DNA of 56,268 nt from Bacteroidales bacterium (GTDB lineage: Bacteria; Bacteroidota; Bacteroidia; Bacteroidales; Marinilabiliaceae), in contig JAFPZF010000037.1 in the NCBI GenBank assembly GCA_017417385.1, positions 1 through 56,268 of the forward strand. Reading direction: 5' to 3'. The position numbers and the translations under genes were made by a program. Positions 1 to 56,268 of the stretch are shown piece by piece; within the stretch, counting starts at the first letter, position 1, and each line of letters starts with the position of its first letter. The notes beneath the pieces were generated by a model. That model was not told where the DNA came from. It saw only the letters and a program-made list of their open reading frames with translations, and did not search any database.

Positions 1-365
1 AGAGGGAAAGAAGAAAGTGCGAAAGTAAATAGAGCGCGAGGAAGAGGACAAAGAGGGAGAGGGGGGAAATGTGAGAGCCTGAGGAGAGAGGGTGGTGAGG
101 GCAAAGATGTGGTAAAGAGAGCGAGAGGAGCGAAGTGTAGAGAGCATAAAAAGTTAAAATAATGAGTAATACGCAACAAAAACGACGGAAACACGTAAGA
201 AGGAATATAGAAAAATTAATTGTTAAAAAACGACAAAAGGAAGGCGAAATAACTAAATATCAATTAAAGAAATATATAAAACTGTTAAAAATGCAATTCA
301 AACTCACACGAGAGGTGAGAGGGAGAGCGTTAAATAGATAAAACAACCAAACAACGAAACTAGGT
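1..365. other. gene-free purine-loaded leader of the first gene
   Basis: I see no convincing gene here. Positions 1-140 are overwhelmingly A and G on the + strand, one of several polypurine islands in the window. One + frame stays open from the edge to about 162, but only because purine-only sequence cannot make TAA or TAG without a T, so I do not call a gene. Positions 141-365 are A/T-rich and presumably carry the promoter of the following receptor gene. I could not find a clear TAnnTTTG -7 box. Confidence 0.6.
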
Positions 366-3146
366 ATGAAGAGAATAATTACGGCGATAGCGATAGGTCT
401 GTTGACTGTAGCTAGTGCTGAGTCGTACGGGCAGCAGCAGCTGACGAGGGAGCAGATACTAGCGATGTCGACGGAGGAGCTATCGGAGCTACCGCTCGAG
501 GACCTGATGCAGGCGGTTGAGACACTTGGCGTGAGCAGTGTAGACGAGTTATTCGCGTTGATCATGAACAAGAACGTCTCGTCGGCGTCGAAGAAGGAGG
601 AGGACACATTCACGTCGCCGCTCTCGACGACAGTAATCACGAAGAGCGAGATGAGGACGTATGGCGTGAGCTGCATAGAGGAAGCTATGAGGTTGATCCC
701 GGGCATGATAGTGACGGAGAAGACGAACGGCGTCTATGACATCCAGATGAGGGGACTGAACAACATCCCGGACAACAACATGATCTTGTACTCGGAGAAC
801 TCGAACACCCTCGTGATGATAGACGGTCGACCGGTTCACAACTATGCGATGGGCGCTGTGAACTTCGACATGATACCAATCGACATAGAGGATGTCGACA
901 GGATCGAGGTTGTCAGGGGCACGGCTACGGCGCTGTATGGAGCCAATGCAGTCACGGGCGTCATCAACATCATCACGGAGAAGCCGGACATGGCCAAATA
1001 CACCGTGACGGGAAGCGTCCAGATGGGCAATCAGTCAACATTCCTCGGGAACGTAGCGCTCAGGAAGTCGATGAGCGACAAGCTGGCGATGGGACTGACA
1101 GTCAGCGTCCAGCACAGGAATAGGCCGACAGACAAGCTGTACGTCATCCCGGCGGCGGGAGTCATGATGTCGAAGAACAAAGATGCCGCAGTGATAGAGA
1201 GCACGGACGAGGCTAGCTTCGGAGCGATGGTTGCGACAGGCGAGCTGACAGACTTCTCGGCGGGCGGATATGTCAGCACAGAGGATCTTCATGGGCTTCG
1301 TCAGATCTACAAGGGCACGAACCCGATGACAGGTGGCACGTATTACTCAGTCTTCAAGTGCTTAGAGCCGGAGACGCCGGCAAGCGAGATGTTCCCGGAC
1401 CCAGGACTAGCGAGGAGCACGGAGGGATATAACGGCTACATAGCGATAACGCCGGCGAAGGACGTCAGGATAGACATAACGGGAGGCTATCAGAGGAGCT
1501 ACATCAACTCGACGCCAGTCGGCGATGACTACTTCTCGTTCAACGGCAGGCAGTCGAAGAGCGGATATGCTGCACTCTCGGCGAGCATCAAGGACCTGAA
1601 GGTCCTGGCAAACTATTCGGCAGGTCCGCAGGACTATGCAGTCGGGGTGTCAGGCTTCAAGGTCAAGACGAATGTCTTCAACGTATCGGCAGAGTATGAC
1701 ATCAACGTGGGGGAGCTCGGGATACGCCCGGGAATCTCGTATCAGAAAGTGTACTATGAGGACTACGTCCCGGAGTACACCGACAAGGAGAGGTACGAGT
1801 GGAAGTATGAAGACCCGGGGCACAAGTATGACGCGAAGGACCTCGACCACCTGAGCGGATTCTTCAACTATGACGCGGAGCTGACAGCGTTGGCGCCGAG
1901 CCTCAGACTCGACTACAAGCACAACAATTTCAGAGCAATAGCGGCATACAGGGCAGACAAGACGAACATACCGGACAAGTGGAATCACTCATGGCAGATC
2001 TCGCTGAGCCAGAAGCTCAATGACAAGAACTTCATCAGGCTCGTGTACGGTAGGGGATACAGAAGTGCGATCATGGTGAACTCGAGTGCGAACTTCGAGT
2101 GGACGAGGACCGATCTGATGTTTCCGGACAACCTAAAGTTCCTGAACAACAAGGAAGCAGACCTCGTGAGCATAGACAACATCGAGTTAGGCTACAGGAT
2201 GAAGCCGAGCCAGAACTTGTTGCTTGATGCGGAGGTGTTCTACTCGATATCGAGGGACTATGGAGCTCTCATGGGGAACAGCGCATACGTCTGGATAGCG
2301 ATGAGCGACATCTCGAAGGCGATAGCGAGCAGGGACCTTTCGTCGTCGATAAGTGCGTTCCACACGGGGGCGGTAATCCAGTATGACAACTTGCCATACG
2401 AGGTGAAGCAGATGGGACTGAGCCTGAACATGGACTGGATATTGTCGTCGAAGTTGATAGCGAAGGTCAACCTGAACGTACAGAACACGAAGATAGACAA
2501 GTACTACCAGTACAATCAGACCAACATGCTCGGAAAGCTGCTAACGAATGCCACCATGGAGGGCATAATGGTAGCGATGAGGACATCGCAGGCAGTGAAC
2601 ACGGCGGAGGCGCAGGCAAAGCAGGCAGCACTCGACGCAGGGGCAAGCGAGGCTGAGGCAGAGGCAGCAGGCCAGACGGCAAGGACAGCGGCTGCGAAGG
2701 AGACATTCCAGGAGTACATAAGGATGGGCCTATATGACCCGGAGACAGACCGCGTCACGGCAGGCAATCAGGACAGGAAGAAGTTCGAGGAGATGAACGA
2801 GGAGAACTACAAGCTGCTGCACCCTGACACTGAGGACGGAGTCGAGAACAAGGCTACGCCGAAGCTGTATGGCATGATCGGATTGATGTACAGGCCGATG
2901 GAGAGGCTGAACATATCAGCGTTTGCGAACTACATCGGGAAGAGGACATACGCGACGAAGTACAACAGCAATGGCGAGGAGCTCGGACAGAGGCTGACAA
3001 TAAACCTCAAGGTAGGCTTCAAGCCAGTCCAGAACTTCGAGTTGTTCTTCAACGCTCATAACTTGCTGAACAACAAGAAGAGAGAGTTCGTATATTCGGA
3101 CGAGATAAAGGGTATTTACACGTTCGGAGCGAACTTCTCATTCTAA
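366..3146 (+). CDS. TonB-dependent outer-membrane receptor
   Basis: 926 residues. An N-terminal signal peptide (about residues 1-22) is followed by a short acidic linker and a plug domain at about 79-207, with typical plug strings such as VMIDGRP and DRIEVVRGTATALYGANAVTGVINI-like blocks separated here by nothing unusual. The rest is a beta-barrel ending in the aromatic-terminated strand FGANFSF, as expected of an outer-membrane porin-like receptor. It should take up a TonB-energised ligand; the substrate cannot be told. There is no carboxypeptidase-regulatory or STN extension, and no SusD partner follows, so it is not a classical SusCD pair. An Ala/Glu-rich helical stretch at about 745-778 interrupts the barrel and is probably a periplasmic turn or extracellular loop insertion. 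Codons are strongly ATA/AGG biased. Confidence 0.93.
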   Translation: MKRIITAIAIGLLTVASAESYGQQQLTREQILAMSTEELSELPLEDLMQAVETLGVSSVDELFALIMNKNVSSASKKEEDTFTSPLSTTVITKSEMRTYGVSCIEEAMRLIPGMIVTEKTNGVYDIQMRGLNNIPDNNMILYSENSNTLVMIDGRPVHNYAMGAVNFDMIPIDIEDVDRIEVVRGTATALYGANAVTGVINIITEKPDMAKYTVTGSVQMGNQSTFLGNVALRKSMSDKLAMGLTVSVQHRNRPTDKLYVIPAAGVMMSKNKDAAVIESTDEASFGAMVATGELTDFSAGGYVSTEDLHGLRQIYKGTNPMTGGTYYSVFKCLEPETPASEMFPDPGLARSTEGYNGYIAITPAKDVRIDITGGYQRSYINSTPVGDDYFSFNGRQSKSGYAALSASIKDLKVLANYSAGPQDYAVGVSGFKVKTNVFNVSAEYDINVGELGIRPGISYQKVYYEDYVPEYTDKERYEWKYEDPGHKYDAKDLDHLSGFFNYDAELTALAPSLRLDYKHNNFRAIAAYRADKTNIPDKWNHSWQISLSQKLNDKNFIRLVYGRGYRSAIMVNSSANFEWTRTDLMFPDNLKFLNNKEADLVSIDNIELGYRMKPSQNLLLDAEVFYSISRDYGALMGNSAYVWIAMSDISKAIASRDLSSSISAFHTGAVIQYDNLPYEVKQMGLSLNMDWILSSKLIAKVNLNVQNTKIDKYYQYNQTNMLGKLLTNATMEGIMVAMRTSQAVNTAEAQAKQAALDAGASEAEAEAAGQTARTAAAKETFQEYIRMGLYDPETDRVTAGNQDRKKFEEMNEENYKLLHPDTEDGVENKATPKLYGMIGLMYRPMERLNISAFANYIGKRTYATKYNSNGEELGQRLTINLKVGFKPVQNFELFFNAHNLLNNKKREFVYSDEIKGIYTFGANFSF

Positions 3147-3150
3147 GTGA

Positions 3151-3179
3151 CCTTCTATAAATTGCTTTTCTAGAAGTCC
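3151..3179. repeat. fused-end remnant of the inverted-end element
   Basis: Directly after the receptor stop lies a 29-bp near-palindrome in which a left end (TTCTATAAATTGC) is joined to a right end (TTTCTAGAA). The same two ends bound the longer elements at 11261-11381 and 50356-50570. I read it as a minimal or internally deleted copy. It could also act simply as a weak hairpin at the 3' end of the receptor transcript. Confidence 0.5.
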
Positions 3180-3258
3180 ACATATAACGAGGATGAAATA
3201 CGGTAAAAGGAGAAATCACATTTCACCCTTACACTAAGATCTGTTTGTTTTTGACCAG

Positions 3259-3299
3259 AAGCGACCTGCCGGCGAGAGTTGACGGGTCGCTTTACTTTA
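3259..3299 (+). terminator. likely terminator of the receptor gene
   Basis: An 8-bp perfect stem (AAGCGACC with GGTCGCTT, 3259-3266 and 3285-3292) is followed by a T-rich stretch, TTTACTTTAG. It sits about 110 bp after the receptor stop and before the next gene, where a transcript end is expected. The loop is long (18 nt), so confidence is moderate. Confidence 0.55.
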
Positions 3300-3341
3300 G
3301 CAGACAAACAGGAGATAGACGAGAAATACGGGAAAAGTATG

Positions 3342-3349
3342 TAAATTTG
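3342..3349 (+). promoter_or_regulatory. possible -7 box of the GNAT gene
   Basis: TAAATTTG matches the Bacteroidota -7 consensus TAnnTTTG, 25 bp ahead of the start codon. No TTG lies at the usual 19-21 bp upstream distance, so this is a partial promoter call. Confidence 0.35.
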
Positions 3350-3374
3350 TAGAGACAGGAAAAAGAAAGAAGAC

Positions 3375-3965
3375 ATGGAGCTAGAGACAGAGAGACTGAT
3401 ACTGAGGCCATGGCGCGAGGACGACGCGGAGTCCCTCTACAAATATGCGAAGAGCGAGGAGGTTGGGCCTGCGGCGGGATGGCCTGCGCACAGGAGCGTA
3501 GAGGAGAGCAGGGAGATAATCAGGAACATACTGCAAGCAGATGAGACGTATGCCGTCGTCCTGAAGGCGACGGGCGAGCCAGTAGGGAGTGTAGGGCTGA
3601 TGATAGGGGCGGAGAGCAACATAGGGCTACCGGTGGACGAATGCGAAGTCGGGTACTGGATAGGAGTCCCGTATTGGGGACAGGGGTTGATACCGGAGGC
3701 AGTCAGGGAGATGGAGAGACGTGCGTTTGAGGACTTAGGGATGAAGAAGGTGTGGGCCGGATATTTTGACGGGAACGAGAAGTCCAAGAGAGTACAGGAG
3801 AAATGCGGACTGAGGTACGTAGAGACGAGGGAGGGGGTGACGTCTCAGCTGATAGGAGAAGTCAGGACAGAGCACATCACGTGCATAACGAGAGAGGAAT
3901 GGGAGGGGAGGGGAGAGAAGAGGGAGAGGGAGAAGGAGAGAAGAGGGAGGGGGAATAGTCTCTAA
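3375..3965 (+). CDS. GNAT family N-acetyltransferase (RimJ/RimL-like)
   Basis: 196 residues. It opens with the family signature ETERLILRPWREDDAESLY and carries the acetyl-CoA-binding core around GYWIGVPYWGQGLIPEAV (the Q/RxxGxG/A region) and GNEKSKRVQEKCGL. It should transfer an acetyl group from acetyl-CoA to a protein N-terminus or small-molecule amine; the substrate is unknown. The domain ends near residue 176. The last roughly 20 residues are a Glu/Arg/Gly-only tail encoded by a polypurine island, apparently an extension of the frame into repeat DNA. The gene stands alone between a terminator and a gene of different composition. Confidence 0.88.
   Translation: MELETERLILRPWREDDAESLYKYAKSEEVGPAAGWPAHRSVEESREIIRNILQADETYAVVLKATGEPVGSVGLMIGAESNIGLPVDECEVGYWIGVPYWGQGLIPEAVREMERRAFEDLGMKKVWAGYFDGNEKSKRVQEKCGLRYVETREGVTSQLIGEVRTEHITCITREEWEGRGEKREREKERRGRGNSL
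3899..3959 (+). repeat. polypurine island overlapping the GNAT 3' end
   Basis: Almost pure A/G on the + strand, made of words such as GGGGAGAGAAGAGGG. It is translated as the C-terminal tail of the acetyltransferase. The same words occur in the gene-free islands at 11.4, 17.8 and 24.7 kb. Confidence 0.7.
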
Positions 3966-4008
3966 AAGAAATAGACATAGGAGAAAGGCATTGTAAGACA
4001 TAGAACCC

Positions 4009-4638
4009 ATGAAAGAAATACTCTACAGAAACTATAGACTATATGGCAACCATGAATTGGAAACGGAAACAAACACGCTGTATCAATTAGATGGTCAGAA
4101 CAAAACTAGGTATAGTCGTCGAAAAAATAAAGACGGTCTACTGCTTGAAGCATCACGTCTTGCGCATGAGCAGCGCAAGGTGTATTGGGTAACTATCTTA
4201 GAAGATGGCAAAGCAAAGTATTACATAACGTTTACTAGTGTCTTTATTTCGGTGGATTTTCTAGACGACAAAGGACGCACGGTGAAAAGCTATCAATTCG
4301 ATAAGGTAGAGCCTAACAAGTTGATGGTAACATTCATGAACTTATATGAATACCATGACGACTCCGATGACCTCGATGTGGATTTGCTCTACTCATACAA
4401 AGCGGATGGCTCTTTTGCTCATGTCGAGAGATTTACTACAAGAAAAGGTATGGAACGCCGCGTAGAACAAATTGATTATAAAGCTCATAGCAAAGTAGAC
4501 ATATCAGACAACTTTGCAGCTTATCCTGAATTTGGGCATTATGATGAGCTTATCAGAGAAGATCGTGTGCTATTCACTGACTATCAAAGCTTGGAGTGCA
4601 CAAAAAAGACATCTACATGGCAAACTCCTGACTACTGA
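4009..4638 (+). CDS. unrecognised protein, foreign composition, probably frameshifted
   Basis: 209 residues; I do not recognise a family. It has no signal peptide or membrane segment and is charged, probably beta-rich and soluble (for example the strands KYYITFTSVFISVDFLDD). Its codon use is ordinary and A/T-richer, without the ATA/AGG excess and purine loading of its neighbours, which suggests recent acquisition. The reading frame stops at 4638, but from an A6 run at about 4602-4608 the next frame continues with a protein-like stretch (EECFAVTRYSYYESFCYKPF) to about 4735, where composition changes abruptly to polypurine DNA. I infer an original protein of about 240 residues broken by a one-base slip, or a sequencing error in the A-run. 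Size and isolation would also fit an immunity-like orphan, but nothing shows that. Confidence 0.6.
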   Translation: MKEILYRNYRLYGNHELETETNTLYQLDGQNKTRYSRRKNKDGLLLEASRLAHEQRKVYWVTILEDGKAKYYITFTSVFISVDFLDDKGRTVKSYQFDKVEPNKLMVTFMNLYEYHDDSDDLDVDLLYSYKADGSFAHVERFTTRKGMERRVEQIDYKAHSKVDISDNFAAYPEFGHYDELIREDRVLFTDYQSLECTKKTSTWQTPDY

Positions 4639-4734
4639 AGAGGAGTGCTTTGCAGTAACACGTTATAGTTATTATGAATCGTTTTGCTACAAGCCTTTTT
4701 GGGGGTATTTACACTATCGTATCATAGGCTCAAC

Positions 4735-4886
4735 GGAAGTGCGGCAAAAGAGGAGTGAGACAGTGAGCGGAGTACGGGAGGTAGATGGAGAGGGAAGGAG
4801 TTGCCAGAAGGGCAGAAGAACATCCCAGAGTGAGGGAGAACGAAAATTAAATTTGAGGGGAGAGGGAGAAAGGAGAGAAGAAAGGC
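4735..4886 (+). repeat. polypurine island before dacB
   Basis: A/G-dominated sequence begins sharply where the A/T-richer foreign segment ends. It contains GAGAGAAG and GGGAGAGGGAG words and a TAAATTTG at 4848-4855. No gene is supported in it. Confidence 0.6.
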
Positions 4887-4887
4887 G

Positions 4888-4895
4888 TAAATTTG
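4888..4895 (+). promoter_or_regulatory. possible -7 box of dacB
   Basis: TAAATTTG lies 19 bp before the dacB start codon and matches the Bacteroidota -7 consensus. A second identical octamer is at 4848-4855. Neither has a TTG at a convincing -33 distance. Confidence 0.35.
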
Positions 4896-4914
4896 CGATA
4901 GGAAAACAAACGAG

Positions 4915-6360
4915 ATGAAGAGACTTTTGGCAAGTGCGATAGCCATCCTGACAGGGATAGGAGTCACAAGTGAGGCAGCGGGGAAGAAGAATCCGCCGAT
5001 AGCTGGACTAAGCGGAGTCGAGACACAGGCGGCGATATTCGTCATGCTCGACAAGGACATGAGGGCGAAGGACACAGTATACACATGGAACAGCAACAAG
5101 AGACTAACGCCAGCCTCGCTGACGAAGCTATTCACGACGGCGGCGATACTAGACAGCAAGGGAAGCCGGTATAGAATCAGGACGCGGATAGGGTATGAGC
5201 CTGAGACAGGGATAGTAGTATTACACGGGGCATACGACCCGACGACAGACTCAAGATTTTTCGACAAAGGGCAGTTGGAGGCCGTAGCGGACACACTGGC
5301 GGAGAAGCTAAAAGCCAAGAAGGCGACGAAGGGACTCAGACTGACGACAGACAAGAGCCTCGAGACGCAGACGCCGTATTGCCCGAAGCACATGTGGTAT
5401 GACATGGGGAACTACTATGGCGTCTCGCCGAGCGACCTGATGGCGGACGACAACATGACGACACTATATTTCTCGTCGCCGAAGGGGATAGACCGGCCGT
5501 GCAAGATAGACTCGATGAATCCCGACGACGGGTGGAAGACGCGTCCCATATCTTACGTCAGGAGTTACGAGGGGAAGTCCGACCAGTGCTTCATATACAT
5601 GGCGGGCGACACGTGGTATGCAGACGGGCAGATACCGAGCAACAGGCCAGTGTTTGAAGTACGGTCATCAATTCCCTACCCTACGGAGCATTACGGGAAG
5701 AAGATGGCGAGACTGCTGAGGGAGAGGGGGATAGACATAGAATATGCGAGCAACCCGACACTCGAAGAAGCGGCGAAGCACGACAGGACACTGATGAACG
5801 TAGAGTCTCCAGAGATATGGGAAGTCATCAGGGAGACAAACCTATGGAGCATAAACCACTATGCGGAGGCGATGCTGATGCATCTAGCCTCGATAGACAG
5901 GCGAGAGAAGATCAGGCGAGGCGAGAGAGACGAGCGGAAGCTGACGTGGGAAGAGGGCGTCGACTACCTAAAGAACTATTGGAAAGAGAGGGCAGGCATA
6001 GACATAAAGATAGCTGACGGCAGTGGGTTGTCGCCCAAAGGCTCGTTCAGTGCCGGTGACGTCGTAAAGCTACTCGAGTACATGGGGAGGACAAAGGAGC
6101 GAGAGTTCTGGATCAACAGCCTGCCGGTTGCGGGGATGACTGGGACCATGAGTGACATCGGGGAGAGGAGCGTCGTAGCAGGGAAAGTGTGGGCGAAGAC
6201 AGGCTCGATGAGCGGAGTGATGGCCGTCGGGGGGTACATGGAGTGCAAGAGTGGACGGATGGCGGCGTTCTGCCTCATAACCAATCATGACGAGGAGCCG
6301 ATGTCGATAATCAGGAAGGCGATAGGCGACTGGCTCGTAAGGATGTATAAGAAGAACTAG
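4915..6360 (+). CDS. dacB: D-alanyl-D-alanine carboxypeptidase/endopeptidase (PBP4, DacB type)
   Basis: 481 residues with a signal peptide (about 1-22, ending near SEAAG). All three active-site motifs of penicillin-binding peptidases are visible in order: SLTK at about 67-70, SIN at about 312-314 followed by HYAEAML, and KTG at about 427-429. The DGSGLS block typical of the S13 family is also present. It should trim or cleave peptidoglycan cross-links in the periplasm. Length is normal for PBP4. The AsmA-like gene follows after 38 bp, so the two may be co-transcribed. Confidence 0.93.
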   Translation: MKRLLASAIAILTGIGVTSEAAGKKNPPIAGLSGVETQAAIFVMLDKDMRAKDTVYTWNSNKRLTPASLTKLFTTAAILDSKGSRYRIRTRIGYEPETGIVVLHGAYDPTTDSRFFDKGQLEAVADTLAEKLKAKKATKGLRLTTDKSLETQTPYCPKHMWYDMGNYYGVSPSDLMADDNMTTLYFSSPKGIDRPCKIDSMNPDDGWKTRPISYVRSYEGKSDQCFIYMAGDTWYADGQIPSNRPVFEVRSSIPYPTEHYGKKMARLLRERGIDIEYASNPTLEEAAKHDRTLMNVESPEIWEVIRETNLWSINHYAEAMLMHLASIDRREKIRRGERDERKLTWEEGVDYLKNYWKERAGIDIKIADGSGLSPKGSFSAGDVVKLLEYMGRTKEREFWINSLPVAGMTGTMSDIGERSVVAGKVWAKTGSMSGVMAVGGYMECKSGRMAAFCLITNHDEEPMSIIRKAIGDWLVRMYKKN

Positions 6361-6398
6361 AGCGACTCGGGAGTTGAAGAGAACAGGAGGGCGAGAAA

Positions 6399-9300
6399 GT
6401 GCTGAAGACAATAAAGAAGATAGTGATAGTGATACTGCTGCTGACGGTAGTCCTGCTCGGCGGCGGCATCTTCGTATTCAACAAATTGATGGCGAGAGAC
6501 TGGCTCGTCCCGACGATAGAGAACCTCAGCCAGTCGTATCTCGATGCAGACGTAAAAGTCGAGGATGCGGAGGTCACCTTCTTCTCAACATTCCCGAGGT
6601 TCGGCATAGAGCTGAAGGGCGGGAGCATAGCGTGTCATCAGTTCAACAAGGACAGTGTCAGCGGGGTCGTCGTTGACAGCCTGAGGAGTCGGATAGACAC
6701 ATTGTTGACATTCGAGAAGGGCATAGTCGGCTTCAACCTACGGGAGTACCTACTCGGTGACGGGAGCATCAGCATAGGATACCTGAGACTAGACAGACCC
6801 ATAATCAGGATAATGACAGACAGCCTCGGACGGAGCTCGTATGACATAGTCAAGGAAGACACCGACACGGCGAAAGTCGAGGCGGACACCACGTCGACAG
6901 GGGCTCTGAAGCTAAATCACGTCAGACTGAACAATGCGAGGATAGCGTTGTTCGACCAACCGAGCCAGACATTCTTCTTTGCGGACAGCCTGACGCTGAA
7001 GGCAGACGGAGACCTAGGCGAGACAGAGACCGACGCAGAGATAGCGCTCGACATCAGGAGGACATCGCTAGGCGTCAGGAAGACACGATTCTTCAGGCGG
7101 CTGCCAATAGGACTAGAGGGGAGGATATACTTCAACGAGGAGGGGAAGTATCAGCTAGACGAGACACTACTAACAGTAGACGGGACAGACATAAACCTCG
7201 ACGGGTGGGTACAGCCAGACACGGCTGGGGCAGACATAGACATCAGGTATCAGTTGAAGTCGCCATCGGTAGAAAGACTATTCCAAGCCATACCGAAGAC
7301 ACTAATCGACAGACCAGTAGAGATAAAGGAGGGGAGCCTGGACCTAGCGGGAACCGTCATCGGCAGGGCGGACACCACGAGCGTACCAGTCTTTGAAGGG
7401 AAAGCGTACGTCAAAGGCGTCAGGGCGCACTGGGAGGGGATGCCCAAGGACATAGAGGACCTGACGGGAGAGTTCAACGTCTTGATAGACAAGAGCAGGC
7501 CGAAGGAGTCGTACGTCAACGTCAACATAGAGAACGTCAAGGGCGGAAAGAGCAGCGTCAAAGCGATCGTAGAGCTAAAGGAGCTACTGGAGGCGCCGCA
7601 GATAGACAGCGAGCTCGATGCTCACATAGACCTGAAGGACGCGCATAGCATCCTACCACTCGAGAACATGAAGATGGACGGGATAGTCGATGCGAAGCTG
7701 AAGGTCGGGGCACGGATAGAAGAAGTCATGAGATTCAACCTGTCGTCGCTCAGCATAGGTGGGAAGGCGACGGCGAAAGGAGTCGTCATAGAAGACGACA
7801 GCCTCAACTTCAGGCTACGGACAGAGATGAAGTGCAGATTCATGGGCGGAGACACGCTCGGGGTGCACATAGAGATACCGCGATTCGGGATGAGGGACAA
7901 CGAGACGAGGATACTCATCAGAGATGGGCGCATCATGGGCAAGGCGAAAGAGAAGCCGGACACCAGCAGGGTGACGCCGATGGAGTTCGAGACTGGGATA
8001 GCACGGGCGTACATCAGGCATGACTCAGTCAGAGTCATGGCGAGCCATATACGCACCAAAGACTACATAGAAGCGAGCGCAGTAGATAAAAAGCTACCTC
8101 ACCTACACTCGGACCTGACGGCAGACACCGTGAGGGCTGGCATATACGGCATAGGCAGTCAGACGACAGGGCTGAGTGCGAGAGCCGACCTAAGGGCGAC
8201 GGGCGACACAGTATGGGAAGCGCAGACAGGAGTAAAGTTTGACGAAGTATTGGCGCAGACACCATTCTCGAAACTACCGATAATATCGAGAGACGGCGAG
8301 GCGAGCCAGGATGGTAGTTCGGTGACACTGAAGAAGATGAGGGTGAAAATAGGGAAGAGCGAGATGACAATATCCGGGGAGAGCAGGGAGCTATTCAACG
8401 AGATAGCGAACAACAAGGAGATAAGAGCGAGGATAGAAATATCGGCGGACACCATAGACTGCAACGAGATAGTATCGTCTCTCCTGATGGCGAAGGACAC
8501 GAGCGAGAACGTCAGGAGTGCGACAATAGAGAGCGACTCGACGCTCGTCATCAGGACAGACTCACTCGAGAGGATAGTGAGTGCCGACACCTTGAGGCAG
8601 CAGATGCTATTGATACCGAACGACATAGCGCTTGACGTGAAGACGACGGCGAACGTGATAGTATGGGACAAGGCACGGATAACGAACATACGGAGTAACA
8701 TCAAGACCAACAAAGGGGCGCTACACGTGACCAACTTCTTCTTCAGGATGGGGAAGGCTAAGGCGCTGACGACGATGGCGTATAAAGCATATCCGCAGGC
8801 AGAGAGGGCGAGGATGACCCTATACACACATGCCGAGCAGTTTGACATAGAGCAGATAATGCGATCATTCTCGCTTGACAGCATAGTGCCAGCGCTGAAG
8901 CCGATGCGCGGTGCGATAGACTGCTATCTCGGGGCGAAGGTAGAGTTCGACAAAGAGATGAATCCGAACCTCAAGACCTCGAGGGCGTCGATACACCTCG
9001 GAGGGCAGCGGCTGACGCTACTCGAGAATGAGCAGTTCAAGAAGATAGCGAAGAGCCTATTCTTCAAAGACAAGAAGAGGAACATAGTCGACACGCTATC
9101 CGTAAACATCCTCGTAGATGCAGGTCGGGTGATGGTGCTGCCATTCGTGACAGAGATAGACAGGTATAGGATGGCCGTCAAGGGCAGTCAGGACCTCGAC
9201 ATGAACATGGACTACCATGCGTCGATACTAAAATCGCCACTGCCGTTCAAGATAGGCGTGAACATCAAGGGCAAGCCTGGGGACATAGACGTCGACGTCA

Positions 9301-9773
9301 CGACAGCGAAGCTAAAGAAACAGGTGACGCCGGAGAAGCTGGCGCACTCGGACAGCGTAGCGACACGGCTGAGGCGGTGGGTGTTGATGGACTCGTACGT
9401 CTTGAGCGGGCTACCGCTACCGGACTTCCTGAAGCAGGACACAGTATTGCTGAAGATGCATGAGAGCATGTCTAAGTATGCAGTCGAGATAAAAGCAGAC
9501 GAGAGCAAGGGCAGCAATGAGGGTGACGAAGGGGAAGAAGGGGAAGAAGACGACGAGGAAGGACGGAAGGACCTTGAGATGGCGAAAAAGATGCAGGAGG
9601 GAACGCTAACGGCAACAGAGCAGACGGACGACACAGAAGAAGCTGAGGAGAGTAAAAAAGAAGGAGGGGAAGAAGGGAATGAAGGGGGAGAAGGGAAAGA
9701 AGGGAAAGAAGGGGAAGAAGGAAATGAGGGGGGAAGAGAAGCAGGAAATGAAGGGGGAAACGACACAGAATAG
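6399..9773 (+). CDS. AsmA-like inner-membrane/periplasmic protein
   Basis: 1124 residues. It starts with GTG preceded by GGAGG at 6386-6390. One N-terminal membrane helix (about 6-28) is followed by a long repetitive beta-strand region with the N-terminal AsmA pattern (FFSTFPRFGIELKGG) and AsmA-like C-terminal domain features near 830-1010. Known relatives form hydrophobic grooves that carry phospholipid between membranes; that role is inferred here. The last roughly 90 residues are a low-complexity Glu/Gly/Asp tail encoded by A/G-only DNA with GGGGAAGAAGG repeats. Such a tail is not needed by the family and looks like coding of a polypurine island. It lies 38 bp after dacB and 30 bp before ung. 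Confidence 0.88.
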   Translation: MLKTIKKIVIVILLLTVVLLGGGIFVFNKLMARDWLVPTIENLSQSYLDADVKVEDAEVTFFSTFPRFGIELKGGSIACHQFNKDSVSGVVVDSLRSRIDTLLTFEKGIVGFNLREYLLGDGSISIGYLRLDRPIIRIMTDSLGRSSYDIVKEDTDTAKVEADTTSTGALKLNHVRLNNARIALFDQPSQTFFFADSLTLKADGDLGETETDAEIALDIRRTSLGVRKTRFFRRLPIGLEGRIYFNEEGKYQLDETLLTVDGTDINLDGWVQPDTAGADIDIRYQLKSPSVERLFQAIPKTLIDRPVEIKEGSLDLAGTVIGRADTTSVPVFEGKAYVKGVRAHWEGMPKDIEDLTGEFNVLIDKSRPKESYVNVNIENVKGGKSSVKAIVELKELLEAPQIDSELDAHIDLKDAHSILPLENMKMDGIVDAKLKVGARIEEVMRFNLSSLSIGGKATAKGVVIEDDSLNFRLRTEMKCRFMGGDTLGVHIEIPRFGMRDNETRILIRDGRIMGKAKEKPDTSRVTPMEFETGIARAYIRHDSVRVMASHIRTKDYIEASAVDKKLPHLHSDLTADTVRAGIYGIGSQTTGLSARADLRATGDTVWEAQTGVKFDEVLAQTPFSKLPIISRDGEASQDGSSVTLKKMRVKIGKSEMTISGESRELFNEIANNKEIRARIEISADTIDCNEIVSSLLMAKDTSENVRSATIESDSTLVIRTDSLERIVSADTLRQQMLLIPNDIALDVKTTANVIVWDKARITNIRSNIKTNKGALHVTNFFFRMGKAKALTTMAYKAYPQAERARMTLYTHAEQFDIEQIMRSFSLDSIVPALKPMRGAIDCYLGAKVEFDKEMNPNLKTSRASIHLGGQRLTLLENEQFKKIAKSLFFKDKKRNIVDTLSVNILVDAGRVMVLPFVTEIDRYRMAVKGSQDLDMNMDYHASILKSPLPFKIGVNIKGKPGDIDVDVTTAKLKKQVTPEKLAHSDSVATRLRRWVLMDSYVLSGLPLPDFLKQDTVLLKMHESMSKYAVEIKADESKGSNEGDEGEEGEEDDEEGRKDLEMAKKMQEGTLTATEQTDDTEEAEESKKEGGEEGNEGGEGKEGKEGEEGNEGGREAGNEGGNDTE

Positions 9774-9803
9774 CGACAACAAAAAGAGCGAAGGGGGCGA
9801 GCA

Positions 9804-10466
9804 ATGAACGTAAGAATAGACAAGACGTGGCAGGAGCTACTATCGGAGGAGTTCTCGGCGCCATATTTCAAGACACTGACAGACTTCGTCCGTCAGGAGT
9901 ACAGCACGACGACGATATATCCGCCGGCGAGCCTGATATTCAACGCATTTGATCATTGCCCAGTAGATAAGGTACGGGTAGTCATACTAGGACAGGACCC
10001 GTATCATGAGCCATATCAGGCGATGGGACTATCGTTCTCTGTTCCCAAAGGAGTAATGATACCGAGGTCGCTACAGAACATATATAAAGAGATACAGAGC
10101 GACATAGGGCACATCAGTCAGACCGACGGGGACCTGACGAGATGGGCAGACCAGGGAGTACTACTGCTAAATGCGACGCTGACCGTCAGGGCACATGCAG
10201 CGGCAAGCCATCAAGGACGAGGATGGGAACTGTTCACAGACAACGTCGTCAGGAGACTGCAGGCGGCGAGGAGCGGCCTCGTCTTCATGCTCTGGGGAGC
10301 ATACGCGGGACGCAAGGCCGAGTTGATAGACAGGGAGAGACACCTGATACTCACGGCAGCACATCCGTCGCCGCTGTCAGCATCGAGAGGATTTTTCGGT
10401 TGCAAACATTTCTCGAAAGCCAACGAGTATCTCGTCGCACACGGAGAGAGTGCGATAGAGTGGTAG
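9804..10466 (+). CDS. ung: uracil-DNA glycosylase, family 1
   Basis: 220 residues, normal family length. The catalytic water-activating motif GQDPYHEP is at about 63-70 and the DNA minor-groove loop HPSPLSASRGFFG is at about 187. It removes uracil from DNA as the first step of base excision repair in the cytoplasm. It lies 30 bp after the AsmA-like gene in the same direction and converges with trmH. Confidence 0.97.
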   Translation: MNVRIDKTWQELLSEEFSAPYFKTLTDFVRQEYSTTTIYPPASLIFNAFDHCPVDKVRVVILGQDPYHEPYQAMGLSFSVPKGVMIPRSLQNIYKEIQSDIGHISQTDGDLTRWADQGVLLLNATLTVRAHAAASHQGRGWELFTDNVVRRLQAARSGLVFMLWGAYAGRKAELIDRERHLILTAAHPSPLSASRGFFGCKHFSKANEYLVAHGESAIEW

Positions 10467-10480
10467 AGAGAGCCACGAAG

Positions 10481-10507
10481 GCAGCTAACTAAAACAAGAA
10501 GAGCTGC
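10481..10507. terminator. weak hairpin between convergent ung and trmH
   Basis: GCAGCT (10481-10486) can pair with AGCTGC (10502-10507) across a 15-nt A-rich loop in the 47-bp gap between the two stops. It is short and has no T-run, so it is only a possible transcript end. Confidence 0.25.
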
Positions 10508-10513
10508 GGACAA

Positions 10514-11245
10514 TCAGAGACTAAGAACACGGTCGAGGACCGACTGGGCATCTCGGATAGAGGCGAGGAACCACTGAGAGAGCACCTCATCCTGTTCGTC
10601 CTGAGAGAGAGCGACGAGCGAAGGAGGCAGAGACTGGTCGATAGTCCGACGCAGATGAGAGGCCACGATAGCCACGCTGGCCGAGATATTAAGACTCTCA
10701 GTCATCCCATACATAGGAATAGCCATACGGACATCAGCGTTGTCCATAGCCCATTGAGAGAGGCCGACCTTCTCGGCGCCAAAGACCACGGCGAGAGGAG
10801 ATTCGGTGACGTCGAGGTCGTAGAGACTGACGTCGTGACCAGTATGAGGAGAAGCGGCGACAATCTTGTATCCATTGGCGTGAAGGAAGTCGTAGGCCTC
10901 TGGAGTATTGACAGCGTTAGTATTAAAGCGGTGGAAAGACAGCCACTTAGAGGCGCCTCGGGCAACGCCGTTGTTGGCGAGGAAGCGGCTAGAGTTCTCG
11001 ATAACAGTAAGATCCTGGAGGCCCATACACTCGCAGGTACGGACGACGGCGCTAGCGTTCTGACTATGATATATATTTTCGAGAGCGATAGTCAGTCTTT
11101 TCGTACGACGGCTGAGCTTAGAGCGGAGCATAGCGAGCCGTTCGTCGGTCAGGAAAGGCTCCAATAGTTCGATACGCTTGCGCGGGTCGAGGGCGAGGAA
11201 GGCAGCGAGCTGGCTGCGAGTTGGGTAAGTTACATCGACTGACAT
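10514..11245 (-). CDS. trmH: TrmH-type tRNA/rRNA 2'-O-methyltransferase (SpoU family)
   Basis: 243 residues from the ATG at 11243-11245. The three SpoU motifs are present: NIYHSQNASAVVRTCECMGL near the N-terminus, VFGAEKVGLS, and IPMYGMTESLNISASVAI at the knot. It should methylate a ribose 2'-OH, most likely G18 of tRNA, using SAM. The frame remains open to 11314, adding residues that include KKQFIE, but that part is the end of the repeat element at 11261-11381 read as protein, so I reject the longer start. As a minus-strand gene in the left part of the window it uses C-ending codons, unlike its + strand neighbours. Confidence 0.9.
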   Translation of the reverse strand: MSVDVTYPTRSQLAAFLALDPRKRIELLEPFLTDERLAMLRSKLSRRTKRLTIALENIYHSQNASAVVRTCECMGLQDLTVIENSSRFLANNGVARGASKWLSFHRFNTNAVNTPEAYDFLHANGYKIVAASPHTGHDVSLYDLDVTESPLAVVFGAEKVGLSQWAMDNADVRMAIPMYGMTESLNISASVAIVASHLRRTIDQSLPPSLVALSQDEQDEVLSQWFLASIRDAQSVLDRVLSL

Positions 11246-11260
11246 AATACATTTATGTAA

Positions 11261-11381
11261 GGGAATCTCTATAAATTGCTTTTTCGGCGTTGCATTCAAC
11301 TTTGAAATCCTCATGTACTACAGTACACTCCGGTGTTCAAAGTCTCATGCGCCTTGAAAAATCTAATTTCTAGAACTTCCC
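11261..11381. repeat. MITE-like element with inverted ends, copy 2
   Basis: The ends form imperfect inverted repeats: GGGAATCTCTATAAATTGC on the left and, on the opposite strand, GGGAAGTTCTAGAAATTAG from the right, each continuing into a T-run plus C. The interior can fold, for example ACTTTGAA pairing with TTCAAAGT. The ends match those of the element at 50356-50570 while the interiors do not. It sits 15 bp upstream of the trmH start. I found no obvious target duplication. Confidence 0.6.
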
Positions 11382-11399
11382 AAGTTATATAATAACGAC

Positions 11400-11547
11400 T
11401 TGAAATTAGAAAGAAAAAGCGAGAAAAGCAAGCGAGGGGAGAGAAGAGGAAGAGAAAGGGGAGAGAAGAGGGAGTGAATGGGGAGAGAAGAGGGAGAGAA
11501 GAGGGAGTGAATGGGGACAGGGAAGAGAAGAGAAGAGAAAGGGCGAT
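11400..11547 (+). repeat. polypurine island between two minus-strand genes
   Basis: About 150 bp of A/G-only sequence on the + strand, with repeated words GGGGAGAGAAGAGG and GAGGGAGTGAATGGGG. Both flanking genes run on the minus strand, so the transcript would be pyrimidine-rich here. Purine polarity therefore does not follow transcription. Confidence 0.75.
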
Positions 11548-11561
11548 AGAAATGGGTGCTC

Positions 11562-11864
11562 CTAATCGATAGCCTCGATATAGAAGGAGACGGGACGGAA
11601 GCCGTCGTTGCAGCTAATCATGGCGCTCATCGGGTTTTTCATCCAACCGCCATAGAAATCGCCCTTACCATTGGCGAGGGAGACGACGAAGGGCTTCATA
11701 GACTCCCACGCGGAGGAGCAGAGACCATCGGGGCATTGACCGTCGACAGAGATCCATACCTGCTGTGGCAAGACGTCGCAGGTATGTTCAATCGGGTTCT
11801 CGTACTGCTCGATGAGGTCGAGATAGACACAGCGGCGGACTACAGTTATGCGAACATTTTTCAT
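11562..11864 (-). CDS. TIGR04076-type small conserved protein
   Basis: About 100 residues from the ATG at 11862-11864 (start string MKNVRITVVRR). The Cys-containing strings HTCDVLPQQVWISVDG, CPDGLCSSAW and CNDGFRPVSFYIEAID match my memory of the TIGR04076 family, a small family of unknown function. Conserved cysteines suggest metal binding or disulfides, but that is inference. The frame is open upstream to 11975, but those residues are not family-like. Confidence 0.75.
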   Translation of the reverse strand: MKNVRITVVRRCVYLDLIEQYENPIEHTCDVLPQQVWISVDGQCPDGLCSSAWESMKPFVVSLANGKGDFYGGWMKNPMSAMISCNDGFRPVSFYIEAID

Positions 11865-12011
11865 ATTATTTTCAGATTTTATGTAACTTAGAAGTTCGGG
11901 AGCAAACATAAGGAAAAAACTTAAGATTTGTTCACACCGGCGGGCTAGCATCGGCAACAATTTTGGCACAGTCATTGCAAATTGAGATAGATGCTAACCA
12001 AAAAGAGAGAC

Positions 12012-15000
12012 ATGAAGAGATACATAATACCACTAATAATATCGCTTGTCGGCTTGTACTTTGTAAGCGGATGGGCACAGCAGAAGACACCTATGAACTT
12101 GACTGACAGGGAACTAAAGGAGAAGATAGACTCGCTCGTAGAGGTAGAGCAGCCGCTAAGTGCAGCACCATACATCACGGAAGCGAAGCATAGGGCGAAG
12201 CAGCAGAAGGACACGAAGTGGATGCTCGGGATAGTCGAGAGAGAGATAATCATCAACAGCAGGAGGATGCTGAGAGAGGAGACCGTCCAGACACAGATAA
12301 GCAAGAATCTCGAAGGGTCGTGGACGCCGCTGCGACAGATGTTATACCTGAACCTATACCTATTCGACCATGAGGAGACGCAGGCGAAGGAGGCGCTAAG
12401 CGACCCGGAGGAGCTAAGGAAATATAAGGTGAAGGACGTCATAGACGGCAAGGGAGCGCTAGCGGAGATGAACCTATACGACTACATAGCGATGACAGTC
12501 GCGACGTCGATGGAGTCGGACCACAGCCAGATGACGGCGGAGCAGATGAAAGTCCTGAAAGGGAGGTACAAAGAATTCCGGGAGAGCACAGTCCCACTGC
12601 CGACCGACTTCGACATCATACGGTCGATAGGCGACTGGGCAGAGAAGACGGGAGACGAGCTAGGGGAAGTCGTAAGTCAGGCGCTACGGCTACTAAAGAT
12701 AGACGACGTCCCGGGGTTCGACATAGACTCTGAGCAGCGTCAGAGAATGACAGAAGAACTGATAGACAACGAGTTAAGCAACGCGAGTGCTGACGGCGAA
12801 ATCGCCGCGGCACTCGTTGACTTTGTAAAAGCCGACAACATAGTCAGGCGTGCGATGACCGAAGAAGACGCAGACAAGGCGGACAAGATGCTCGGGGATG
12901 CCGTCCCATTGCTGAGGGGCATAATAGCGAAGCTCCCGGACGACCCGTTGAAGGAGAATGCGAAGGCACATCTCGACCACATAGAGAAGGTGGAGGTCGG
13001 AATCGGGACAGAGGCGCAGGTATTGCCAGAGACGTACGTCCCGGTCTTCATAAAGTACAGGAACGTCGAGAAGGTGACGCTGAGACTCTATGACATCGGG
13101 AATGCGAAGGTAGGGTACAATGACGACGTAGCGACCATAGTGAAGAACAAGAAGCTGATAGAGAAGCGGATAGTCGCACTGCCGCACATCAAATCGAGGC
13201 TCTCGCTGGCGTCTCTATACACAGAGCTGAAGGGAGTCAAGCCGGGCAACTATGCCATAGTAGCGTATGTCGACGGGGCGGAGAAGCCATGTGCGGCGGC
13301 GACACTAGTCAGCACACAGATAGGCGTCGACCAGATAGTGACAGCGACAGCTATCGGCGGGCAGAGCGACCTCCTGATAACAGACAGAAAGACAGGGGAG
13401 GCCAAGAGGACGGCGACGATAGAGGGACAGAGCAAAGTGGACAGCGAGGGGTGGCTCTCTTACAAGCCAAAGACAAAGAACAGGAATCAGAGAGAGACAA
13501 TCGTAGACGGCGAGGACAGAATCACGATAGACCTATACATGACGGGGTTGTATAGGGAATACACAGAGAAAGCATTAAGGCGCGGCTTCGTCGTCACGGA
13601 CAGGGCAGTCTATAGACCAGGGCAGAAGCTGTACTTCAAAGGATACCTATACAAGGCCTATCGTGACCGGATGGAGGCCATAGAGGGACAGGCCGTCAGA
13701 GTCGAGCTGAAGAGCAGCAACTGGAACAAGATAGGCGAGGCGAAGTGCAAGACAAACGCCTTCGGCACAGTCAACGGAACCATAGAGATCCCGGAGGACG
13801 CGTATAAAGGAAACGGAACACTAAGGTTCGTAGACGAGAAAGGGAGAGACATAGCTAATGCGAGCGTACAGATCGAGGACTACAAGCGGACAGACAACGA
13901 GATAACATTCGACAAGTTCGGAGACGTCATACTGCCGGGCGGGACAGTCAACGTCGGCGGGACAATCAAGGCGGCCTCGGGGCTGCCGGTAGCGGAAGCG
14001 AAAGTCTCGTACACCATCGGTCGGAACGGATATTGGAAGCCGCAGATATACAGACTCGGGGCGACCGCGGAAGACGTCGGAGAAGAGGAGGACACCATAG
14101 AGGGCGAGACCACGACAGACGCGGCAGGGCGGTTCGAGTTCAACTTCGAGAGCGACAAGAGCCCTATAACCAGGCACTACAGCATAGAAGTAAGCATCAC
14201 AGACAATCGAGGCGAGACGACGACGGGCGAGACGATGTGCACCGTCGATGCGAACGGGTCGAGAGTCGAGATGACGACAGAGAAGTATGTCGAGGAGGGG
14301 AAGACCCCTACCCTAACCCTCACGTCGGTCAACACAAACTCGGAGCCGTACAGGAGCACCGTCCACGTAAAAGTCATCGGGCACAAGCCGATGAAGGCAC
14401 TACGTCCGCAGAGCAGCTACAACAAGCCCGACAGGACAGAAGGACCAGTCTCGACACTATTCAGGGACGGCGACGAGCTGAAAGCCAATGGAATAGAGGA
14501 GGGAGACGTCGTATGGGAAGACGACGTAGAAGTCAGTGGGACAGAGAAGTACGAGATAGGCGACACGAAGCTATCGACGGGACTGTATACCGTCGAGACG
14601 ACAGCGAAGACAGCAGGGGGGACAGAGACAAAGAGCACGGGACAGTTCACCATCATAGCAGACGAGGGACATTCGGAGCATATACCATACCTGACCGTAC
14701 AAAGTCCGAGCAGGGCGTATGCGTCGGACAAGATACGGGTCAAGATCGGCACGGGCCTCTCGGATGCGCGAATAGTCTGCGTAGCAATCAGACAGGGCAA
14801 GATAGTGACGCGTCAGGTGCTACATGCGTCGCAAGGCGTAGCAGTCATGAACTACACAATCCCGGAGGACTGTGTCGAGGGCGAGGAGATAGCGTTCGTC
14901 GTCATGACGAGGAAAGACGGGGCAGCATATTCGGAGCAGAGGAGCCTCAGGATAGGCACGAAGCGAGAGAAGATGAGCCTCTGCCTTGTCACGAAGCGAG

Positions 15001-17771
15001 ACTACTCGACGCCTGGGGCGAAAGAGAGATGGAAGCTGACGACAGGGAAGGACACGGAGGTCGAAGTATTGGCCTCGATGTATGACAAGCGACTCGACAA
15101 GTACATGGACGGGACGTGGCATCCGTACTTTGCAAAGCAGTACATAGACAACTACTACATTCACAATACGATAGAGGCACAGAGGCCGTGGAACGTCGGC
15201 AACAAGGACGTCTTGATCAACCATTACAACACCATGTATGACAGCCATTGGCTGCCGGGGATACGAGACGTCTTCAGGCGTTGGGAGCATGAGAACCCAT
15301 TTGAGTCGATAGGAGGCTATGGGCGGTACATGGGAGCGAACATGATGATGTGCAAGAGCGCGGCAGCAGGGGCGATGCCGAGAGCTGCAATGGCGATGGA
15401 TGAGGAAGCAGAATTTGACATGGCGAGCACAGAGGAGGCCGTGGAGGTGGAGTCGGCAGCGGCGGCGAAAGACGAAGCGAGCGTAGAGACCGGAGGAAGC
15501 GAGACAAAAGAGAGTGCGAAGCCGAGGGAGAACTTTGCGGAGACAGTATTCTTCTATCCAGAGCTAAAGACAGACAAGAATGGCGAGATAGAAGTAGAAT
15601 TCACACTGCCGGACAACCTGACAGCATACAGATTCCAGGCCATAGCTCACGACAAGGAGATGAGGTATGACAAGGCGGAGCACATCCTGACAGTCGCGAA
15701 GGCAGTGAACGTCAGGGTCGGGATGCCACGATTCCTGACAGAGGGAGACGAGGCGAGGATAACGGCGGACGTCAGCGTGACGGAGGAAGACGTCAGGGAG
15801 GCGAAGACAGTCATAGAAGTCAAAGACGCGCGGAGCGGGAGAGTCATAGCACGGCAGGAGAATACAATAGACTTCGGAGAGAAGAAAGCCGGGAGGATAG
15901 AGGTAAGCGTCGTAGTCCCGGAAGGAATAGAGAAGATAGAAGTCGTCGGGACAGCGACAGCCGGGACGCACACCGACAGCGAGCAGCACACCATAGACGT
16001 CGCGAAGAGGAACATCGAGGTAGCAGAGTCGCGGACCTTCGTCATATATGACAAGGGGCGGAACACCATAGAGAATCCGTATATGACAGGGAGGACAGAG
16101 GGACTGACATTCTCGTACACCTCCAACGCCTTCATAGAAGTATTGAGGGCGCTGCCGACACTCGACGAGAACCCGTATCCATCGACAGACATATACCTCG
16201 GCAAGTATGAGACGGCAGCTATAGCCGCATACCTGATGAAGAAGCCAGAGATCCGGAAGGCAGCAGAATACATGAAGAGCCACAAGGAGGAGCTGTCGAC
16301 AATAGAGAATGCTGAGAGCACGCCATGGCTCTACGTCGCGCAGAGAATGAGGAAACACGACGAGGGACTGACGCGACTGCTGGACGAGAAATACGCCAAC
16401 AAGAGTTCGAGGGCGGCGCTACAGAAGCTGGCTCAGATGCAGCTCGCGGACGGGTCGTTCCCGTGGTTCAAAGGCATGGACGGGTCGGCATGGCAGACGG
16501 CGAGCATCGTCGGGACCATAGGAGAGATGATGAGACTCGGGATAGCGGACACAGGGAATGAGAATCTCGAGACAATAGTCAGGAAAGCGATCCCGTATCT
16601 CGACAGAGAGCTCAAGAAGAGACTCAACGAGATAAAGGAGAGGGAGGAGGAGGCCAAGAAGAGCGAGAAGAAGGCGAAAGTCGGGAAGACGTATCTCGAC
16701 GGGCTGACGCTCGAGCTACTGTATGCAAGAGTCCTGGCGAGCCCGAAGCAGACAGAAGACATCAAGACCCTCATCGGGATGCTAAAGCAGGCATGGCAGA
16801 TGTGGAGGATGGTCGACAGAGTGACAGCGTGCACAATCCTCGAGCACACCGGGGAGCGCGAGACGGCGAAGATCATCATAAAGAGCATAGAGGAGAACCT
16901 CGTCCAGAAAGACAAGCACAGCGCTTACATAGTAGAGAATGCCATGATGATGCAGAGGAGCAGGGAGATGATGGCACAGTCCATGATGATCATCACGCTA
17001 CAGAGGATGAACCCCGAGAGCAAGAACCTCCAGAAGATGGTAAACCACCTCATACTACAGAAGCGTGGGGAGGCATGGCCAGACAGGCAGAACACGGCGA
17101 GAGCAGTATTGGCGCTACTGGCGACAACGAGCAGACTCGACGCTGAGGACGTCGTCGAAGTCGGCGGGGAGAGCATAAAGTGCGGAATAGAAAAGCCGAC
17201 AATAGAAGTGAAGGCAGCGGAGGGGACAGGAGAGGCCGTCGTCATAAAAGGCGGCAAGGAGCCGTCTTGGGGCTCGTGGAGCAGAATCCTGCTGACGCCG
17301 ACTGACGAAATGGAGCAAGACTCGACGAAGGCGCTGAGCGTCAGCAGGAAGGTAGAGGTGATGAGGAGCAAGAAGAGCTGGAAGCCAGTCGAGGGAGAGG
17401 AGGTGAAAGTCGGGGACAAGATAAGAGTCACGATGAGGTTCTACAACGACGAGGCGCTGAGCTACGTCAGATTGAGGGACCACAGGTCTGCGACACTTGA
17501 GCCGGACGACAAGCTGTCGGGCTATAGAGGATGGTGGTTCTGGCGATGGACAGAGACGAACATCAAGACCCCGCCGCACTACATGATGATAGGCGATGCG
17601 ACGACCGAGTTCTTCATCGACAATCTGCAGGAAGGGTGGCATGAGATCTCGTACAGACTGACAGTGACACATGCGGGCAAATTCTCGAGCGGGTATACAG
17701 ACATAGAGTGCATGTATAATCCAGAGTTCAAGGCCCATACGGCAGGTGGCAGGATAGAGATAGACAAGTAG
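12012..17771 (+). CDS. alpha-2-macroglobulin-like secreted protein without thioester
   Basis: 1919 residues from the ATG at 12012, which gives a good signal peptide ending near SGWAQQ; an upstream ATG at 11991 is in frame but adds charged residues before it. Macroglobulin beta domains (MG repeats; RPGQKLYFKGYLYKAYRD) precede the A2M core block TDKNGEIEVEFTLPDNLTAY, then a helical toroid domain at about 1400-1700. The thioester CxEQ that traps proteases is not visible; the expected place reads LDENPYPSTDIYLGKYET. A Met/Ala and Glu-rich bait-like linker lies near 1110-1170. Known bacterial relatives act as periplasmic protease traps or structural envelope proteins; which applies here is not shown. 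It is monocistronic, ending at a hairpin terminator. Confidence 0.88.
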   Translation: MKRYIIPLIISLVGLYFVSGWAQQKTPMNLTDRELKEKIDSLVEVEQPLSAAPYITEAKHRAKQQKDTKWMLGIVEREIIINSRRMLREETVQTQISKNLEGSWTPLRQMLYLNLYLFDHEETQAKEALSDPEELRKYKVKDVIDGKGALAEMNLYDYIAMTVATSMESDHSQMTAEQMKVLKGRYKEFRESTVPLPTDFDIIRSIGDWAEKTGDELGEVVSQALRLLKIDDVPGFDIDSEQRQRMTEELIDNELSNASADGEIAAALVDFVKADNIVRRAMTEEDADKADKMLGDAVPLLRGIIAKLPDDPLKENAKAHLDHIEKVEVGIGTEAQVLPETYVPVFIKYRNVEKVTLRLYDIGNAKVGYNDDVATIVKNKKLIEKRIVALPHIKSRLSLASLYTELKGVKPGNYAIVAYVDGAEKPCAAATLVSTQIGVDQIVTATAIGGQSDLLITDRKTGEAKRTATIEGQSKVDSEGWLSYKPKTKNRNQRETIVDGEDRITIDLYMTGLYREYTEKALRRGFVVTDRAVYRPGQKLYFKGYLYKAYRDRMEAIEGQAVRVELKSSNWNKIGEAKCKTNAFGTVNGTIEIPEDAYKGNGTLRFVDEKGRDIANASVQIEDYKRTDNEITFDKFGDVILPGGTVNVGGTIKAASGLPVAEAKVSYTIGRNGYWKPQIYRLGATAEDVGEEEDTIEGETTTDAAGRFEFNFESDKSPITRHYSIEVSITDNRGETTTGETMCTVDANGSRVEMTTEKYVEEGKTPTLTLTSVNTNSEPYRSTVHVKVIGHKPMKALRPQSSYNKPDRTEGPVSTLFRDGDELKANGIEEGDVVWEDDVEVSGTEKYEIGDTKLSTGLYTVETTAKTAGGTETKSTGQFTIIADEGHSEHIPYLTVQSPSRAYASDKIRVKIGTGLSDARIVCVAIRQGKIVTRQVLHASQGVAVMNYTIPEDCVEGEEIAFVVMTRKDGAAYSEQRSLRIGTKREKMSLCLVTKRDYSTPGAKERWKLTTGKDTEVEVLASMYDKRLDKYMDGTWHPYFAKQYIDNYYIHNTIEAQRPWNVGNKDVLINHYNTMYDSHWLPGIRDVFRRWEHENPFESIGGYGRYMGANMMMCKSAAAGAMPRAAMAMDEEAEFDMASTEEAVEVESAAAAKDEASVETGGSETKESAKPRENFAETVFFYPELKTDKNGEIEVEFTLPDNLTAYRFQAIAHDKEMRYDKAEHILTVAKAVNVRVGMPRFLTEGDEARITADVSVTEEDVREAKTVIEVKDARSGRVIARQENTIDFGEKKAGRIEVSVVVPEGIEKIEVVGTATAGTHTDSEQHTIDVAKRNIEVAESRTFVIYDKGRNTIENPYMTGRTEGLTFSYTSNAFIEVLRALPTLDENPYPSTDIYLGKYETAAIAAYLMKKPEIRKAAEYMKSHKEELSTIENAESTPWLYVAQRMRKHDEGLTRLLDEKYANKSSRAALQKLAQMQLADGSFPWFKGMDGSAWQTASIVGTIGEMMRLGIADTGNENLETIVRKAIPYLDRELKKRLNEIKEREEEAKKSEKKAKVGKTYLDGLTLELLYARVLASPKQTEDIKTLIGMLKQAWQMWRMVDRVTACTILEHTGERETAKIIIKSIEENLVQKDKHSAYIVENAMMMQRSREMMAQSMMIITLQRMNPESKNLQKMVNHLILQKRGEAWPDRQNTARAVLALLATTSRLDAEDVVEVGGESIKCGIEKPTIEVKAAEGTGEAVVIKGGKEPSWGSWSRILLTPTDEMEQDSTKALSVSRKVEVMRSKKSWKPVEGEEVKVGDKIRVTMRFYNDEALSYVRLRDHRSATLEPDDKLSGYRGWWFWRWTETNIKTPPHYMMIGDATTEFFIDNLQEGWHEISYRLTVTHAGKFSSGYTDIECMYNPEFKAHTAGGRIEIDK

Positions 17772-17780
17772 AGAGAGGTT

Positions 17781-17815
17781 GATGGGCGATCGAGGAGGTC
17801 GCCCATCACGATTAT
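17781..17815 (+). terminator. terminator of the macroglobulin-like gene
   Basis: GATGGGCGA (17781-17789) pairs perfectly with TCGCCCATC (17799-17807), nine base pairs with a 9-nt loop, 9 bp after the stop codon. The tail is A/T-rich but not a pure T-run. Confidence 0.65.
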
Positions 17816-17817
17816 AT

Positions 17818-17925
17818 ATAGGAGGAGAAGAGGGGAAGGGGGGAAGAAGGGGAAGAGTGAGAGAAGAGAGGGGAGAGAAGGGAGACAACGAAGTAGAAAG
17901 AAAAGCAAAGAAAAAGTTAAAAAAT
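17818..17925 (+). repeat. polypurine island after the macroglobulin-like gene
   Basis: A/G-only on the + strand, with GGGGAAGGGGGGAAGAAGGGG and GAGAGAAGAGGGGAGAGAAGGG-type words. It lies in the gap to the glycosyltransferase gene and contains no supported gene. Confidence 0.7.
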
Positions 17926-17956
17926 CGTCATAGGAAGGGTAAACATTTAGAAAGAA

Positions 17957-17987
17957 TTGTCGTAAAAGCGATTTTTGTATATCTTTG
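17957..17987 (+). promoter_or_regulatory. Bacteroidota-type promoter of the GT2-sigma-rsmG operon
   Basis: TTG at 17957-17959 and TATCTTTG at 17980-17987 are separated by exactly 20 bp, fitting the TTTG/N19-21/TAnnTTTG promoter layout. It is the only good match in the gap and lies about 70 bp before the GTG start of the first gene. Confidence 0.65.
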
Positions 17988-18056
17988 GGGCGGGAAATGT
18001 ACTTCTTTTAGCGAATGAGAAGATAGCCGTGGGGGAGTGCATTTTCGTATAACTTA

Positions 18057-19202
18057 GTGGCAGTGAATACTTTAGAGGTTATATCTCTTTCTCTCATAGG
18101 CGGTGCGACATTTGTGCAACTGCTGTATTGGTTTGTGTTCATGTTTCGTCTCGGAAAGCGGTCGAGAGACTTGGGCGAGCGACTACCGGACATATCTGTG
18201 ATAGTCTGCGTCAGGAATGAGGCGGAGAACTTGGAGCGTCTGATACCGCAGCTGATGAGTCAGGACTATGCAGGCGAGAAGCAGTTAGTCGTCGTCGATG
18301 ATGGGTCGACAGACGACACGCCGATGGTATTGGCAAAGTTCAGGCAGCAGTATGGCGATGCGCTATACGTGACGAGCATACCGATAGATGCGCAGTTCAG
18401 GCATGGGAAGAAGCTAGCCATCACCGTCGGCATAAAGGCGGCGAAGTATGAGCACCTCGTATTTACGGATGCGGACTGCGAGCCGCGGTCGGATCATTGG
18501 TTGACGAGGATGGCGGAGCGATATGCCAAGGAAGGCGTCGAGATGATTCTCGGGTATGGCAGGTATGCGAAGCGGCCAGGGTTCCTGAACAGGGTGATAC
18601 GATTTGAGACCTTCTGGAATGCCGTACAGTATATGGGCATAGCGGTAGCGTTCAGGCCATTCATGGGCGTCGGGCGTAACCTGTCGTACACAAAGACATT
18701 GTTCGGCAAGAGTTCGCAGTTCAGGAGCACGATGAACATCATGTCTGGCGATGACGACCTGATGGTGACAGAGATGGGTCGAAGGTGGAACGTCGGGATA
18801 GTGTATGAGGAGAGTTCGCAGACCGTTAGTGAGCCGAAGGACACGTGGGAAGGGTATTATGCACAGAAGTCGCGGCACTTGGCGACGGCGCCGTTGTATC
18901 CGAGCTCAATCAAGATGATACTGGGGGCAGAGTTGATGTCGCGGTTGTTGTTCTGGGCAGGGATAATAGTATGTGGTATAGTATTTTGGGCAAACAGAAA
19001 CGAGTTATTCGGCATAGTAGCGTTATCTTGTGTCGGAGCGAGGATAATAGTGACACACCTATCAATGTGGCTATCGGCGCGGTCGATGGCGGAAGGTAGG
19101 TTGTGGCTATGGACAATACCTATGGACGTCATAGTCCCGATGGTACAGATGGTAGCATGGATGAAGGGTCGGATAACAAAAAGCAGAAACACATGGAAAT
19201 GA
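18057..19202 (+). CDS. membrane-associated family 2 glycosyltransferase
   Basis: 381 residues, GTG start. An N-terminal membrane helix (about 7-29) precedes a GT-A domain with VVVDDGSTDDTP near 80, TDADC near 138 (metal-binding DxD-like) and GDDDLM near 230. C-terminal membrane helices lie at about 300-320, 327-345 and 355-370. It should move an activated sugar to a lipid or polysaccharide acceptor at the inner face of the inner membrane; the substrate is unknown. The downstream sigma-factor start overlaps its stop codon, so the two are translationally coupled. Confidence 0.88.
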   Translation: MAVNTLEVISLSLIGGATFVQLLYWFVFMFRLGKRSRDLGERLPDISVIVCVRNEAENLERLIPQLMSQDYAGEKQLVVVDDGSTDDTPMVLAKFRQQYGDALYVTSIPIDAQFRHGKKLAITVGIKAAKYEHLVFTDADCEPRSDHWLTRMAERYAKEGVEMILGYGRYAKRPGFLNRVIRFETFWNAVQYMGIAVAFRPFMGVGRNLSYTKTLFGKSSQFRSTMNIMSGDDDLMVTEMGRRWNVGIVYEESSQTVSEPKDTWEGYYAQKSRHLATAPLYPSSIKMILGAELMSRLLFWAGIIVCGIVFWANRNELFGIVALSCVGARIIVTHLSMWLSARSMAEGRLWLWTIPMDVIVPMVQMVAWMKGRITKSRNTWK

Positions 19203-19837
19203 TAAATGTGGGGACAGGAAGTGAGGCAGAGGTCAAGCCGTTCTCAGACAAAGCCTTATATGACATAGAGCTTGTCGAGCGGGCTAAGAATGGAGACGAG
19301 AAGGCATACGCGAAGCTATTAGCACGCTACAAAGACTCCATATATTATATGTTGCTCCGAATGGTAGGCAACAAGGAGGATGCAGACGACTTGACGATAG
19401 AGGCGTTTGGAAAGGCTTTCAAGAACATACAGCTATACTCGAAGAACTATGCGTTCAGCACATGGTTATTCAAGATAGCGTCAAATAACGGCATAGACTT
19501 TCTCAGGCGGAAGAAGGGCGGCAGGACAGTCAGCCTCGACCAGGATCAGGACGAGAAGGAAGAAGGCGGAGTCCGTCAGATCAGCGTATGTGACGAGGGT
19601 CCGGACCCGTCGGAAGCAATGATCAGGAGTCAGACTGCGGAGGCAGTGAGGGCCGTCGTCGACAAGTTGAAGCCGAGGTACAAGACCTTGGTCGAGCTAA
19701 GGTATTTCAAGGAGTTGAGCTACGAGGAGATAGCCGAGCAGCTTGACATGCCGATAGGGACCGTAAAGGCGCAGCTATTCCGTTCGAGGGAGTTGCTGTT
19801 CAACATATTGAAGAAGACAGAGACCGTACAACACTAA
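19193..19837 (+). CDS. ECF-type RNA polymerase sigma factor
   Basis: About 214 residues. Region 2 is visible in YYMLLRMVGNKEDADDLTIE and FSTWLFKIASNNGIDFLRRK, and region 4 in LRYFKELSYEEIAEQLDMPI followed by GTVKAQLFRSRELLF. Start choice is between ATG 19193 and ATG 19199; the latter makes a classic ATGA overlap with the preceding stop. No anti-sigma gene adjoins it, and its neighbours are housekeeping genes, so it may be a constitutive or envelope-related sigma factor. Whether it serves the orphan FecR at 30.1 kb is unknown. Confidence 0.88.
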   Translation: MEMINVGTGSEAEVKPFSDKALYDIELVERAKNGDEKAYAKLLARYKDSIYYMLLRMVGNKEDADDLTIEAFGKAFKNIQLYSKNYAFSTWLFKIASNNGIDFLRRKKGGRTVSLDQDQDEKEEGGVRQISVCDEGPDPSEAMIRSQTAEAVRAVVDKLKPRYKTLVELRYFKELSYEEIAEQLDMPIGTVKAQLFRSRELLFNILKKTETVQH

Positions 19838-19842
19838 AGGAG

Positions 19843-20469
19843 ATGAGCGAGCTCATAGAGAAATACTTCAAAGACCTGAGCGACCGTCAGAAAGAGAGGT
19901 TTGACGCATTGCAGTCGTTGTATGAGGACTGGAATTCAAAGATAAACGTAGTCTCGAGGAAAGACATAGACCAGTTGATGCTTCACCACGTCTTACACTC
20001 GCTAGCGATAGCGAAGTTCATGAAGTTTCGACCTGGGACGGAGGTGATAGACGTTGGGACGGGCGGAGGCTTTCCGGGGATACCGTTGGCCATCATGTAT
20101 CCCGATGCGCGGTTCACACTGATAGACTCAATCGGGAAGAAGATAAAAGTCGTCGAAGGCGTAGCGACCAGTCTTGGGCTGGACAACGTAGAGTGGAGGC
20201 AAGCTCGCTCGGAGGAAGTAAGGGGGAAGAAGTACGACTACGTTGTATGTCGTGCGGTGACGGCGATGCCAGATTTCGTAAAGATGACGCGACATCTCGT
20301 AGGCGGGGAGTGCAAGAATGCGCTGCCGAACGGGATAGTGTGCCTAAAAGGAGGCGACCTAAGGGAAGAGGTGAAGAGTTTTGGACGTGCGGTCACGATA
20401 TGTGACGTGAGTGATTACTTCGATGAAGAGTATTTTGAGGGGAAGCATATCGTCCATCTTTCATTGTAG
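19843..20469 (+). CDS. rsmG: 16S rRNA m7G527 methyltransferase
   Basis: 208 residues, usual length. The SAM-binding motif VIDVGTGGGFPGIPLAIMYP is near 69-88, with the second conserved block DYVVCRAVTAMPDF. It modifies G527 of 16S rRNA; loss gives low-level streptomycin resistance in known species. It starts 5 bp after the sigma-factor stop, and the next gene's start lies inside its 3' end. Confidence 0.94.
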   Translation: MSELIEKYFKDLSDRQKERFDALQSLYEDWNSKINVVSRKDIDQLMLHHVLHSLAIAKFMKFRPGTEVIDVGTGGGFPGIPLAIMYPDARFTLIDSIGKKIKVVEGVATSLGLDNVEWRQARSEEVRGKKYDYVVCRAVTAMPDFVKMTRHLVGGECKNALPNGIVCLKGGDLREEVKSFGRAVTICDVSDYFDEEYFEGKHIVHLSL

Positions 20470-23155
20470 AGGAGTACGGAAGTTAGTAGTCAGTCTGCTA
20501 CTGACAGGAGTATCGTGTGCGATGTCCGGACAGGTGAAGACCTTGCCGAACGGGATAGACACGAGCCTGCTCGTCAGGGCGCTGGCAGGGGAGCATGTAT
20601 GTCTTGACAGGAAAGTAGGAATCAAGTCAGTAGTCAGTGACGGAGGGAGCATAAGGATAAAGCTGACAGACAGTGCGCGACAGATACCATTGACACAAGA
20701 GAGGTATGAGGCGGCGCAGGACAGCATAAGGAAGTGGTGTGGAAAGCCACAGGCAAAAGTCAAATTCTACACATCGGAGATAGACCTATCGCAGATAGCC
20801 ACGCCTGTCGACAAGTGGCAGGGCGGGAAGGCGAAAGGCTCACCAGTCAGGAGAACAGACATAGGCTATGGGGGAGCCATGGAGGGAAGGACGATAGCCA
20901 TGTGGGCTAGTCACGGGAGATATTACGAGAAGAGCCTGAACAGGTGGGAGTGGCAGAGGGCCAGGTTATACACCACAGTAGAGGACCTATTGACACCATC
21001 CTTCGTATATCCGTTTTTAATGCCAATGCTAGAGAATGCAGGGGCTGTAGTGCTGTCGCCGAGGGAGCGAGACACGACAAGCGTCCGGCAGGTCATGACA
21101 GTCGGCGATGCAGGATTCACGTCGACAACGGAGAAAGCAGGCGAGTATGAAGGGTATGCGGAGTGCGAGCTAAAGGCGGGAGTCAATCCATTCAAGAAAG
21201 GCAAGACGTACGCATATAGACTGACAGAGACAGACAGCCTCTCGTTTACAGGGAAGGCGGAAGTCACGGGTCGGCCGATGGTGTACATAGCATATAAGAC
21301 AGAGGAGAACAGTTCCGACAAGGTAGAAGTCATTATCAGGACCAAGGCAGAGGAGGCGCATTACGAAGTCAACCAGCGGATGGGGGGACAGATGTGGATG
21401 CCGCTAGGGTTCCATACATTCAAGAAGGGGGAAAAGTGGAGCGTCACGCTGAAGGGCGAGGGACTGGTCACAGCAAGTGCCGTCAGGATAGGGGGCGGAT
21501 ATGGAAGAGTCGAGCGAGGAGGGAGCACGAGTGGACTGCCGGCGTGGGCGGAGTGTGCAAAATATTACCTACAGGAAGACGGGTTCGACTATGAGAAAGT
21601 CGTCAACCTGAGCGGGGCGGACGAGAAAGACTACACAGACGACCTGAACGGCAGGGGCGAGTGGGTCAACGCATTAGTAACAGACAAGAACATACCAGTC
21701 GAGATGTCGCTGGCGCTGCACACGGACGCAGGGGTGACGTGGACAGACTCAACAATCGGGACGTTGGCGCTCGTCACGACGAAGAGAGGGAAGGAGAAGA
21801 CATTTCCAGACGGGACAAGCCGGTCGATAAGTCGTCACCTGGCGAGCATCGTGACAGAGAGCGTCATCAGAGACATAAGGGCGACATGGGACAAAGACTG
21901 GACGAGCCGAGGCATAGCGGACAAGGGGTATGCAGAGAGCAGGCGACCGGACGTCCCGGCTCTACTGCTGGAACTCCTGGCGCACCAGAACCTGGCGGAC
22001 ATGAGATGTGCGCTACACCCAGCATTCAGGCATGATGCAGCGAGGGCAGTATACAAAGGAATACTGAGGTATCTATGCGGAGTCGATGCGGCAGTCGCGC
22101 CACTTGCGCCGCAAAAGTTCGGGATAGACAGGGAGGCAGACGGAGAGCTAAGGCTAAGGTGGAGCGCTACCATAGACGAGCTGGAGGCAACGGCAGTCAG
22201 CAAGAAGTACATAGTATATGACGGATACAAGCCTATAGGCGAGACACAAGACACGACAATCAGAGTAAGCCAGAAGGCAGACGGGAAGATACACACATAT
22301 CACGTCGTAGCCGTCGGAGACGGGGGCAGGTCGATGCCGAGCGAGAGCCTATCGGCGTGCATATTCAAGAAGACAGACGAAGTCTCGCTTCTCGTAGAGG
22401 GGATGGACAGACTATCATCGCCAGACATAATACAGACCGGGGCGTGGAACGGACTCTTGACCGGCGAGGACAGAGGAGTCGCATGGGACGGGGACATATA
22501 CACGACAGGCGACCAGTATGACTACAATCCGGCTCACGAGTGGCTGGACGACGATTCACCGGGGTGCGGGGCGTCATACGCAGACAGAGAGATGAAGCAC
22601 ATCAGCGGGAGCCACAGGACGGAGGCGTCGGACGTAGCGAAGCTGATGCACGACAACGGGTTGTCTTACATATCGCAGAGCAAGGAGTATTTCGACGGTG
22701 ACACCATGAGCAGGGCGACATATCCGCTGGTCAGGATAGCACTGGAGAGGCAGAGGACGACGTGGTATGGAGACATGAAGAAGCGCCACAGCATCTATAC
22801 CAGAGGGTTCCAGAAGCGACTGACAGACATGGCAAATGCTGGTCAGAAAGTAGTAATCAGCGGGAGCTACGTCGGAACAGACGCGACAAACATAGAGACA
22901 AAGAAGTGGTGCCAGAAGACATTAGGGTTCTTGCACAGGACAAGTCATGCGACGATGACATTGAAGTTCAACGTCAGCAGAAAGTGGCTCAAAGACAACA
23001 ATATAGCAGTCCCTAGCATAGAGAAGTGGGGAGGAACAGTAGCAGCCGACGCCATAGAGCCCGTCGGGAAGGGTGCGAAGACAGTCGTCAGATATGACGA
23101 CTCGGTCATGTCGGCAGGAGTAGCGAAGGGGAACATACTCGTAGTAGGATTTTAG
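20423..23155 (+). CDS. secreted amidase-like protein with Fn3 domain
   Basis: About 910 residues from ATG 20423, which overlaps rsmG by 47 bp; no later ATG keeps the signal peptide (hydrophobic LVVSLLLTGVSCAMSG after basic RGVRK). A GTG at 20411 is also in frame. The central part resembles a zinc amidase of the N-acetylmuramoyl-L-alanine (amidase 3) type: WASHGRYYE, SLALHTDAG and VPALLLELLAHQN fit the His, His and Glu ligand/catalytic blocks. A fibronectin type III-like segment near 600-660 and a second alpha/beta segment at the end follow. Relatives in Bacteroidota are often labelled xanthan lyase or golvesin-like. A peptidoglycan role is inferred, not shown. Confidence 0.75.
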   Translation: MKSILRGSISSIFHCRGVRKLVVSLLLTGVSCAMSGQVKTLPNGIDTSLLVRALAGEHVCLDRKVGIKSVVSDGGSIRIKLTDSARQIPLTQERYEAAQDSIRKWCGKPQAKVKFYTSEIDLSQIATPVDKWQGGKAKGSPVRRTDIGYGGAMEGRTIAMWASHGRYYEKSLNRWEWQRARLYTTVEDLLTPSFVYPFLMPMLENAGAVVLSPRERDTTSVRQVMTVGDAGFTSTTEKAGEYEGYAECELKAGVNPFKKGKTYAYRLTETDSLSFTGKAEVTGRPMVYIAYKTEENSSDKVEVIIRTKAEEAHYEVNQRMGGQMWMPLGFHTFKKGEKWSVTLKGEGLVTASAVRIGGGYGRVERGGSTSGLPAWAECAKYYLQEDGFDYEKVVNLSGADEKDYTDDLNGRGEWVNALVTDKNIPVEMSLALHTDAGVTWTDSTIGTLALVTTKRGKEKTFPDGTSRSISRHLASIVTESVIRDIRATWDKDWTSRGIADKGYAESRRPDVPALLLELLAHQNLADMRCALHPAFRHDAARAVYKGILRYLCGVDAAVAPLAPQKFGIDREADGELRLRWSATIDELEATAVSKKYIVYDGYKPIGETQDTTIRVSQKADGKIHTYHVVAVGDGGRSMPSESLSACIFKKTDEVSLLVEGMDRLSSPDIIQTGAWNGLLTGEDRGVAWDGDIYTTGDQYDYNPAHEWLDDDSPGCGASYADREMKHISGSHRTEASDVAKLMHDNGLSYISQSKEYFDGDTMSRATYPLVRIALERQRTTWYGDMKKRHSIYTRGFQKRLTDMANAGQKVVISGSYVGTDATNIETKKWCQKTLGFLHRTSHATMTLKFNVSRKWLKDNNIAVPSIEKWGGTVAADAIEPVGKGAKTVVRYDDSVMSAGVAKGNILVVGF

Positions 23156-23179
23156 AGACGAACAAAAACAGATAAGAGA

Positions 23180-23680
23180 ATGAAGAAAATATTGTATATC
23201 ATGCTGCTAGGCGTCATGGCAGCATGTACGGTGAAGACGAACGAGAGCGACAACGCTAATACCGATAGCCAGAAGAGCGGGACAGAAGAAGTAGCGACGA
23301 CAGCGGGCAAGACAATAGTATATAACGTCTACTTGAAGCCGGAGGACATGACCGACGAGTACCTGCCAGAGTTCTATGCAGACTTTGACAGGGATGCGTT
23401 CGTCGAGGCGATGTTTGAGGCCGTGTATCACAACAGGGCGGAGGTGACCGACATGGAGGGCAACCCGATGACGATCGAGGACATAAAGACTCGCGAGATA
23501 GAGGACCCGAACTATTCGAGGGAGAAGCTAGCGGGAATACAGTTCACAGAGGAGTGGACATTTGACCCAAAGACCATATCTATGAGCAAGAAAGTCAAGA
23601 AGATGCTAATCGGATATGAGGTAGTCGAGGACAGCATGATAGTAGCGTTGCGTCCGGGCTTCATGTTCCATTTCAAGTAA
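23180..23680 (+). CDS. small lipoprotein of unknown function
   Basis: 166 residues. The signal ends in a lipobox-like LLGVMAAC, so the protein is probably anchored in the envelope. The body has DFDRDAFVEAMFEAVYHNRA and ends with EEWTFDPKTISMSKKVKKM and MFHFK. This is faintly like GldN-type gliding/secretion proteins (an EEW..D motif after a helical pair), but the match is too weak to name it. It lies 24 bp after the amidase-like gene and 29 bp before tatC. Confidence 0.75.
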   Translation: MKKILYIMLLGVMAACTVKTNESDNANTDSQKSGTEEVATTAGKTIVYNVYLKPEDMTDEYLPEFYADFDRDAFVEAMFEAVYHNRAEVTDMEGNPMTIEDIKTREIEDPNYSREKLAGIQFTEEWTFDPKTISMSKKVKKMLIGYEVVEDSMIVALRPGFMFHFK

Positions 23681-23709
23681 GACGAAGAGGGAGCAGTAGA
23701 CAGTCCGTC

Positions 23710-24504
23710 ATGTCGGAGGGGAGTGGAGAGCTGACCTTTTGGGAGCATCTTGACGAGCTTCGAAGCGTCCTAATCAGGATGCTATTGGGACTTGTCGTCG
23801 CGACCGTCGGCTGCTTCGTCATGAAAGACTGGCTATTTGCAGCGATACTGTGGCCTACGACAGAAGAGTTCCCGACATATCAGCTACTCGGGAGGATAGC
23901 AGGAGACCTAGAGCAGATAAGTTTTGCGAGCGAGCCAGTGATAATCAACACAGAGTTGACGGGGCAGCTCATGGCGCATCTCATGACAGCGCTACTGTTT
24001 GCGATTGTGTTTGCGTGTCCGTACATGATATGGCAGGTAGCAGCGTACATCAGTCCCGCACTGTACAGCAATGAGCGGAGAGTGATGCGACAGATATTGA
24101 TCAGTGGCACGCTGTTGTTCTACGTCGGAGTGCTCACATCGTATTTCGTCGTATTTCCGTGCGCATACAGGTTTCTCATCGACTATGAAGTCTCGGAGGC
24201 GATACAGAACATGATATCGCTCACCTCGTATATCGACAACTTATTCATACTGTGCGTATTGATGGGAGTATTGTTCGAGCTGCCGATGGTAGCGATAGCG
24301 CTTTGCAAGGCGGGGATAGCAGATGCAGCGATGATGAAGAAGTACAGGCGACATGCAGTAGTAGTCATAGTAACAGTAGCAGCAATCATCACGCCGACGA
24401 CAGACATCTTCACGCTGCTACTCGTCTGCATGCCGATATATCTCCTCTATGAGTCGTCGATCATAGCAGTGACATTGACAACGCGGCGGAAGAGAGAAGC
24501 GTAG
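23710..24504 (+). CDS. tatC: twin-arginine translocase subunit TatC
   Basis: 264 residues with six predicted membrane helices. The cytoplasmic N-terminal signature is FWEHLDELRSVLIR; the conserved YQ/Tyr block reads CPYMIWQVAAYISPALYSNE, and the helix 5-6 loop reads IITPTTDIFTLLL. It is the core receptor that binds twin-arginine signal peptides in the inner membrane. No tatA or tatB lies nearby, which is common in this phylum. Confidence 0.95.
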   Translation: MSEGSGELTFWEHLDELRSVLIRMLLGLVVATVGCFVMKDWLFAAILWPTTEEFPTYQLLGRIAGDLEQISFASEPVIINTELTGQLMAHLMTALLFAIVFACPYMIWQVAAYISPALYSNERRVMRQILISGTLLFYVGVLTSYFVVFPCAYRFLIDYEVSEAIQNMISLTSYIDNLFILCVLMGVLFELPMVAIALCKAGIADAAMMKKYRRHAVVVIVTVAAIITPTTDIFTLLLVCMPIYLLYESSIIAVTLTTRRKREA

Positions 24505-24620
24505 GCGACAGGGACGACGGGGAAGCGGAGCGACCGCAAAATAGCCACAAAACACAAGTTTTTAACAAAGGGGAAGACTGAATGAAAGAGGCTTTTAGAT
24601 GAGTCAGAGCTATACCATCT

Positions 24621-24675
24621 CTAACCCAAGACTAACTCAAGACTAACTCAAGACTAATACAACACTAACCCAATG
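24621..24675 (+). repeat. 11-bp tandem repeat, five copies
   Basis: Five consecutive 11-bp units of the form CTAACYCAAGA: CTAACCCAAGA, CTAACTCAAGA twice, CTAATACAACA, CTAACCCAATG. Spacing equals about one helical turn, so each unit presents the same DNA face. A single 13-bp match to the last junction (AACACTAACCCAA) occurs at 26960-26972. Confidence 0.75.
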
Positions 24676-24823
24676 GAAAAGGGGAAGAGGAGAGAAAAGA
24701 GGAAGTGAAGGGAGAGAGAACAGAAGTGAAAGGGAAGGGAGAAAGAGACAAAGAAGATCGAAGAAAAGAGAGAGGCGAGGACAAGAGGGAGACAGCGAAG
24801 AAGCAACATATTTTCAGATTTTC

Positions 24824-24854
24824 TTGCAAGTGCACTTAAAAATTACTAAATTGC
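24824..24854 (+). promoter_or_regulatory. candidate kdsA promoter
   Basis: TTG at 24824-24826 and TAAATTGC at 24847-24854 are 20 bp apart. The -7 part matches TAnnTTTG in the first six positions only. It lies about 105 bp before the start codon. Confidence 0.4.
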
Positions 24855-24959
24855 GTTTCGAAGAGGTTGGACGAAGCGGTCGTTTGCCAGGGAGCAAATA
24901 GACGATTCGCAAGGACCAGAAGCATCTAACTAACAGAATATCTAAAACATACCGAGATA

Positions 24960-25793
24960 ATGAACGCAAATCTGAAAGGACTACCACTGATACAGCATAT
25001 CGACAGCGGAAACTTCTTTGTCATGGCAGGGCCATGTGTCATAGAGGGCGAGGAGATGGCGATGGAAATAGGCGAGCGACTCGCACGCATTTGTGACAAC
25101 CTAGAGTTGCCATTCATCTTCAAGGGGTCGTATCGGAAGGCGAACAGGAGCAGGATAGACTCGTTCTGTGGTATAGGCGACGAGAAAGCGCTCAAAATAC
25201 TGGAGAAGGTCCGCAGAGAGTTTGGGGTGCCAGTCATGACAGACTTCCACTCGGCGGCAGAGGCGGAGATGGCTGCGCAGTATGTCGACATACTACAGAT
25301 ACCGGCGTTTCTATGTCGTCAGACAGACCTGTTGACAGCGGGGGCGAGGACAGGCAAGGTGATCAACATCAAGAAGGGGCAGTTCATGTCGCCGGAGTCG
25401 ATGGAGTTTGCAGTCAAGAAAGTCGTCGATAGTGGGAACTCGAACGTACTCCTGACAGAGAGGGGCACGATGATGGGGTACAATGACCTTGTCGTTGACT
25501 TCAGGGGGATACCAGTGATGCAGAAGTTTGCGCCAGTCATACTAGACGTCACGCACTCGCTGCAGCAGCCGAACCAGGCGTCGGGCGTAACAGGCGGGAG
25601 GCCACAGCTGATAGAGACACTTGCGAGGGCAGGCGTAGCGGCAGGCGTCGATGGACTCTTCCTCGAGACGCATCCGGACCCACAGAATGCCAAGTCGGAC
25701 GGGGCGAACATGCTACAGATCGACCTATTCAGAGCGATGATGCAGAGACTCAAGGAAATACGCAAAGTAGTCAACGGCTTCGTAGAGGAATAG
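24960..25793 (+). CDS. kdsA: 3-deoxy-8-phosphooctulonate synthase
   Basis: 277 residues, normal length. Family blocks visible are FFVMAGPCVIEG, FKGSYRKANRSRIDSFCG, TDFHSAAEAE, NIKKGQFMSPE, LTERGTMMGYNDLVVDFR and GLFLETHPDPQNAKSDG. It condenses phosphoenolpyruvate with arabinose 5-phosphate to Kdo-8-phosphate for the inner core of LPS. A lipoprotein gene starts 4 bp after its stop. Confidence 0.96.
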   Translation: MNANLKGLPLIQHIDSGNFFVMAGPCVIEGEEMAMEIGERLARICDNLELPFIFKGSYRKANRSRIDSFCGIGDEKALKILEKVRREFGVPVMTDFHSAAEAEMAAQYVDILQIPAFLCRQTDLLTAGARTGKVINIKKGQFMSPESMEFAVKKVVDSGNSNVLLTERGTMMGYNDLVVDFRGIPVMQKFAPVILDVTHSLQQPNQASGVTGGRPQLIETLARAGVAAGVDGLFLETHPDPQNAKSDGANMLQIDLFRAMMQRLKEIRKVVNGFVEE

Positions 25794-25797
25794 ACTT

Positions 25798-26919
25798 ATG
25801 AAGAAACGGATAGGAGTGTGTCTGCTTGCAGCCACACTCTTTTTTCAATGTCAGAAGCCAAGCGATGAGGGCACGGACATCGTGAGAGTCAGTTTCGTCA
25901 TGCCAGAGGAGGAGGGCGAACAGGGAAGTACGACAATCAGAATCTTCGAATGCAACGAGAAGGCGTGGCGACAGGAGACAGACAGCGTCAGAGTCGAGAG
26001 AGGGAAGGAAAGCATCTGGGACAAAGAAATCGGGAAAGGGACAAACACGACATACATCGCGACGCTGGGCGGCGGGGCAGTCATCATCATTGGCGAGAAG
26101 GGGGAGATAGTCTGCGACTTCAACGAGGGGCGAGCAAGCGGGACGCCACTCAACGACGAGAAGAACGAATACAGACAAAGACTCTCTGAGCTGAGACGAG
26201 CGTCAGCCAACGCATACGACTCGCTCGCACGGATAGAATGGACGTCGGCGGACGACAGACAGGAGGCGCTCGAAAAAGTCGTCGGGAGGGCGAGAGAGGA
26301 GTCGCTAAACCTCAACAAGAGAATACTCAAGGAGCACCCAGGCGATGCACTCGCCGAATACATATTCTGGCAAGGAGTCATACCGGACGCGACCATCGAC
26401 GGCGACGCATTCAAGAAACTACTCGCAATGACAGACGAGAGAGTAGCGAAATTCCCAGTCGTCAAGGAGCACCTCAAGAAAGTCACCAATGCAGAAGAGA
26501 CACAAGTCGGGATGCAGTATAAAGACATCGAGGCGGAGACCGCAAATGGGGAGACAGAGGCGCTGTCACATCTCGTTGACAGCAAAGGGTATAGCATAGT
26601 ACACATCTTCGACCCGAGAGACAACAACACGCCAATAGACCTCGGGATACTCACGGAGCTCAGGAGTCAGCATAGCAAGGACATTTCGACAGTCGTCAGC
26701 TACTGCGAAGGCATAGACTCACGGGTGACTAGAAGGATAGCTGAGAAATTTCAGCTCGGGTGGCCCATATTCAACGACTATGAGCGGCGTGCGGAGAACA
26801 CATTTGGAGTCTTCAAGCTCCCGGCCGTCATCATAATCGACAAAGAGGGGAAGATAGCAGCGAGAGACATCGACGTCTCGGCGGCGCGCCACTGGATAGA
26901 AGTCGAGACAAAGAAGTGA
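25798..26919 (+). CDS. thioredoxin-fold lipoprotein lacking the CxxC pair
   Basis: 373 residues. The signal ends in a lipobox-like LFFQC. An N-terminal beta domain (about 30-115, DUF4369-like) and a helical middle (about 120-215) precede a thioredoxin-like domain (about 235-365) ending in the cis-Pro region FKLPAVIIIDKEGKI. Where a redox-active CxxC should follow the first strand, the sequence reads IVHIFDPRDNNTPIDLG, so disulfide chemistry is unlikely. Relatives with CxxC are periplasmic reductases of the TlpA/ResA type. It lies 4 bp after kdsA and ends at a strong terminator. Confidence 0.75.
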   Translation: MKKRIGVCLLAATLFFQCQKPSDEGTDIVRVSFVMPEEEGEQGSTTIRIFECNEKAWRQETDSVRVERGKESIWDKEIGKGTNTTYIATLGGGAVIIIGEKGEIVCDFNEGRASGTPLNDEKNEYRQRLSELRRASANAYDSLARIEWTSADDRQEALEKVVGRAREESLNLNKRILKEHPGDALAEYIFWQGVIPDATIDGDAFKKLLAMTDERVAKFPVVKEHLKKVTNAEETQVGMQYKDIEAETANGETEALSHLVDSKGYSIVHIFDPRDNNTPIDLGILTELRSQHSKDISTVVSYCEGIDSRVTRRIAEKFQLGWPIFNDYERRAENTFGVFKLPAVIIIDKEGKIAARDIDVSAARHWIEVETKK

Positions 26920-27000
26920 ATACAGACGTGAAGAGGTGACGACGGGGAAGGGAGAATAGAACACTAACCCAACGCCACGACATAGAGACAGAACAAGAGA

Positions 27001-27041
27001 AAGGGCAATGGCATTTCAGAGATAGAAACGCCATTGCCCTT
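27001..27041. terminator. strong bidirectional terminator
   Basis: AAGGGCAATGGC pairs perfectly with GCCATTGCCCTT, extended by TTTC/GAAA, around a short loop. It sits between the convergent lipoprotein gene (stop 26919) and the GH2 gene (stop 27065) and should end both transcripts. Confidence 0.85.
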
Positions 27042-27064
27042 GAATATTGTAGAGAGGGAGCGAG

Positions 27065-29671
27065 TTATTTCTGGACACCGAACTCCTTCTGTTGCTCCTC
27101 TACCTCGCGAAGAGTCCTGTTTCGATCCTCCTCGGAGGGGAGATTGGACGTCGAGGAGCCGGTATGACCGAGCCTGTGCGACGAGCCGACAGAGTGCTCT
27201 TCGAGCTGGCAGGAAGGCATATCGGGAGCTACGGAGGTGATGACGAGCGTGTCGGACGTCGGGACATAGACACCCTCGAAAGCAGCCTTAGCAATGACAG
27301 TTATCCTACCCGGCGTAGTCGTCGACCTGATGAGAGCAGGGGCACTACCCCACTCCACCTTGCGAGGGTTGCTCATAATACGCTCGTCGGAGATCAGTTC
27401 GCCATTGCCAAAGACCTCGAAGGAGACATCGTCGATAGCAAGGCGGCGGACATTACCATTGTCGTCAGTCACCTCGGCGACAACGACAATAAAGTCACTG
27501 CCATCCGCAACAAGATCACGCCCCATGAGGTCGGCTGAGAGCTTCAGTTTAGTAGATCTACGGGCAGGCATCTTCTTCTCGGAGCAGACCACCTTACCGT
27601 CCACAATACCCTCGGCGAGGAAGCTGACCTTCTGCCAATTACGCTGCTTGTAGCTATACTCTCGAGCCTTCCAGAAGTCCCAAGCGCCAGTGAACACAAC
27701 AGGCTCGGAAGGATTATCATCAGAAGAATGTGCGACAGCCTTAGTCACAACCATATCTCCCTCGAAGACAGTCAGGCGGACACTATCACAATTAGAGAAC
27801 ACGACGACGTCATTATCAGAGAACTGCGTCATCTCGCACGCAATCTTCACCATCGGCTCGGAGAGCGAGGTAGGCACCTGAGAGCGGAAAGCATAGAAAG
27901 CCGTCTTCTTCTGCCTAAAAGCATCGTAGATACCACCGAGGTAGCTATCAGGGTGGTAGCCGCGCTGGTGGTCGAAGGGGTGCCACTGACAGCCACCGAT
28001 AAACTGACGGCGGCCATGGAACATAGTGCCATAAGTATCAGACAGAGAGAGGGCGGCGACGAGCATCGGACGCTCGCCCCAGCTTCTCGCGGCCCTATTA
28101 AGACAGTTGTGAGCATACCAGTCGTCGACCATCTCACCAAATTCGCGGGTGAAGATACACTTGTCAGTCGGGATGTCAGCCTTGCCGATGTTCTCGGGCC
28201 AGTCGTAGAGGACATCATAGTTCTCCTTGACGCCAGCGGAATTGAGGTCGGCAGCAGCGACGGGTCTACCATTGAAAGGGAACTCCTCTCGGGTAATCTT
28301 CAGAGCCTCGATGGCGAAGTCGAGAGGGTAGCGAGTCTCGTTGAGGATAGGCTCCCACATCAGGACAGAAGTATGATTGCGGTCGCGACGGATAATCTGA
28401 CGCGTATTCTCGTGGACCTTCTTAGCGAACTCCGGGTCCTTGTTCCAATACTGCCAGCCGGGAGTCGGGACGATGACAAAGAGCCCCAATTCGTCGCAGG
28501 CATCCATGAAGGCGGGGTCCTGAGGATAGTGAGCGGCGCGGATAATGTTCATGCCGGCCTCCTTGAGGCGAAGAGCGTCCCTCCACTGCTGAGAGTTTGG
28601 CATAGCATTGCCGACATAGGCGAAGTCCTGGTGCCTGTTACCGCCGACAAGCTGACGGTAAGGCTTGCCGTTGAGCCAAAAGCCATCCTGCCCCTTGAAC
28701 TCAGCACGGCGGATGCCGGCGCGGACAACACCACCATCGACCACCTTGCCACCGACAGAGACCTCGATAGCAACATCGTAGAGCGTCGGGTCGTCGGGAG
28801 ACCAGAGGTGAGGATTCTTGACAGTAGATTTCAGGGAGACAGACTGTGAGACAGAGGGGGCAACCTTCAGAGACCTCTTGGAGCGAGCGACAACCTTTCC
28901 GGAGCGGTCAGATATGACGACACACACCTGAGCGGAAGCCGGCTTAGGGCCGACATTAGCAAGGTCCACCTCCGTCAGAACATCAGCCTGCCTATCAGAG
29001 ATATTGTCATAATGGACGAAGACGCCACCGCCTGCGACCTTGCCAGCCACGTTAGGGTCCGTGATATAAACGGAGTTGAGACCGAGGAGGTAGACATCGC
29101 GATAGATACCGCCGTGATAGGCAAAGTCGAGCGCCATCTGCCTCTTGCCTGGGGGATAGGTCTTATCGTCGGAGTTGTCCGTCATGACAGCTATGACAGC
29201 CGTCTCGCCTGGCTTGACGCCAGCGGCAGAGAGGTCGACAGAGACAGGTAGGTAGCCACCCTCGTGGGAAAGGACCTTACGGCCATTGACATAGATCTCC
29301 TGACGGCCCATGATAGCCTCGAAGTAAACCACAGCCTTGCGGTCCTTCATCTCGGAGGGGAGAGTGAAGTGCTTGCGATACCAAGCTACGCCCTGATAGT
29401 TCTTACAGCCACTGGCGTTGGAAGGTTCGAGGCGGAGACCGTGAGGCAGGTTGACGACCTTCCAGGAGGCGTCATCAAAATCCAGACCGGCAGCGCCCGG
29501 AGCGTCGCCGAGACAGAAACGCCAACCGAGATTGAAATTCAGCACCACTCGACCATAATCAGCGGAAGAATAGAGGCCTGCGACAGACCAACGGGATCGA
29601 TTGGCATACGAGGTGGCGCAGGTGAACGAGAGAATCAGCGCCAAAACGCATGCGAAAGAAAGACGTATCAT
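27065..29671 (-). CDS. secreted glycoside hydrolase family 2 (beta-galactosidase-like)
   Basis: 868 residues with a signal peptide (about 1-23). An N-terminal sugar-binding jelly roll is followed by an immunoglobulin-like GH2 domain and a TIM barrel. Family strings include NRHQDFAYVGNAMP, IIRAAHYPQDPAFMDACDELG, the acid/base block LMWEPILNETRYP and the likely nucleophile block FTREFGEMVDDW. C-terminal beta domains of the DUF4982/GH2 type follow, then a charged, Ser-rich tail. It should remove beta-linked galactose or a related sugar from glycans outside the inner membrane; exact specificity cannot be read. No SusCD pair is nearby. Its pyrimidine-ending codons reflect the strand it occupies. 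Confidence 0.9.
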   Translation of the reverse strand: MIRLSFACVLALILSFTCATSYANRSRWSVAGLYSSADYGRVVLNFNLGWRFCLGDAPGAAGLDFDDASWKVVNLPHGLRLEPSNASGCKNYQGVAWYRKHFTLPSEMKDRKAVVYFEAIMGRQEIYVNGRKVLSHEGGYLPVSVDLSAAGVKPGETAVIAVMTDNSDDKTYPPGKRQMALDFAYHGGIYRDVYLLGLNSVYITDPNVAGKVAGGGVFVHYDNISDRQADVLTEVDLANVGPKPASAQVCVVISDRSGKVVARSKRSLKVAPSVSQSVSLKSTVKNPHLWSPDDPTLYDVAIEVSVGGKVVDGGVVRAGIRRAEFKGQDGFWLNGKPYRQLVGGNRHQDFAYVGNAMPNSQQWRDALRLKEAGMNIIRAAHYPQDPAFMDACDELGLFVIVPTPGWQYWNKDPEFAKKVHENTRQIIRRDRNHTSVLMWEPILNETRYPLDFAIEALKITREEFPFNGRPVAAADLNSAGVKENYDVLYDWPENIGKADIPTDKCIFTREFGEMVDDWYAHNCLNRAARSWGERPMLVAALSLSDTYGTMFHGRRQFIGGCQWHPFDHQRGYHPDSYLGGIYDAFRQKKTAFYAFRSQVPTSLSEPMVKIACEMTQFSDNDVVVFSNCDSVRLTVFEGDMVVTKAVAHSSDDNPSEPVVFTGAWDFWKAREYSYKQRNWQKVSFLAEGIVDGKVVCSEKKMPARRSTKLKLSADLMGRDLVADGSDFIVVVAEVTDDNGNVRRLAIDDVSFEVFGNGELISDERIMSNPRKVEWGSAPALIRSTTTPGRITVIAKAAFEGVYVPTSDTLVITSVAPDMPSCQLEEHSVGSSHRLGHTGSSTSNLPSEEDRNRTLREVEEQQKEFGVQK

Positions 29672-29778
29672 AATAAATGTTTGTCGTTATCAGCCATAAA
29701 GTTACAACAACGTCGTGGAATGACAGCAATCGGAGGAAGACAAAATGCCAAAAACAGCCGAGGGAGGACGGGTAATGA

Positions 29779-29838
29779 GGAATGAGGGGCGGAGAAAAGA
29801 GGGGAAGAAGAGGGGAAGAAGGAGGGGAAAATCGTCCA
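29779..29838 (+). repeat. polypurine island at a divergent gap
   Basis: A/G-only on the + strand, with GAGGGGCGGAGAAAAGAGGGG and GAAGAAGAGGGGAAGAAGGAGG words. It lies between the minus-strand GH2 start and the + strand small ORF. This is the rightmost island seen with + polarity. Confidence 0.65.
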
Positions 29839-29927
29839 CAGAGAAAAAAAACGCAAAAAAAATGCAAATGGAATACGTGTTTTACCGCTGAGGATTGTCT
29901 AGAGAGTAAACCAAAGAAGCAAGGCTT

Positions 29928-30104
29928 ATGGAATTCATATTTGAACTCTTTGCACAGTTGTTGCATCAGGATAATACAGACAAGGCAGAGGACAATGCGG
30001 CCATGGAGCTCAACAAGGCCGAGGCGACCGAATCGGAGAGTGAGGAGGTAACGCTAGCGGAGTCCAAGCCGGTCAACATCTTTAGTGTAGTCAACTTCCA
30101 CTAG
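29928..30104 (+). CDS. 58-residue acidic peptide preceding fecR
   Basis: ATG at 29928, TAG at 30102-30104, with GCAAGG just upstream as a weak ribosome site. The peptide begins with an amphipathic stretch MEFIFELFAQLLHQ and continues as a very acidic Glu/Ala/Ser-rich segment ending NIFSVVNFH. It has no signal peptide or membrane helix. Codon use fits the neighbouring genes. It lies 32 bp before fecR, in the place where a FecI-type sigma gene would normally be. I do not recognise it; it could be a small regulatory partner of FecR or a translated leader. Confidence 0.6.
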   Translation: MEFIFELFAQLLHQDNTDKAEDNAAMELNKAEATESESEEVTLAESKPVNIFSVVNFH

Positions 30105-30136
30105 ACAGAGCAGACAACATTCACTAACCACGAAAA

Positions 30137-30994
30137 ATGAGCAACCTAATATCACATATCCTCAGTGGCGATGCAGACAAGAGACAGCTAGAAGCCGTCA
30201 GGTATGCACTCGATGCAGAAGGCAGGAAAGCCGACGCATGGGGGAGCGTATTGAAGAGCATCGAGGTCCCGCAGAGGAGAAGTAGGAAAACGTTCCTACG
30301 AGTGGCAGCAGTACTTCTCCCGCTAGCGATATCGATGCTGATGATCGTCTTCTTCAGACCGCCATCGCCGCAGTCGACATACGCCACGGCGGCGACAGTT
30401 GACACCGTCCGATTGCCAGACGGGTCGATAGCGCTGCTGGCAGACGGGTCGTCGCTCACATACGCTGAGAACTGGCGTGGGAGATTTGCGACGCTCACGG
30501 GCACGGCAGTGTTCAAGGTCCAGAAAGACCCGAAGCATCCGTTCAGGGTAAAGGCGAAGGATGTCGAGGTCCGCGTGCTGGGCACCACATTTAGAGTCGA
30601 GAACCGCCCGAACCAGAACTTCATACGCACAGTCGTCGAGGAAGGGCGTGTCAAGATGTCGGCGAAGAGGAGCGACGTCATCCTGACGGCGGGCGAGGAG
30701 GCGACGTGGCAAGACGGGAAGCTCGTCAGCAGCTTGACGGCGCATCAGCATAACCTCTTTGAGAATCCGATCAGGAGAAGGTATGAGGGGGCGTCGTTGC
30801 ACCACATAGCCGAGGACGTAGCGATGACGTTCCACACTCAGATAACGTCGATAGACTGTGACGAGACGGCGGACAGCATATTGCTGACGACGACGTTTGA
30901 GACAGAGACGCTAGACGAGATAGTCAACGAGCTAGCACTGCTTAGCGGTAAAAAAATAGCGATAGTAAATGGCTGTCTGACGATTACTGACTAA
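30137..30994 (+). CDS. FecR-family anti-sigma factor
   Basis: 285 residues. A short cytoplasmic part (about 1-50) precedes one membrane helix (about 55-73, VAAVLLPLAISMLMIVF) and a periplasmic FecR domain with DTVRLPDGSIALLADGSSLT, TGTAVFKVQKDPKHPFRVKA and VRVLGTTFRVEN. The DUF4974-like C-terminal part ends IAIVNGCLTITD. It should relay the state of the downstream STN-type receptor to a sigma factor. No sigma gene adjoins it. Its stop codon abuts the hairpin at 30995-31044. Confidence 0.9.
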   Translation: MSNLISHILSGDADKRQLEAVRYALDAEGRKADAWGSVLKSIEVPQRRSRKTFLRVAAVLLPLAISMLMIVFFRPPSPQSTYATAATVDTVRLPDGSIALLADGSSLTYAENWRGRFATLTGTAVFKVQKDPKHPFRVKAKDVEVRVLGTTFRVENRPNQNFIRTVVEEGRVKMSAKRSDVILTAGEEATWQDGKLVSSLTAHQHNLFENPIRRRYEGASLHHIAEDVAMTFHTQITSIDCDETADSILLTTTFETETLDEIVNELALLSGKKIAIVNGCLTITD

Positions 30995-31044
30995 CTTTGT
31001 CGACGTGCGGGTATAGAATAGTTACCTGCGTTGTGTCGACAAAG
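30995..31044 (+). promoter_or_regulatory. long hairpin sequestering the receptor ribosome site
   Basis: CTTTGTCGAC (30995-31004) pairs perfectly with GTCGACAAAG (31035-31044), and inside it GCGGGTA (31007-31013) pairs with TACCTGC (31023-31029) with one G-U pair. The hairpin begins at the base after the fecR stop. Its 3' arm takes up AAAG of the receptor's AAAGGAG ribosome site. A ribosome ending fecR translation would open it, so translational coupling is likely. A second small hairpin, ACTTAAA with TTTAAGT, lies at 31064-31082. Confidence 0.7.
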
Positions 31045-31058
31045 GAGCAAAAAGACTG

Positions 31059-33668
31059 ATGGGACTTAAACAAGTTTTAAGTGTTGATTTGTTTCCGAGA
31101 CACCTTTCGAGGTGTCTTTTTTTGTTGTGCTGGTGTCTGTCATTATTGACTTGTATAGTCGTAGGCACGACGTCCGCCAGCGCACAGGACCTCAGTCTGC
31201 TCACGAAGCCAGTCCCATCGGCAGCGCGATACACAGGCAGCACAGACTCACTGCTACATCTCGTCGAGAGAGAGACAGGAGTAAGTATATCATTCTCCAA
31301 CCAGACCTTTCTCAGGCGGCAGACGGCAGTCAAGTCGAGCAGTCCGACACTGCAGGAGTGCCTTGATGCCATCTTTCTACGCTTTGCGCCGCGATATATA
31401 CCGGCGCAGAACAACAAGATACTCGTCCTCACGCCCATCTCAAAGCTCGTGACCGTCAGTGGATATTGCAGAGATGCGCAGAACGGGGAGGCGCTCATAG
31501 GGACGAATGTCGTCGACACCTTCCTCCGGAGGGGTAACAGCACCAATGCCGACGGATATTACTGCCTACACCTGCCGCCGGGCAATGCCGTACTACGCTT
31601 CTCGTTCGTCGGCTACAGTCCGAGAGTCCTGACGATACCGCTGACAGCGGACACAATAGTCACAGTAGAGATGAGCGACCAGACGCAGCTGCTCGACATC
31701 GACGTCGATGCGCACAACCAGTTCATCTCCGACGACGAGCGGGAGGGGACCACCACCCTCCCCCCCGACCTTGTCAGAGCCATGCCGACCCTGCTGGGAG
31801 AGAGCGACGCCATCAGCACACTCCGGCAGACGCCAGGCACGCAGAGCGGCAGTGAAGGATTCGGCGGGATGAGCGTCAGAGGAGGAGGGATAGATCAGAA
31901 CATGATCTTCATCGACGATGCGCCGCTCTACAGTCCCAACCACCTACTCGGTATCTTCTCGGCCTTCAACACAGACATAATCAACAAAGTGTCGCTCATC
32001 AAGAGCGGCTTCCCGTCGCGATATGGCGGGCGGCTTTCGTCAGTCCTCGACATCAGGATGCGCGATGGCGACCTCAAGCACTATGGGGCGAGTGCGAACA
32101 TCGGGCTACTCGCCTCGACGCTGACAGCAGACGGACCAATCGTCAAAGACAAAGTATCCTTCGTCGTCTCGGCTAGGCGGTCTTACTTCGACTTCGTCCC
32201 ACGCCTTCTCAACAAAGGGGCGGAGACACAGTACTCATACTATTTCTATGATGCAGCGGCGAAAGTCAACTGGCGCATCAACAGCAACAACACGTTATCT
32301 GCGACCGTCTTCAACGGAGGCGACAAGCTAAGGCAAGACTTCAACATCGACAAGAGCCAGAGCAACTACATACGATGGGGCAACACACTTGCGTCGACAC
32401 GGTGGAGCCATGTCTTTGCGCCGCCCATCACGCTGAACATCATCGGGTGGCTCAGCCGGTACAGATTCAGGAACTACAAGGGGGAGAGCGACTATCAGAT
32501 CAGCAACGAGTATCGGAACGAGATACACGACTACGGGCTGCGAGCGGACCTAGCGTTCTATCCCTCGATAATCCCGTGCATCATCAGAGTCGGCTCGTGG
32601 CAGTCCGTCAAGAACTACAGGCCACTCTTTGCCGTCAACACGCGGCAGGTCGTCGATACAGTATATAACAATCGGAGGTTACGGGAGACAGACATGCTAC
32701 GCTCGGAGTCTCACGCATACGCCGAGATGGAGTTTCGGCATGCAGGACTCTACACGTCGATGGGGCTACACCTCTCGTCGATGCCGAGGGAAGAGCAGAG
32801 CACATATCGAGTCTGGGAGCCGAGACTATTGGCGGGGTATAAGTTCTCTCCGTATCTGACAGTCAGGGCCGGGTATTCACTGACGTCGCAGTTTGCGTAT
32901 CTCTTCCGCCTGCTCTCCGTCTCACTCCCGAGCGACATCTGGCTACCGATTCCGGCGCACACACGGCCGCAACGAGCACGGCAGTTCTCAGTCTCGTTAC
33001 ACTCGCGACTCCCATTTGACCTATCGCTCTCAGTCGAAGCGTATCACAAGAAGTACATCAACATCCTCACACAGATCTCAATGTCGCCATACGAGATCAT
33101 ATCGCGCAACCGGTGGAGCGAGACGTGCACGGAGGGCGTAGGTGACGCAAACGGCATCGAGATCATGCTACGGAGGAACCGAGGGAACGTCCGAGGGTGG
33201 GTCGGGTACACATTGAGCCGCAGCCGGAACAAATATGAGCTTATCAACGACGGCGAATATTTCCCGCAAGACAACGACAGGCGACATGCCCTGTCAGTCT
33301 TCGCGACGTACAGCATAACCGAGCGGACGACCGTATCAGCGTCTTGGAACTATGCGACAGGTGCGCCATTCACGCTACACTCGCAGAGATATTCCGTCGT
33401 CGGGTATGATGCGACGTTCAGCGTCCCCGAGCAACGAAACTTCCTCAGGATGCCGTCTCAGCACTCACTAAACATCGGAGTCGATATACGTTTCCCCGAC
33501 TCGCGATTCTCCAAGACCCTCAGTCTCGGAGTCTATAACACGTATGCGCACGCCAACCCGATGTTCATCTACTGGCGGCCGACGAACGACGGGAAGACAT
33601 ACTCTCTCAAGCAGTTCAGCCTTGTCGGCATACCGCTACCATATTTCAAGTACTCAATCCATTTCTGA
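31059..33668 (+). CDS. STN-domain TonB-dependent receptor (FecA-like)
   Basis: 869 residues, ATG at 31059 after AAAGGAG at 31041-31047. A signal peptide with a hydrophobic Cys/Leu core ends near TTSASAQD (about 42). An STN domain at about 60-125 (SLLHLVERETGVSISFSNQ) fits contact with FecR. A carboxypeptidase-regulatory-like domain (about 130-205, GTNVVDTFLRRGNSTNADG) and a plug (about 220-340, GGMSVRGGGIDQNMIFIDDA) precede the barrel, which ends in a Phe. The ligand is unknown; metal chelates are typical for this architecture. An intrinsic terminator lies inside codons 14-22. The first 13 codons are A/T-rich, unlike the rest. Confidence 0.92.
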   Translation: MGLKQVLSVDLFPRHLSRCLFLLCWCLSLLTCIVVGTTSASAQDLSLLTKPVPSAARYTGSTDSLLHLVERETGVSISFSNQTFLRRQTAVKSSSPTLQECLDAIFLRFAPRYIPAQNNKILVLTPISKLVTVSGYCRDAQNGEALIGTNVVDTFLRRGNSTNADGYYCLHLPPGNAVLRFSFVGYSPRVLTIPLTADTIVTVEMSDQTQLLDIDVDAHNQFISDDEREGTTTLPPDLVRAMPTLLGESDAISTLRQTPGTQSGSEGFGGMSVRGGGIDQNMIFIDDAPLYSPNHLLGIFSAFNTDIINKVSLIKSGFPSRYGGRLSSVLDIRMRDGDLKHYGASANIGLLASTLTADGPIVKDKVSFVVSARRSYFDFVPRLLNKGAETQYSYYFYDAAAKVNWRINSNNTLSATVFNGGDKLRQDFNIDKSQSNYIRWGNTLASTRWSHVFAPPITLNIIGWLSRYRFRNYKGESDYQISNEYRNEIHDYGLRADLAFYPSIIPCIIRVGSWQSVKNYRPLFAVNTRQVVDTVYNNRRLRETDMLRSESHAYAEMEFRHAGLYTSMGLHLSSMPREEQSTYRVWEPRLLAGYKFSPYLTVRAGYSLTSQFAYLFRLLSVSLPSDIWLPIPAHTRPQRARQFSVSLHSRLPFDLSLSVEAYHKKYINILTQISMSPYEIISRNRWSETCTEGVGDANGIEIMLRRNRGNVRGWVGYTLSRSRNKYELINDGEYFPQDNDRRHALSVFATYSITERTTVSASWNYATGAPFTLHSQRYSVVGYDATFSVPEQRNFLRMPSQHSLNIGVDIRFPDSRFSKTLSLGVYNTYAHANPMFIYWRPTNDGKTYSLKQFSLVGIPLPYFKYSIHF
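31098..31123 (+). terminator. intrinsic terminator within the receptor signal-peptide codons
   Basis: AGACACCT (31098-31105) and AGGTGTCT (31110-31117) form an 8-bp perfect stem around a TTCG tetraloop, followed by seven T (31117-31123). This is the full signature of a rho-independent terminator, on the + strand, 40 bp inside the receptor frame. It would act on transcripts coming from fecR unless a ribosome is translating the signal peptide. Confidence 0.7.
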
Positions 33669-33673
33669 CGTCG

Positions 33674-34573
33674 ATGGCAAAATACCGCAACATAGCAACA
33701 GTCCTGCTGACGAGCCTCGTGGCGATGGTCGTGTCGTGCGAGACAGACCCGACGGGCATCGTCATGCCCGACAGGCAGACCGAAGGCATCATGACGGCGA
33801 TATGCAAGAACGGCCAGCCGCTCGTCGTCAACGTATATGGGAGCGTCCCCTACAATGACACAGTCAGAACCAAGAACATCGGCGAGGGATACGTCACCGC
33901 AGTCAAAACGGACGGAGCAAGACAGAGACTTTACCTTGCCGGTGGCACGACATCATTGACATTCGACGAAATCATTTGCCTACCAGACGACAAGCTATAT
34001 CTGAATGCGACAGTCGGGAACTTCATCCTCGACGGGAGACTCACGATGCCGTCGCTCATAGATATCGAGTCGGTCGACACGCTATCCATCGACAACAAGA
34101 TGCACATAGCCGTCACCATCACAGACTCCAAGGAGAGCTACGACTACTATCAGCTCCAAGTGTACCTACGCAAATATGCAGGGGGCGTCATAGAGAGCGA
34201 GGAGCGTCTCGAGTGCCAGTACACACATTCAGCGTTCTCCATAGCGACGCCACTACTCGAGACGAACACGAACCTCGTCGGCCTCTTCACAGACGAGAGC
34301 CGCAATGGGCGCAAGATGCAGCTAACGCTCGACGCAAAGATAGACGACATCAATGCTGCCGCCGACGCCGACAGTACGGCAATAGTCGTCAGGCTGCACC
34401 ATCATTCGCCTGAGTACTACTACTTCCTACTCTCGAGTGCCTTTGCAGAGGACTACCTCCTCATCCCGGCGCTCGGGCTACAGACAGCATACTCCAACGT
34501 CGAAGGAGGGTATGGAATCATAGCAGGCACGACACTCAGCGTGAGCGTCATCACATTAAGGCAGACAAAATGA
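33674..34573 (+). CDS. DUF4249-type lipoprotein
   Basis: 299 residues. The signal ends in a lipobox-like VAMVVSC. The beta-rich body has the family-like start TDPTGIVMPD, SVPYNDTV and a C-terminal YSNVEGGYGIIAGTT, which matches the DUF4249 pattern (YSNI.GG.GIF). Members are found next to STN-type TonB receptors in Bacteroidota and are presumed surface or periplasmic accessories; the molecular role is unknown. It starts 5 bp after the receptor stop and overlaps the next gene by 4 bp. Confidence 0.82.
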   Translation: MAKYRNIATVLLTSLVAMVVSCETDPTGIVMPDRQTEGIMTAICKNGQPLVVNVYGSVPYNDTVRTKNIGEGYVTAVKTDGARQRLYLAGGTTSLTFDEIICLPDDKLYLNATVGNFILDGRLTMPSLIDIESVDTLSIDNKMHIAVTITDSKESYDYYQLQVYLRKYAGGVIESEERLECQYTHSAFSIATPLLETNTNLVGLFTDESRNGRKMQLTLDAKIDDINAAADADSTAIVVRLHHHSPEYYYFLLSSAFAEDYLLIPALGLQTAYSNVEGGYGIIAGTTLSVSVITLRQTK

Positions 34574-35295
34574 ACGATCTACTCTCGCTATTCCTACTGT
34601 GCATCGGAGCCTCGTTCATCCAAAGGACGACAGGCTTCGGATTCGGCATCTTCATCATGACACTCTTGCCGAGCATCATCGGCTCGTATGGAGAGGCGAC
34701 AGCCCTCTCGGGCATACTGGCGCTAACCACCTCGGCCATCATAGCGTGGAGGATGCGGAAGCTCATCGTATGGAAGAAGCTCATCCCGATCCTCGTGACG
34801 TTCATCGTCGTCTCGACGGCTGCGATATTCATCCTAACACGAATAGAGGGGCAGCTACTGAACAGAATACTGGGAGCCGTTCTCATCCTGATAAGCATCT
34901 ATTTCTGCCTTTTCAGTCAGCGGATAAAACTACGACCGACCAAGCGTGTCATGTTCTCGACGGGCACGCTGAGCGGAGTCATGGGAGGACTTTTTGGCAT
35001 GCAGGGACCACCGGCAGTCCTCTACTTCATCACAGTCGAGGACGACAAAGACAAGTATATGGCGACAGTCCAGGCGTTCTTCCTCCTCGGCAACCTGACG
35101 ATGACGCTTGTCAGGGCGTTCAACGGGTTCGTGACGCTGTCAGTCAGCATCGGGTACCTCATAGGCCTAGGGGGAGTCTTCATAGGGTCGTCGATAGGAG
35201 GGTACGTCTTCAGCAGGATCCCGAAGCACATATTCCGGTACGTCGTCTATGCGTATATCGGCATCAGTGGGCTCATCATCATCATCAACGCGTGA
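34570..35295 (+). CDS. TauE/SafE family membrane permease
   Basis: 241 residues with about eight membrane helices. Family features are FIQRTTGFGFGIF near the N-terminus and the repeat GTLSGVMGGLFGMQGPPAVLY in the middle. Known members export or import sulfur-containing organic anions or act as permeases of unknown substrate. The 4-bp ATGA overlap with the DUF4249 gene puts it in the receptor operon, which suggests it works on the same ligand or its product. Confidence 0.88.
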   Translation: MNDLLSLFLLCIGASFIQRTTGFGFGIFIMTLLPSIIGSYGEATALSGILALTTSAIIAWRMRKLIVWKKLIPILVTFIVVSTAAIFILTRIEGQLLNRILGAVLILISIYFCLFSQRIKLRPTKRVMFSTGTLSGVMGGLFGMQGPPAVLYFITVEDDKDKYMATVQAFFLLGNLTMTLVRAFNGFVTLSVSIGYLIGLGGVFIGSSIGGYVFSRIPKHIFRYVVYAYIGISGLIIIINA

Positions 35296-35469
35296 ATAGT
35301 CGATCAGCGTAACCATCGGAGGCGGATGTGCGTACAAAAAAGAGACAGAAAGCAGAATACAGATACATAGGACAAAAGAGAAACAAGAAAGAAGCAATCA
35401 TTTTTTTCACAAAAAGCGTCGAAGAATTATAAGTTCATGCTTTTTTAGTTATTTTTGCGAGAGAAAGAA

Positions 35470-35477
35470 TAAATTTG
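35470..35477 (+). promoter_or_regulatory. possible -7 box of the yggS-like gene
   Basis: TAAATTTG lies 27 bp before the ATG at 35504. The preceding 40 bp are T-rich but lack a TTG at the ideal spacing. Confidence 0.4.
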
Positions 35478-35503
35478 TAGGTAGGAGCAACTGAATATTG
35501 AAG

Positions 35504-36190
35504 ATGTCTGACATTGCCAAAGCGATAGAAGAGATAAGGGCAGAGTTGCCACAGGGTGTCACGCTGATAGCGGTATCGAAAACACATTCCGCCGACTGCG
35601 TGAGGGAGGCATACGACATAGGCGTACGTGACTTCGGTGAGAACAAAGTGCAGGAGATGGTCCAGAAGGCGGCTGAGCTACCGACGGACATACGGTGGCA
35701 CCTCATCGGACATCTACAGACGAACAAAGTCAAGTACATAGCGCCGTTCGTCTATGCCATACATTCTGTAGACAGTCAGAAACTGGCAGCAGTCATCAAC
35801 AAGGAGGCGCTGAAGGCGCAGCGTAGGATACGCTGCCTACTCCAGGTCCACGTCGCACAGGAGGAGACGAAGACAGGATTCACGCCGGAGGAGCTACTCG
35901 CCTACCTAGAAAGCGGAGAATGGAAGACACTCGCTGGGGTCGAGATAGTCGGCATAATGGCCATGGCGACCAACACCGACGACGAGGCTCAGGTGCTGAA
36001 AGAATTTCAATCCGTCCGCTCGCTTTTCGACGATGTCAAGTTGCGCTACTTCCCGACGGAAGACAGTTTTCGGGAAGTCTGCATGGGCATGTCGGGCGAC
36101 TACAAAATTGCAGTTCAAGCCGGAGCGACCGAGGTGCGCATAGGCACTAAGATCTTCGGAATGAGATATTACCCTCAAAAGGAACAATGA
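35504..36190 (+). CDS. YggS/PLPBP-family pyridoxal-phosphate protein
   Basis: 228 residues from ATG 35504 (a TTG two codons earlier is in frame but less likely). The cofactor lysine is in the string LIAVSKTHSAD; DFGENKVQE, WHLIGHLQTNK and the C-terminal CMGMSGDYKIAV and GATEVRIGTKIFG are family hallmarks. It is a cytoplasmic single-domain PLP carrier that keeps vitamin B6 and amino-acid pools balanced; no catalytic activity is known. It stands alone after the permease operon. Confidence 0.94.
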   Translation: MSDIAKAIEEIRAELPQGVTLIAVSKTHSADCVREAYDIGVRDFGENKVQEMVQKAAELPTDIRWHLIGHLQTNKVKYIAPFVYAIHSVDSQKLAAVINKEALKAQRRIRCLLQVHVAQEETKTGFTPEELLAYLESGEWKTLAGVEIVGIMAMATNTDDEAQVLKEFQSVRSLFDDVKLRYFPTEDSFREVCMGMSGDYKIAVQAGATEVRIGTKIFGMRYYPQKEQ

Positions 36191-36216
36191 ACTCTAAAAC
36201 AAGAAATTAATTAGCT

Positions 36217-37143
36217 ATGAAAATATCAAGGATAGCGTTTGGCACGGCCGTAATGGCACTAATGGCAACTGCCTGCACACGCACACAGCCGACAACGAAC
36301 AGTATCGATGAAGCAATCGGCGAGACGACGACAACGACCGGTCAAGGCGACTCGTCAGAGGAGGACCTCAACAAGTCAAAGACAATTCTCTACACGATGC
36401 CTGCCCCAATAGAGATGGCATCGCTCATCAAGGAGACGGGCGTCAGATTCGACGACCAGCTACTCCACGACCTATCGGCGGCGAACAAGTACAACACGAA
36501 CCTCAAGATGGCGCTGAGCCTCGGGGCGTATGCGACGGACATGAGCGTCAGCGGGATGTTTAGCCAGTCGCAGAAGATGGTCGATTACCTCAAGACGCTG
36601 AAGGACATCACGAGGCGACTCGGCATAGTCCAGATCATGGACGAGAACGCCATCAGGAAGCTCGAGGGCACGAACGTCTCGAAGGACGAGATGCTGAACG
36701 TCATCAGCGAGGTGTATATGAACACCAACCAGTACTTGACAGAGAACAACCGTCGTAACGTCGCGACCATGGTCATGGCTGGCGGCTGGGTCGAGGGTCT
36801 GTACCTAGCGCTCAACCTCATCGACACCAACCATCTGAACAAAGACATCGTCGAGCGCATCATAGCTCAGAAGCTCGCACTCGCTACGATGCAGAACATC
36901 GTCGACAGTGAGAACTCAAAGGGAGAGGACGCCGACCTCACCTACATCTCGGAGAAGATGCAGGAGATCAAAGCCATCTTCGACTACGTCGAGATAGCCA
37001 AAGTCGGGCGAGTATCAGCACTGACGGACCCGGAGACGAAGACGACAGCCATCAAGGCCAACACGTCTGGCGAGCTCAACACAGAGATAGTCAACGCACT
37101 CAAGCAGACCGTCACCAACATCCGCAACGAGTTCGTTAAATAG
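36217..37143 (+). CDS. conserved lipoprotein of unknown function
   Basis: 308 residues. The signal ends in the lipobox-like ALMATAC, followed by a Thr/Ser/Glu-rich linker to about residue 50. The rest is all-helical (for example YTMPAPIEMASLIKETGVRF and MALSLGAYATDMSVSGMF). The opening PAPIEMASLIK resembles a conserved helical lipoprotein I have seen in Bacteroidota, without a known function. It ends at a very strong terminator. Confidence 0.8.
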   Translation: MKISRIAFGTAVMALMATACTRTQPTTNSIDEAIGETTTTTGQGDSSEEDLNKSKTILYTMPAPIEMASLIKETGVRFDDQLLHDLSAANKYNTNLKMALSLGAYATDMSVSGMFSQSQKMVDYLKTLKDITRRLGIVQIMDENAIRKLEGTNVSKDEMLNVISEVYMNTNQYLTENNRRNVATMVMAGGWVEGLYLALNLIDTNHLNKDIVERIIAQKLALATMQNIVDSENSKGEDADLTYISEKMQEIKAIFDYVEIAKVGRVSALTDPETKTTAIKANTSGELNTEIVNALKQTVTNIRNEFVK

Positions 37144-37165
37144 CATTATTCCCCCACCCTATACA

Positions 37166-37205
37166 CAAAACCCTATCCGATAATAACAATTCGGATAGGG
37201 TTTTG
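37166..37205 (+). terminator. strong terminator after the helical lipoprotein
   Basis: CAAAACCCTATCCGA pairs perfectly with TCGGATAGGGTTTTG, fifteen base pairs with a 10-nt loop. The A-run and T-run arms make it likely to work in both directions, though the next gene is co-directional. Confidence 0.85.
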
Positions 37206-37276
37206 TAAATTAAGACAAGATACATAGAAAACGGGCATCAGCCCATCCATAGGCGAAACGGAAAACACTTATCAGA

Positions 37277-39079
37277 ATGGCACAGAAAACCAGGACAGAG
37301 ATAGAAGACACGTACAAGTGGGACCTGACCCCCATCTACCCATCAGTTGAGGAATGGCGTAAGGAGAAAGTAGAGATCTTCAAGAAAATCGACACAGTCC
37401 AGACCTATCAGGGCAGACTCGGGCGCTCGGCAGCCACACTACTCGAGTTTCTCGAATTCGACAGTGAGCTCAACAAGACGTTGACAAAGCTCAGTTGCTA
37501 TGCGTCGCTACTCTCGGACGAGGACGTCAACAACGCCGAGAACATAGCATTGACAAAGGAGATAGAGCAGGTCACCATAGACTTTGCCCAGAAAGCAGCC
37601 TTTGTCAGGCCGGAGCTTGCGTCCATACCGGCAGCGACCTACGCCGCGTTCATGAAAGAGCAGCCGGGACTATCGCAATACAGCATGCTGATCGACAGGA
37701 TACTCAGAATGAGGGCTCACACACTCTCGGACGTCGAGGAGGCGCTGCTTGCGAAGATGAGCATCATGGGAGACACGCCGGGAGACACATTCAACATATT
37801 CTCGGATGCAGAGATGCCGTTCCCGACCATCAAGCTCCAGAGCGGCGAGGAAGTCCTTCTCGACCACTCAGCCTACTCGAAGGTCAGGGCGTCCTCGGTC
37901 AGGGCCGACAGAGAGACAGCGTTCAAGGCGTTCTGGGAGAACTATCGCAAGTTCGAGGGCACCTTTGGTGAGCTGATGAACGGAAACCTGAAACGGGCAG
38001 TCTTCGGCATCAGTGCGAGGAAGTATGACAGCTGTCTTGCGGCGGCGCTCCACTACAATGACATACCAGTGGCAGTATATAAGTCGCTGATTGACAACGT
38101 GCATGCAGCACTGCCGACCTTCCACAGATACCTACGGCTCAAGCAGAGGCTACTAGGAGTCGATCAGCTAAAGTATTCAGACATCTATGCGCCGGCGGTA
38201 GCGACGTCGAACCTCCACTTCACCTACGAAGAGGCCAAGGACCTCGTCCTCGAGGCGCTCAAGCCACTTGGCGAGGACTACGTATCGGTAGTCAGGCGAG
38301 CATTCGCGGAGCGATGGATAGACGCCATGCCGAGCAAGGGCAAAGCGACGGGGGCGTATTCAAACGGCGCAATATATGACGTCCACCCGTACATCCTCAT
38401 GAACTTCAACGAGCTGTATGACGACCTCGGGACCCTCATCCACGAGCTCGGGCACACGATGCACAGCTACCTCTCCAACAAGAATCAGCCGTATGCGACG
38501 TGCGACTACTCCATATTCGTCGCCGAAGTGGCGTCGACATTCAACGAGGCGCTGCTCGACCACCTGATGCTCCAGAAGTTGACAGACAGGGACGAGCGCA
38601 TCACGCTGCTCATGAACATGCTGGACGGCTTCAAGGGGACACTCTTCAGGCAGACACAGTTTGCAGAGTTCCAGCTCCTCATGAGCGAGATGGCAGAGAA
38701 GGGAGAGCCAATCACCGGTCAGAGACTGACAGAGCTGTACGGCTCGATACTCAGGAAGTACTATGGGCACGACGAGGGCGTATGCCACATAGACGGAGTC
38801 GAGAACATCGAGTGGGCCTTCATCCCGCACTTCTACATGGGATTCTACGTCTATCAGTACAGTACGTCCTTCGTAGCATCGCAAGCCCTCTCGGAGATAG
38901 TCCTCAAGGGCGGGAGCGAAGAGCTCAAGCGCTACATCAACTTCCTCTCGGCAGGAGACTCCAAGTATCCTATTACCGAGCTGAAAGAAGCCGGGGTCGA
39001 CATGACGACAAGCGAGCCATTCGAGCAAGCCATGAACAAGATGAACCAGCTCATGGACGAGATCGAAAAGCTAGTCTGA
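37277..39079 (+). CDS. pepF: M3-family oligoendopeptidase F
   Basis: 600 residues, usual length. The zinc motif HELGH is at about 389-393 (in IHELGHTMHSYLS), with the third ligand region VAEVASTFNEALL. It cleaves short peptides in the cytoplasm. Codons are C-ending (ATC, CTC), opposite to + strand genes left of 27 kb. The ABC transporter starts 38 bp after its stop. Confidence 0.96.
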   Translation: MAQKTRTEIEDTYKWDLTPIYPSVEEWRKEKVEIFKKIDTVQTYQGRLGRSAATLLEFLEFDSELNKTLTKLSCYASLLSDEDVNNAENIALTKEIEQVTIDFAQKAAFVRPELASIPAATYAAFMKEQPGLSQYSMLIDRILRMRAHTLSDVEEALLAKMSIMGDTPGDTFNIFSDAEMPFPTIKLQSGEEVLLDHSAYSKVRASSVRADRETAFKAFWENYRKFEGTFGELMNGNLKRAVFGISARKYDSCLAAALHYNDIPVAVYKSLIDNVHAALPTFHRYLRLKQRLLGVDQLKYSDIYAPAVATSNLHFTYEEAKDLVLEALKPLGEDYVSVVRRAFAERWIDAMPSKGKATGAYSNGAIYDVHPYILMNFNELYDDLGTLIHELGHTMHSYLSNKNQPYATCDYSIFVAEVASTFNEALLDHLMLQKLTDRDERITLLMNMLDGFKGTLFRQTQFAEFQLLMSEMAEKGEPITGQRLTELYGSILRKYYGHDEGVCHIDGVENIEWAFIPHFYMGFYVYQYSTSFVASQALSEIVLKGGSEELKRYINFLSAGDSKYPITELKEAGVDMTTSEPFEQAMNKMNQLMDEIEKLV

Positions 39080-39117
39080 CAGAGACAAAACGTAGACAAC
39101 AACAACACAATAAACCT

Positions 39118-40923
39118 ATGGCATTCGTTGGTCGAGGTCAGTTCCTGACCGAGGAAGAGGAACAGAACAAGCCGGTGGTGACGCTCGCTCTCATCAAGAG
39201 AGTGATGAGTTACCTCCGGCCATACTGGAAGCAGATGACACTTGTCCTGCTCGCCATCTCACTCTCGTCCGTCCTCGGGATAGCGCCGTCAGTGCTGACC
39301 GGACGGATAATCGACGAAGGCCTGATAGGGAAGGACTGGTATCTCCTGATAGAGCTAGTGCTGCTGTCGCTCGGCGTCACACTCGGAGCCAACCTCATCG
39401 GGGTACTGGAGAGCTATCTCAACACGTGGATTGCACAGCACATCACGTACGACATGAGGTGCATGATGTACAGGACACTCCAGAGACAGAGCCAGAAGTT
39501 CTTCACCAACAACAATCAGGGTGACATCATCACGCGAATGACGAGCGACATACAGGGCGTCCAGAGGATCATCACAGACACATTCTCGAGCATTCTGTCC
39601 AACACCATCACGCTCATCGTCGCCCTAATCGCCATGTTCCAGATGGACTGGCGTCTTGCGATAGTCGGCATACTTGTCGTCCCGCTGTTCATCATCCCGA
39701 CACGACGGGCGGGCAAGACACGATGGACACTCACACGCGAGGCGCAAGCGGCGTCGGACGAAATCAATGGCATCCTCAACGAGACGCTATCAGTCAGCGG
39801 ACAGCTCCTCGTCAAGCTATTCGGACGTGAGGAGTACGAGTATGAGCGGTATGAGAAAGTCAACAAGAGACAGGTACGGCTGAACATCAAGGAGAACATG
39901 GCGGGACGGTGGTTCAGAGTGTTCCTCTCGACAACGACAAGCGTCGGTCCAATGCTGCTGTATCTCGTCGGTGGATATCTGATCATATTCCGAGCGGAAG
40001 GGCTGTCCGTCGGTGACATCACAGTCTTCGTCGCGCTCCTCTCCAGGATGTACGGGCCAGTCAATCGGCTGCTCAACATACATGTCGACTGGGTGCGCTC
40101 GATGGCAATGTTCACCCGAATCTTCGAGTACTTCGACATGCCATGCGAGATAACCTCGTCGGAGAATCCCGTCGCCATCAGCAAGCCGACTGGCAACGTC
40201 AGATTCGAAAACGTCTCATTCTCGTATGACGAGGAGCGACAGATACTCCACAACATCAGCTTCGACGTGGCAAAGGGCAAGAGCATAGCCATCGTCGGAC
40301 CGTCGGGCTCGGGCAAGAGCACCATCGTCAACCTCATACCACGTCTCTACGACGTAAAGAGTGGCAGAGTCCTAGTCGACAACGTCGACGTGAGAGACAT
40401 AGACCTCCAGCAACTAAGGAGCCTCGTCGGAATCGTCAGCCAAGAGACATATCTCTTCAACGGGACAATCCGCGAGAACCTCCTCTACGCCAATCCCGAG
40501 GCGACTGAGGCCGAGCTCATAGAAGCCTGCAAACGCGCCAACATCTATGACTTCGTCAGCAGCCAGGAGAAAGGACTCGACACGCTCGTCGGCAACAGAG
40601 GGCTGAAGTTGTCAGGCGGCGAGAAACAGCGAATCTCGATAGCACGCGTCATCCTGAAGCGGCCATCAATCCTCATCTTCGACGAGGCGACATCGGCTCT
40701 CGACTCGATATCCGAGAAGAAAATACAGGAGGCGACGGAGCCACTCATCAAGAGCCATACCAGCATACTGATAGCACACCGCCTATCGACAATACTCGCA
40801 GCCGACGAGATACTCGTCGTCAAAGATGGCAGAATAGTCGAGCGTGGCACCCATAAAGAGCTCGTCGGTGCTGGCGGGGTGTACTCGCTACTATACGAGA
40901 CACAGTTCAAAATCGAGAGGTAG
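39118..40923 (+). CDS. ABC exporter, fused membrane and ATPase domains (MsbA-like)
   Basis: 601 residues from ATG 39118. Six membrane helices span about 25-320. The ATPase domain has Walker A GPSGSGKS near 395, signature LSGGEKQR near 498, Walker [10 protein letters not shown] near 518 and the switch His in AHRLS near 554. It should work as a homodimeric half-transporter exporting a lipid, drug or peptide; MsbA-type lipid A export is one option but cannot be decided from sequence. The frame is open far upstream over pepF, but that part is not coding. Confidence 0.93.
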
Positions 40924-40955
40924 CCGATTGCCACTTTAAGACTATTTGGCGCGGT

Positions 40956-40989
40956 CGCTTTAAAAAGAAGCGTTTATTTCGTACCTTTG
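40956..40989 (+). promoter_or_regulatory. suf promoter with overlapping inverted repeat
   Basis: TACCTTTG at 40982-40989 matches the -7 consensus, 27 bp before sufB. About 20 bp upstream, CGCTT and AAGCG (40956-40973) form an inverted repeat over the -33 region. It could be the site of an iron or Fe-S responsive regulator; that is inference from position. Confidence 0.45.
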
Positions 40990-41015
40990 TAATCCCAAAG
41001 TCGCAAAAGAGGATT

Positions 41016-42458
41016 ATGGCAGACAACGAGTTTATAGCTGCTAAGGCAGAAGAGACATATAAATATGGGTTCTCGACGGAGATCGAGACCGAGACTATAC
41101 CCCGTGGACTTACAGAGGAGACAGTCAGGCGCATTTCGGCCCTCAAGAACGAGCCGGAGTTCATGCTCGACTTTAGACTGCAAGCCTTCCATCTCCTCTC
41201 GAAGATGCAGCAGCCGCAGTGGGCGCACCTGAAGGTCCCGACAGTCGACCTACAAAGCATCATCTACTATGCGGCGCCAAAAAAGAAAGAGACAATCGGG
41301 AGCCTCGACGAGGTAGATCCCGAGATCCGCAAGACATTTGACAGGCTCGGCATACCGACGAAGGAACAGGAAGCCCTTGCCGGTGTTGCTGTCGATGCAG
41401 TACTCGACTCGACGAGCGTCTCCACGACATTCAGAGAGCGGCTGGCAAAAGACGGCATCATCTTCTGCCCTATCAGTGAGGCAATCCGCAGCTACCCAGA
41501 GCTCATCAAGAAATACCTCGGAAAGGTAGTGCCAGCATCGGACAACTACTTTGCAGCGCTCAACTCGGCAGTGTTCTCCGACGGGTCGTTCGTCTATATT
41601 CCCAAGGGCGTCCGTTGCCCGATGGAGCTGAGCACATACTTCCGTATCAACGCTCGTGAGACTGGGCAGTTCGAGAGGACACTTATCGTAGCTGACGAAG
41701 ACTCGTACGTCAGCTATCTCGAAGGCTGTACAGCACCAATGAGAGACGAGAATCAGCTTCATGCCGCTATCGTCGAGATCATCACAGAGGACAGGGCTGA
41801 GGTGAAATACTCGACAGTCCAGAACTGGTATCCGGGCGACAAGAATGGCAAGGGAGGCATCTACAACTTCGTGACCAAGCGTGCGCTGGTACGTGGCGTA
41901 AACTCGAAAGTCAGCTGGACACAGGTAGAGACAGGCTCGGCCATCACATGGAAATACCCGTCATGCGTTCTCTCGGGCGACAACTCAATCGGGGAGTTCT
42001 ACTCCGTCGCTGTCACCAACAACTACCAGCAGGCAGATACCGGGACAAAGATGATACACGTCGGCAAGAACACCCGAAGCACGATAATCTCCAAAGGAAT
42101 CTCGGCTGGACATAGCGAGAACTCGTACCGAGGGCTCGTCAAGGTCGTCCCCAATGCCGATGGTGCAAGGAACTTCTCGCAATGCGACAGCCTACTCTTG
42201 AGCGACACATGCGGAGCACACACGTTCCCGTACGCCGAAGTAGGAAACCCGACGGCGCAGATAGAGCACGAGGCTACGACAAGCAAGATCAGCGAAGACC
42301 AGCTATTCTATTGCAATCAGAGAGGTATCGCCACCGAAGACGCAGTCGGGCTCATCGTCAACGGCTACGCCAAGGAGGTCCTCAACAGACTGCCGATGGA
42401 GTTCGCAATCGAGGCTCAGAAACTATTGCAGATATCTATCGAAAATAGCGTCGGATGA
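41016..42458 (+). CDS. sufB: Fe-S cluster assembly scaffold SufB
   Basis: 480 residues. Family blocks seen are [69 protein letters not shown] and [20 protein letters not shown]. It is the scaffold of the SufBCD complex on which clusters are built in the cytoplasm. It is the first gene of sufBCDS; sufC follows after 50 bp. Confidence 0.97.
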
Positions 42459-42508
42459 CATACGGCCACAAATACGTATACTATTCTTCTTCAAAAAATT
42501 CTACACCT

Positions 42509-43261
42509 ATGCTTCACATTGAAAACCTACATGCCTCTGTAGATGGCAAAGAAATACTCCGCGGTATCAACCTGGATATAAAGGCTGGCGAGACACACGC
42601 CATTATGGGACCTAACGGTTCGGGCAAAAGCACGCTCTCAGCCGTTCTCGCTGGAAATCCGGCTTACACAGTCACGAGCGGCACAGCAGTGTTCAATGGC
42701 AAAGACCTCCTCTCGATGAAGCCAGAGGACAGAGCAAATGAAGGACTCTTCCTCTCGTTCCAATACCCGGTAGAGATACCTGGCGTCTCCATGACAAACT
42801 TTTTGAAGGCTGCGGTCAACGGGAAGCGCAAATATCGTGGCGAAGAACCACTCTCAGCGAGCGACTTCCTGAAACTCATGAGGGAGAAGAAGAAAATCGT
42901 CGAGATAGACTCCAACCTCACGAACCGAGCCGTCAACGAGGGCTTCTCGGGTGGAGAAAAGAAAAAGAACGAGATATTCCAGATGGCGATGCTCGAGCCT
43001 TGCATCCGTATTCTCGACGAGACAGACTCGGGACTTGACATCGACGCACTCCGCATCGTCGCCAACGGCGTCACCAAGCTGAAGTCCAAGGACAATGCAA
43101 CAGTCGTCATCACCCACTACCAGCGCCTCCTCGACTATATCGTCCCAGACTATATCCACATCCTCTATCACGGGCGTATAGTGATGACAGGCGACAAGAA
43201 ACTCGCACTCGAGCTCGAGGAGAGAGGTTACGACTGGATAAAAGAGCAATTCAAGGACTAA
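42509..43261 (+). CDS. sufC: Fe-S cluster assembly ATPase SufC
   Basis: 250 residues from ATG 42509 (start MLHIENLHASVDGKEILRG). Walker A GPNGSGKS is near 34, the signature is FSGGEKKKNE near 146 and the Walker B region is IRILDETDSGLD near 167, the SufC-specific form. It powers cluster assembly with SufB and SufD. An upstream in-frame ATG at 42455 overlaps sufB by 4 bp but adds 18 residues not typical for the family, so I prefer the later start. Confidence 0.95.
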   Translation: MLHIENLHASVDGKEILRGINLDIKAGETHAIMGPNGSGKSTLSAVLAGNPAYTVTSGTAVFNGKDLLSMKPEDRANEGLFLSFQYPVEIPGVSMTNFLKAAVNGKRKYRGEEPLSASDFLKLMREKKKIVEIDSNLTNRAVNEGFSGGEKKKNEIFQMAMLEPCIRILDETDSGLDIDALRIVANGVTKLKSKDNATVVITHYQRLLDYIVPDYIHILYHGRIVMTGDKKLALELEERGYDWIKEQFKD

Positions 43262-43266
43262 GACAG

Positions 43267-44346
43267 ATGGAACCTAAGACCATTACCATAAAAGAGATGA
43301 CAGAAGGTGCTCCTCGCGGAGAGTACTATCTGTACTTCGACTTGGCGAAGGCGCTGTCTGTCACAACCGAGGCTTCAACGGCAAAGGTTGTGCTCAACGG
43401 CAGCGCATGTGAGCAAAGTGCCGTCTCTCCAGACTTCACAGACATTGACAATCGCCCAGCCGACACACTATTTCTGCAAAAGCTCGCCGCGTCGGCAGTC
43501 GCAACATACGCAGATGTCGAACTTAGAGAAGGTAGGAACGAGCTCAGCATCTCGGCCGACGAAGCAGACAGTCCTTCTTCACTCCACGTCGCTCGTCTGT
43601 TCATCCACAATTCAGCAACAGCAAGCCATAGCGAGCTCGTCGTCAGAATCAATGCGAGAAATCCACTCCTCCTCGAGACAGTCATCCTCGCCGACATCGA
43701 CAAAAAGACTGATGTCATCATGATACAGGCTGACAAGTCTTCACTCCTCTTGACGACGACAAATGTTGTGTCACGGCGCAACTCGAGGCTCACCTTCAAC
43801 CTTGTCAACCTCTCGCCTTCCTGCAACCGCAATGAGGTTACAGCCTCTCTCGTAGGCGAGAACGCATCAGTTTCCCTCGGTGGTCTCTACTCGGCAGTCA
43901 AGGATTGCAAGGTCGACAACGTGACAACCGTTCGTCATCTCGTCCCTAACTGCGAGAGCCAGCAGCTCTTCAAGGGTATCGCTGATGATAATGGTAACAT
44001 CTCTTTCAGCGGCCTTATCGTCGTAAAGCCAAACGCTCAGAAAACGACAGCAAGCCAGACCAACAGACACTGCATATCCGACAAGTCTGCCAAAGCATAC
44101 TCAAAGCCTCAGCTGGAAATTTATGCCGACGACGTCAAGTGTAGCCATGGTGCTACTACCGGACAGATTGACGAGAGCCAACTGTTCTACATGCAACAAC
44201 GAGGCATTGATGAGAGTGAGGCAAGAAAGCTGTTGACAGCAGCCTTCCTGAGCGAGGTCGCCGACAAGTTCCCGATGAGAGATGTTCGAGACGAAGTCCT
44301 CTCTCTCATCACTGGCATGGATAACGACATTAACGAAGAAGTCTAA
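43267..44346 (+). CDS. sufD: Fe-S cluster assembly protein SufD
   Basis: 359 residues, somewhat short for the family. The N-terminal part is divergent. The C-terminal hallmark is intact: KPQLEIYADDVKCSHGATTG followed by QLFYMQQRGIDESEARKLL. It partners SufB in the scaffold. It starts 5 bp after sufC, and its TAA overlaps the sufS ATG by one base. Confidence 0.93.
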   Translation: MEPKTITIKEMTEGAPRGEYYLYFDLAKALSVTTEASTAKVVLNGSACEQSAVSPDFTDIDNRPADTLFLQKLAASAVATYADVELREGRNELSISADEADSPSSLHVARLFIHNSATASHSELVVRINARNPLLLETVILADIDKKTDVIMIQADKSSLLLTTTNVVSRRNSRLTFNLVNLSPSCNRNEVTASLVGENASVSLGGLYSAVKDCKVDNVTTVRHLVPNCESQQLFKGIADDNGNISFSGLIVVKPNAQKTTASQTNRHCISDKSAKAYSKPQLEIYADDVKCSHGATTGQIDESQLFYMQQRGIDESEARKLLTAAFLSEVADKFPMRDVRDEVLSLITGMDNDINEEV

Positions 44347-45560
44347 TGAATATCGACAATATAAGAAGCCTCTTCCCCATACTCGATGAGACCGTCTACG
44401 GCAAACAGTTAGTTTACTTTGACAACGCTGCGACGACACAAAAACCGACCCCAGTCCTCGATGCCATCAGAGACGTCTACGAGCACAAGAACGCCAACAT
44501 CCATCGTGGCGTTCACCACCTGAGCAATGTCTGCACGGATCTGTACGAGCATGCCCGCACGGTTGTCGCACGTCATATCAACGCATACAGCGACAAGGAG
44601 GTCGTCTTCACTCGCAACACGACGGAAGCTATCAACCTCGTTGCCAACACTCTCGGCAACCAGATCGTCATGCCTGGTGATGAGGTTATCGTCTCCGAGC
44701 TTGAACACCACTCAAATATTGTCCCCTGGCAACTTCTCTGTGCAAGGAAGAACGCCACACTCAAGGTTGTCCACGTCAACGACGACGGCACTCTCGACAT
44801 GGATTCCCTGAAGGACCTTCTCTCACCGAAGACTAAGATTGTCAGCATCGCACACGTCTCCAATGTCATGGGCACTGTCAACGATGTCAAGCAGATTTGC
44901 TTCCTTGCTCACTCCGTTGGCGCTATCGCTGTCATCGATGGCGCACAGAGCATTCCACATCACGCTATAGACGTCCAAGCTATCGGCTGCGACTTCTTTG
45001 CTTTCTCTGGGCATAAGGTCTACGGGCCTCTCGGCAGTGGCGCACTGTGGGGCAAATATGACAATCTCTCTCAGATGCAACCTTGGATGGGGGGCGGAGA
45101 GATGATCGACAAGGTCTCCTTCTCCGGCACTACATTCGCCGAGCCTCCTCTACGCTTCGAGGCTGGCACACCAGATTATGTTGCTGCGATAGGTCTCGCA
45201 AGTGCTATCGAATTTGTCGACTCGATTGGAATAGAAGAGATCGAACGTCATGAGGCCAGACTGCTCCAACACCTTATCTGCGGCCTGAAATCTATCGGAG
45301 ACATACGCTTCATCGGTAATGCCAAAGAGCATTCCGGAGCTGTATCCTTCCTCGTCGGCAACGCCCATCCCTACGACGTCGGCATGATTCTCGACAAGAT
45401 GAGCATCGCTGTTCGCACGGGTCACCATTGCGCTCAGCCTCTTATGGAGCGCATGGGAATAGTCGGGACGGTACGCGCCTCTCTAGCCGTATACAACACA
45501 CTTGAGGAGGTCGATCTCCTGCTCATTGCTGTCGAGAAGGCTAAGATGATGCTCCGCTGA
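44346..45560 (+). CDS. sufS: cysteine desulfurase SufS
   Basis: 404 residues. Class V aminotransferase fold: YFDNAATTQKPTPVLDAI at the start, the cofactor lysine in FFAFSGHKVYGPLGSGALWG near 224, and the catalytic Cys in RTGHHCAQPLMERMG near 362. It takes sulfur from cysteine for cluster assembly. No sufE or sufU gene is visible next to it, so the sulfur acceptor must be encoded elsewhere. It is the last gene of the operon and converges with the minus-strand sugar cluster. Confidence 0.96.
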   Translation: MNIDNIRSLFPILDETVYGKQLVYFDNAATTQKPTPVLDAIRDVYEHKNANIHRGVHHLSNVCTDLYEHARTVVARHINAYSDKEVVFTRNTTEAINLVANTLGNQIVMPGDEVIVSELEHHSNIVPWQLLCARKNATLKVVHVNDDGTLDMDSLKDLLSPKTKIVSIAHVSNVMGTVNDVKQICFLAHSVGAIAVIDGAQSIPHHAIDVQAIGCDFFAFSGHKVYGPLGSGALWGKYDNLSQMQPWMGGGEMIDKVSFSGTTFAEPPLRFEAGTPDYVAAIGLASAIEFVDSIGIEEIERHEARLLQHLICGLKSIGDIRFIGNAKEHSGAVSFLVGNAHPYDVGMILDKMSIAVRTGHHCAQPLMERMGIVGTVRASLAVYNTLEEVDLLLIAVEKAKMMLR

Positions 45561-45602
45561 ATCCAGACATTGACGAGCTAGTCCTCCCCGCTTATCTCAC
45601 CT

Positions 45603-45976
45603 TTAGTCGTACAACCGGAATATACGTTCCATCGGTTGCCACTTCTCGTCACTCCTCGCCTCGGCAGAACATCCTTGAAACTTCGCCACGAAAGCCTCCC
45701 ACTCCGCCTGCCTCGGCAAGGTGGCTTGTCCATTGCCTCTTTCCAGTCGAAATCTATCGGCGTGTCGACTATCATCACGAGACGATTACCTATCATATAT
45801 AGCTCCATCTCGAGTATACCGACCTGACGTATGCCTTCCCGTACTTCTCGCCAGCTATACTCCTCCGAATGCCACTTCCGATACTCCATCATCAACTCGG
45901 GGTCATCACAAATCTCGAGATACTGCACGTACCTCTTCGTCTTCCCGTCACTCAGCTTCTGTACATATCCTTCCAT
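45603..45976 (-). pseudogene. frameshifted sugar mutarotase (RhaM / DUF718 family)
   Basis: The minus-strand frame from 45976 reads as a mutarotase (YVQYLEICDDPELMMEYRKW, EMELYMIGNRLVMIVDT) to the residues EAMDK. Continuing in that frame gives an Arg-rich nonsense tail to 45578. In another frame, from about 45722 down to a TAA at 45603-45605, the expected C-terminus appears: TLPRQAEWEAFVAKF, then EKWQPMERIFRLYD. So a small indel near 45722-45724 splits an otherwise intact gene of about 115 residues. It would interconvert the anomers of L-rhamnose or L-fucose. A sequencing error is possible. It heads the 3' end of the sugar cluster. Confidence 0.8.
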
Positions 45977-46011
45977 ATTGCTCCTCCTAGTTGTTTCTTT
46001 CCCTCTTTACC

Positions 46012-47031
46012 TCAGAACTCGACGAGTATCCTGAACACTTTGCCCGGATTCTGGCTCCACCACCTCATCGTCTCTAGCGCCTCCTCTGGCCTGACGACTC
46101 TTGTAATCAACTCGTCTACGGGACAGGTGCCAAGCTCCAAATACTTGATGACAGCACGGAAGTCACTCGGCTGGGCATTCCTCGAACCTCTTATGTCAAG
46201 CTCCTTCTGCACGAAATACTTCGTCTGAAACGACACCTCGCTCTTTGCATACCCGATGCACGTGACTCGACCCGTGAACGCGACGACGTCAGCCGCCATC
46301 TGATATGTCATCGGACTCCCGACGGCCTCTATCACGACGTCCGGACCAAAACCTTTCGTTATGTCCGTCAACCTCTGCCTGACATCCTCGGTCTTTGTGT
46401 TGATGGTGTACGCAGCCCCCACTCGCTTGGCGAGCGCGAGCTTGTCGTCGTCTATGTCTGCCGCCACGACGATAGCACCCCTCATCACCGAACGTACTAT
46501 CGCACCAAGTCCTACCATGCCACACCCAATCACCATAACCACGTCGATGTCGGTCACCTGCGACCGACTCACTGCATGAAACCCTACGCTCATCGGCTCT
46601 ATCAACGCACTCACCTTCGTCGTGAGTCCCCCTGCCGTTATCACCTTCTCCCACGGCAATACGATATACTCCCTCATCGCCCCATTTCTCTGCACTCCGA
46701 GTGTCTCGTTGTGCTGACATGCGTTGACTCTCTGATTACGACACGATGAACACTTCCCGCAATTTGTATATGGGTTGCACGTGACGACCATCCCCGCCTT
46801 CAACTCTTCTGGGACGCCTTCCCCGACGGCCTCTATCGTCGCACCTACTTCATGCCCCGGAATGACAGGATTCAACGCCATCGTGTTGCGTCCCATGAAG
46901 GTGTTGATGTCGCTCCCGCAAAACCCTACGTAGTGCAACTTCAACATCACCTCACCACGACCGGGCGCCTGCGGCTTCTCTATCTCTATGACTTTCAACT
47001 CCTGAGAATGTGTTATCTGTATCGCCTTCAT
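46012..47031 (-). CDS. zinc-dependent sugar/polyol dehydrogenase
   Basis: 339 residues from ATG 47031, giving MKAIQITHSQELKVIEIEKP. Catalytic zinc ligands lie in GFCGSDINTFMG and PGHEVGA; the structural zinc site has four Cys in NCGKCSSCRNQRVNAC. The NAD(P) motif is VIGCGMVGLG. It is a medium-chain dehydrogenase of the sorbitol/threonine type. In this cluster it probably oxidises a sugar-acid intermediate, for example in the L-fucose route; that is inferred from neighbours. A longer frame to 47088 adds non-family residues. Confidence 0.9.
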   Translation of the reverse strand: MKAIQITHSQELKVIEIEKPQAPGRGEVMLKLHYVGFCGSDINTFMGRNTMALNPVIPGHEVGATIEAVGEGVPEELKAGMVVTCNPYTNCGKCSSCRNQRVNACQHNETLGVQRNGAMREYIVLPWEKVITAGGLTTKVSALIEPMSVGFHAVSRSQVTDIDVVMVIGCGMVGLGAIVRSVMRGAIVVAADIDDDKLALAKRVGAAYTINTKTEDVRQRLTDITKGFGPDVVIEAVGSPMTYQMAADVVAFTGRVTCIGYAKSEVSFQTKYFVQKELDIRGSRNAQPSDFRAVIKYLELGTCPVDELITRVVRPEEALETMRWWSQNPGKVFRILVEF

Positions 47032-47213
47032 CGCTATCGTTTTCTTATGTTGTGTATCTCTTTTGTTTTCCACCCCCTTCGGCGGCAATATCTCCCAAGC
47101 TCAACCGGTCTCTTTTCCCGCACCAGCCGACGAGTTGCTGCCAACATCTATGTCTGATGTGACAACTCCCCTACCCTCTTCAGACTTGTCACTTCATTCC
47201 TCTGTCTCTTTCG

Positions 47214-48476
47214 CTACATGCCTTCCAACTTCTTGACGAGCGACTTATACCTGAATCCATAATACGCACACACAGCGAAGCATATCATCGGAACTATATA
47301 TGCTATCTGATAACTTGCTGCATTATTGTGCATTATGTACGCTGTCAACTGTGGTAGGCACGCATTCCCGACTATCGCCATCACGAGAAACGCCGACCCG
47401 GATTTCGTTTGGTCACCAAGGTCATGAAGCGCCAACGAGAACTGCGTCGGATAGATGATGCTCATGAAGAACGACACTCCCAGCATCGCATACAGCCCGA
47501 CGTACCCTCCGAAACACGCTATAACAACGCAGAGCGCTACGTTAGCTATCGAATAGATTGTCAACATCTTAGTCGGCTCCACCTTGTTCATTATCAGCGT
47601 CCCTATCCACCGACCGACAAGGAATGTCAGCATGTACAGCCCGAAGAACGTCGTCGCAGTCTCCTCCGAGATGCCAGCATATATGGTACAATAGACGAGG
47701 AACAGGCTGTTGATGGCCGTCTGACCTCCATTATAGAAGAACTGAGCTATGACGCCCCACAGATGATGTGGCTTCTTCAGCGTCGTGAAGTCTATCAGCT
47801 TCTTTTGTCTAACGCCCTGCTCTACCTCTTCATCCCCGACCCTCGGGAGTTTCACTAGTATCAGGACGACGGCAACGGCTACGAGCACCAGCGCAAGTAC
47901 CAGGTATGGCGTCTTCATCGAGTCTGTCTCGACCTGTATGTAGCCTTCCCATCCTCCCGGATAATCCCCCGGCAACGTCTCCCGACTGTAGCTCTGACCG
48001 CTCAGGACGAGCTTGCTCAGAAACATCGCTGCTATGAACGCACCCAGCCCGTTGAACGACTGCGCCATGTTCAACCGTCGTGGCGCCGTCTTCGGCGACC
48101 CAAGAACAGCTACATACGGATTCGCCGCCGTCTCCAGAAAACACATGCCAGTAGCTATGACGAAGAATATGCACAGATAGACGCCAAAGCTCTTCACATC
48201 CGCTGCAGGAAAGAACAGAATACCCCCACCTGCCGCTATCAGGAGGCCCGTGATGATACCCGCCTTGTAACTGTATCTCCTCATGAACATCGCTATCGGT
48301 ATCGGACAGATGAAATACGCCAGCCAATAGGCGGTCTCTGTGAACGACGCCTCAAACGTGTTCAGCTCGCACGTCTTCATCAACTGCCTTATCATCGTCG
48401 GCAATAGGTTGCTGCTTATCGCCCACAAGAAGAACAGGCAGAATATCAGCAAAAGCTCTATTTTGGTCTTCCTCAT
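47214..48476 (-). CDS. fucP: L-fucose:proton symporter-type permease
   Basis: 420 residues with twelve predicted helices. FucP-type signatures are ETAYWLAYFICPIPIAMFM, LETAANPYVAVLG and RRLNMAQSFNGLGAF. It should import L-fucose or a close 6-deoxy sugar across the inner membrane. It starts inside the stop of the amidohydrolase gene (4-bp overlap), which puts the two in one operon. Confidence 0.92.
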   Translation of the reverse strand: MRKTKIELLLIFCLFFLWAISSNLLPTMIRQLMKTCELNTFEASFTETAYWLAYFICPIPIAMFMRRYSYKAGIITGLLIAAGGGILFFPAADVKSFGVYLCIFFVIATGMCFLETAANPYVAVLGSPKTAPRRLNMAQSFNGLGAFIAAMFLSKLVLSGQSYSRETLPGDYPGGWEGYIQVETDSMKTPYLVLALVLVAVAVVLILVKLPRVGDEEVEQGVRQKKLIDFTTLKKPHHLWGVIAQFFYNGGQTAINSLFLVYCTIYAGISEETATTFFGLYMLTFLVGRWIGTLIMNKVEPTKMLTIYSIANVALCVVIACFGGYVGLYAMLGVSFFMSIIYPTQFSLALHDLGDQTKSGSAFLVMAIVGNACLPQLTAYIMHNNAASYQIAYIVPMICFAVCAYYGFRYKSLVKKLEGM

Positions 48477-49357
48477 TCTGACATGTTTTTGATGTATGGT
48501 AACTCCGGCACGTTCTCAAAACCGTAGAAGTAATAGGCGTTCTCCCCGAGAAACATCCTCTTCTCGCTCTCTGCCATATACGGTGTCTGCTCTACGAAGC
48601 TATACGACATCTTATATGTGATGGCTGTTATGGTCCGCGGATAGTCCGATCCCCACATCAGCCTGTCCATCCCGACCCAGTCCGCCGCCTCTCTTATCTT
48701 CCTGATGGCCGTCGGATACGGATAGAACTCCGTGTTGTATAGCCACGTGATGCCCCCAGACTCTATCATGACTTTGTTCCCATACCGCGCCAGCATCACC
48801 TGTTTGCGGAAGGTCTTCGTCGTCGGCATCCCGAAATGTCCTATCGCTACCCGCAGCCGCGGACACTCCTCTATGATTTCTGACATCTCCGCTATCTGCC
48901 TCTCGTCGTCCCCAAGGCACATGGAGAGTATCATATCTCGGCTCTCCATCAGCTTGAACATCGGCATCAGCTTCAGCAGCGACTCCTTCACCCTGTGGCC
49001 CGGTATCGCTATTCCCCTCAGTCCCGCATCAGCGACTGCTCGAGCCTCCTCCTCGTTCCACGCCATTCCCATGCACAGGAATCTGTCGGGATACGTCTTC
49101 TGCACCTGCGTCAGGTACTCGTTCTGACAGCCGTCTATCAGCTCCTGGACGACGACTGCCACCCCGACTCGAGCATAGTCCATGTTCGAGAGAAAGACTT
49201 CCGCCGTGTTCCGACCGTCTATCATGAACGGCGGCAACATCTGGACCTCCTCGTCCATGAAGATGCTACGACCGTTACGGAGCGTCTTTATCCGCTTCCC
49301 GTCGACTGTCGTGTCCTGCCTGAGCCACAAATGCGAATGGGCATCTATTATCATCAT
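48473..49357 (-). CDS. amidohydrolase 2 family, probable sugar lactonase
   Basis: 294 residues. It opens with the metal-binding MIIDAHSHLWLRQD; WGSDYPRTI near the C-terminus supplies the conserved Asp. Members next to FucP and an aldo/keto reductase hydrolyse L-fucono- or L-rhamnono-lactone; I infer that role here. It follows the aldo/keto reductase by 30 bp. Confidence 0.88.
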   Translation of the reverse strand: MMIIDAHSHLWLRQDTTVDGKRIKTLRNGRSIFMDEEVQMLPPFMIDGRNTAEVFLSNMDYARVGVAVVVQELIDGCQNEYLTQVQKTYPDRFLCMGMAWNEEEARAVADAGLRGIAIPGHRVKESLLKLMPMFKLMESRDMILSMCLGDDERQIAEMSEIIEECPRLRVAIGHFGMPTTKTFRKQVMLARYGNKVMIESGGITWLYNTEFYPYPTAIRKIREAADWVGMDRLMWGSDYPRTITAITYKMSYSFVEQTPYMAESEKRMFLGENAYYFYGFENVPELPYIKNMSE

Positions 49358-49387
49358 AATCTTCTCAATACCTTAATGGCTACCCGT

Positions 49388-50329
49388 CTACGAGTTCGCC
49401 CACGTGACTCGCATCTGCTCGCCTATTATCTCCCGGACTTCCTTCACAAGGTCCCAGTCCGGCTCCTCCTGTGCCCACAATATGTTTCGCCGCACATTGT
49501 CGGGATTCGCCGACGAGAACAATGTCGAGGCTATCCGCTTGTTGCTGACCGAGAACTGCACCGCCAGACACTCTATCGCATACCCCTCAGCCTTGCAACG
49601 CTCCGCCGCCTTCTGGCACGCCTTGACCAACGCCTTAGGTGCCGGATGCCACGACGGGACGCCCCTCTGACTCAGCAGTCCCATGCTCAACGGCGACGCA
49701 TTGAGTATCCCGACGCCCTTCTTCTCGAAGTAGTCCAGATAGTCCGTCAACGCATCATCGTTCAACGTGTAATGGCAGAAGTTGAGTATGCTCTCGACTC
49801 CCTCACTCCGCTCGACGACCCACTTCAGGTTCTCCAACTGCAAGTCGGTGATGCCGACATGCCCGACGACACCCTTCGCCTTCAACTCATATAGCGCCGG
49901 CAACGTCTCGTCTACGACTTTCTGCAAGCCACCCGGCATCGACGCCTGAAACTCTATGTCGTGCACGTTGATGAGGTCTATGTGGTCGACTCCGAGCCGC
50001 TCCATGCTCTCATAGACGCTCTCCGTCGCCCGCTTCGCCGAGTAGTCCCACGTGTTCACCCCGTCCTTGCCATACCTCCCGACTTTCGTACTGACATAGT
50101 ACTTCTCGCGCGGTATGTTCCTGAGAGCCTTCCCCAATACTGTCTCGGCCTTGTAATGTCCGTAGTATGGGCTCACGTCGATGAAGTTTATTCCACCTTC
50201 TATCGCAGCCTCGACCGCCTCGCAGCTCTCCTTCTCGTTCGTCTCCCTGAAGACACTGCCAAGCGACGACGCACCGAAACTCAGGCGAGATATCCTCATC
50301 CCTGTCCGTCCTAATTCTGTATACCTCAT
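49388..50329 (-). CDS. aldo/keto reductase, probable L-fucose/L-galactose dehydrogenase
   Basis: 313 residues. Family features are MRYTELGRTGMRISRLSFGA, the Asp/Tyr catalytic block FIDVSPYYGHYKAETVLG, the catalytic Lys in STKVGRYG, and IDLINVHDIEF with the His. It resembles the D-threo-aldose or L-galactose dehydrogenase branch that oxidises L-fucose at C1 with NAD(P)+. It is the first gene of the sugar operon; its start lies about 27 bp from the end of the repeat element. Confidence 0.9.
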   Translation of the reverse strand: MRYTELGRTGMRISRLSFGASSLGSVFRETNEKESCEAVEAAIEGGINFIDVSPYYGHYKAETVLGKALRNIPREKYYVSTKVGRYGKDGVNTWDYSAKRATESVYESMERLGVDHIDLINVHDIEFQASMPGGLQKVVDETLPALYELKAKGVVGHVGITDLQLENLKWVVERSEGVESILNFCHYTLNDDALTDYLDYFEKKGVGILNASPLSMGLLSQRGVPSWHPAPKALVKACQKAAERCKAEGYAIECLAVQFSVSNKRIASTLFSSANPDNVRRNILWAQEEPDWDLVKEVREIIGEQMRVTWANS

Positions 50330-50355
50330 AATCGTTAAGTGCTATGGTTTTCCTA

Positions 50356-50570
50356 AAGGGAGTTCTAGAAATTAGTTTTTTCCAAGCGTGCAAGCACTTA
50401 AATACCGGAGTTTACTAAGGTAACATTCCGATTAAGCGAGAGCAGAGGGAACTTGTTCACTCTGCCGAGCGTGAGAAAAGTCAGCGAAGCTAACGTGAGA
50501 AAGTAAGACTCCAGTCAATGGAGCTTGCTCCAACGCCAACGCAGAAAAAGCAATTTATAGAAGTTCCTTT
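50356..50570. repeat. MITE-like element with inverted ends, copy 3
   Basis: The ends are AAGGGAGTTCTAGAAATTAG (left) and, on the opposite strand, AAGGAACTTCTATAAATTGC (right), each followed by a T-run and C. The interior of about 150 bp holds several short hairpins, for example GCAGAG with CTCTGC and TGGAGC with GCTCCA. It fills most of the 372-bp gap between ndk and the aldo/keto reductase, and its end may supply promoter-like sequence to the latter. A small + frame here (50518-50742) merely translates the element (KKQFIE again). The rest of the gap, 50571-50701, shows no gene. Confidence 0.6.
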
Positions 50571-50701
50571 ACCAAAGTTAATAAAAGTTTATTACCATTC
50601 CAACTCCGACTATTCTGTTGCACAACACATTGGCCTATATATACGACGAAAGCAGGAGACCGTCTCAACAGCCCCCTGCCTCTCATATCGCGTTCCAGCT
50701 A

Positions 50702-51139
50702 CTACTGGACCCTGTCCGTCCTCAGGTACTCCTGACGGCTGAAGAAGAAGCTGCTCTCCCTCTCTGCATTCTCGTCACTGTCGCTACCATGGATGGCATT
50801 CGCCGTCTTGCTCGTAGCGAACAACTTCCTGATCGTGCCCTCCTCGGCCTTGTCCGGATCCGTGGCACCGATAAGCGTCCTGAAGTCCTCTACGGCATTC
50901 TCCTTCAAGAGAACCATTGCTACGATTGGACCAGACGACATGAAGGATATCAACTCCTGATAGAATGGCTTGTCCTTGTGTACTGCATAGAACTCTGCTG
51001 CCATGTCAAGAGTCATCTTGAAGGTCTTGATAGCTGCTATCGTGTAGCCTGCCTCCTCTATCTTGCTCAGAATGTGACCAATATGCTTGTTGCGTACCGC
51101 ACCAGGCTTGATCATCGAGAATGTCTTATTACCGCTCAT
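50702..51139 (-). CDS. ndk: nucleoside diphosphate kinase
   Basis: 145 residues, normal length. Family blocks are FSMIKPGAV, FYAVHKDKPFYQELISFMSS, GPIVAMVL, ATDPDKAEEGTIRKLFA and the phospho-His site NAIHGSDS. It balances NTP pools by ping-pong phosphate transfer. It is monocistronic, with a good upstream promoter at 51245-51274. Confidence 0.96.
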   Translation of the reverse strand: MSGNKTFSMIKPGAVRNKHIGHILSKIEEAGYTIAAIKTFKMTLDMAAEFYAVHKDKPFYQELISFMSSGPIVAMVLLKENAVEDFRTLIGATDPDKAEEGTIRKLFATSKTANAIHGSDSDENAERESSFFFSRQEYLRTDRVQ

Positions 51140-51244
51140 TGCGTTATCTCCTCGGTACTTTTTAGTTAATTGTTTCGTTGACGCAGCCCTGTTGTCTGCC
51201 CCTTTACTGCTCGCGCGGGCTCCCCCTACGCTTACATTGGTTTA

Positions 51245-51274
51245 CAAATTTAACCTTTTTTTTATTGATGACAA
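51245..51274 (-). promoter_or_regulatory. ndk promoter
   Basis: Read on the minus strand, TTG (51272-51274) and TAAATTTG (51245-51252) are 19 bp apart, an almost ideal Bacteroidota promoter, about 105 bp before the ndk start. Confidence 0.65.
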
Positions 51275-51279
51275 TACTT

Positions 51280-51470
51280 TCACCTCCCTTTTTCTTCCTA
51301 CTACTTATCTTTCCTGTCTCGCACCTCTTCATCAACCACTCTTAACTCGCTGTCTATGCCCTAAAAACGCCACCATCTTCTCTTCTCTATCCTCTTCCTC
51401 TCTCTTTCCCGCCCTCCAGTCCCCTTTTCTTCCTCCTCGCTCTTCTTCGACGCTGTCCTTCTCTCTTCCG
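51280..51470 (-). repeat. polypurine island with minus-strand polarity
   Basis: On the + strand this is nearly all C and T (for example CTTCTCTTCTCTATCCTCTT), so the purines are on the minus strand, opposite to every island left of 30 kb. It is the same type of sequence with polarity reversed. Confidence 0.65.
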
Positions 51471-51600
51471 ATTTATTGCGCCCGGGGTTAGACCTGTATT
51501 AGGCCAGACCTGTCTTATGTTAATCTGTCTTCACCTCTTTCCCCCTCCCTGTGCCTCCTGCCCCCCGTCTGCTATCCCTGTCTTTGGGCTATAGACGACA

Positions 51601-51630
51601 GATGCCGACCGTCATATGACTGCCGGCATC
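51601..51630 (-). terminator. hairpin after the alpha/beta hydrolase gene
   Basis: GATGCCG and CGGCATC form the base and GTCAT/ATGAC the top of a hairpin 29 bp past the stop on the minus strand. No T-run follows, so it may be a processing or stability hairpin rather than a terminator. Confidence 0.4.
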
Positions 51631-51658
51631 CATGTCTTGGGTCCGCACTCCCTGATCT

Positions 51659-52840
51659 CTATCGTAGGCTCTCTCTGAAGAAAGCTTCTATCTTTTCGTA
51701 TGGGACGACACCCGCCATGTCATCATAGAGGTCGACATGCGAAGCCCCGGCTATGATGAGGAGTTCCTTATTGCCCTCCTTGTAGGATCCTGCATATTTG
51801 CCCGCCGGAATCTCGTTGGCCTTCGCACACTCGCCGACCGAGGACTCAAAAGGCTTCTTGCCGGTCATCTTCTCAAAGGCATACTCGGAAAAGTAACGAC
51901 TGTGCGCCCGCTCTCCATGTATGAGCAGGACGGGCGTCTCTATCTCCTCCGCCCACGCAAGCAACGGCTGGTTGAGGAACGACTGGCAGCCTATGACGTT
52001 CCACCCGTCGTTCGAGTTGCCACTGCGCTCATGGTATCCGCGTGACGTCTTATAATACGAATGGTAGTCCTTCACAAACCATGGGGCATTCTCGGGTAGC
52101 GGGTCGACGACTCCTCCTGCTCGCTTATTGCTGCCACTCTTGACGTCCGCCGTCCGCTGTGCGGCTATTGCACGACGCTTCTCCATGCGACTCTCCTTGC
52201 TGTCCTCGCTCGCAAAGTATCCCTCTACGTTCACCTTGCTCATGTCATACATCGTCGAGGCTACCGTGGCCTTGATTCGCGGATCAAGGGCTGCCGCATT
52301 GACCGCCATGCCTCCATATCCGCATATCCCGATGATGCCTATGCGCTCGGGGTCGACATTGTCCCTGTCGGACAGGTAGTCGACGGCTGCAAGGAAATCC
52401 TCTGTGTTGATGTCGGGCGAGGCCATGCGCCGAGGCTCTCCCCCACTCTCGCCTGTAAACGAGGGGTCAAAGGCAATGGCGACAAACCCACGCTCCGCCA
52501 TGTGCTGTGCATAGAGCCCGCTCGACTGCTCCTTTACCGCTCCAAAAGGCCCCGACACGGCGATGCCTCCTAGTTTGCCAGTGGCTTCCTGCGTGTACAT
52601 GTCGGCGGCCAGCTCGATGCCATAGCGGTTCCTGAATTTGACCTTCTTGTGGTTCACCTTGTCGCTCTTGGGAAATGTCTTGTCCCACTCCTGTGTCATC
52701 CCCTGCTCGACACTACTCGCGCCGCGCCTGTCCATAGACGTATTGTTCATTCGCTCGTCGTTTTGATTCTTGTCTCTATTCTGCGTGCAGGCCGTGAGCG
52801 TCATGCCCATCAGCACTGCAGATATTATTGCCTTCCTCAT
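51659..52840 (-). CDS. alpha/beta-hydrolase lipoprotein
   Basis: 393 residues from ATG 52840. The signal ends in a lipobox-like MTLTAC. The hydrolase domain has the nucleophile elbow GICGYGG near 173, with Cys in place of the common Ser as in dienelactone hydrolases, then PVLLIHGERAHSRYF (acid region) and the catalytic His in GASHVDLYD. The substrate is unknown. Its start overlaps the stop of the flavodoxin gene by 4 bp, so the two are co-translated. The frame is open upstream to 53074 but that part lies over the neighbour. Confidence 0.87.
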   Translation of the reverse strand: MRKAIISAVLMGMTLTACTQNRDKNQNDERMNNTSMDRRGASSVEQGMTQEWDKTFPKSDKVNHKKVKFRNRYGIELAADMYTQEATGKLGGIAVSGPFGAVKEQSSGLYAQHMAERGFVAIAFDPSFTGESGGEPRRMASPDINTEDFLAAVDYLSDRDNVDPERIGIIGICGYGGMAVNAAALDPRIKATVASTMYDMSKVNVEGYFASEDSKESRMEKRRAIAAQRTADVKSGSNKRAGGVVDPLPENAPWFVKDYHSYYKTSRGYHERSGNSNDGWNVIGCQSFLNQPLLAWAEEIETPVLLIHGERAHSRYFSEYAFEKMTGKKPFESSVGECAKANEIPAGKYAGSYKEGNKELLIIAGASHVDLYDDMAGVVPYEKIEAFFRESLR

Positions 52841-53952
52841 AATACTACCTTCTTTCCGTTCTTGATGAATAATCCTTTCCTTGGCGCGTATGCCCGCTGG
52901 CCGTTCATAGTGTAATATACGTCCTCCCCGACAGCTGTCCGGACTACGCTGATGGCCGTCGGCGCAGATGATGCTGACAGCCTCACAACTACATTTCCTT
53001 GCCCAGCCTTGAGAAATGCTTCCAGCTCCTCCGCCGACGTGTATTCTATGCGCCCCAGACGGGTGTAGCTCCACGTGTTCGAACCGTAGAAGAGGACTAT
53101 CTGGCTGCCATTGTACAAGACGACATCCCCGGGCTGAGTGGTCGTCTGTGCGTCCTCTGTTGGCAGCATGCTCCCTATTGACCCTACTTTCTCGAAGCCG
53201 CCATAGTCATTGGCCTCGTATGCTATATCGCCCTCCTGTAGGGCTGCCGTCAGCGCCTCCGTGGCGGAATTGTCGTCCAGCACGACGGGCAGCGTCTTGC
53301 TGCCGATATTTATGTACATTTTGCCCATGATGGTCTGTTTCTTTGCAAGGTTTAGTGTTTTGAGCCAGTTCTCTATCATCGACGCACGCGCACTGTGGTT
53401 GGAGTTGTTGATCCACAACGCGTCGCCTGCCCACACGACGCCGGGCAGTAGCCGCTTGGCATCACTGACGACACCACCTATGCTGCTCGAATGGCTCGAC
53501 ACGATGAGAGCAACGTGCTTCTCTGACATCTCCGTACTGTGGTTGAAGAGGTACGTCTGCATGATGGCTGCCATCTGGCTCCACCATAGCGGGGTCACGA
53601 CGATGATGTTCTGATAGGGCGACAGGTCTTCGACGCTCACGGGGTCTATCGCCGGATAGCTCGTCGCTTCATTGGGCGCTGCCTTGATGGTGTTCAGCAG
53701 TTCCGTGCCGATGGCATAGTTGTTCGCCTCGTATCTCTGCGTCTTGTCCGCCGGCTCAATCCTCATCACGTCCGCCTGAATCTGCCCCGCCAGCGTCTCT
53801 ACTATCTGTTCGCAGTTTCCCGTATAGCTGTAATAGACTACGAGCGTCTTGCCTGTACTCTCCACTGTCTGTGCACTGACTTCGCTGTCTTCCGAGCAGC
53901 ACGTCAGCACTACCGCAGCCAACGTCATAAGATAAACTCTTATTCTTTTCAT
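52837..53952 (-). CDS. flavodoxin plus cyclophilin-like fusion lipoprotein
   Basis: 371 residues from ATG 53952 (a second ATG at 53970 is possible). The signal has a lipobox-like VVLTC followed by a second Cys. The flavodoxin domain (about 35-190) has the FMN phosphate loop YYSYTGNCEQIV and VVTPLWWSQMAA. A cyclophilin-like beta-barrel domain (about 205-310, INIGSKTLPVVLDDNSATEA) follows, and a C-terminal tail of about 25 residues ends NGKKVVL, as in several exported Bacteroidota proteins. It could be a periplasmic electron carrier. It is divergent from an AraC regulator. Confidence 0.86.
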   Translation of the reverse strand: MKRIRVYLMTLAAVVLTCCSEDSEVSAQTVESTGKTLVVYYSYTGNCEQIVETLAGQIQADVMRIEPADKTQRYEANNYAIGTELLNTIKAAPNEATSYPAIDPVSVEDLSPYQNIIVVTPLWWSQMAAIMQTYLFNHSTEMSEKHVALIVSSHSSSIGGVVSDAKRLLPGVVWAGDALWINNSNHSARASMIENWLKTLNLAKKQTIMGKMYINIGSKTLPVVLDDNSATEALTAALQEGDIAYEANDYGGFEKVGSIGSMLPTEDAQTTTQPGDVVLYNGSQIVLFYGSNTWSYTRLGRIEYTSAEELEAFLKAGQGNVVVRLSASSAPTAISVVRTAVGEDVYYTMNGQRAYAPRKGLFIKNGKKVVL

Positions 53953-54212
53953 GCCCCTATCTGTTTTCATTTATACTTGTCATGCCTCTCGCTTAGTTTG
54001 GAAGTCAAGGTTCCGTCTCTCATGCCGCTACCGGTCTCTCATGCCGTCGATGTCTTTACGAGGCAAAGTCCTCGGCACCTTCATTCTCCTGCCTTGAAAT
54101 CTATTGCAAATTTTCCACGAAATCCGACTTATTGGCTTATCTGAATCGACGGAATACTTACCATTTTTATCTTTTTCGCCGCTATTGACCATTTTTTTCT
54201 GCTGAAATGATG

Positions 54213-54220
54213 TAAATTTG
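54213..54220 (+). promoter_or_regulatory. possible -7 box of the AraC gene
   Basis: TAAATTTG lies 41 bp before the ATG in the 309-bp divergent gap (53953-54261). The gap is otherwise gene-free and should hold operators for both directions. Confidence 0.45.
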
Positions 54221-54261
54221 AGTCTATTCGAAACTCCTCCCTCTCGCATCACTGCGACATC

Positions 54262-55173
54262 ATGACTAAGGATTATCTCTACATCGACCACGCCAACAAC
54301 TTTGCGCAGAGCGTCGGGGCCGAGGCATATCACCCGGCAGTGTGCGTCGTCCACTTCGACGAATTGGGCCCCATTGCCCATACTCTGAACAAGATGGGCG
54401 ATGTCTACGCCTTTTTCGTGCAAGACAATTTCCCTACCGACGCCACCTATGGCATGGGAAGCTACAACACTTCGACTGGCTCGCTGACGGCCGCCTCCCC
54501 TGGTCAGATCATCGGCAAGGCCGACGACGGCTCACGCGTATTATACCACGGCTGGACTATCCACTTCGATGCGGAGTTTATGCGTGGAACGGCTTTCGAG
54601 CAGCGACTGCAGGATTATCACTACTTCTCCTACAACGTCAACGAGGCTCTCCACACGACCGAGGGTGAGAAACAACTGCTCTGGCAGCTGATGTGGATGA
54701 TCAGACGCTTCATTCAACACAGACAGCCGTCGCCTCAGACCGACCGCATCCTGCAGGACTATATCCTCCTGATGTGCGACTACGCCCTGCTCTTCTACCA
54801 GCGACAGTTCCAGGATGCCGCTCGCTGCCAGGACGACCTCCTCTCGCGATTCTTCCGCCTGCTCACCGACTACTACGACCGAGACATGCAGCTGCAGTAC
54901 GGCCTGCCCAGCGTGAAGTATTGCGCCTCATGCCTCTGTCTCTCTCCCAGCTATTTCGGCGATGTGGTGCGAAGCGTCTCCGGCGAGAGCCCTACACAGG
55001 TCATCCAGCGCTTCCTTATCAACCGTGCCAAGAGCCTGCTCGTCAGCGGGCTCTCCGCCTCCCAGACCTCCGACTCCCTCGGCTTTGAATACCCACAGCA
55101 CTTCACCCGCTTCTTCAAGAAGCACGTCGGACTACTTCCTTCTAAATACGTCGCTTCTCAGCGAAAATCTTGA
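54262..55173 (+). CDS. AraC-family transcriptional regulator
   Basis: 303 residues. An N-terminal sensing cupin-like part is followed by the two-helix-turn-helix DNA-binding domain at about 205-300: CLCLSPSYFGDVVRSVSG, then LGFEYPQHFTRFFKKHVGLLPSKY. It is divergent from the flavodoxin-hydrolase operon and probably controls it; relatives often sense redox or small-molecule stress. Codons are C-ending, as expected for a + strand gene right of the skew switch. Confidence 0.92.
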   Translation: MTKDYLYIDHANNFAQSVGAEAYHPAVCVVHFDELGPIAHTLNKMGDVYAFFVQDNFPTDATYGMGSYNTSTGSLTAASPGQIIGKADDGSRVLYHGWTIHFDAEFMRGTAFEQRLQDYHYFSYNVNEALHTTEGEKQLLWQLMWMIRRFIQHRQPSPQTDRILQDYILLMCDYALLFYQRQFQDAARCQDDLLSRFFRLLTDYYDRDMQLQYGLPSVKYCASCLCLSPSYFGDVVRSVSGESPTQVIQRFLINRAKSLLVSGLSASQTSDSLGFEYPQHFTRFFKKHVGLLPSKYVASQRKS

Positions 55174-55220
55174 CTAATTCCTCCTTCCCGCCCTCTAATC
55201 TACACCATATTAATAAAAAA

Positions 55221-56267
55221 CTATTTCACCGGCCTTATCATCAACCCCATCCTTCTGTGCGTCCAGTGCGTCTGGCCCTTCGACCTCTCATTGCTCAAAT
55301 ACATCGACACGCTCATCCATTCGCTTCCTTCCCAGATGTCCGCGCCCCAGTACATACCTTTTGTCCCTTCTTCCTCTCTGCTCTCCATATATAGCCCACC
55401 GAGTGGCAGGTATATCGACTTCCCATTAGGTCCCGTCACTCTGAATCCCTCTCCCTCGAGTTTCCACGTGCACTTCTCTATCAGCTCCTCCATCTCCGCC
55501 TTCGTCGGCATCCTCCATACGTTCTTCGTCCTCACCTTCGCCGCATCATCTTCCGCCGCCAGCTTCTTCTTCCCGTCCTTCCCCGTGTACTTCGTCATCT
55601 TGTCCCAGGTTCCCTCTCCGAGACCATAATTCTCCCATGAGAACGATTCCCTATTATCCTTCTCACCCCATGCGAAGAAGTCACCGGCATCCTTCTCGTT
55701 CTTCGCCCCGAGGTTCGTCTTTGCCCATATCGTCCCGCTCGGCAGTCCGAGATCTACTCCGTCCTTGTCCTCCGTCGTCGTCCCCTTCTTCTCGTACTTC
55801 GCCGTCACTGTGACGTCGCTCACAACGTTCCCGTAATCTCCTATCCATCCCACAAACTTATATCCCGTCCTCGTCGGATTCGTCGGCGCCGTCGCCGCCT
55901 TTCCATGCTCTACCTCCTGCGTCTTCAGCGTCTTCCCGTCCCAGTCTATAAACTTCACGGTGTACTTCGCTGCGCTGTACTGTGCCGTCACTGTCATGTC
56001 CGCCTTCACGCTCGTGAATGTCTTATCCCATCCCGTAAAGCTATATCCCGTCCTCGTCGGACTCGTCGGTGCTGTCGCCGCCTTCCCATACACTACCTCC
56101 TGCGTCTTCAGCGTCTTCCCGTCCCAGTCTACAAACGTCACGGTATACTTCGCTGCGCTGTACTGTGCCGTCACTGTCATGTCCGCCTTCACGCTCGTGA
56201 ATGTCTTATCCCATCCCGTAAAGCTATATCCCGTCCTCGTCGGACTCGTCGGTGCTGTCGCCGCCTT
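55221..56267 (-). CDS. surface protein with Listeria-Bacteroides-type repeats (partial)
   Basis: The gene runs off the right edge; 349 C-terminal residues are seen. It has two and a half repeats of about 61 residues of the InlB B-repeat type (TGYSFTGWDKTF, YTVTFVDWDGKTL), then a linker and a C-terminal domain with VDLGLPSGTIWAKTNLG, FAWGE and WRMPTKAEMEELIEKC, as in Fibrobacter-type paralogous modules. It is probably exported and surface-exposed. The true start lies outside the window. Confidence 0.85.
   Translation of the reverse strand, partial: KAATAPTSPTRTGYSFTGWDKTFTSVKADMTVTAQYSAAKYTVTFVDWDGKTLKTQEVVYGKAATAPTSPTRTGYSFTGWDKTFTSVKADMTVTAQYSAAKYTVKFIDWDGKTLKTQEVEHGKAATAPTNPTRTGYKFVGWIGDYGNVVSDVTVTAKYEKKGTTTEDKDGVDLGLPSGTIWAKTNLGAKNEKDAGDFFAWGEKDNRESFSWENYGLGEGTWDKMTKYTGKDGKKKLAAEDDAAKVRTKNVWRMPTKAEMEELIEKCTWKLEGEGFRVTGPNGKSIYLPLGGLYMESREEEGTKGMYWGADIWEGSEWMSVSMYLSNERSKGQTHWTHRRMGLMIRPVK
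55902..56267 (-). repeat. 183-bp tandem coding repeats
   Basis: Units 56267-56085 and 56084-55902 are nearly identical at the DNA level (differences fall near the end of the second unit, VVYG to VEHG). A third, diverged unit starts at 55901. The array continues past the window edge. Near-identity points to recent expansion or homogenisation. Confidence 0.8.
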
Positions 56268-56268
56268 C

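Follow-up and report, generated by a model that had tools for sequence, protein, structure and literature searches.

The junction between fecR and the TonB-dependent receptor gene that follows it in the window, by which we mean the whole 56,268-nucleotide stretch of DNA analyzed, carries an intrinsic-terminator hairpin inside the receptor's signal-peptide codons, and comparison with related loci indicates that this hairpin is kept as an RNA structure beyond coding need. What we computed at this junction are two structures, their recurrence and covariation among relatives, a conserved box at the fecR stop, and a difference in accessibility of the receptor start. The recurrence of both elements, with different letters and a similar shape, suggests a built-in RNA gate on the amount of receptor.

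We tentatively favor, at somewhat less than an even chance, a reading in which the junction acts as a two-part RNA gate sensing transcript origin, such that RNA reading through from fecR is stopped and RNA from a receptor promoter is translated and escapes. The fecR stop codon would double as part of a promoter, with TAACTTTG as its −7 box and a start near 31004. In read-through RNA, the 5′ arm of the first hairpin would fold back over the receptor's ribosome site and ribosome loading would be poor; the terminator within the signal-peptide codons would then form, and transcription would stop at about 31123. In RNA from the receptor's own promoter, which would not contain the outer 5′ arm, ribosomes would have access and, by moving through the first ~20 codons, would keep the terminator open. 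The effect would be to insulate the receptor from read-through of the fecR operon and to keep only transcripts under translation. The steps that we infer are promoter activity, the position of the start, termination, and its prevention by the translating ribosome.

Genes and RNA elements of the junction

The anti-σ regulator encoded by fecR is the sole match to the FecR domain (PF04773) in the whole genome and, by Pfam, supplies the FecR-domain protein that characterizes FecIR-type surface signaling (Table 1). No ECF σ factor gene is adjacent to fecR in the window, and the best relative of the locus's σ factor, with 44% identity, is encoded on contig C25; among the orthologs, an ECF σ factor gene lies upstream at 24/64 loci under a strict motif, a looser listing shows more, and in one genome of genus g1 (G004) the gene is located ~400 nt from fecR. 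A related small ORF beginning with MEF precedes fecR at 63 of the 64 ortholog loci (counted by eye in a listing), and the 58-residue product of the window gave no match in Pfam or NCBIfam profile searches. The receptor has no STN domain match at E 0.01 in Pfam, and its residues 45 to 125 look STN-like by eye; its signal peptide, also judged by eye, comprises approximately codons 1 to 43. A receptor start at the TTG at 31089 was considered and dropped, and the upstream ATG at 31059 was kept because an in-frame ATG or GTG lies 21 to 36 nt 5′ of the TTG in the 11 loci of the genus.

Table 1. Coordinates of genes and RNA elements around the fecR-receptor junction (window numbering)
Feature	Position	Strand	Details
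Small ORF 5′ of fecR, 58 aa	29928..30104	+	MEFIFELFAQ...NIFSVVNFH; conserved
fecR, anti-σ regulator, 285 aa	30137..30994	+	Pfam FecR, E 8.9e-14
fecR stop codon	30992-30994	+	
TAACTTTG, putative σ-ABfr-type −7 box	30992..30999	+	TAnnTTTG fused to the fecR stop codon
Hairpin 1	30995..31044	+	Outer stem 30995-31004 with 31035-31044, 10 bp; inner stem 31007-31013 with 31023-31029, 7 bp, one G-U
SD-like AAAGGAG of the receptor	31041..31047	+	First four letters (AAAG) inside the hairpin 1 stem
TonB-dependent receptor, 869 aa	31059..33668	+	Pfam CarbopepD_reg_2 and Plug
Middle hairpin just after the ATG, 7 bp	31064..31082	+	31064-31070 with 31076-31082
GATTTGTTT motif directly before the terminator	31086..31094	+	Codons Asp-Leu-Phe
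Intrinsic-terminator hairpin and T7, receptor codons 14-22	31098..31123	+	Perfect 8 bp, 31098-31105 with 31110-31117; loop TTCG 31106-31109; T run 31117-31123; 31098 is the first base of codon 14
DUF4249 protein, 299 aa, next gene after the receptor	33674..34573	+	Pfam DUF4249, E 6e-14

The sequence-only reading had described three hairpins at this junction. Two of them stand as described, namely, the 10+7-bp hairpin whose 3′ arm takes in the first letters of the receptor's AAAGGAG and the 8-bp hairpin with its TTCG loop and seven T within the receptor codons. The third, the 7-bp hairpin after the ATG, is present in the window but was not seen in the relatives when the genus alignment was inspected by eye, without a statistic. 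The fold of the region as a whole (30980 to 31140) has a z of −3.9, with 0/200 dinucleotide shuffles equally stable. By eye and at few loci, the 3′ arm of hairpin 1 could also pair with the 5′ arm of the terminator as an antiterminator.

Both hallmarks of an intrinsic terminator, a GC-rich hairpin with a short loop and a U run right after the stem, are present in the sequence of the in-ORF hairpin. When synonymous recodings with fixed amino acids were compared by a terminator-specific test, 1 of 200 equaled the window terminator. A loose consensus scan of positions 25000 to 40000 found 16 terminator-like sites where 11.5 were expected (sd 3.5), which is no clear excess, and the window terminator has the densest T run among them. 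By plain folding energy, the in-ORF hairpin of the window does not surpass synonymous recodings of the same codons (z +1.31; 55/60 as stable) and is not significant. The strong evidence for the hairpin is comparative. By eye, in the window's genus, the arms of the hairpin correspond to the positively charged n-region of the signal peptide, and the hydrophobic core begins in the codons of the U run.

Terminators within ORFs are found elsewhere in this genome: in 789 kb, 8 lie in sense orientation in ORFs and 59 are intergenic, and seven of the eight lie no more than 120 nt from where their ORF begins, although some of these ORFs are perhaps spurious or have misassigned starts. Their existence would suit a plain operon-end terminator, which ends the fecR transcript, overlaps the receptor start through tight packing, and is rendered harmless by receptor translation without any regulation. 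The same holds for G007, in which the terminator is retained (16 bp) although another ORF follows fecR. However, this explanation accounts neither for the start-region hairpins nor for the box, and we consider it rather unlikely.

Recurrence and covariation across the family

The locus occurs once per genome in 64 of the 71 genomes searched within this bacterial family. At 45/63 loci, from 14/19 genera, the in-ORF hairpin or terminator is better than synonymous recoding (loci of one genus are not independent in these family counts), whereas 4/36 ORFs after paralogous fecR genes pass the same test, a control in which many open frames start late, fewer codons are tested, and the following ORFs may not be receptors. 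A scored terminator, beginning 52 to 102 nt after the fecR stop, was detected in 36/63 orthologs and 0/36 paralogs; 27 of the 63 orthologs, including 10/14 of genus g12, have none, their U run being weak or missing by score, and the conserved hairpin is thus not a good terminator everywhere, which speaks against the gate. All 10 other loci of the window's genus carry terminator-like hairpins. Homologs that keep the protein and lose both stems, which had been named as one finding that would speak against the switch, do not prevail in most genera; both in-ORF tests fail at 18/63 loci, namely, 8/9 of g3, 3/3 of g10, 1/1 each of g2, g16, g18, and g4, and one each in g11, g13, and g19. Of these, g10 nevertheless retains a long start-region hairpin.

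Covariance of the stems in related genomes, proposed earlier as a check, is borne out for the in-ORF stem, whereas the start-region stems covary weakly or not at all. In g12, 98.8% of the outer-stem cells of the in-ORF stem are paired, 4/12 outer and 2/5 inner pairs have changed on both sides, and the whole three-helix structure reaches a covariation score of 0.178, compared with a shuffled mean of 0.128 (0/500 shuffles reach the score). In the group formed by g21, g8, g6, g7, and g19, 5/12 pairs of the in-ORF stem have changed on both sides (0/500 shuffles). Within the window's genus, the relatives have a G-C pair at two places in the stem where the window has an A-U pair (AGG[CT]GC versus AGACAC); this is a hand reading of the genus hairpin alignment (A6), in which MAFFT placed the window out of register, and the pairs were read in a hand register without G007 and G012. 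For the start-hiding stem, 90.8% of the cells are paired in g12 with no pair changed on both sides, and the hairpin 1 alignment of g5, g13, and g18 (A5) shows good pairing with weak covariation (17/500 shuffles). Start-region hairpins of other sequence recur, unevenly, in other genera, and all 14 g12 loci have a predicted fold in which a stem of ≥11 pairs spans the fecR stop.

Beyond the family, a weak match in G136 from the order-wide search (E 2.4e-74) was not counted as an ortholog; in this search, at most 9 candidates per genome were scored, and relatives in fecR-rich genomes may be missed. A distant receptor from a Draconibacterium MAG (L154, 26%) was also set aside: the fecR-end motif occurs there only once, on the 3′ side of the receptor gene, and BLASTN gave no match to the ortholog loci. 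The plasmid search returned 67 records, all with <60% identity.

The promoter-like box and the accessibility of the receptor start

In the window, TAACTTTG matches exactly the −7 box consensus of σ-ABfr promoters, TAnnTTTG, as given in the available text of PMC7366714. The relaxed form TAnnTT[TCA]G is located at the fecR stop in 48/64 orthologs (exact TAnnTTTG in 11, one mismatch in the other 37) compared with 2/40 paralogs, and the background at stops is 10/767 among open frames of ≥200 codons sampled from this genome in six frames. In G007, where another ORF follows fecR, the box is absent although the terminator is retained, an arrangement that favors the gate. Five of the nine g3 loci have a similar box (TACTTTTG or near) ~10 nt further downstream. 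Promoters of the σ-ABfr type also have a −33 TTTG box at a spacing of about 19 to 21 nt, and the logo of the ortholog loci contains no conserved −33 TTTG at the usual spacing. A leucine codon of the form W-T-T-R appears in the same logo ~12 nt upstream of the −7 box. The box at the fecR stop is a new observation, and its sequence suggests a promoter function. RNA starting from it would be without the outer 5′ arm of hairpin 1.

For the receptor's SD in the window, the predicted probability of being unpaired is 0.19 in read-through RNA (from 30930) versus 0.71 in RNA starting at 31003 to 31006. Thus, FecR translation would not be needed to free the SD, since RNA from the box would be without the arm that hides it. 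This bears on the sequence-only reading, which had proposed translational coupling on a single fecR-receptor mRNA, where a ribosome ending fecR opens the hairpin, receptor translation blocks termination, and output tracks FecR translation. This proposal is partly supported: the in-ORF hairpin held up as a kept RNA structure and the start-region hairpins recur, and the fecR-finishing ribosome is a putative opener. The distance from the fecR stop to the script-picked receptor start (14 to 65 nt) would suit such coupling, as would the 5′ arm in g12 and g10, which sits in the last fecR codons and could be opened by a terminating ribosome. On the other hand, a ribosome at the fecR stop would not cover a terminator that begins 52 to 102 nt further on, and the conserved box and its loss in G007 are left unexplained; we regard this coupling as unlikely but as a serious competitor of the gate. 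The obvious means of escaping a terminator at this position is translation of the signal-peptide codons that contain it.

Across the family (n=63), start-region accessibility is 0.38 in read-through RNA, 0.66 in own-promoter RNA, and 0.48 in read-through RNA with the upstream part shuffled (Wilcoxon p 9e-6), a comparison to be read with the caveat that shorter RNAs generally fold less. Own-promoter RNA is more open by >0.05 at 50/63 loci and lower at 2 when a start at +10 is assumed (47 versus 3 with +8); the outcome in g21, g8, and g6 hinges on the assumed start, and the gain is small or nil in g3, g19, g9, and g4. By this family-wide measure, the window itself shows little difference, with 0.61 for read-through, 0.70 for own-promoter, and 0.62 for shuffled RNA, with 21/60 shuffles as closed, and closure of the start region stands out at just 2/10 loci of its genus. 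The window's ATG is unpaired with values of 0.88 (from 30930) and 0.70 (from 30960) in read-through RNA and 0.63 in own-promoter RNA; it is thus not hidden in read-through RNA and, if anything, is less open in the shorter RNA. These values and the g12 start-hiding stem slightly lower our confidence in the gate. The end of fecR pairs strongly with the leader in the window's genus, with a mean of 23.5 versus 10.4 for mismatched partners, but only 16/64 loci are in the top 5%. As a family-wide arrangement, the gate would consist of a fecR stop, a receptor promoter, and a start-hiding arm that overlap, followed ~50 to 100 nt on by a terminator in signal-peptide codons, so that only promptly translated receptor-promoter RNAs become full-length mRNA; in this general form, it is possible but doubtful.

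A putative start near +10 together with the terminator would yield a short leader RNA, and GATTTGTT is found before the terminator hairpin at 11/11 loci of the genus. Both would also be compatible with a regulated attenuator, in which a trans factor (an RNA-binding protein, a NusG-like antiterminator, or a small RNA) determines whether the receptor's own transcript terminates or is extended, and the short product may itself be a small RNA. Against this, the motif lies within codons, we noticed no binding site common to the genera, and Rfam gave 0 gathering-level matches in the window, and we find such an attenuator improbable.

Relation to known systems

The transcript-origin gate has a counterpart in the type of control known from phage T4 gene e, where a hairpin in a longer RNA hides the ribosome site and RNA from a nearer promoter, without one arm, is translated. 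Such a gate between long and short transcripts would have its promoter inside the 5′ arm or past it, and the position of the box, with its predicted start site, is compatible with this; unlike gene e, the present case is a chromosomal TonB receptor locus with an added terminator. Translational coupling by hairpins, in turn, combines an upstream stop codon with a hairpin over the downstream start, whereas here a promoter-like box lies at the stop and a terminator lies in the downstream codons. If the gate exists, the codons of a signal peptide can serve at the same time as a structured RNA element whose shape is kept while its letters vary across genera, and the junction offers a clean test bed for the tightness of transcription-translation coupling in these bacteria.

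In the accessible part of the open-access literature searched, we found no description of this layout. The locus resembles FecI-FecR-FecA surface signaling, as covered in the available text of the review PMC9249621, in that fecR lies beside a TonB-dependent receptor and an ECF σ factor gene is present at many ortholog loci; it differs in that the best relative of the window locus's σ factor sits on another contig. In that text, "terminator," "attenuat," "read-through," "translational coupling," and "stem-loop" each occur 0 times, and the gate, if real, would add to FecR/TonB-receptor control an extra RNA layer that the review does not mention under these terms. For Escherichia coli, PMC7815308 describes ORF-internal 3′ ends and transcription that ends prematurely in 5′ regions or within ORFs, and the likeness consists in early stop signals in or near gene starts, some of them a stem-loop with a U run. 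Compared with those E. coli cases, the terminator reported here is located in the signal-peptide codons of a FecR-linked receptor, extends over many genera, and is joined by a start-region hairpin and a promoter-like box.

The fecR–receptor junction and its orthologs

The sequence-only reading had described three hairpins and a T7 run at the junction between fecR and the receptor gene, and all are present where it placed them (see table), within a region (30980–31140) that folds with a z of −3.9. No Rfam family matched within the window, whose genome holds a single FecR-domain match, the window's own fecR.

Features of the fecR–receptor junction in the window
Feature	Position	Strand	Remarks
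fecR	30137–30994	+	Pfam FecR; stop TAA at 30992–30994
Hairpin 1, 10+7 bp	30995–31044	+	directly 3' of the fecR stop
AAAGGAG	31041–31047	+	SD-like site of the receptor
Receptor ORF start (ATG)	31059	+	CarboxypepD-like and Plug domains in the product
7-bp hairpin after the ATG	31064–31082	+	within the first receptor codons
Terminator-like hairpin, perfect 8 bp, TTCG loop, T7	31098–31123	+	receptor codons 14–22
DUF4249 protein gene	3' of the receptor	+	Pfam

With a profile built from 29 FecR proteins, we searched 71 genomes of the family, whose genera carry g numbers; 64 contain exactly one fecR match at E ≤ 1.4e-78, and paralogs begin at 1.4e-67. In an order-wide sample (247 genomes, at most nine candidates scored in each), four family members and one weak match pass E 1e-72. 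Junctions were compared between all 64 orthologs (locus L008 among them) and 40 paralogs. Tests on the following ORF covered 63 orthologs, leaving out G007, a draft genome that has no receptor frame 3' of fecR, and 36 paralogs, four of the 40 having no usable ORF.

An ECF σ gene lies upstream at 24 of the 64 ortholog loci under a strict motif, and at more in a listing of the loci; in G004, a genome of the window's genus, it is ~400 nt from fecR. The best match to this σ factor in the window's genome, on another contig (C25:6924–7451, 44% identity), is likely a relative of it that is unlinked from fecR there. Just upstream of fecR, and 3' of the σ gene where one exists, 63 of the 64 loci encode a conserved small protein of ~45–75 amino acids, with a MEF... 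start, an acidic middle, and mostly an FH or FR end. The window's copy (29928–30104) has no Pfam or NCBIfam match; the protein is possibly a third partner of the σ/FecR system.

A conserved hairpin in the first receptor codons

We compared each ORF with recoded versions in which the amino acids were fixed and synonymous codons were drawn from the same locus (fecR plus receptor). The best hairpin in the first ~42 codons had a mean z of −2.78 in orthologs versus −0.54 in post-paralog ORFs, the energy of all 60 recodings was beaten at 26/63 orthologs versus 4/36 paralogs, at most 2 of 200 recodings equaled the combined hairpin and U-run score at 32/63 versus 0/36, and at least one of the two tests was passed at 45/63 ortholog loci in 14 of 19 genera versus 4/36 paralogs, a control that is imperfect since many of its frames begin late, so that fewer codons are tested, and since the receptor identity of its ORFs is unchecked. 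The in-ORF hairpin is kept as RNA in most of the orthologs. Eighteen loci fail both tests (8/9 in g3, 3/3 in g10, those of g2, g16, g18, and g4, and one each in g11, g13, and g19). In the window, only 1 of 200 recodings scores as well as the terminator, and the energy-only test is not significant (z +1.31).

Covariation was assessed against controls that remove shared ancestry only in part. In g12, the in-ORF hairpin (12+5 bp) has 98.8% of outer-stem cells paired, with both-sided changes in 4/12 outer and 2/5 inner pairs, and the whole three-helix structure scores 0.178; 500 shuffles average 0.128, none reaching that score, and sliding gives 0.029–0.088. The terminator stem of g21, g8, g6, g7, and g19 shows both-sided changes in 5/12 pairs and scores 0.267 versus 0.177 shuffled (0/500). 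Codons and amino acids of the hairpin differ from group to group, and in the window's genus, letters compared by hand show that two pairs that are G-C in the relatives are A-U in the window.

Scored terminators occur at 36/63 orthologs, beginning 52–102 nt 3' of the fecR stop (102 in the window). Only 4/14 g12 loci score as terminators although the hairpin is strongly kept in that genus, and its role there may therefore be other than termination.

Two further in-ORF hairpins were noted in the window's genome. At 25813–25840 in the window, another terminator-like hairpin followed by T residues occupies codons 6–15, within a lipoprotein-like signal peptide, of ORF 25798–26919, which starts 5 nt after the preceding ORF's end; on contig C77 (locus L158, 6082–6104), an in-ORF terminator lies in codons 11–18 of an ORF whose N-terminus is hydrophobic and which begins 3 nt past its predecessor.

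A promoter-like box and access to the receptor start

The fecR stop is TAA in 64/64 orthologs, followed by T at +4 and at +5 in at least 90%. The box TAnnTT[TCA]G begins at this stop in 48/64 orthologs and 2/40 paralogs, and in a six-frame sample of the window's genome it marks the stop of 10 out of 767 open frames with 200 or more codons; its exact form TAnnTTTG, found in 11/64 orthologs, is the reported σABfr −7 consensus (PMC7366714). In g3, a similar box lies ~10 nt further downstream at 5/9 loci. We infer that the box acts as a promoter; as no −33 box is evident upstream of it in the orthologs, an ECF-type promoter is also possible. The last fecR codons (ATCTCTGAY) have Ser TCT and Ile ATC nearly fixed as nucleotides in orthologs but not paralogs, which predicted pairing with the receptor start region in g12 and g10 explains in part.

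G007 (loci L004, L101, and L148), a single draft genome from the window's genus, has lost the box (TAAAACGC at the fecR stop) and carries, in place of the receptor, a frame judged by eye to be choloylglycine-hydrolase-like, but it retains a 16-bp terminator. This fits a plain operon-end terminator, as does the count of eight sense in-ORF terminators in 789 kb of the window's genome, seven within 120 nt of the ORF start, although some of these ORFs could be false or have misassigned starts. Such a terminator leaves the box and the start-region hairpins unexplained, and we consider it improbable as the full account.

For 63 loci, the start region (16 nt before the start codon through its end) was predicted to be unpaired at 0.38 in RNA reading through from fecR, 0.66 in RNA from stop +10, and 0.48 with the upstream sequence shuffled (Wilcoxon p 9e-6); over assumed starts of +4 to +12, own-promoter means were 0.58–0.69 versus 0.39. 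On average over loci, then, the start region is predicted to be hidden in read-through RNA. In g12, a predicted stem of at least 11 pairs spans the fecR stop at 14/14 loci (90.8% of aligned cells paired, no double changes). The gain is small in g3, g19, g9, and g4, and varies with the assumed start in g21, g8, and g6. In the window, the SD is predicted to be unpaired at 0.19 when the RNA begins at 30930 and at 0.71 when it begins at 31003–31006; permuting the 10-base arm raises the former to a mean of 0.60 (9/300 permutations as closed). However, read-through RNA leaves the window's receptor ATG open (0.88 from 30930, 0.70 from 30960; own-promoter 0.63), and the window's whole start region barely differs (0.61 read-through, 0.70 own-promoter, 0.62 shuffled); both results, like those of the seven genera just named, count against a gate.

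The reading that we tentatively favor, while holding it somewhat short of probable, is a gate set by transcript origin: in read-through RNA, the start-hiding arm would shut the ribosome site and the terminator would then end the transcript, whereas RNA from a promoter at the fecR stop would be translated and so escape termination. The sequence-only reading used the same parts to couple receptor expression to FecR translation; this would leave the box unexplained, and we regard it as unlikely.

Relation to known systems

The terms terminator, attenuat-, read-through, translational coupling, and stem-loop do not occur in a review of FecR-type systems (PMC9249621), and no description of this junction layout was found in the open-access literature searched. 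Early-codon terminators and ribosome-site hairpins are already known kinds, and ORF-internal 3' ends have been reported in E. coli (PMC7815308).
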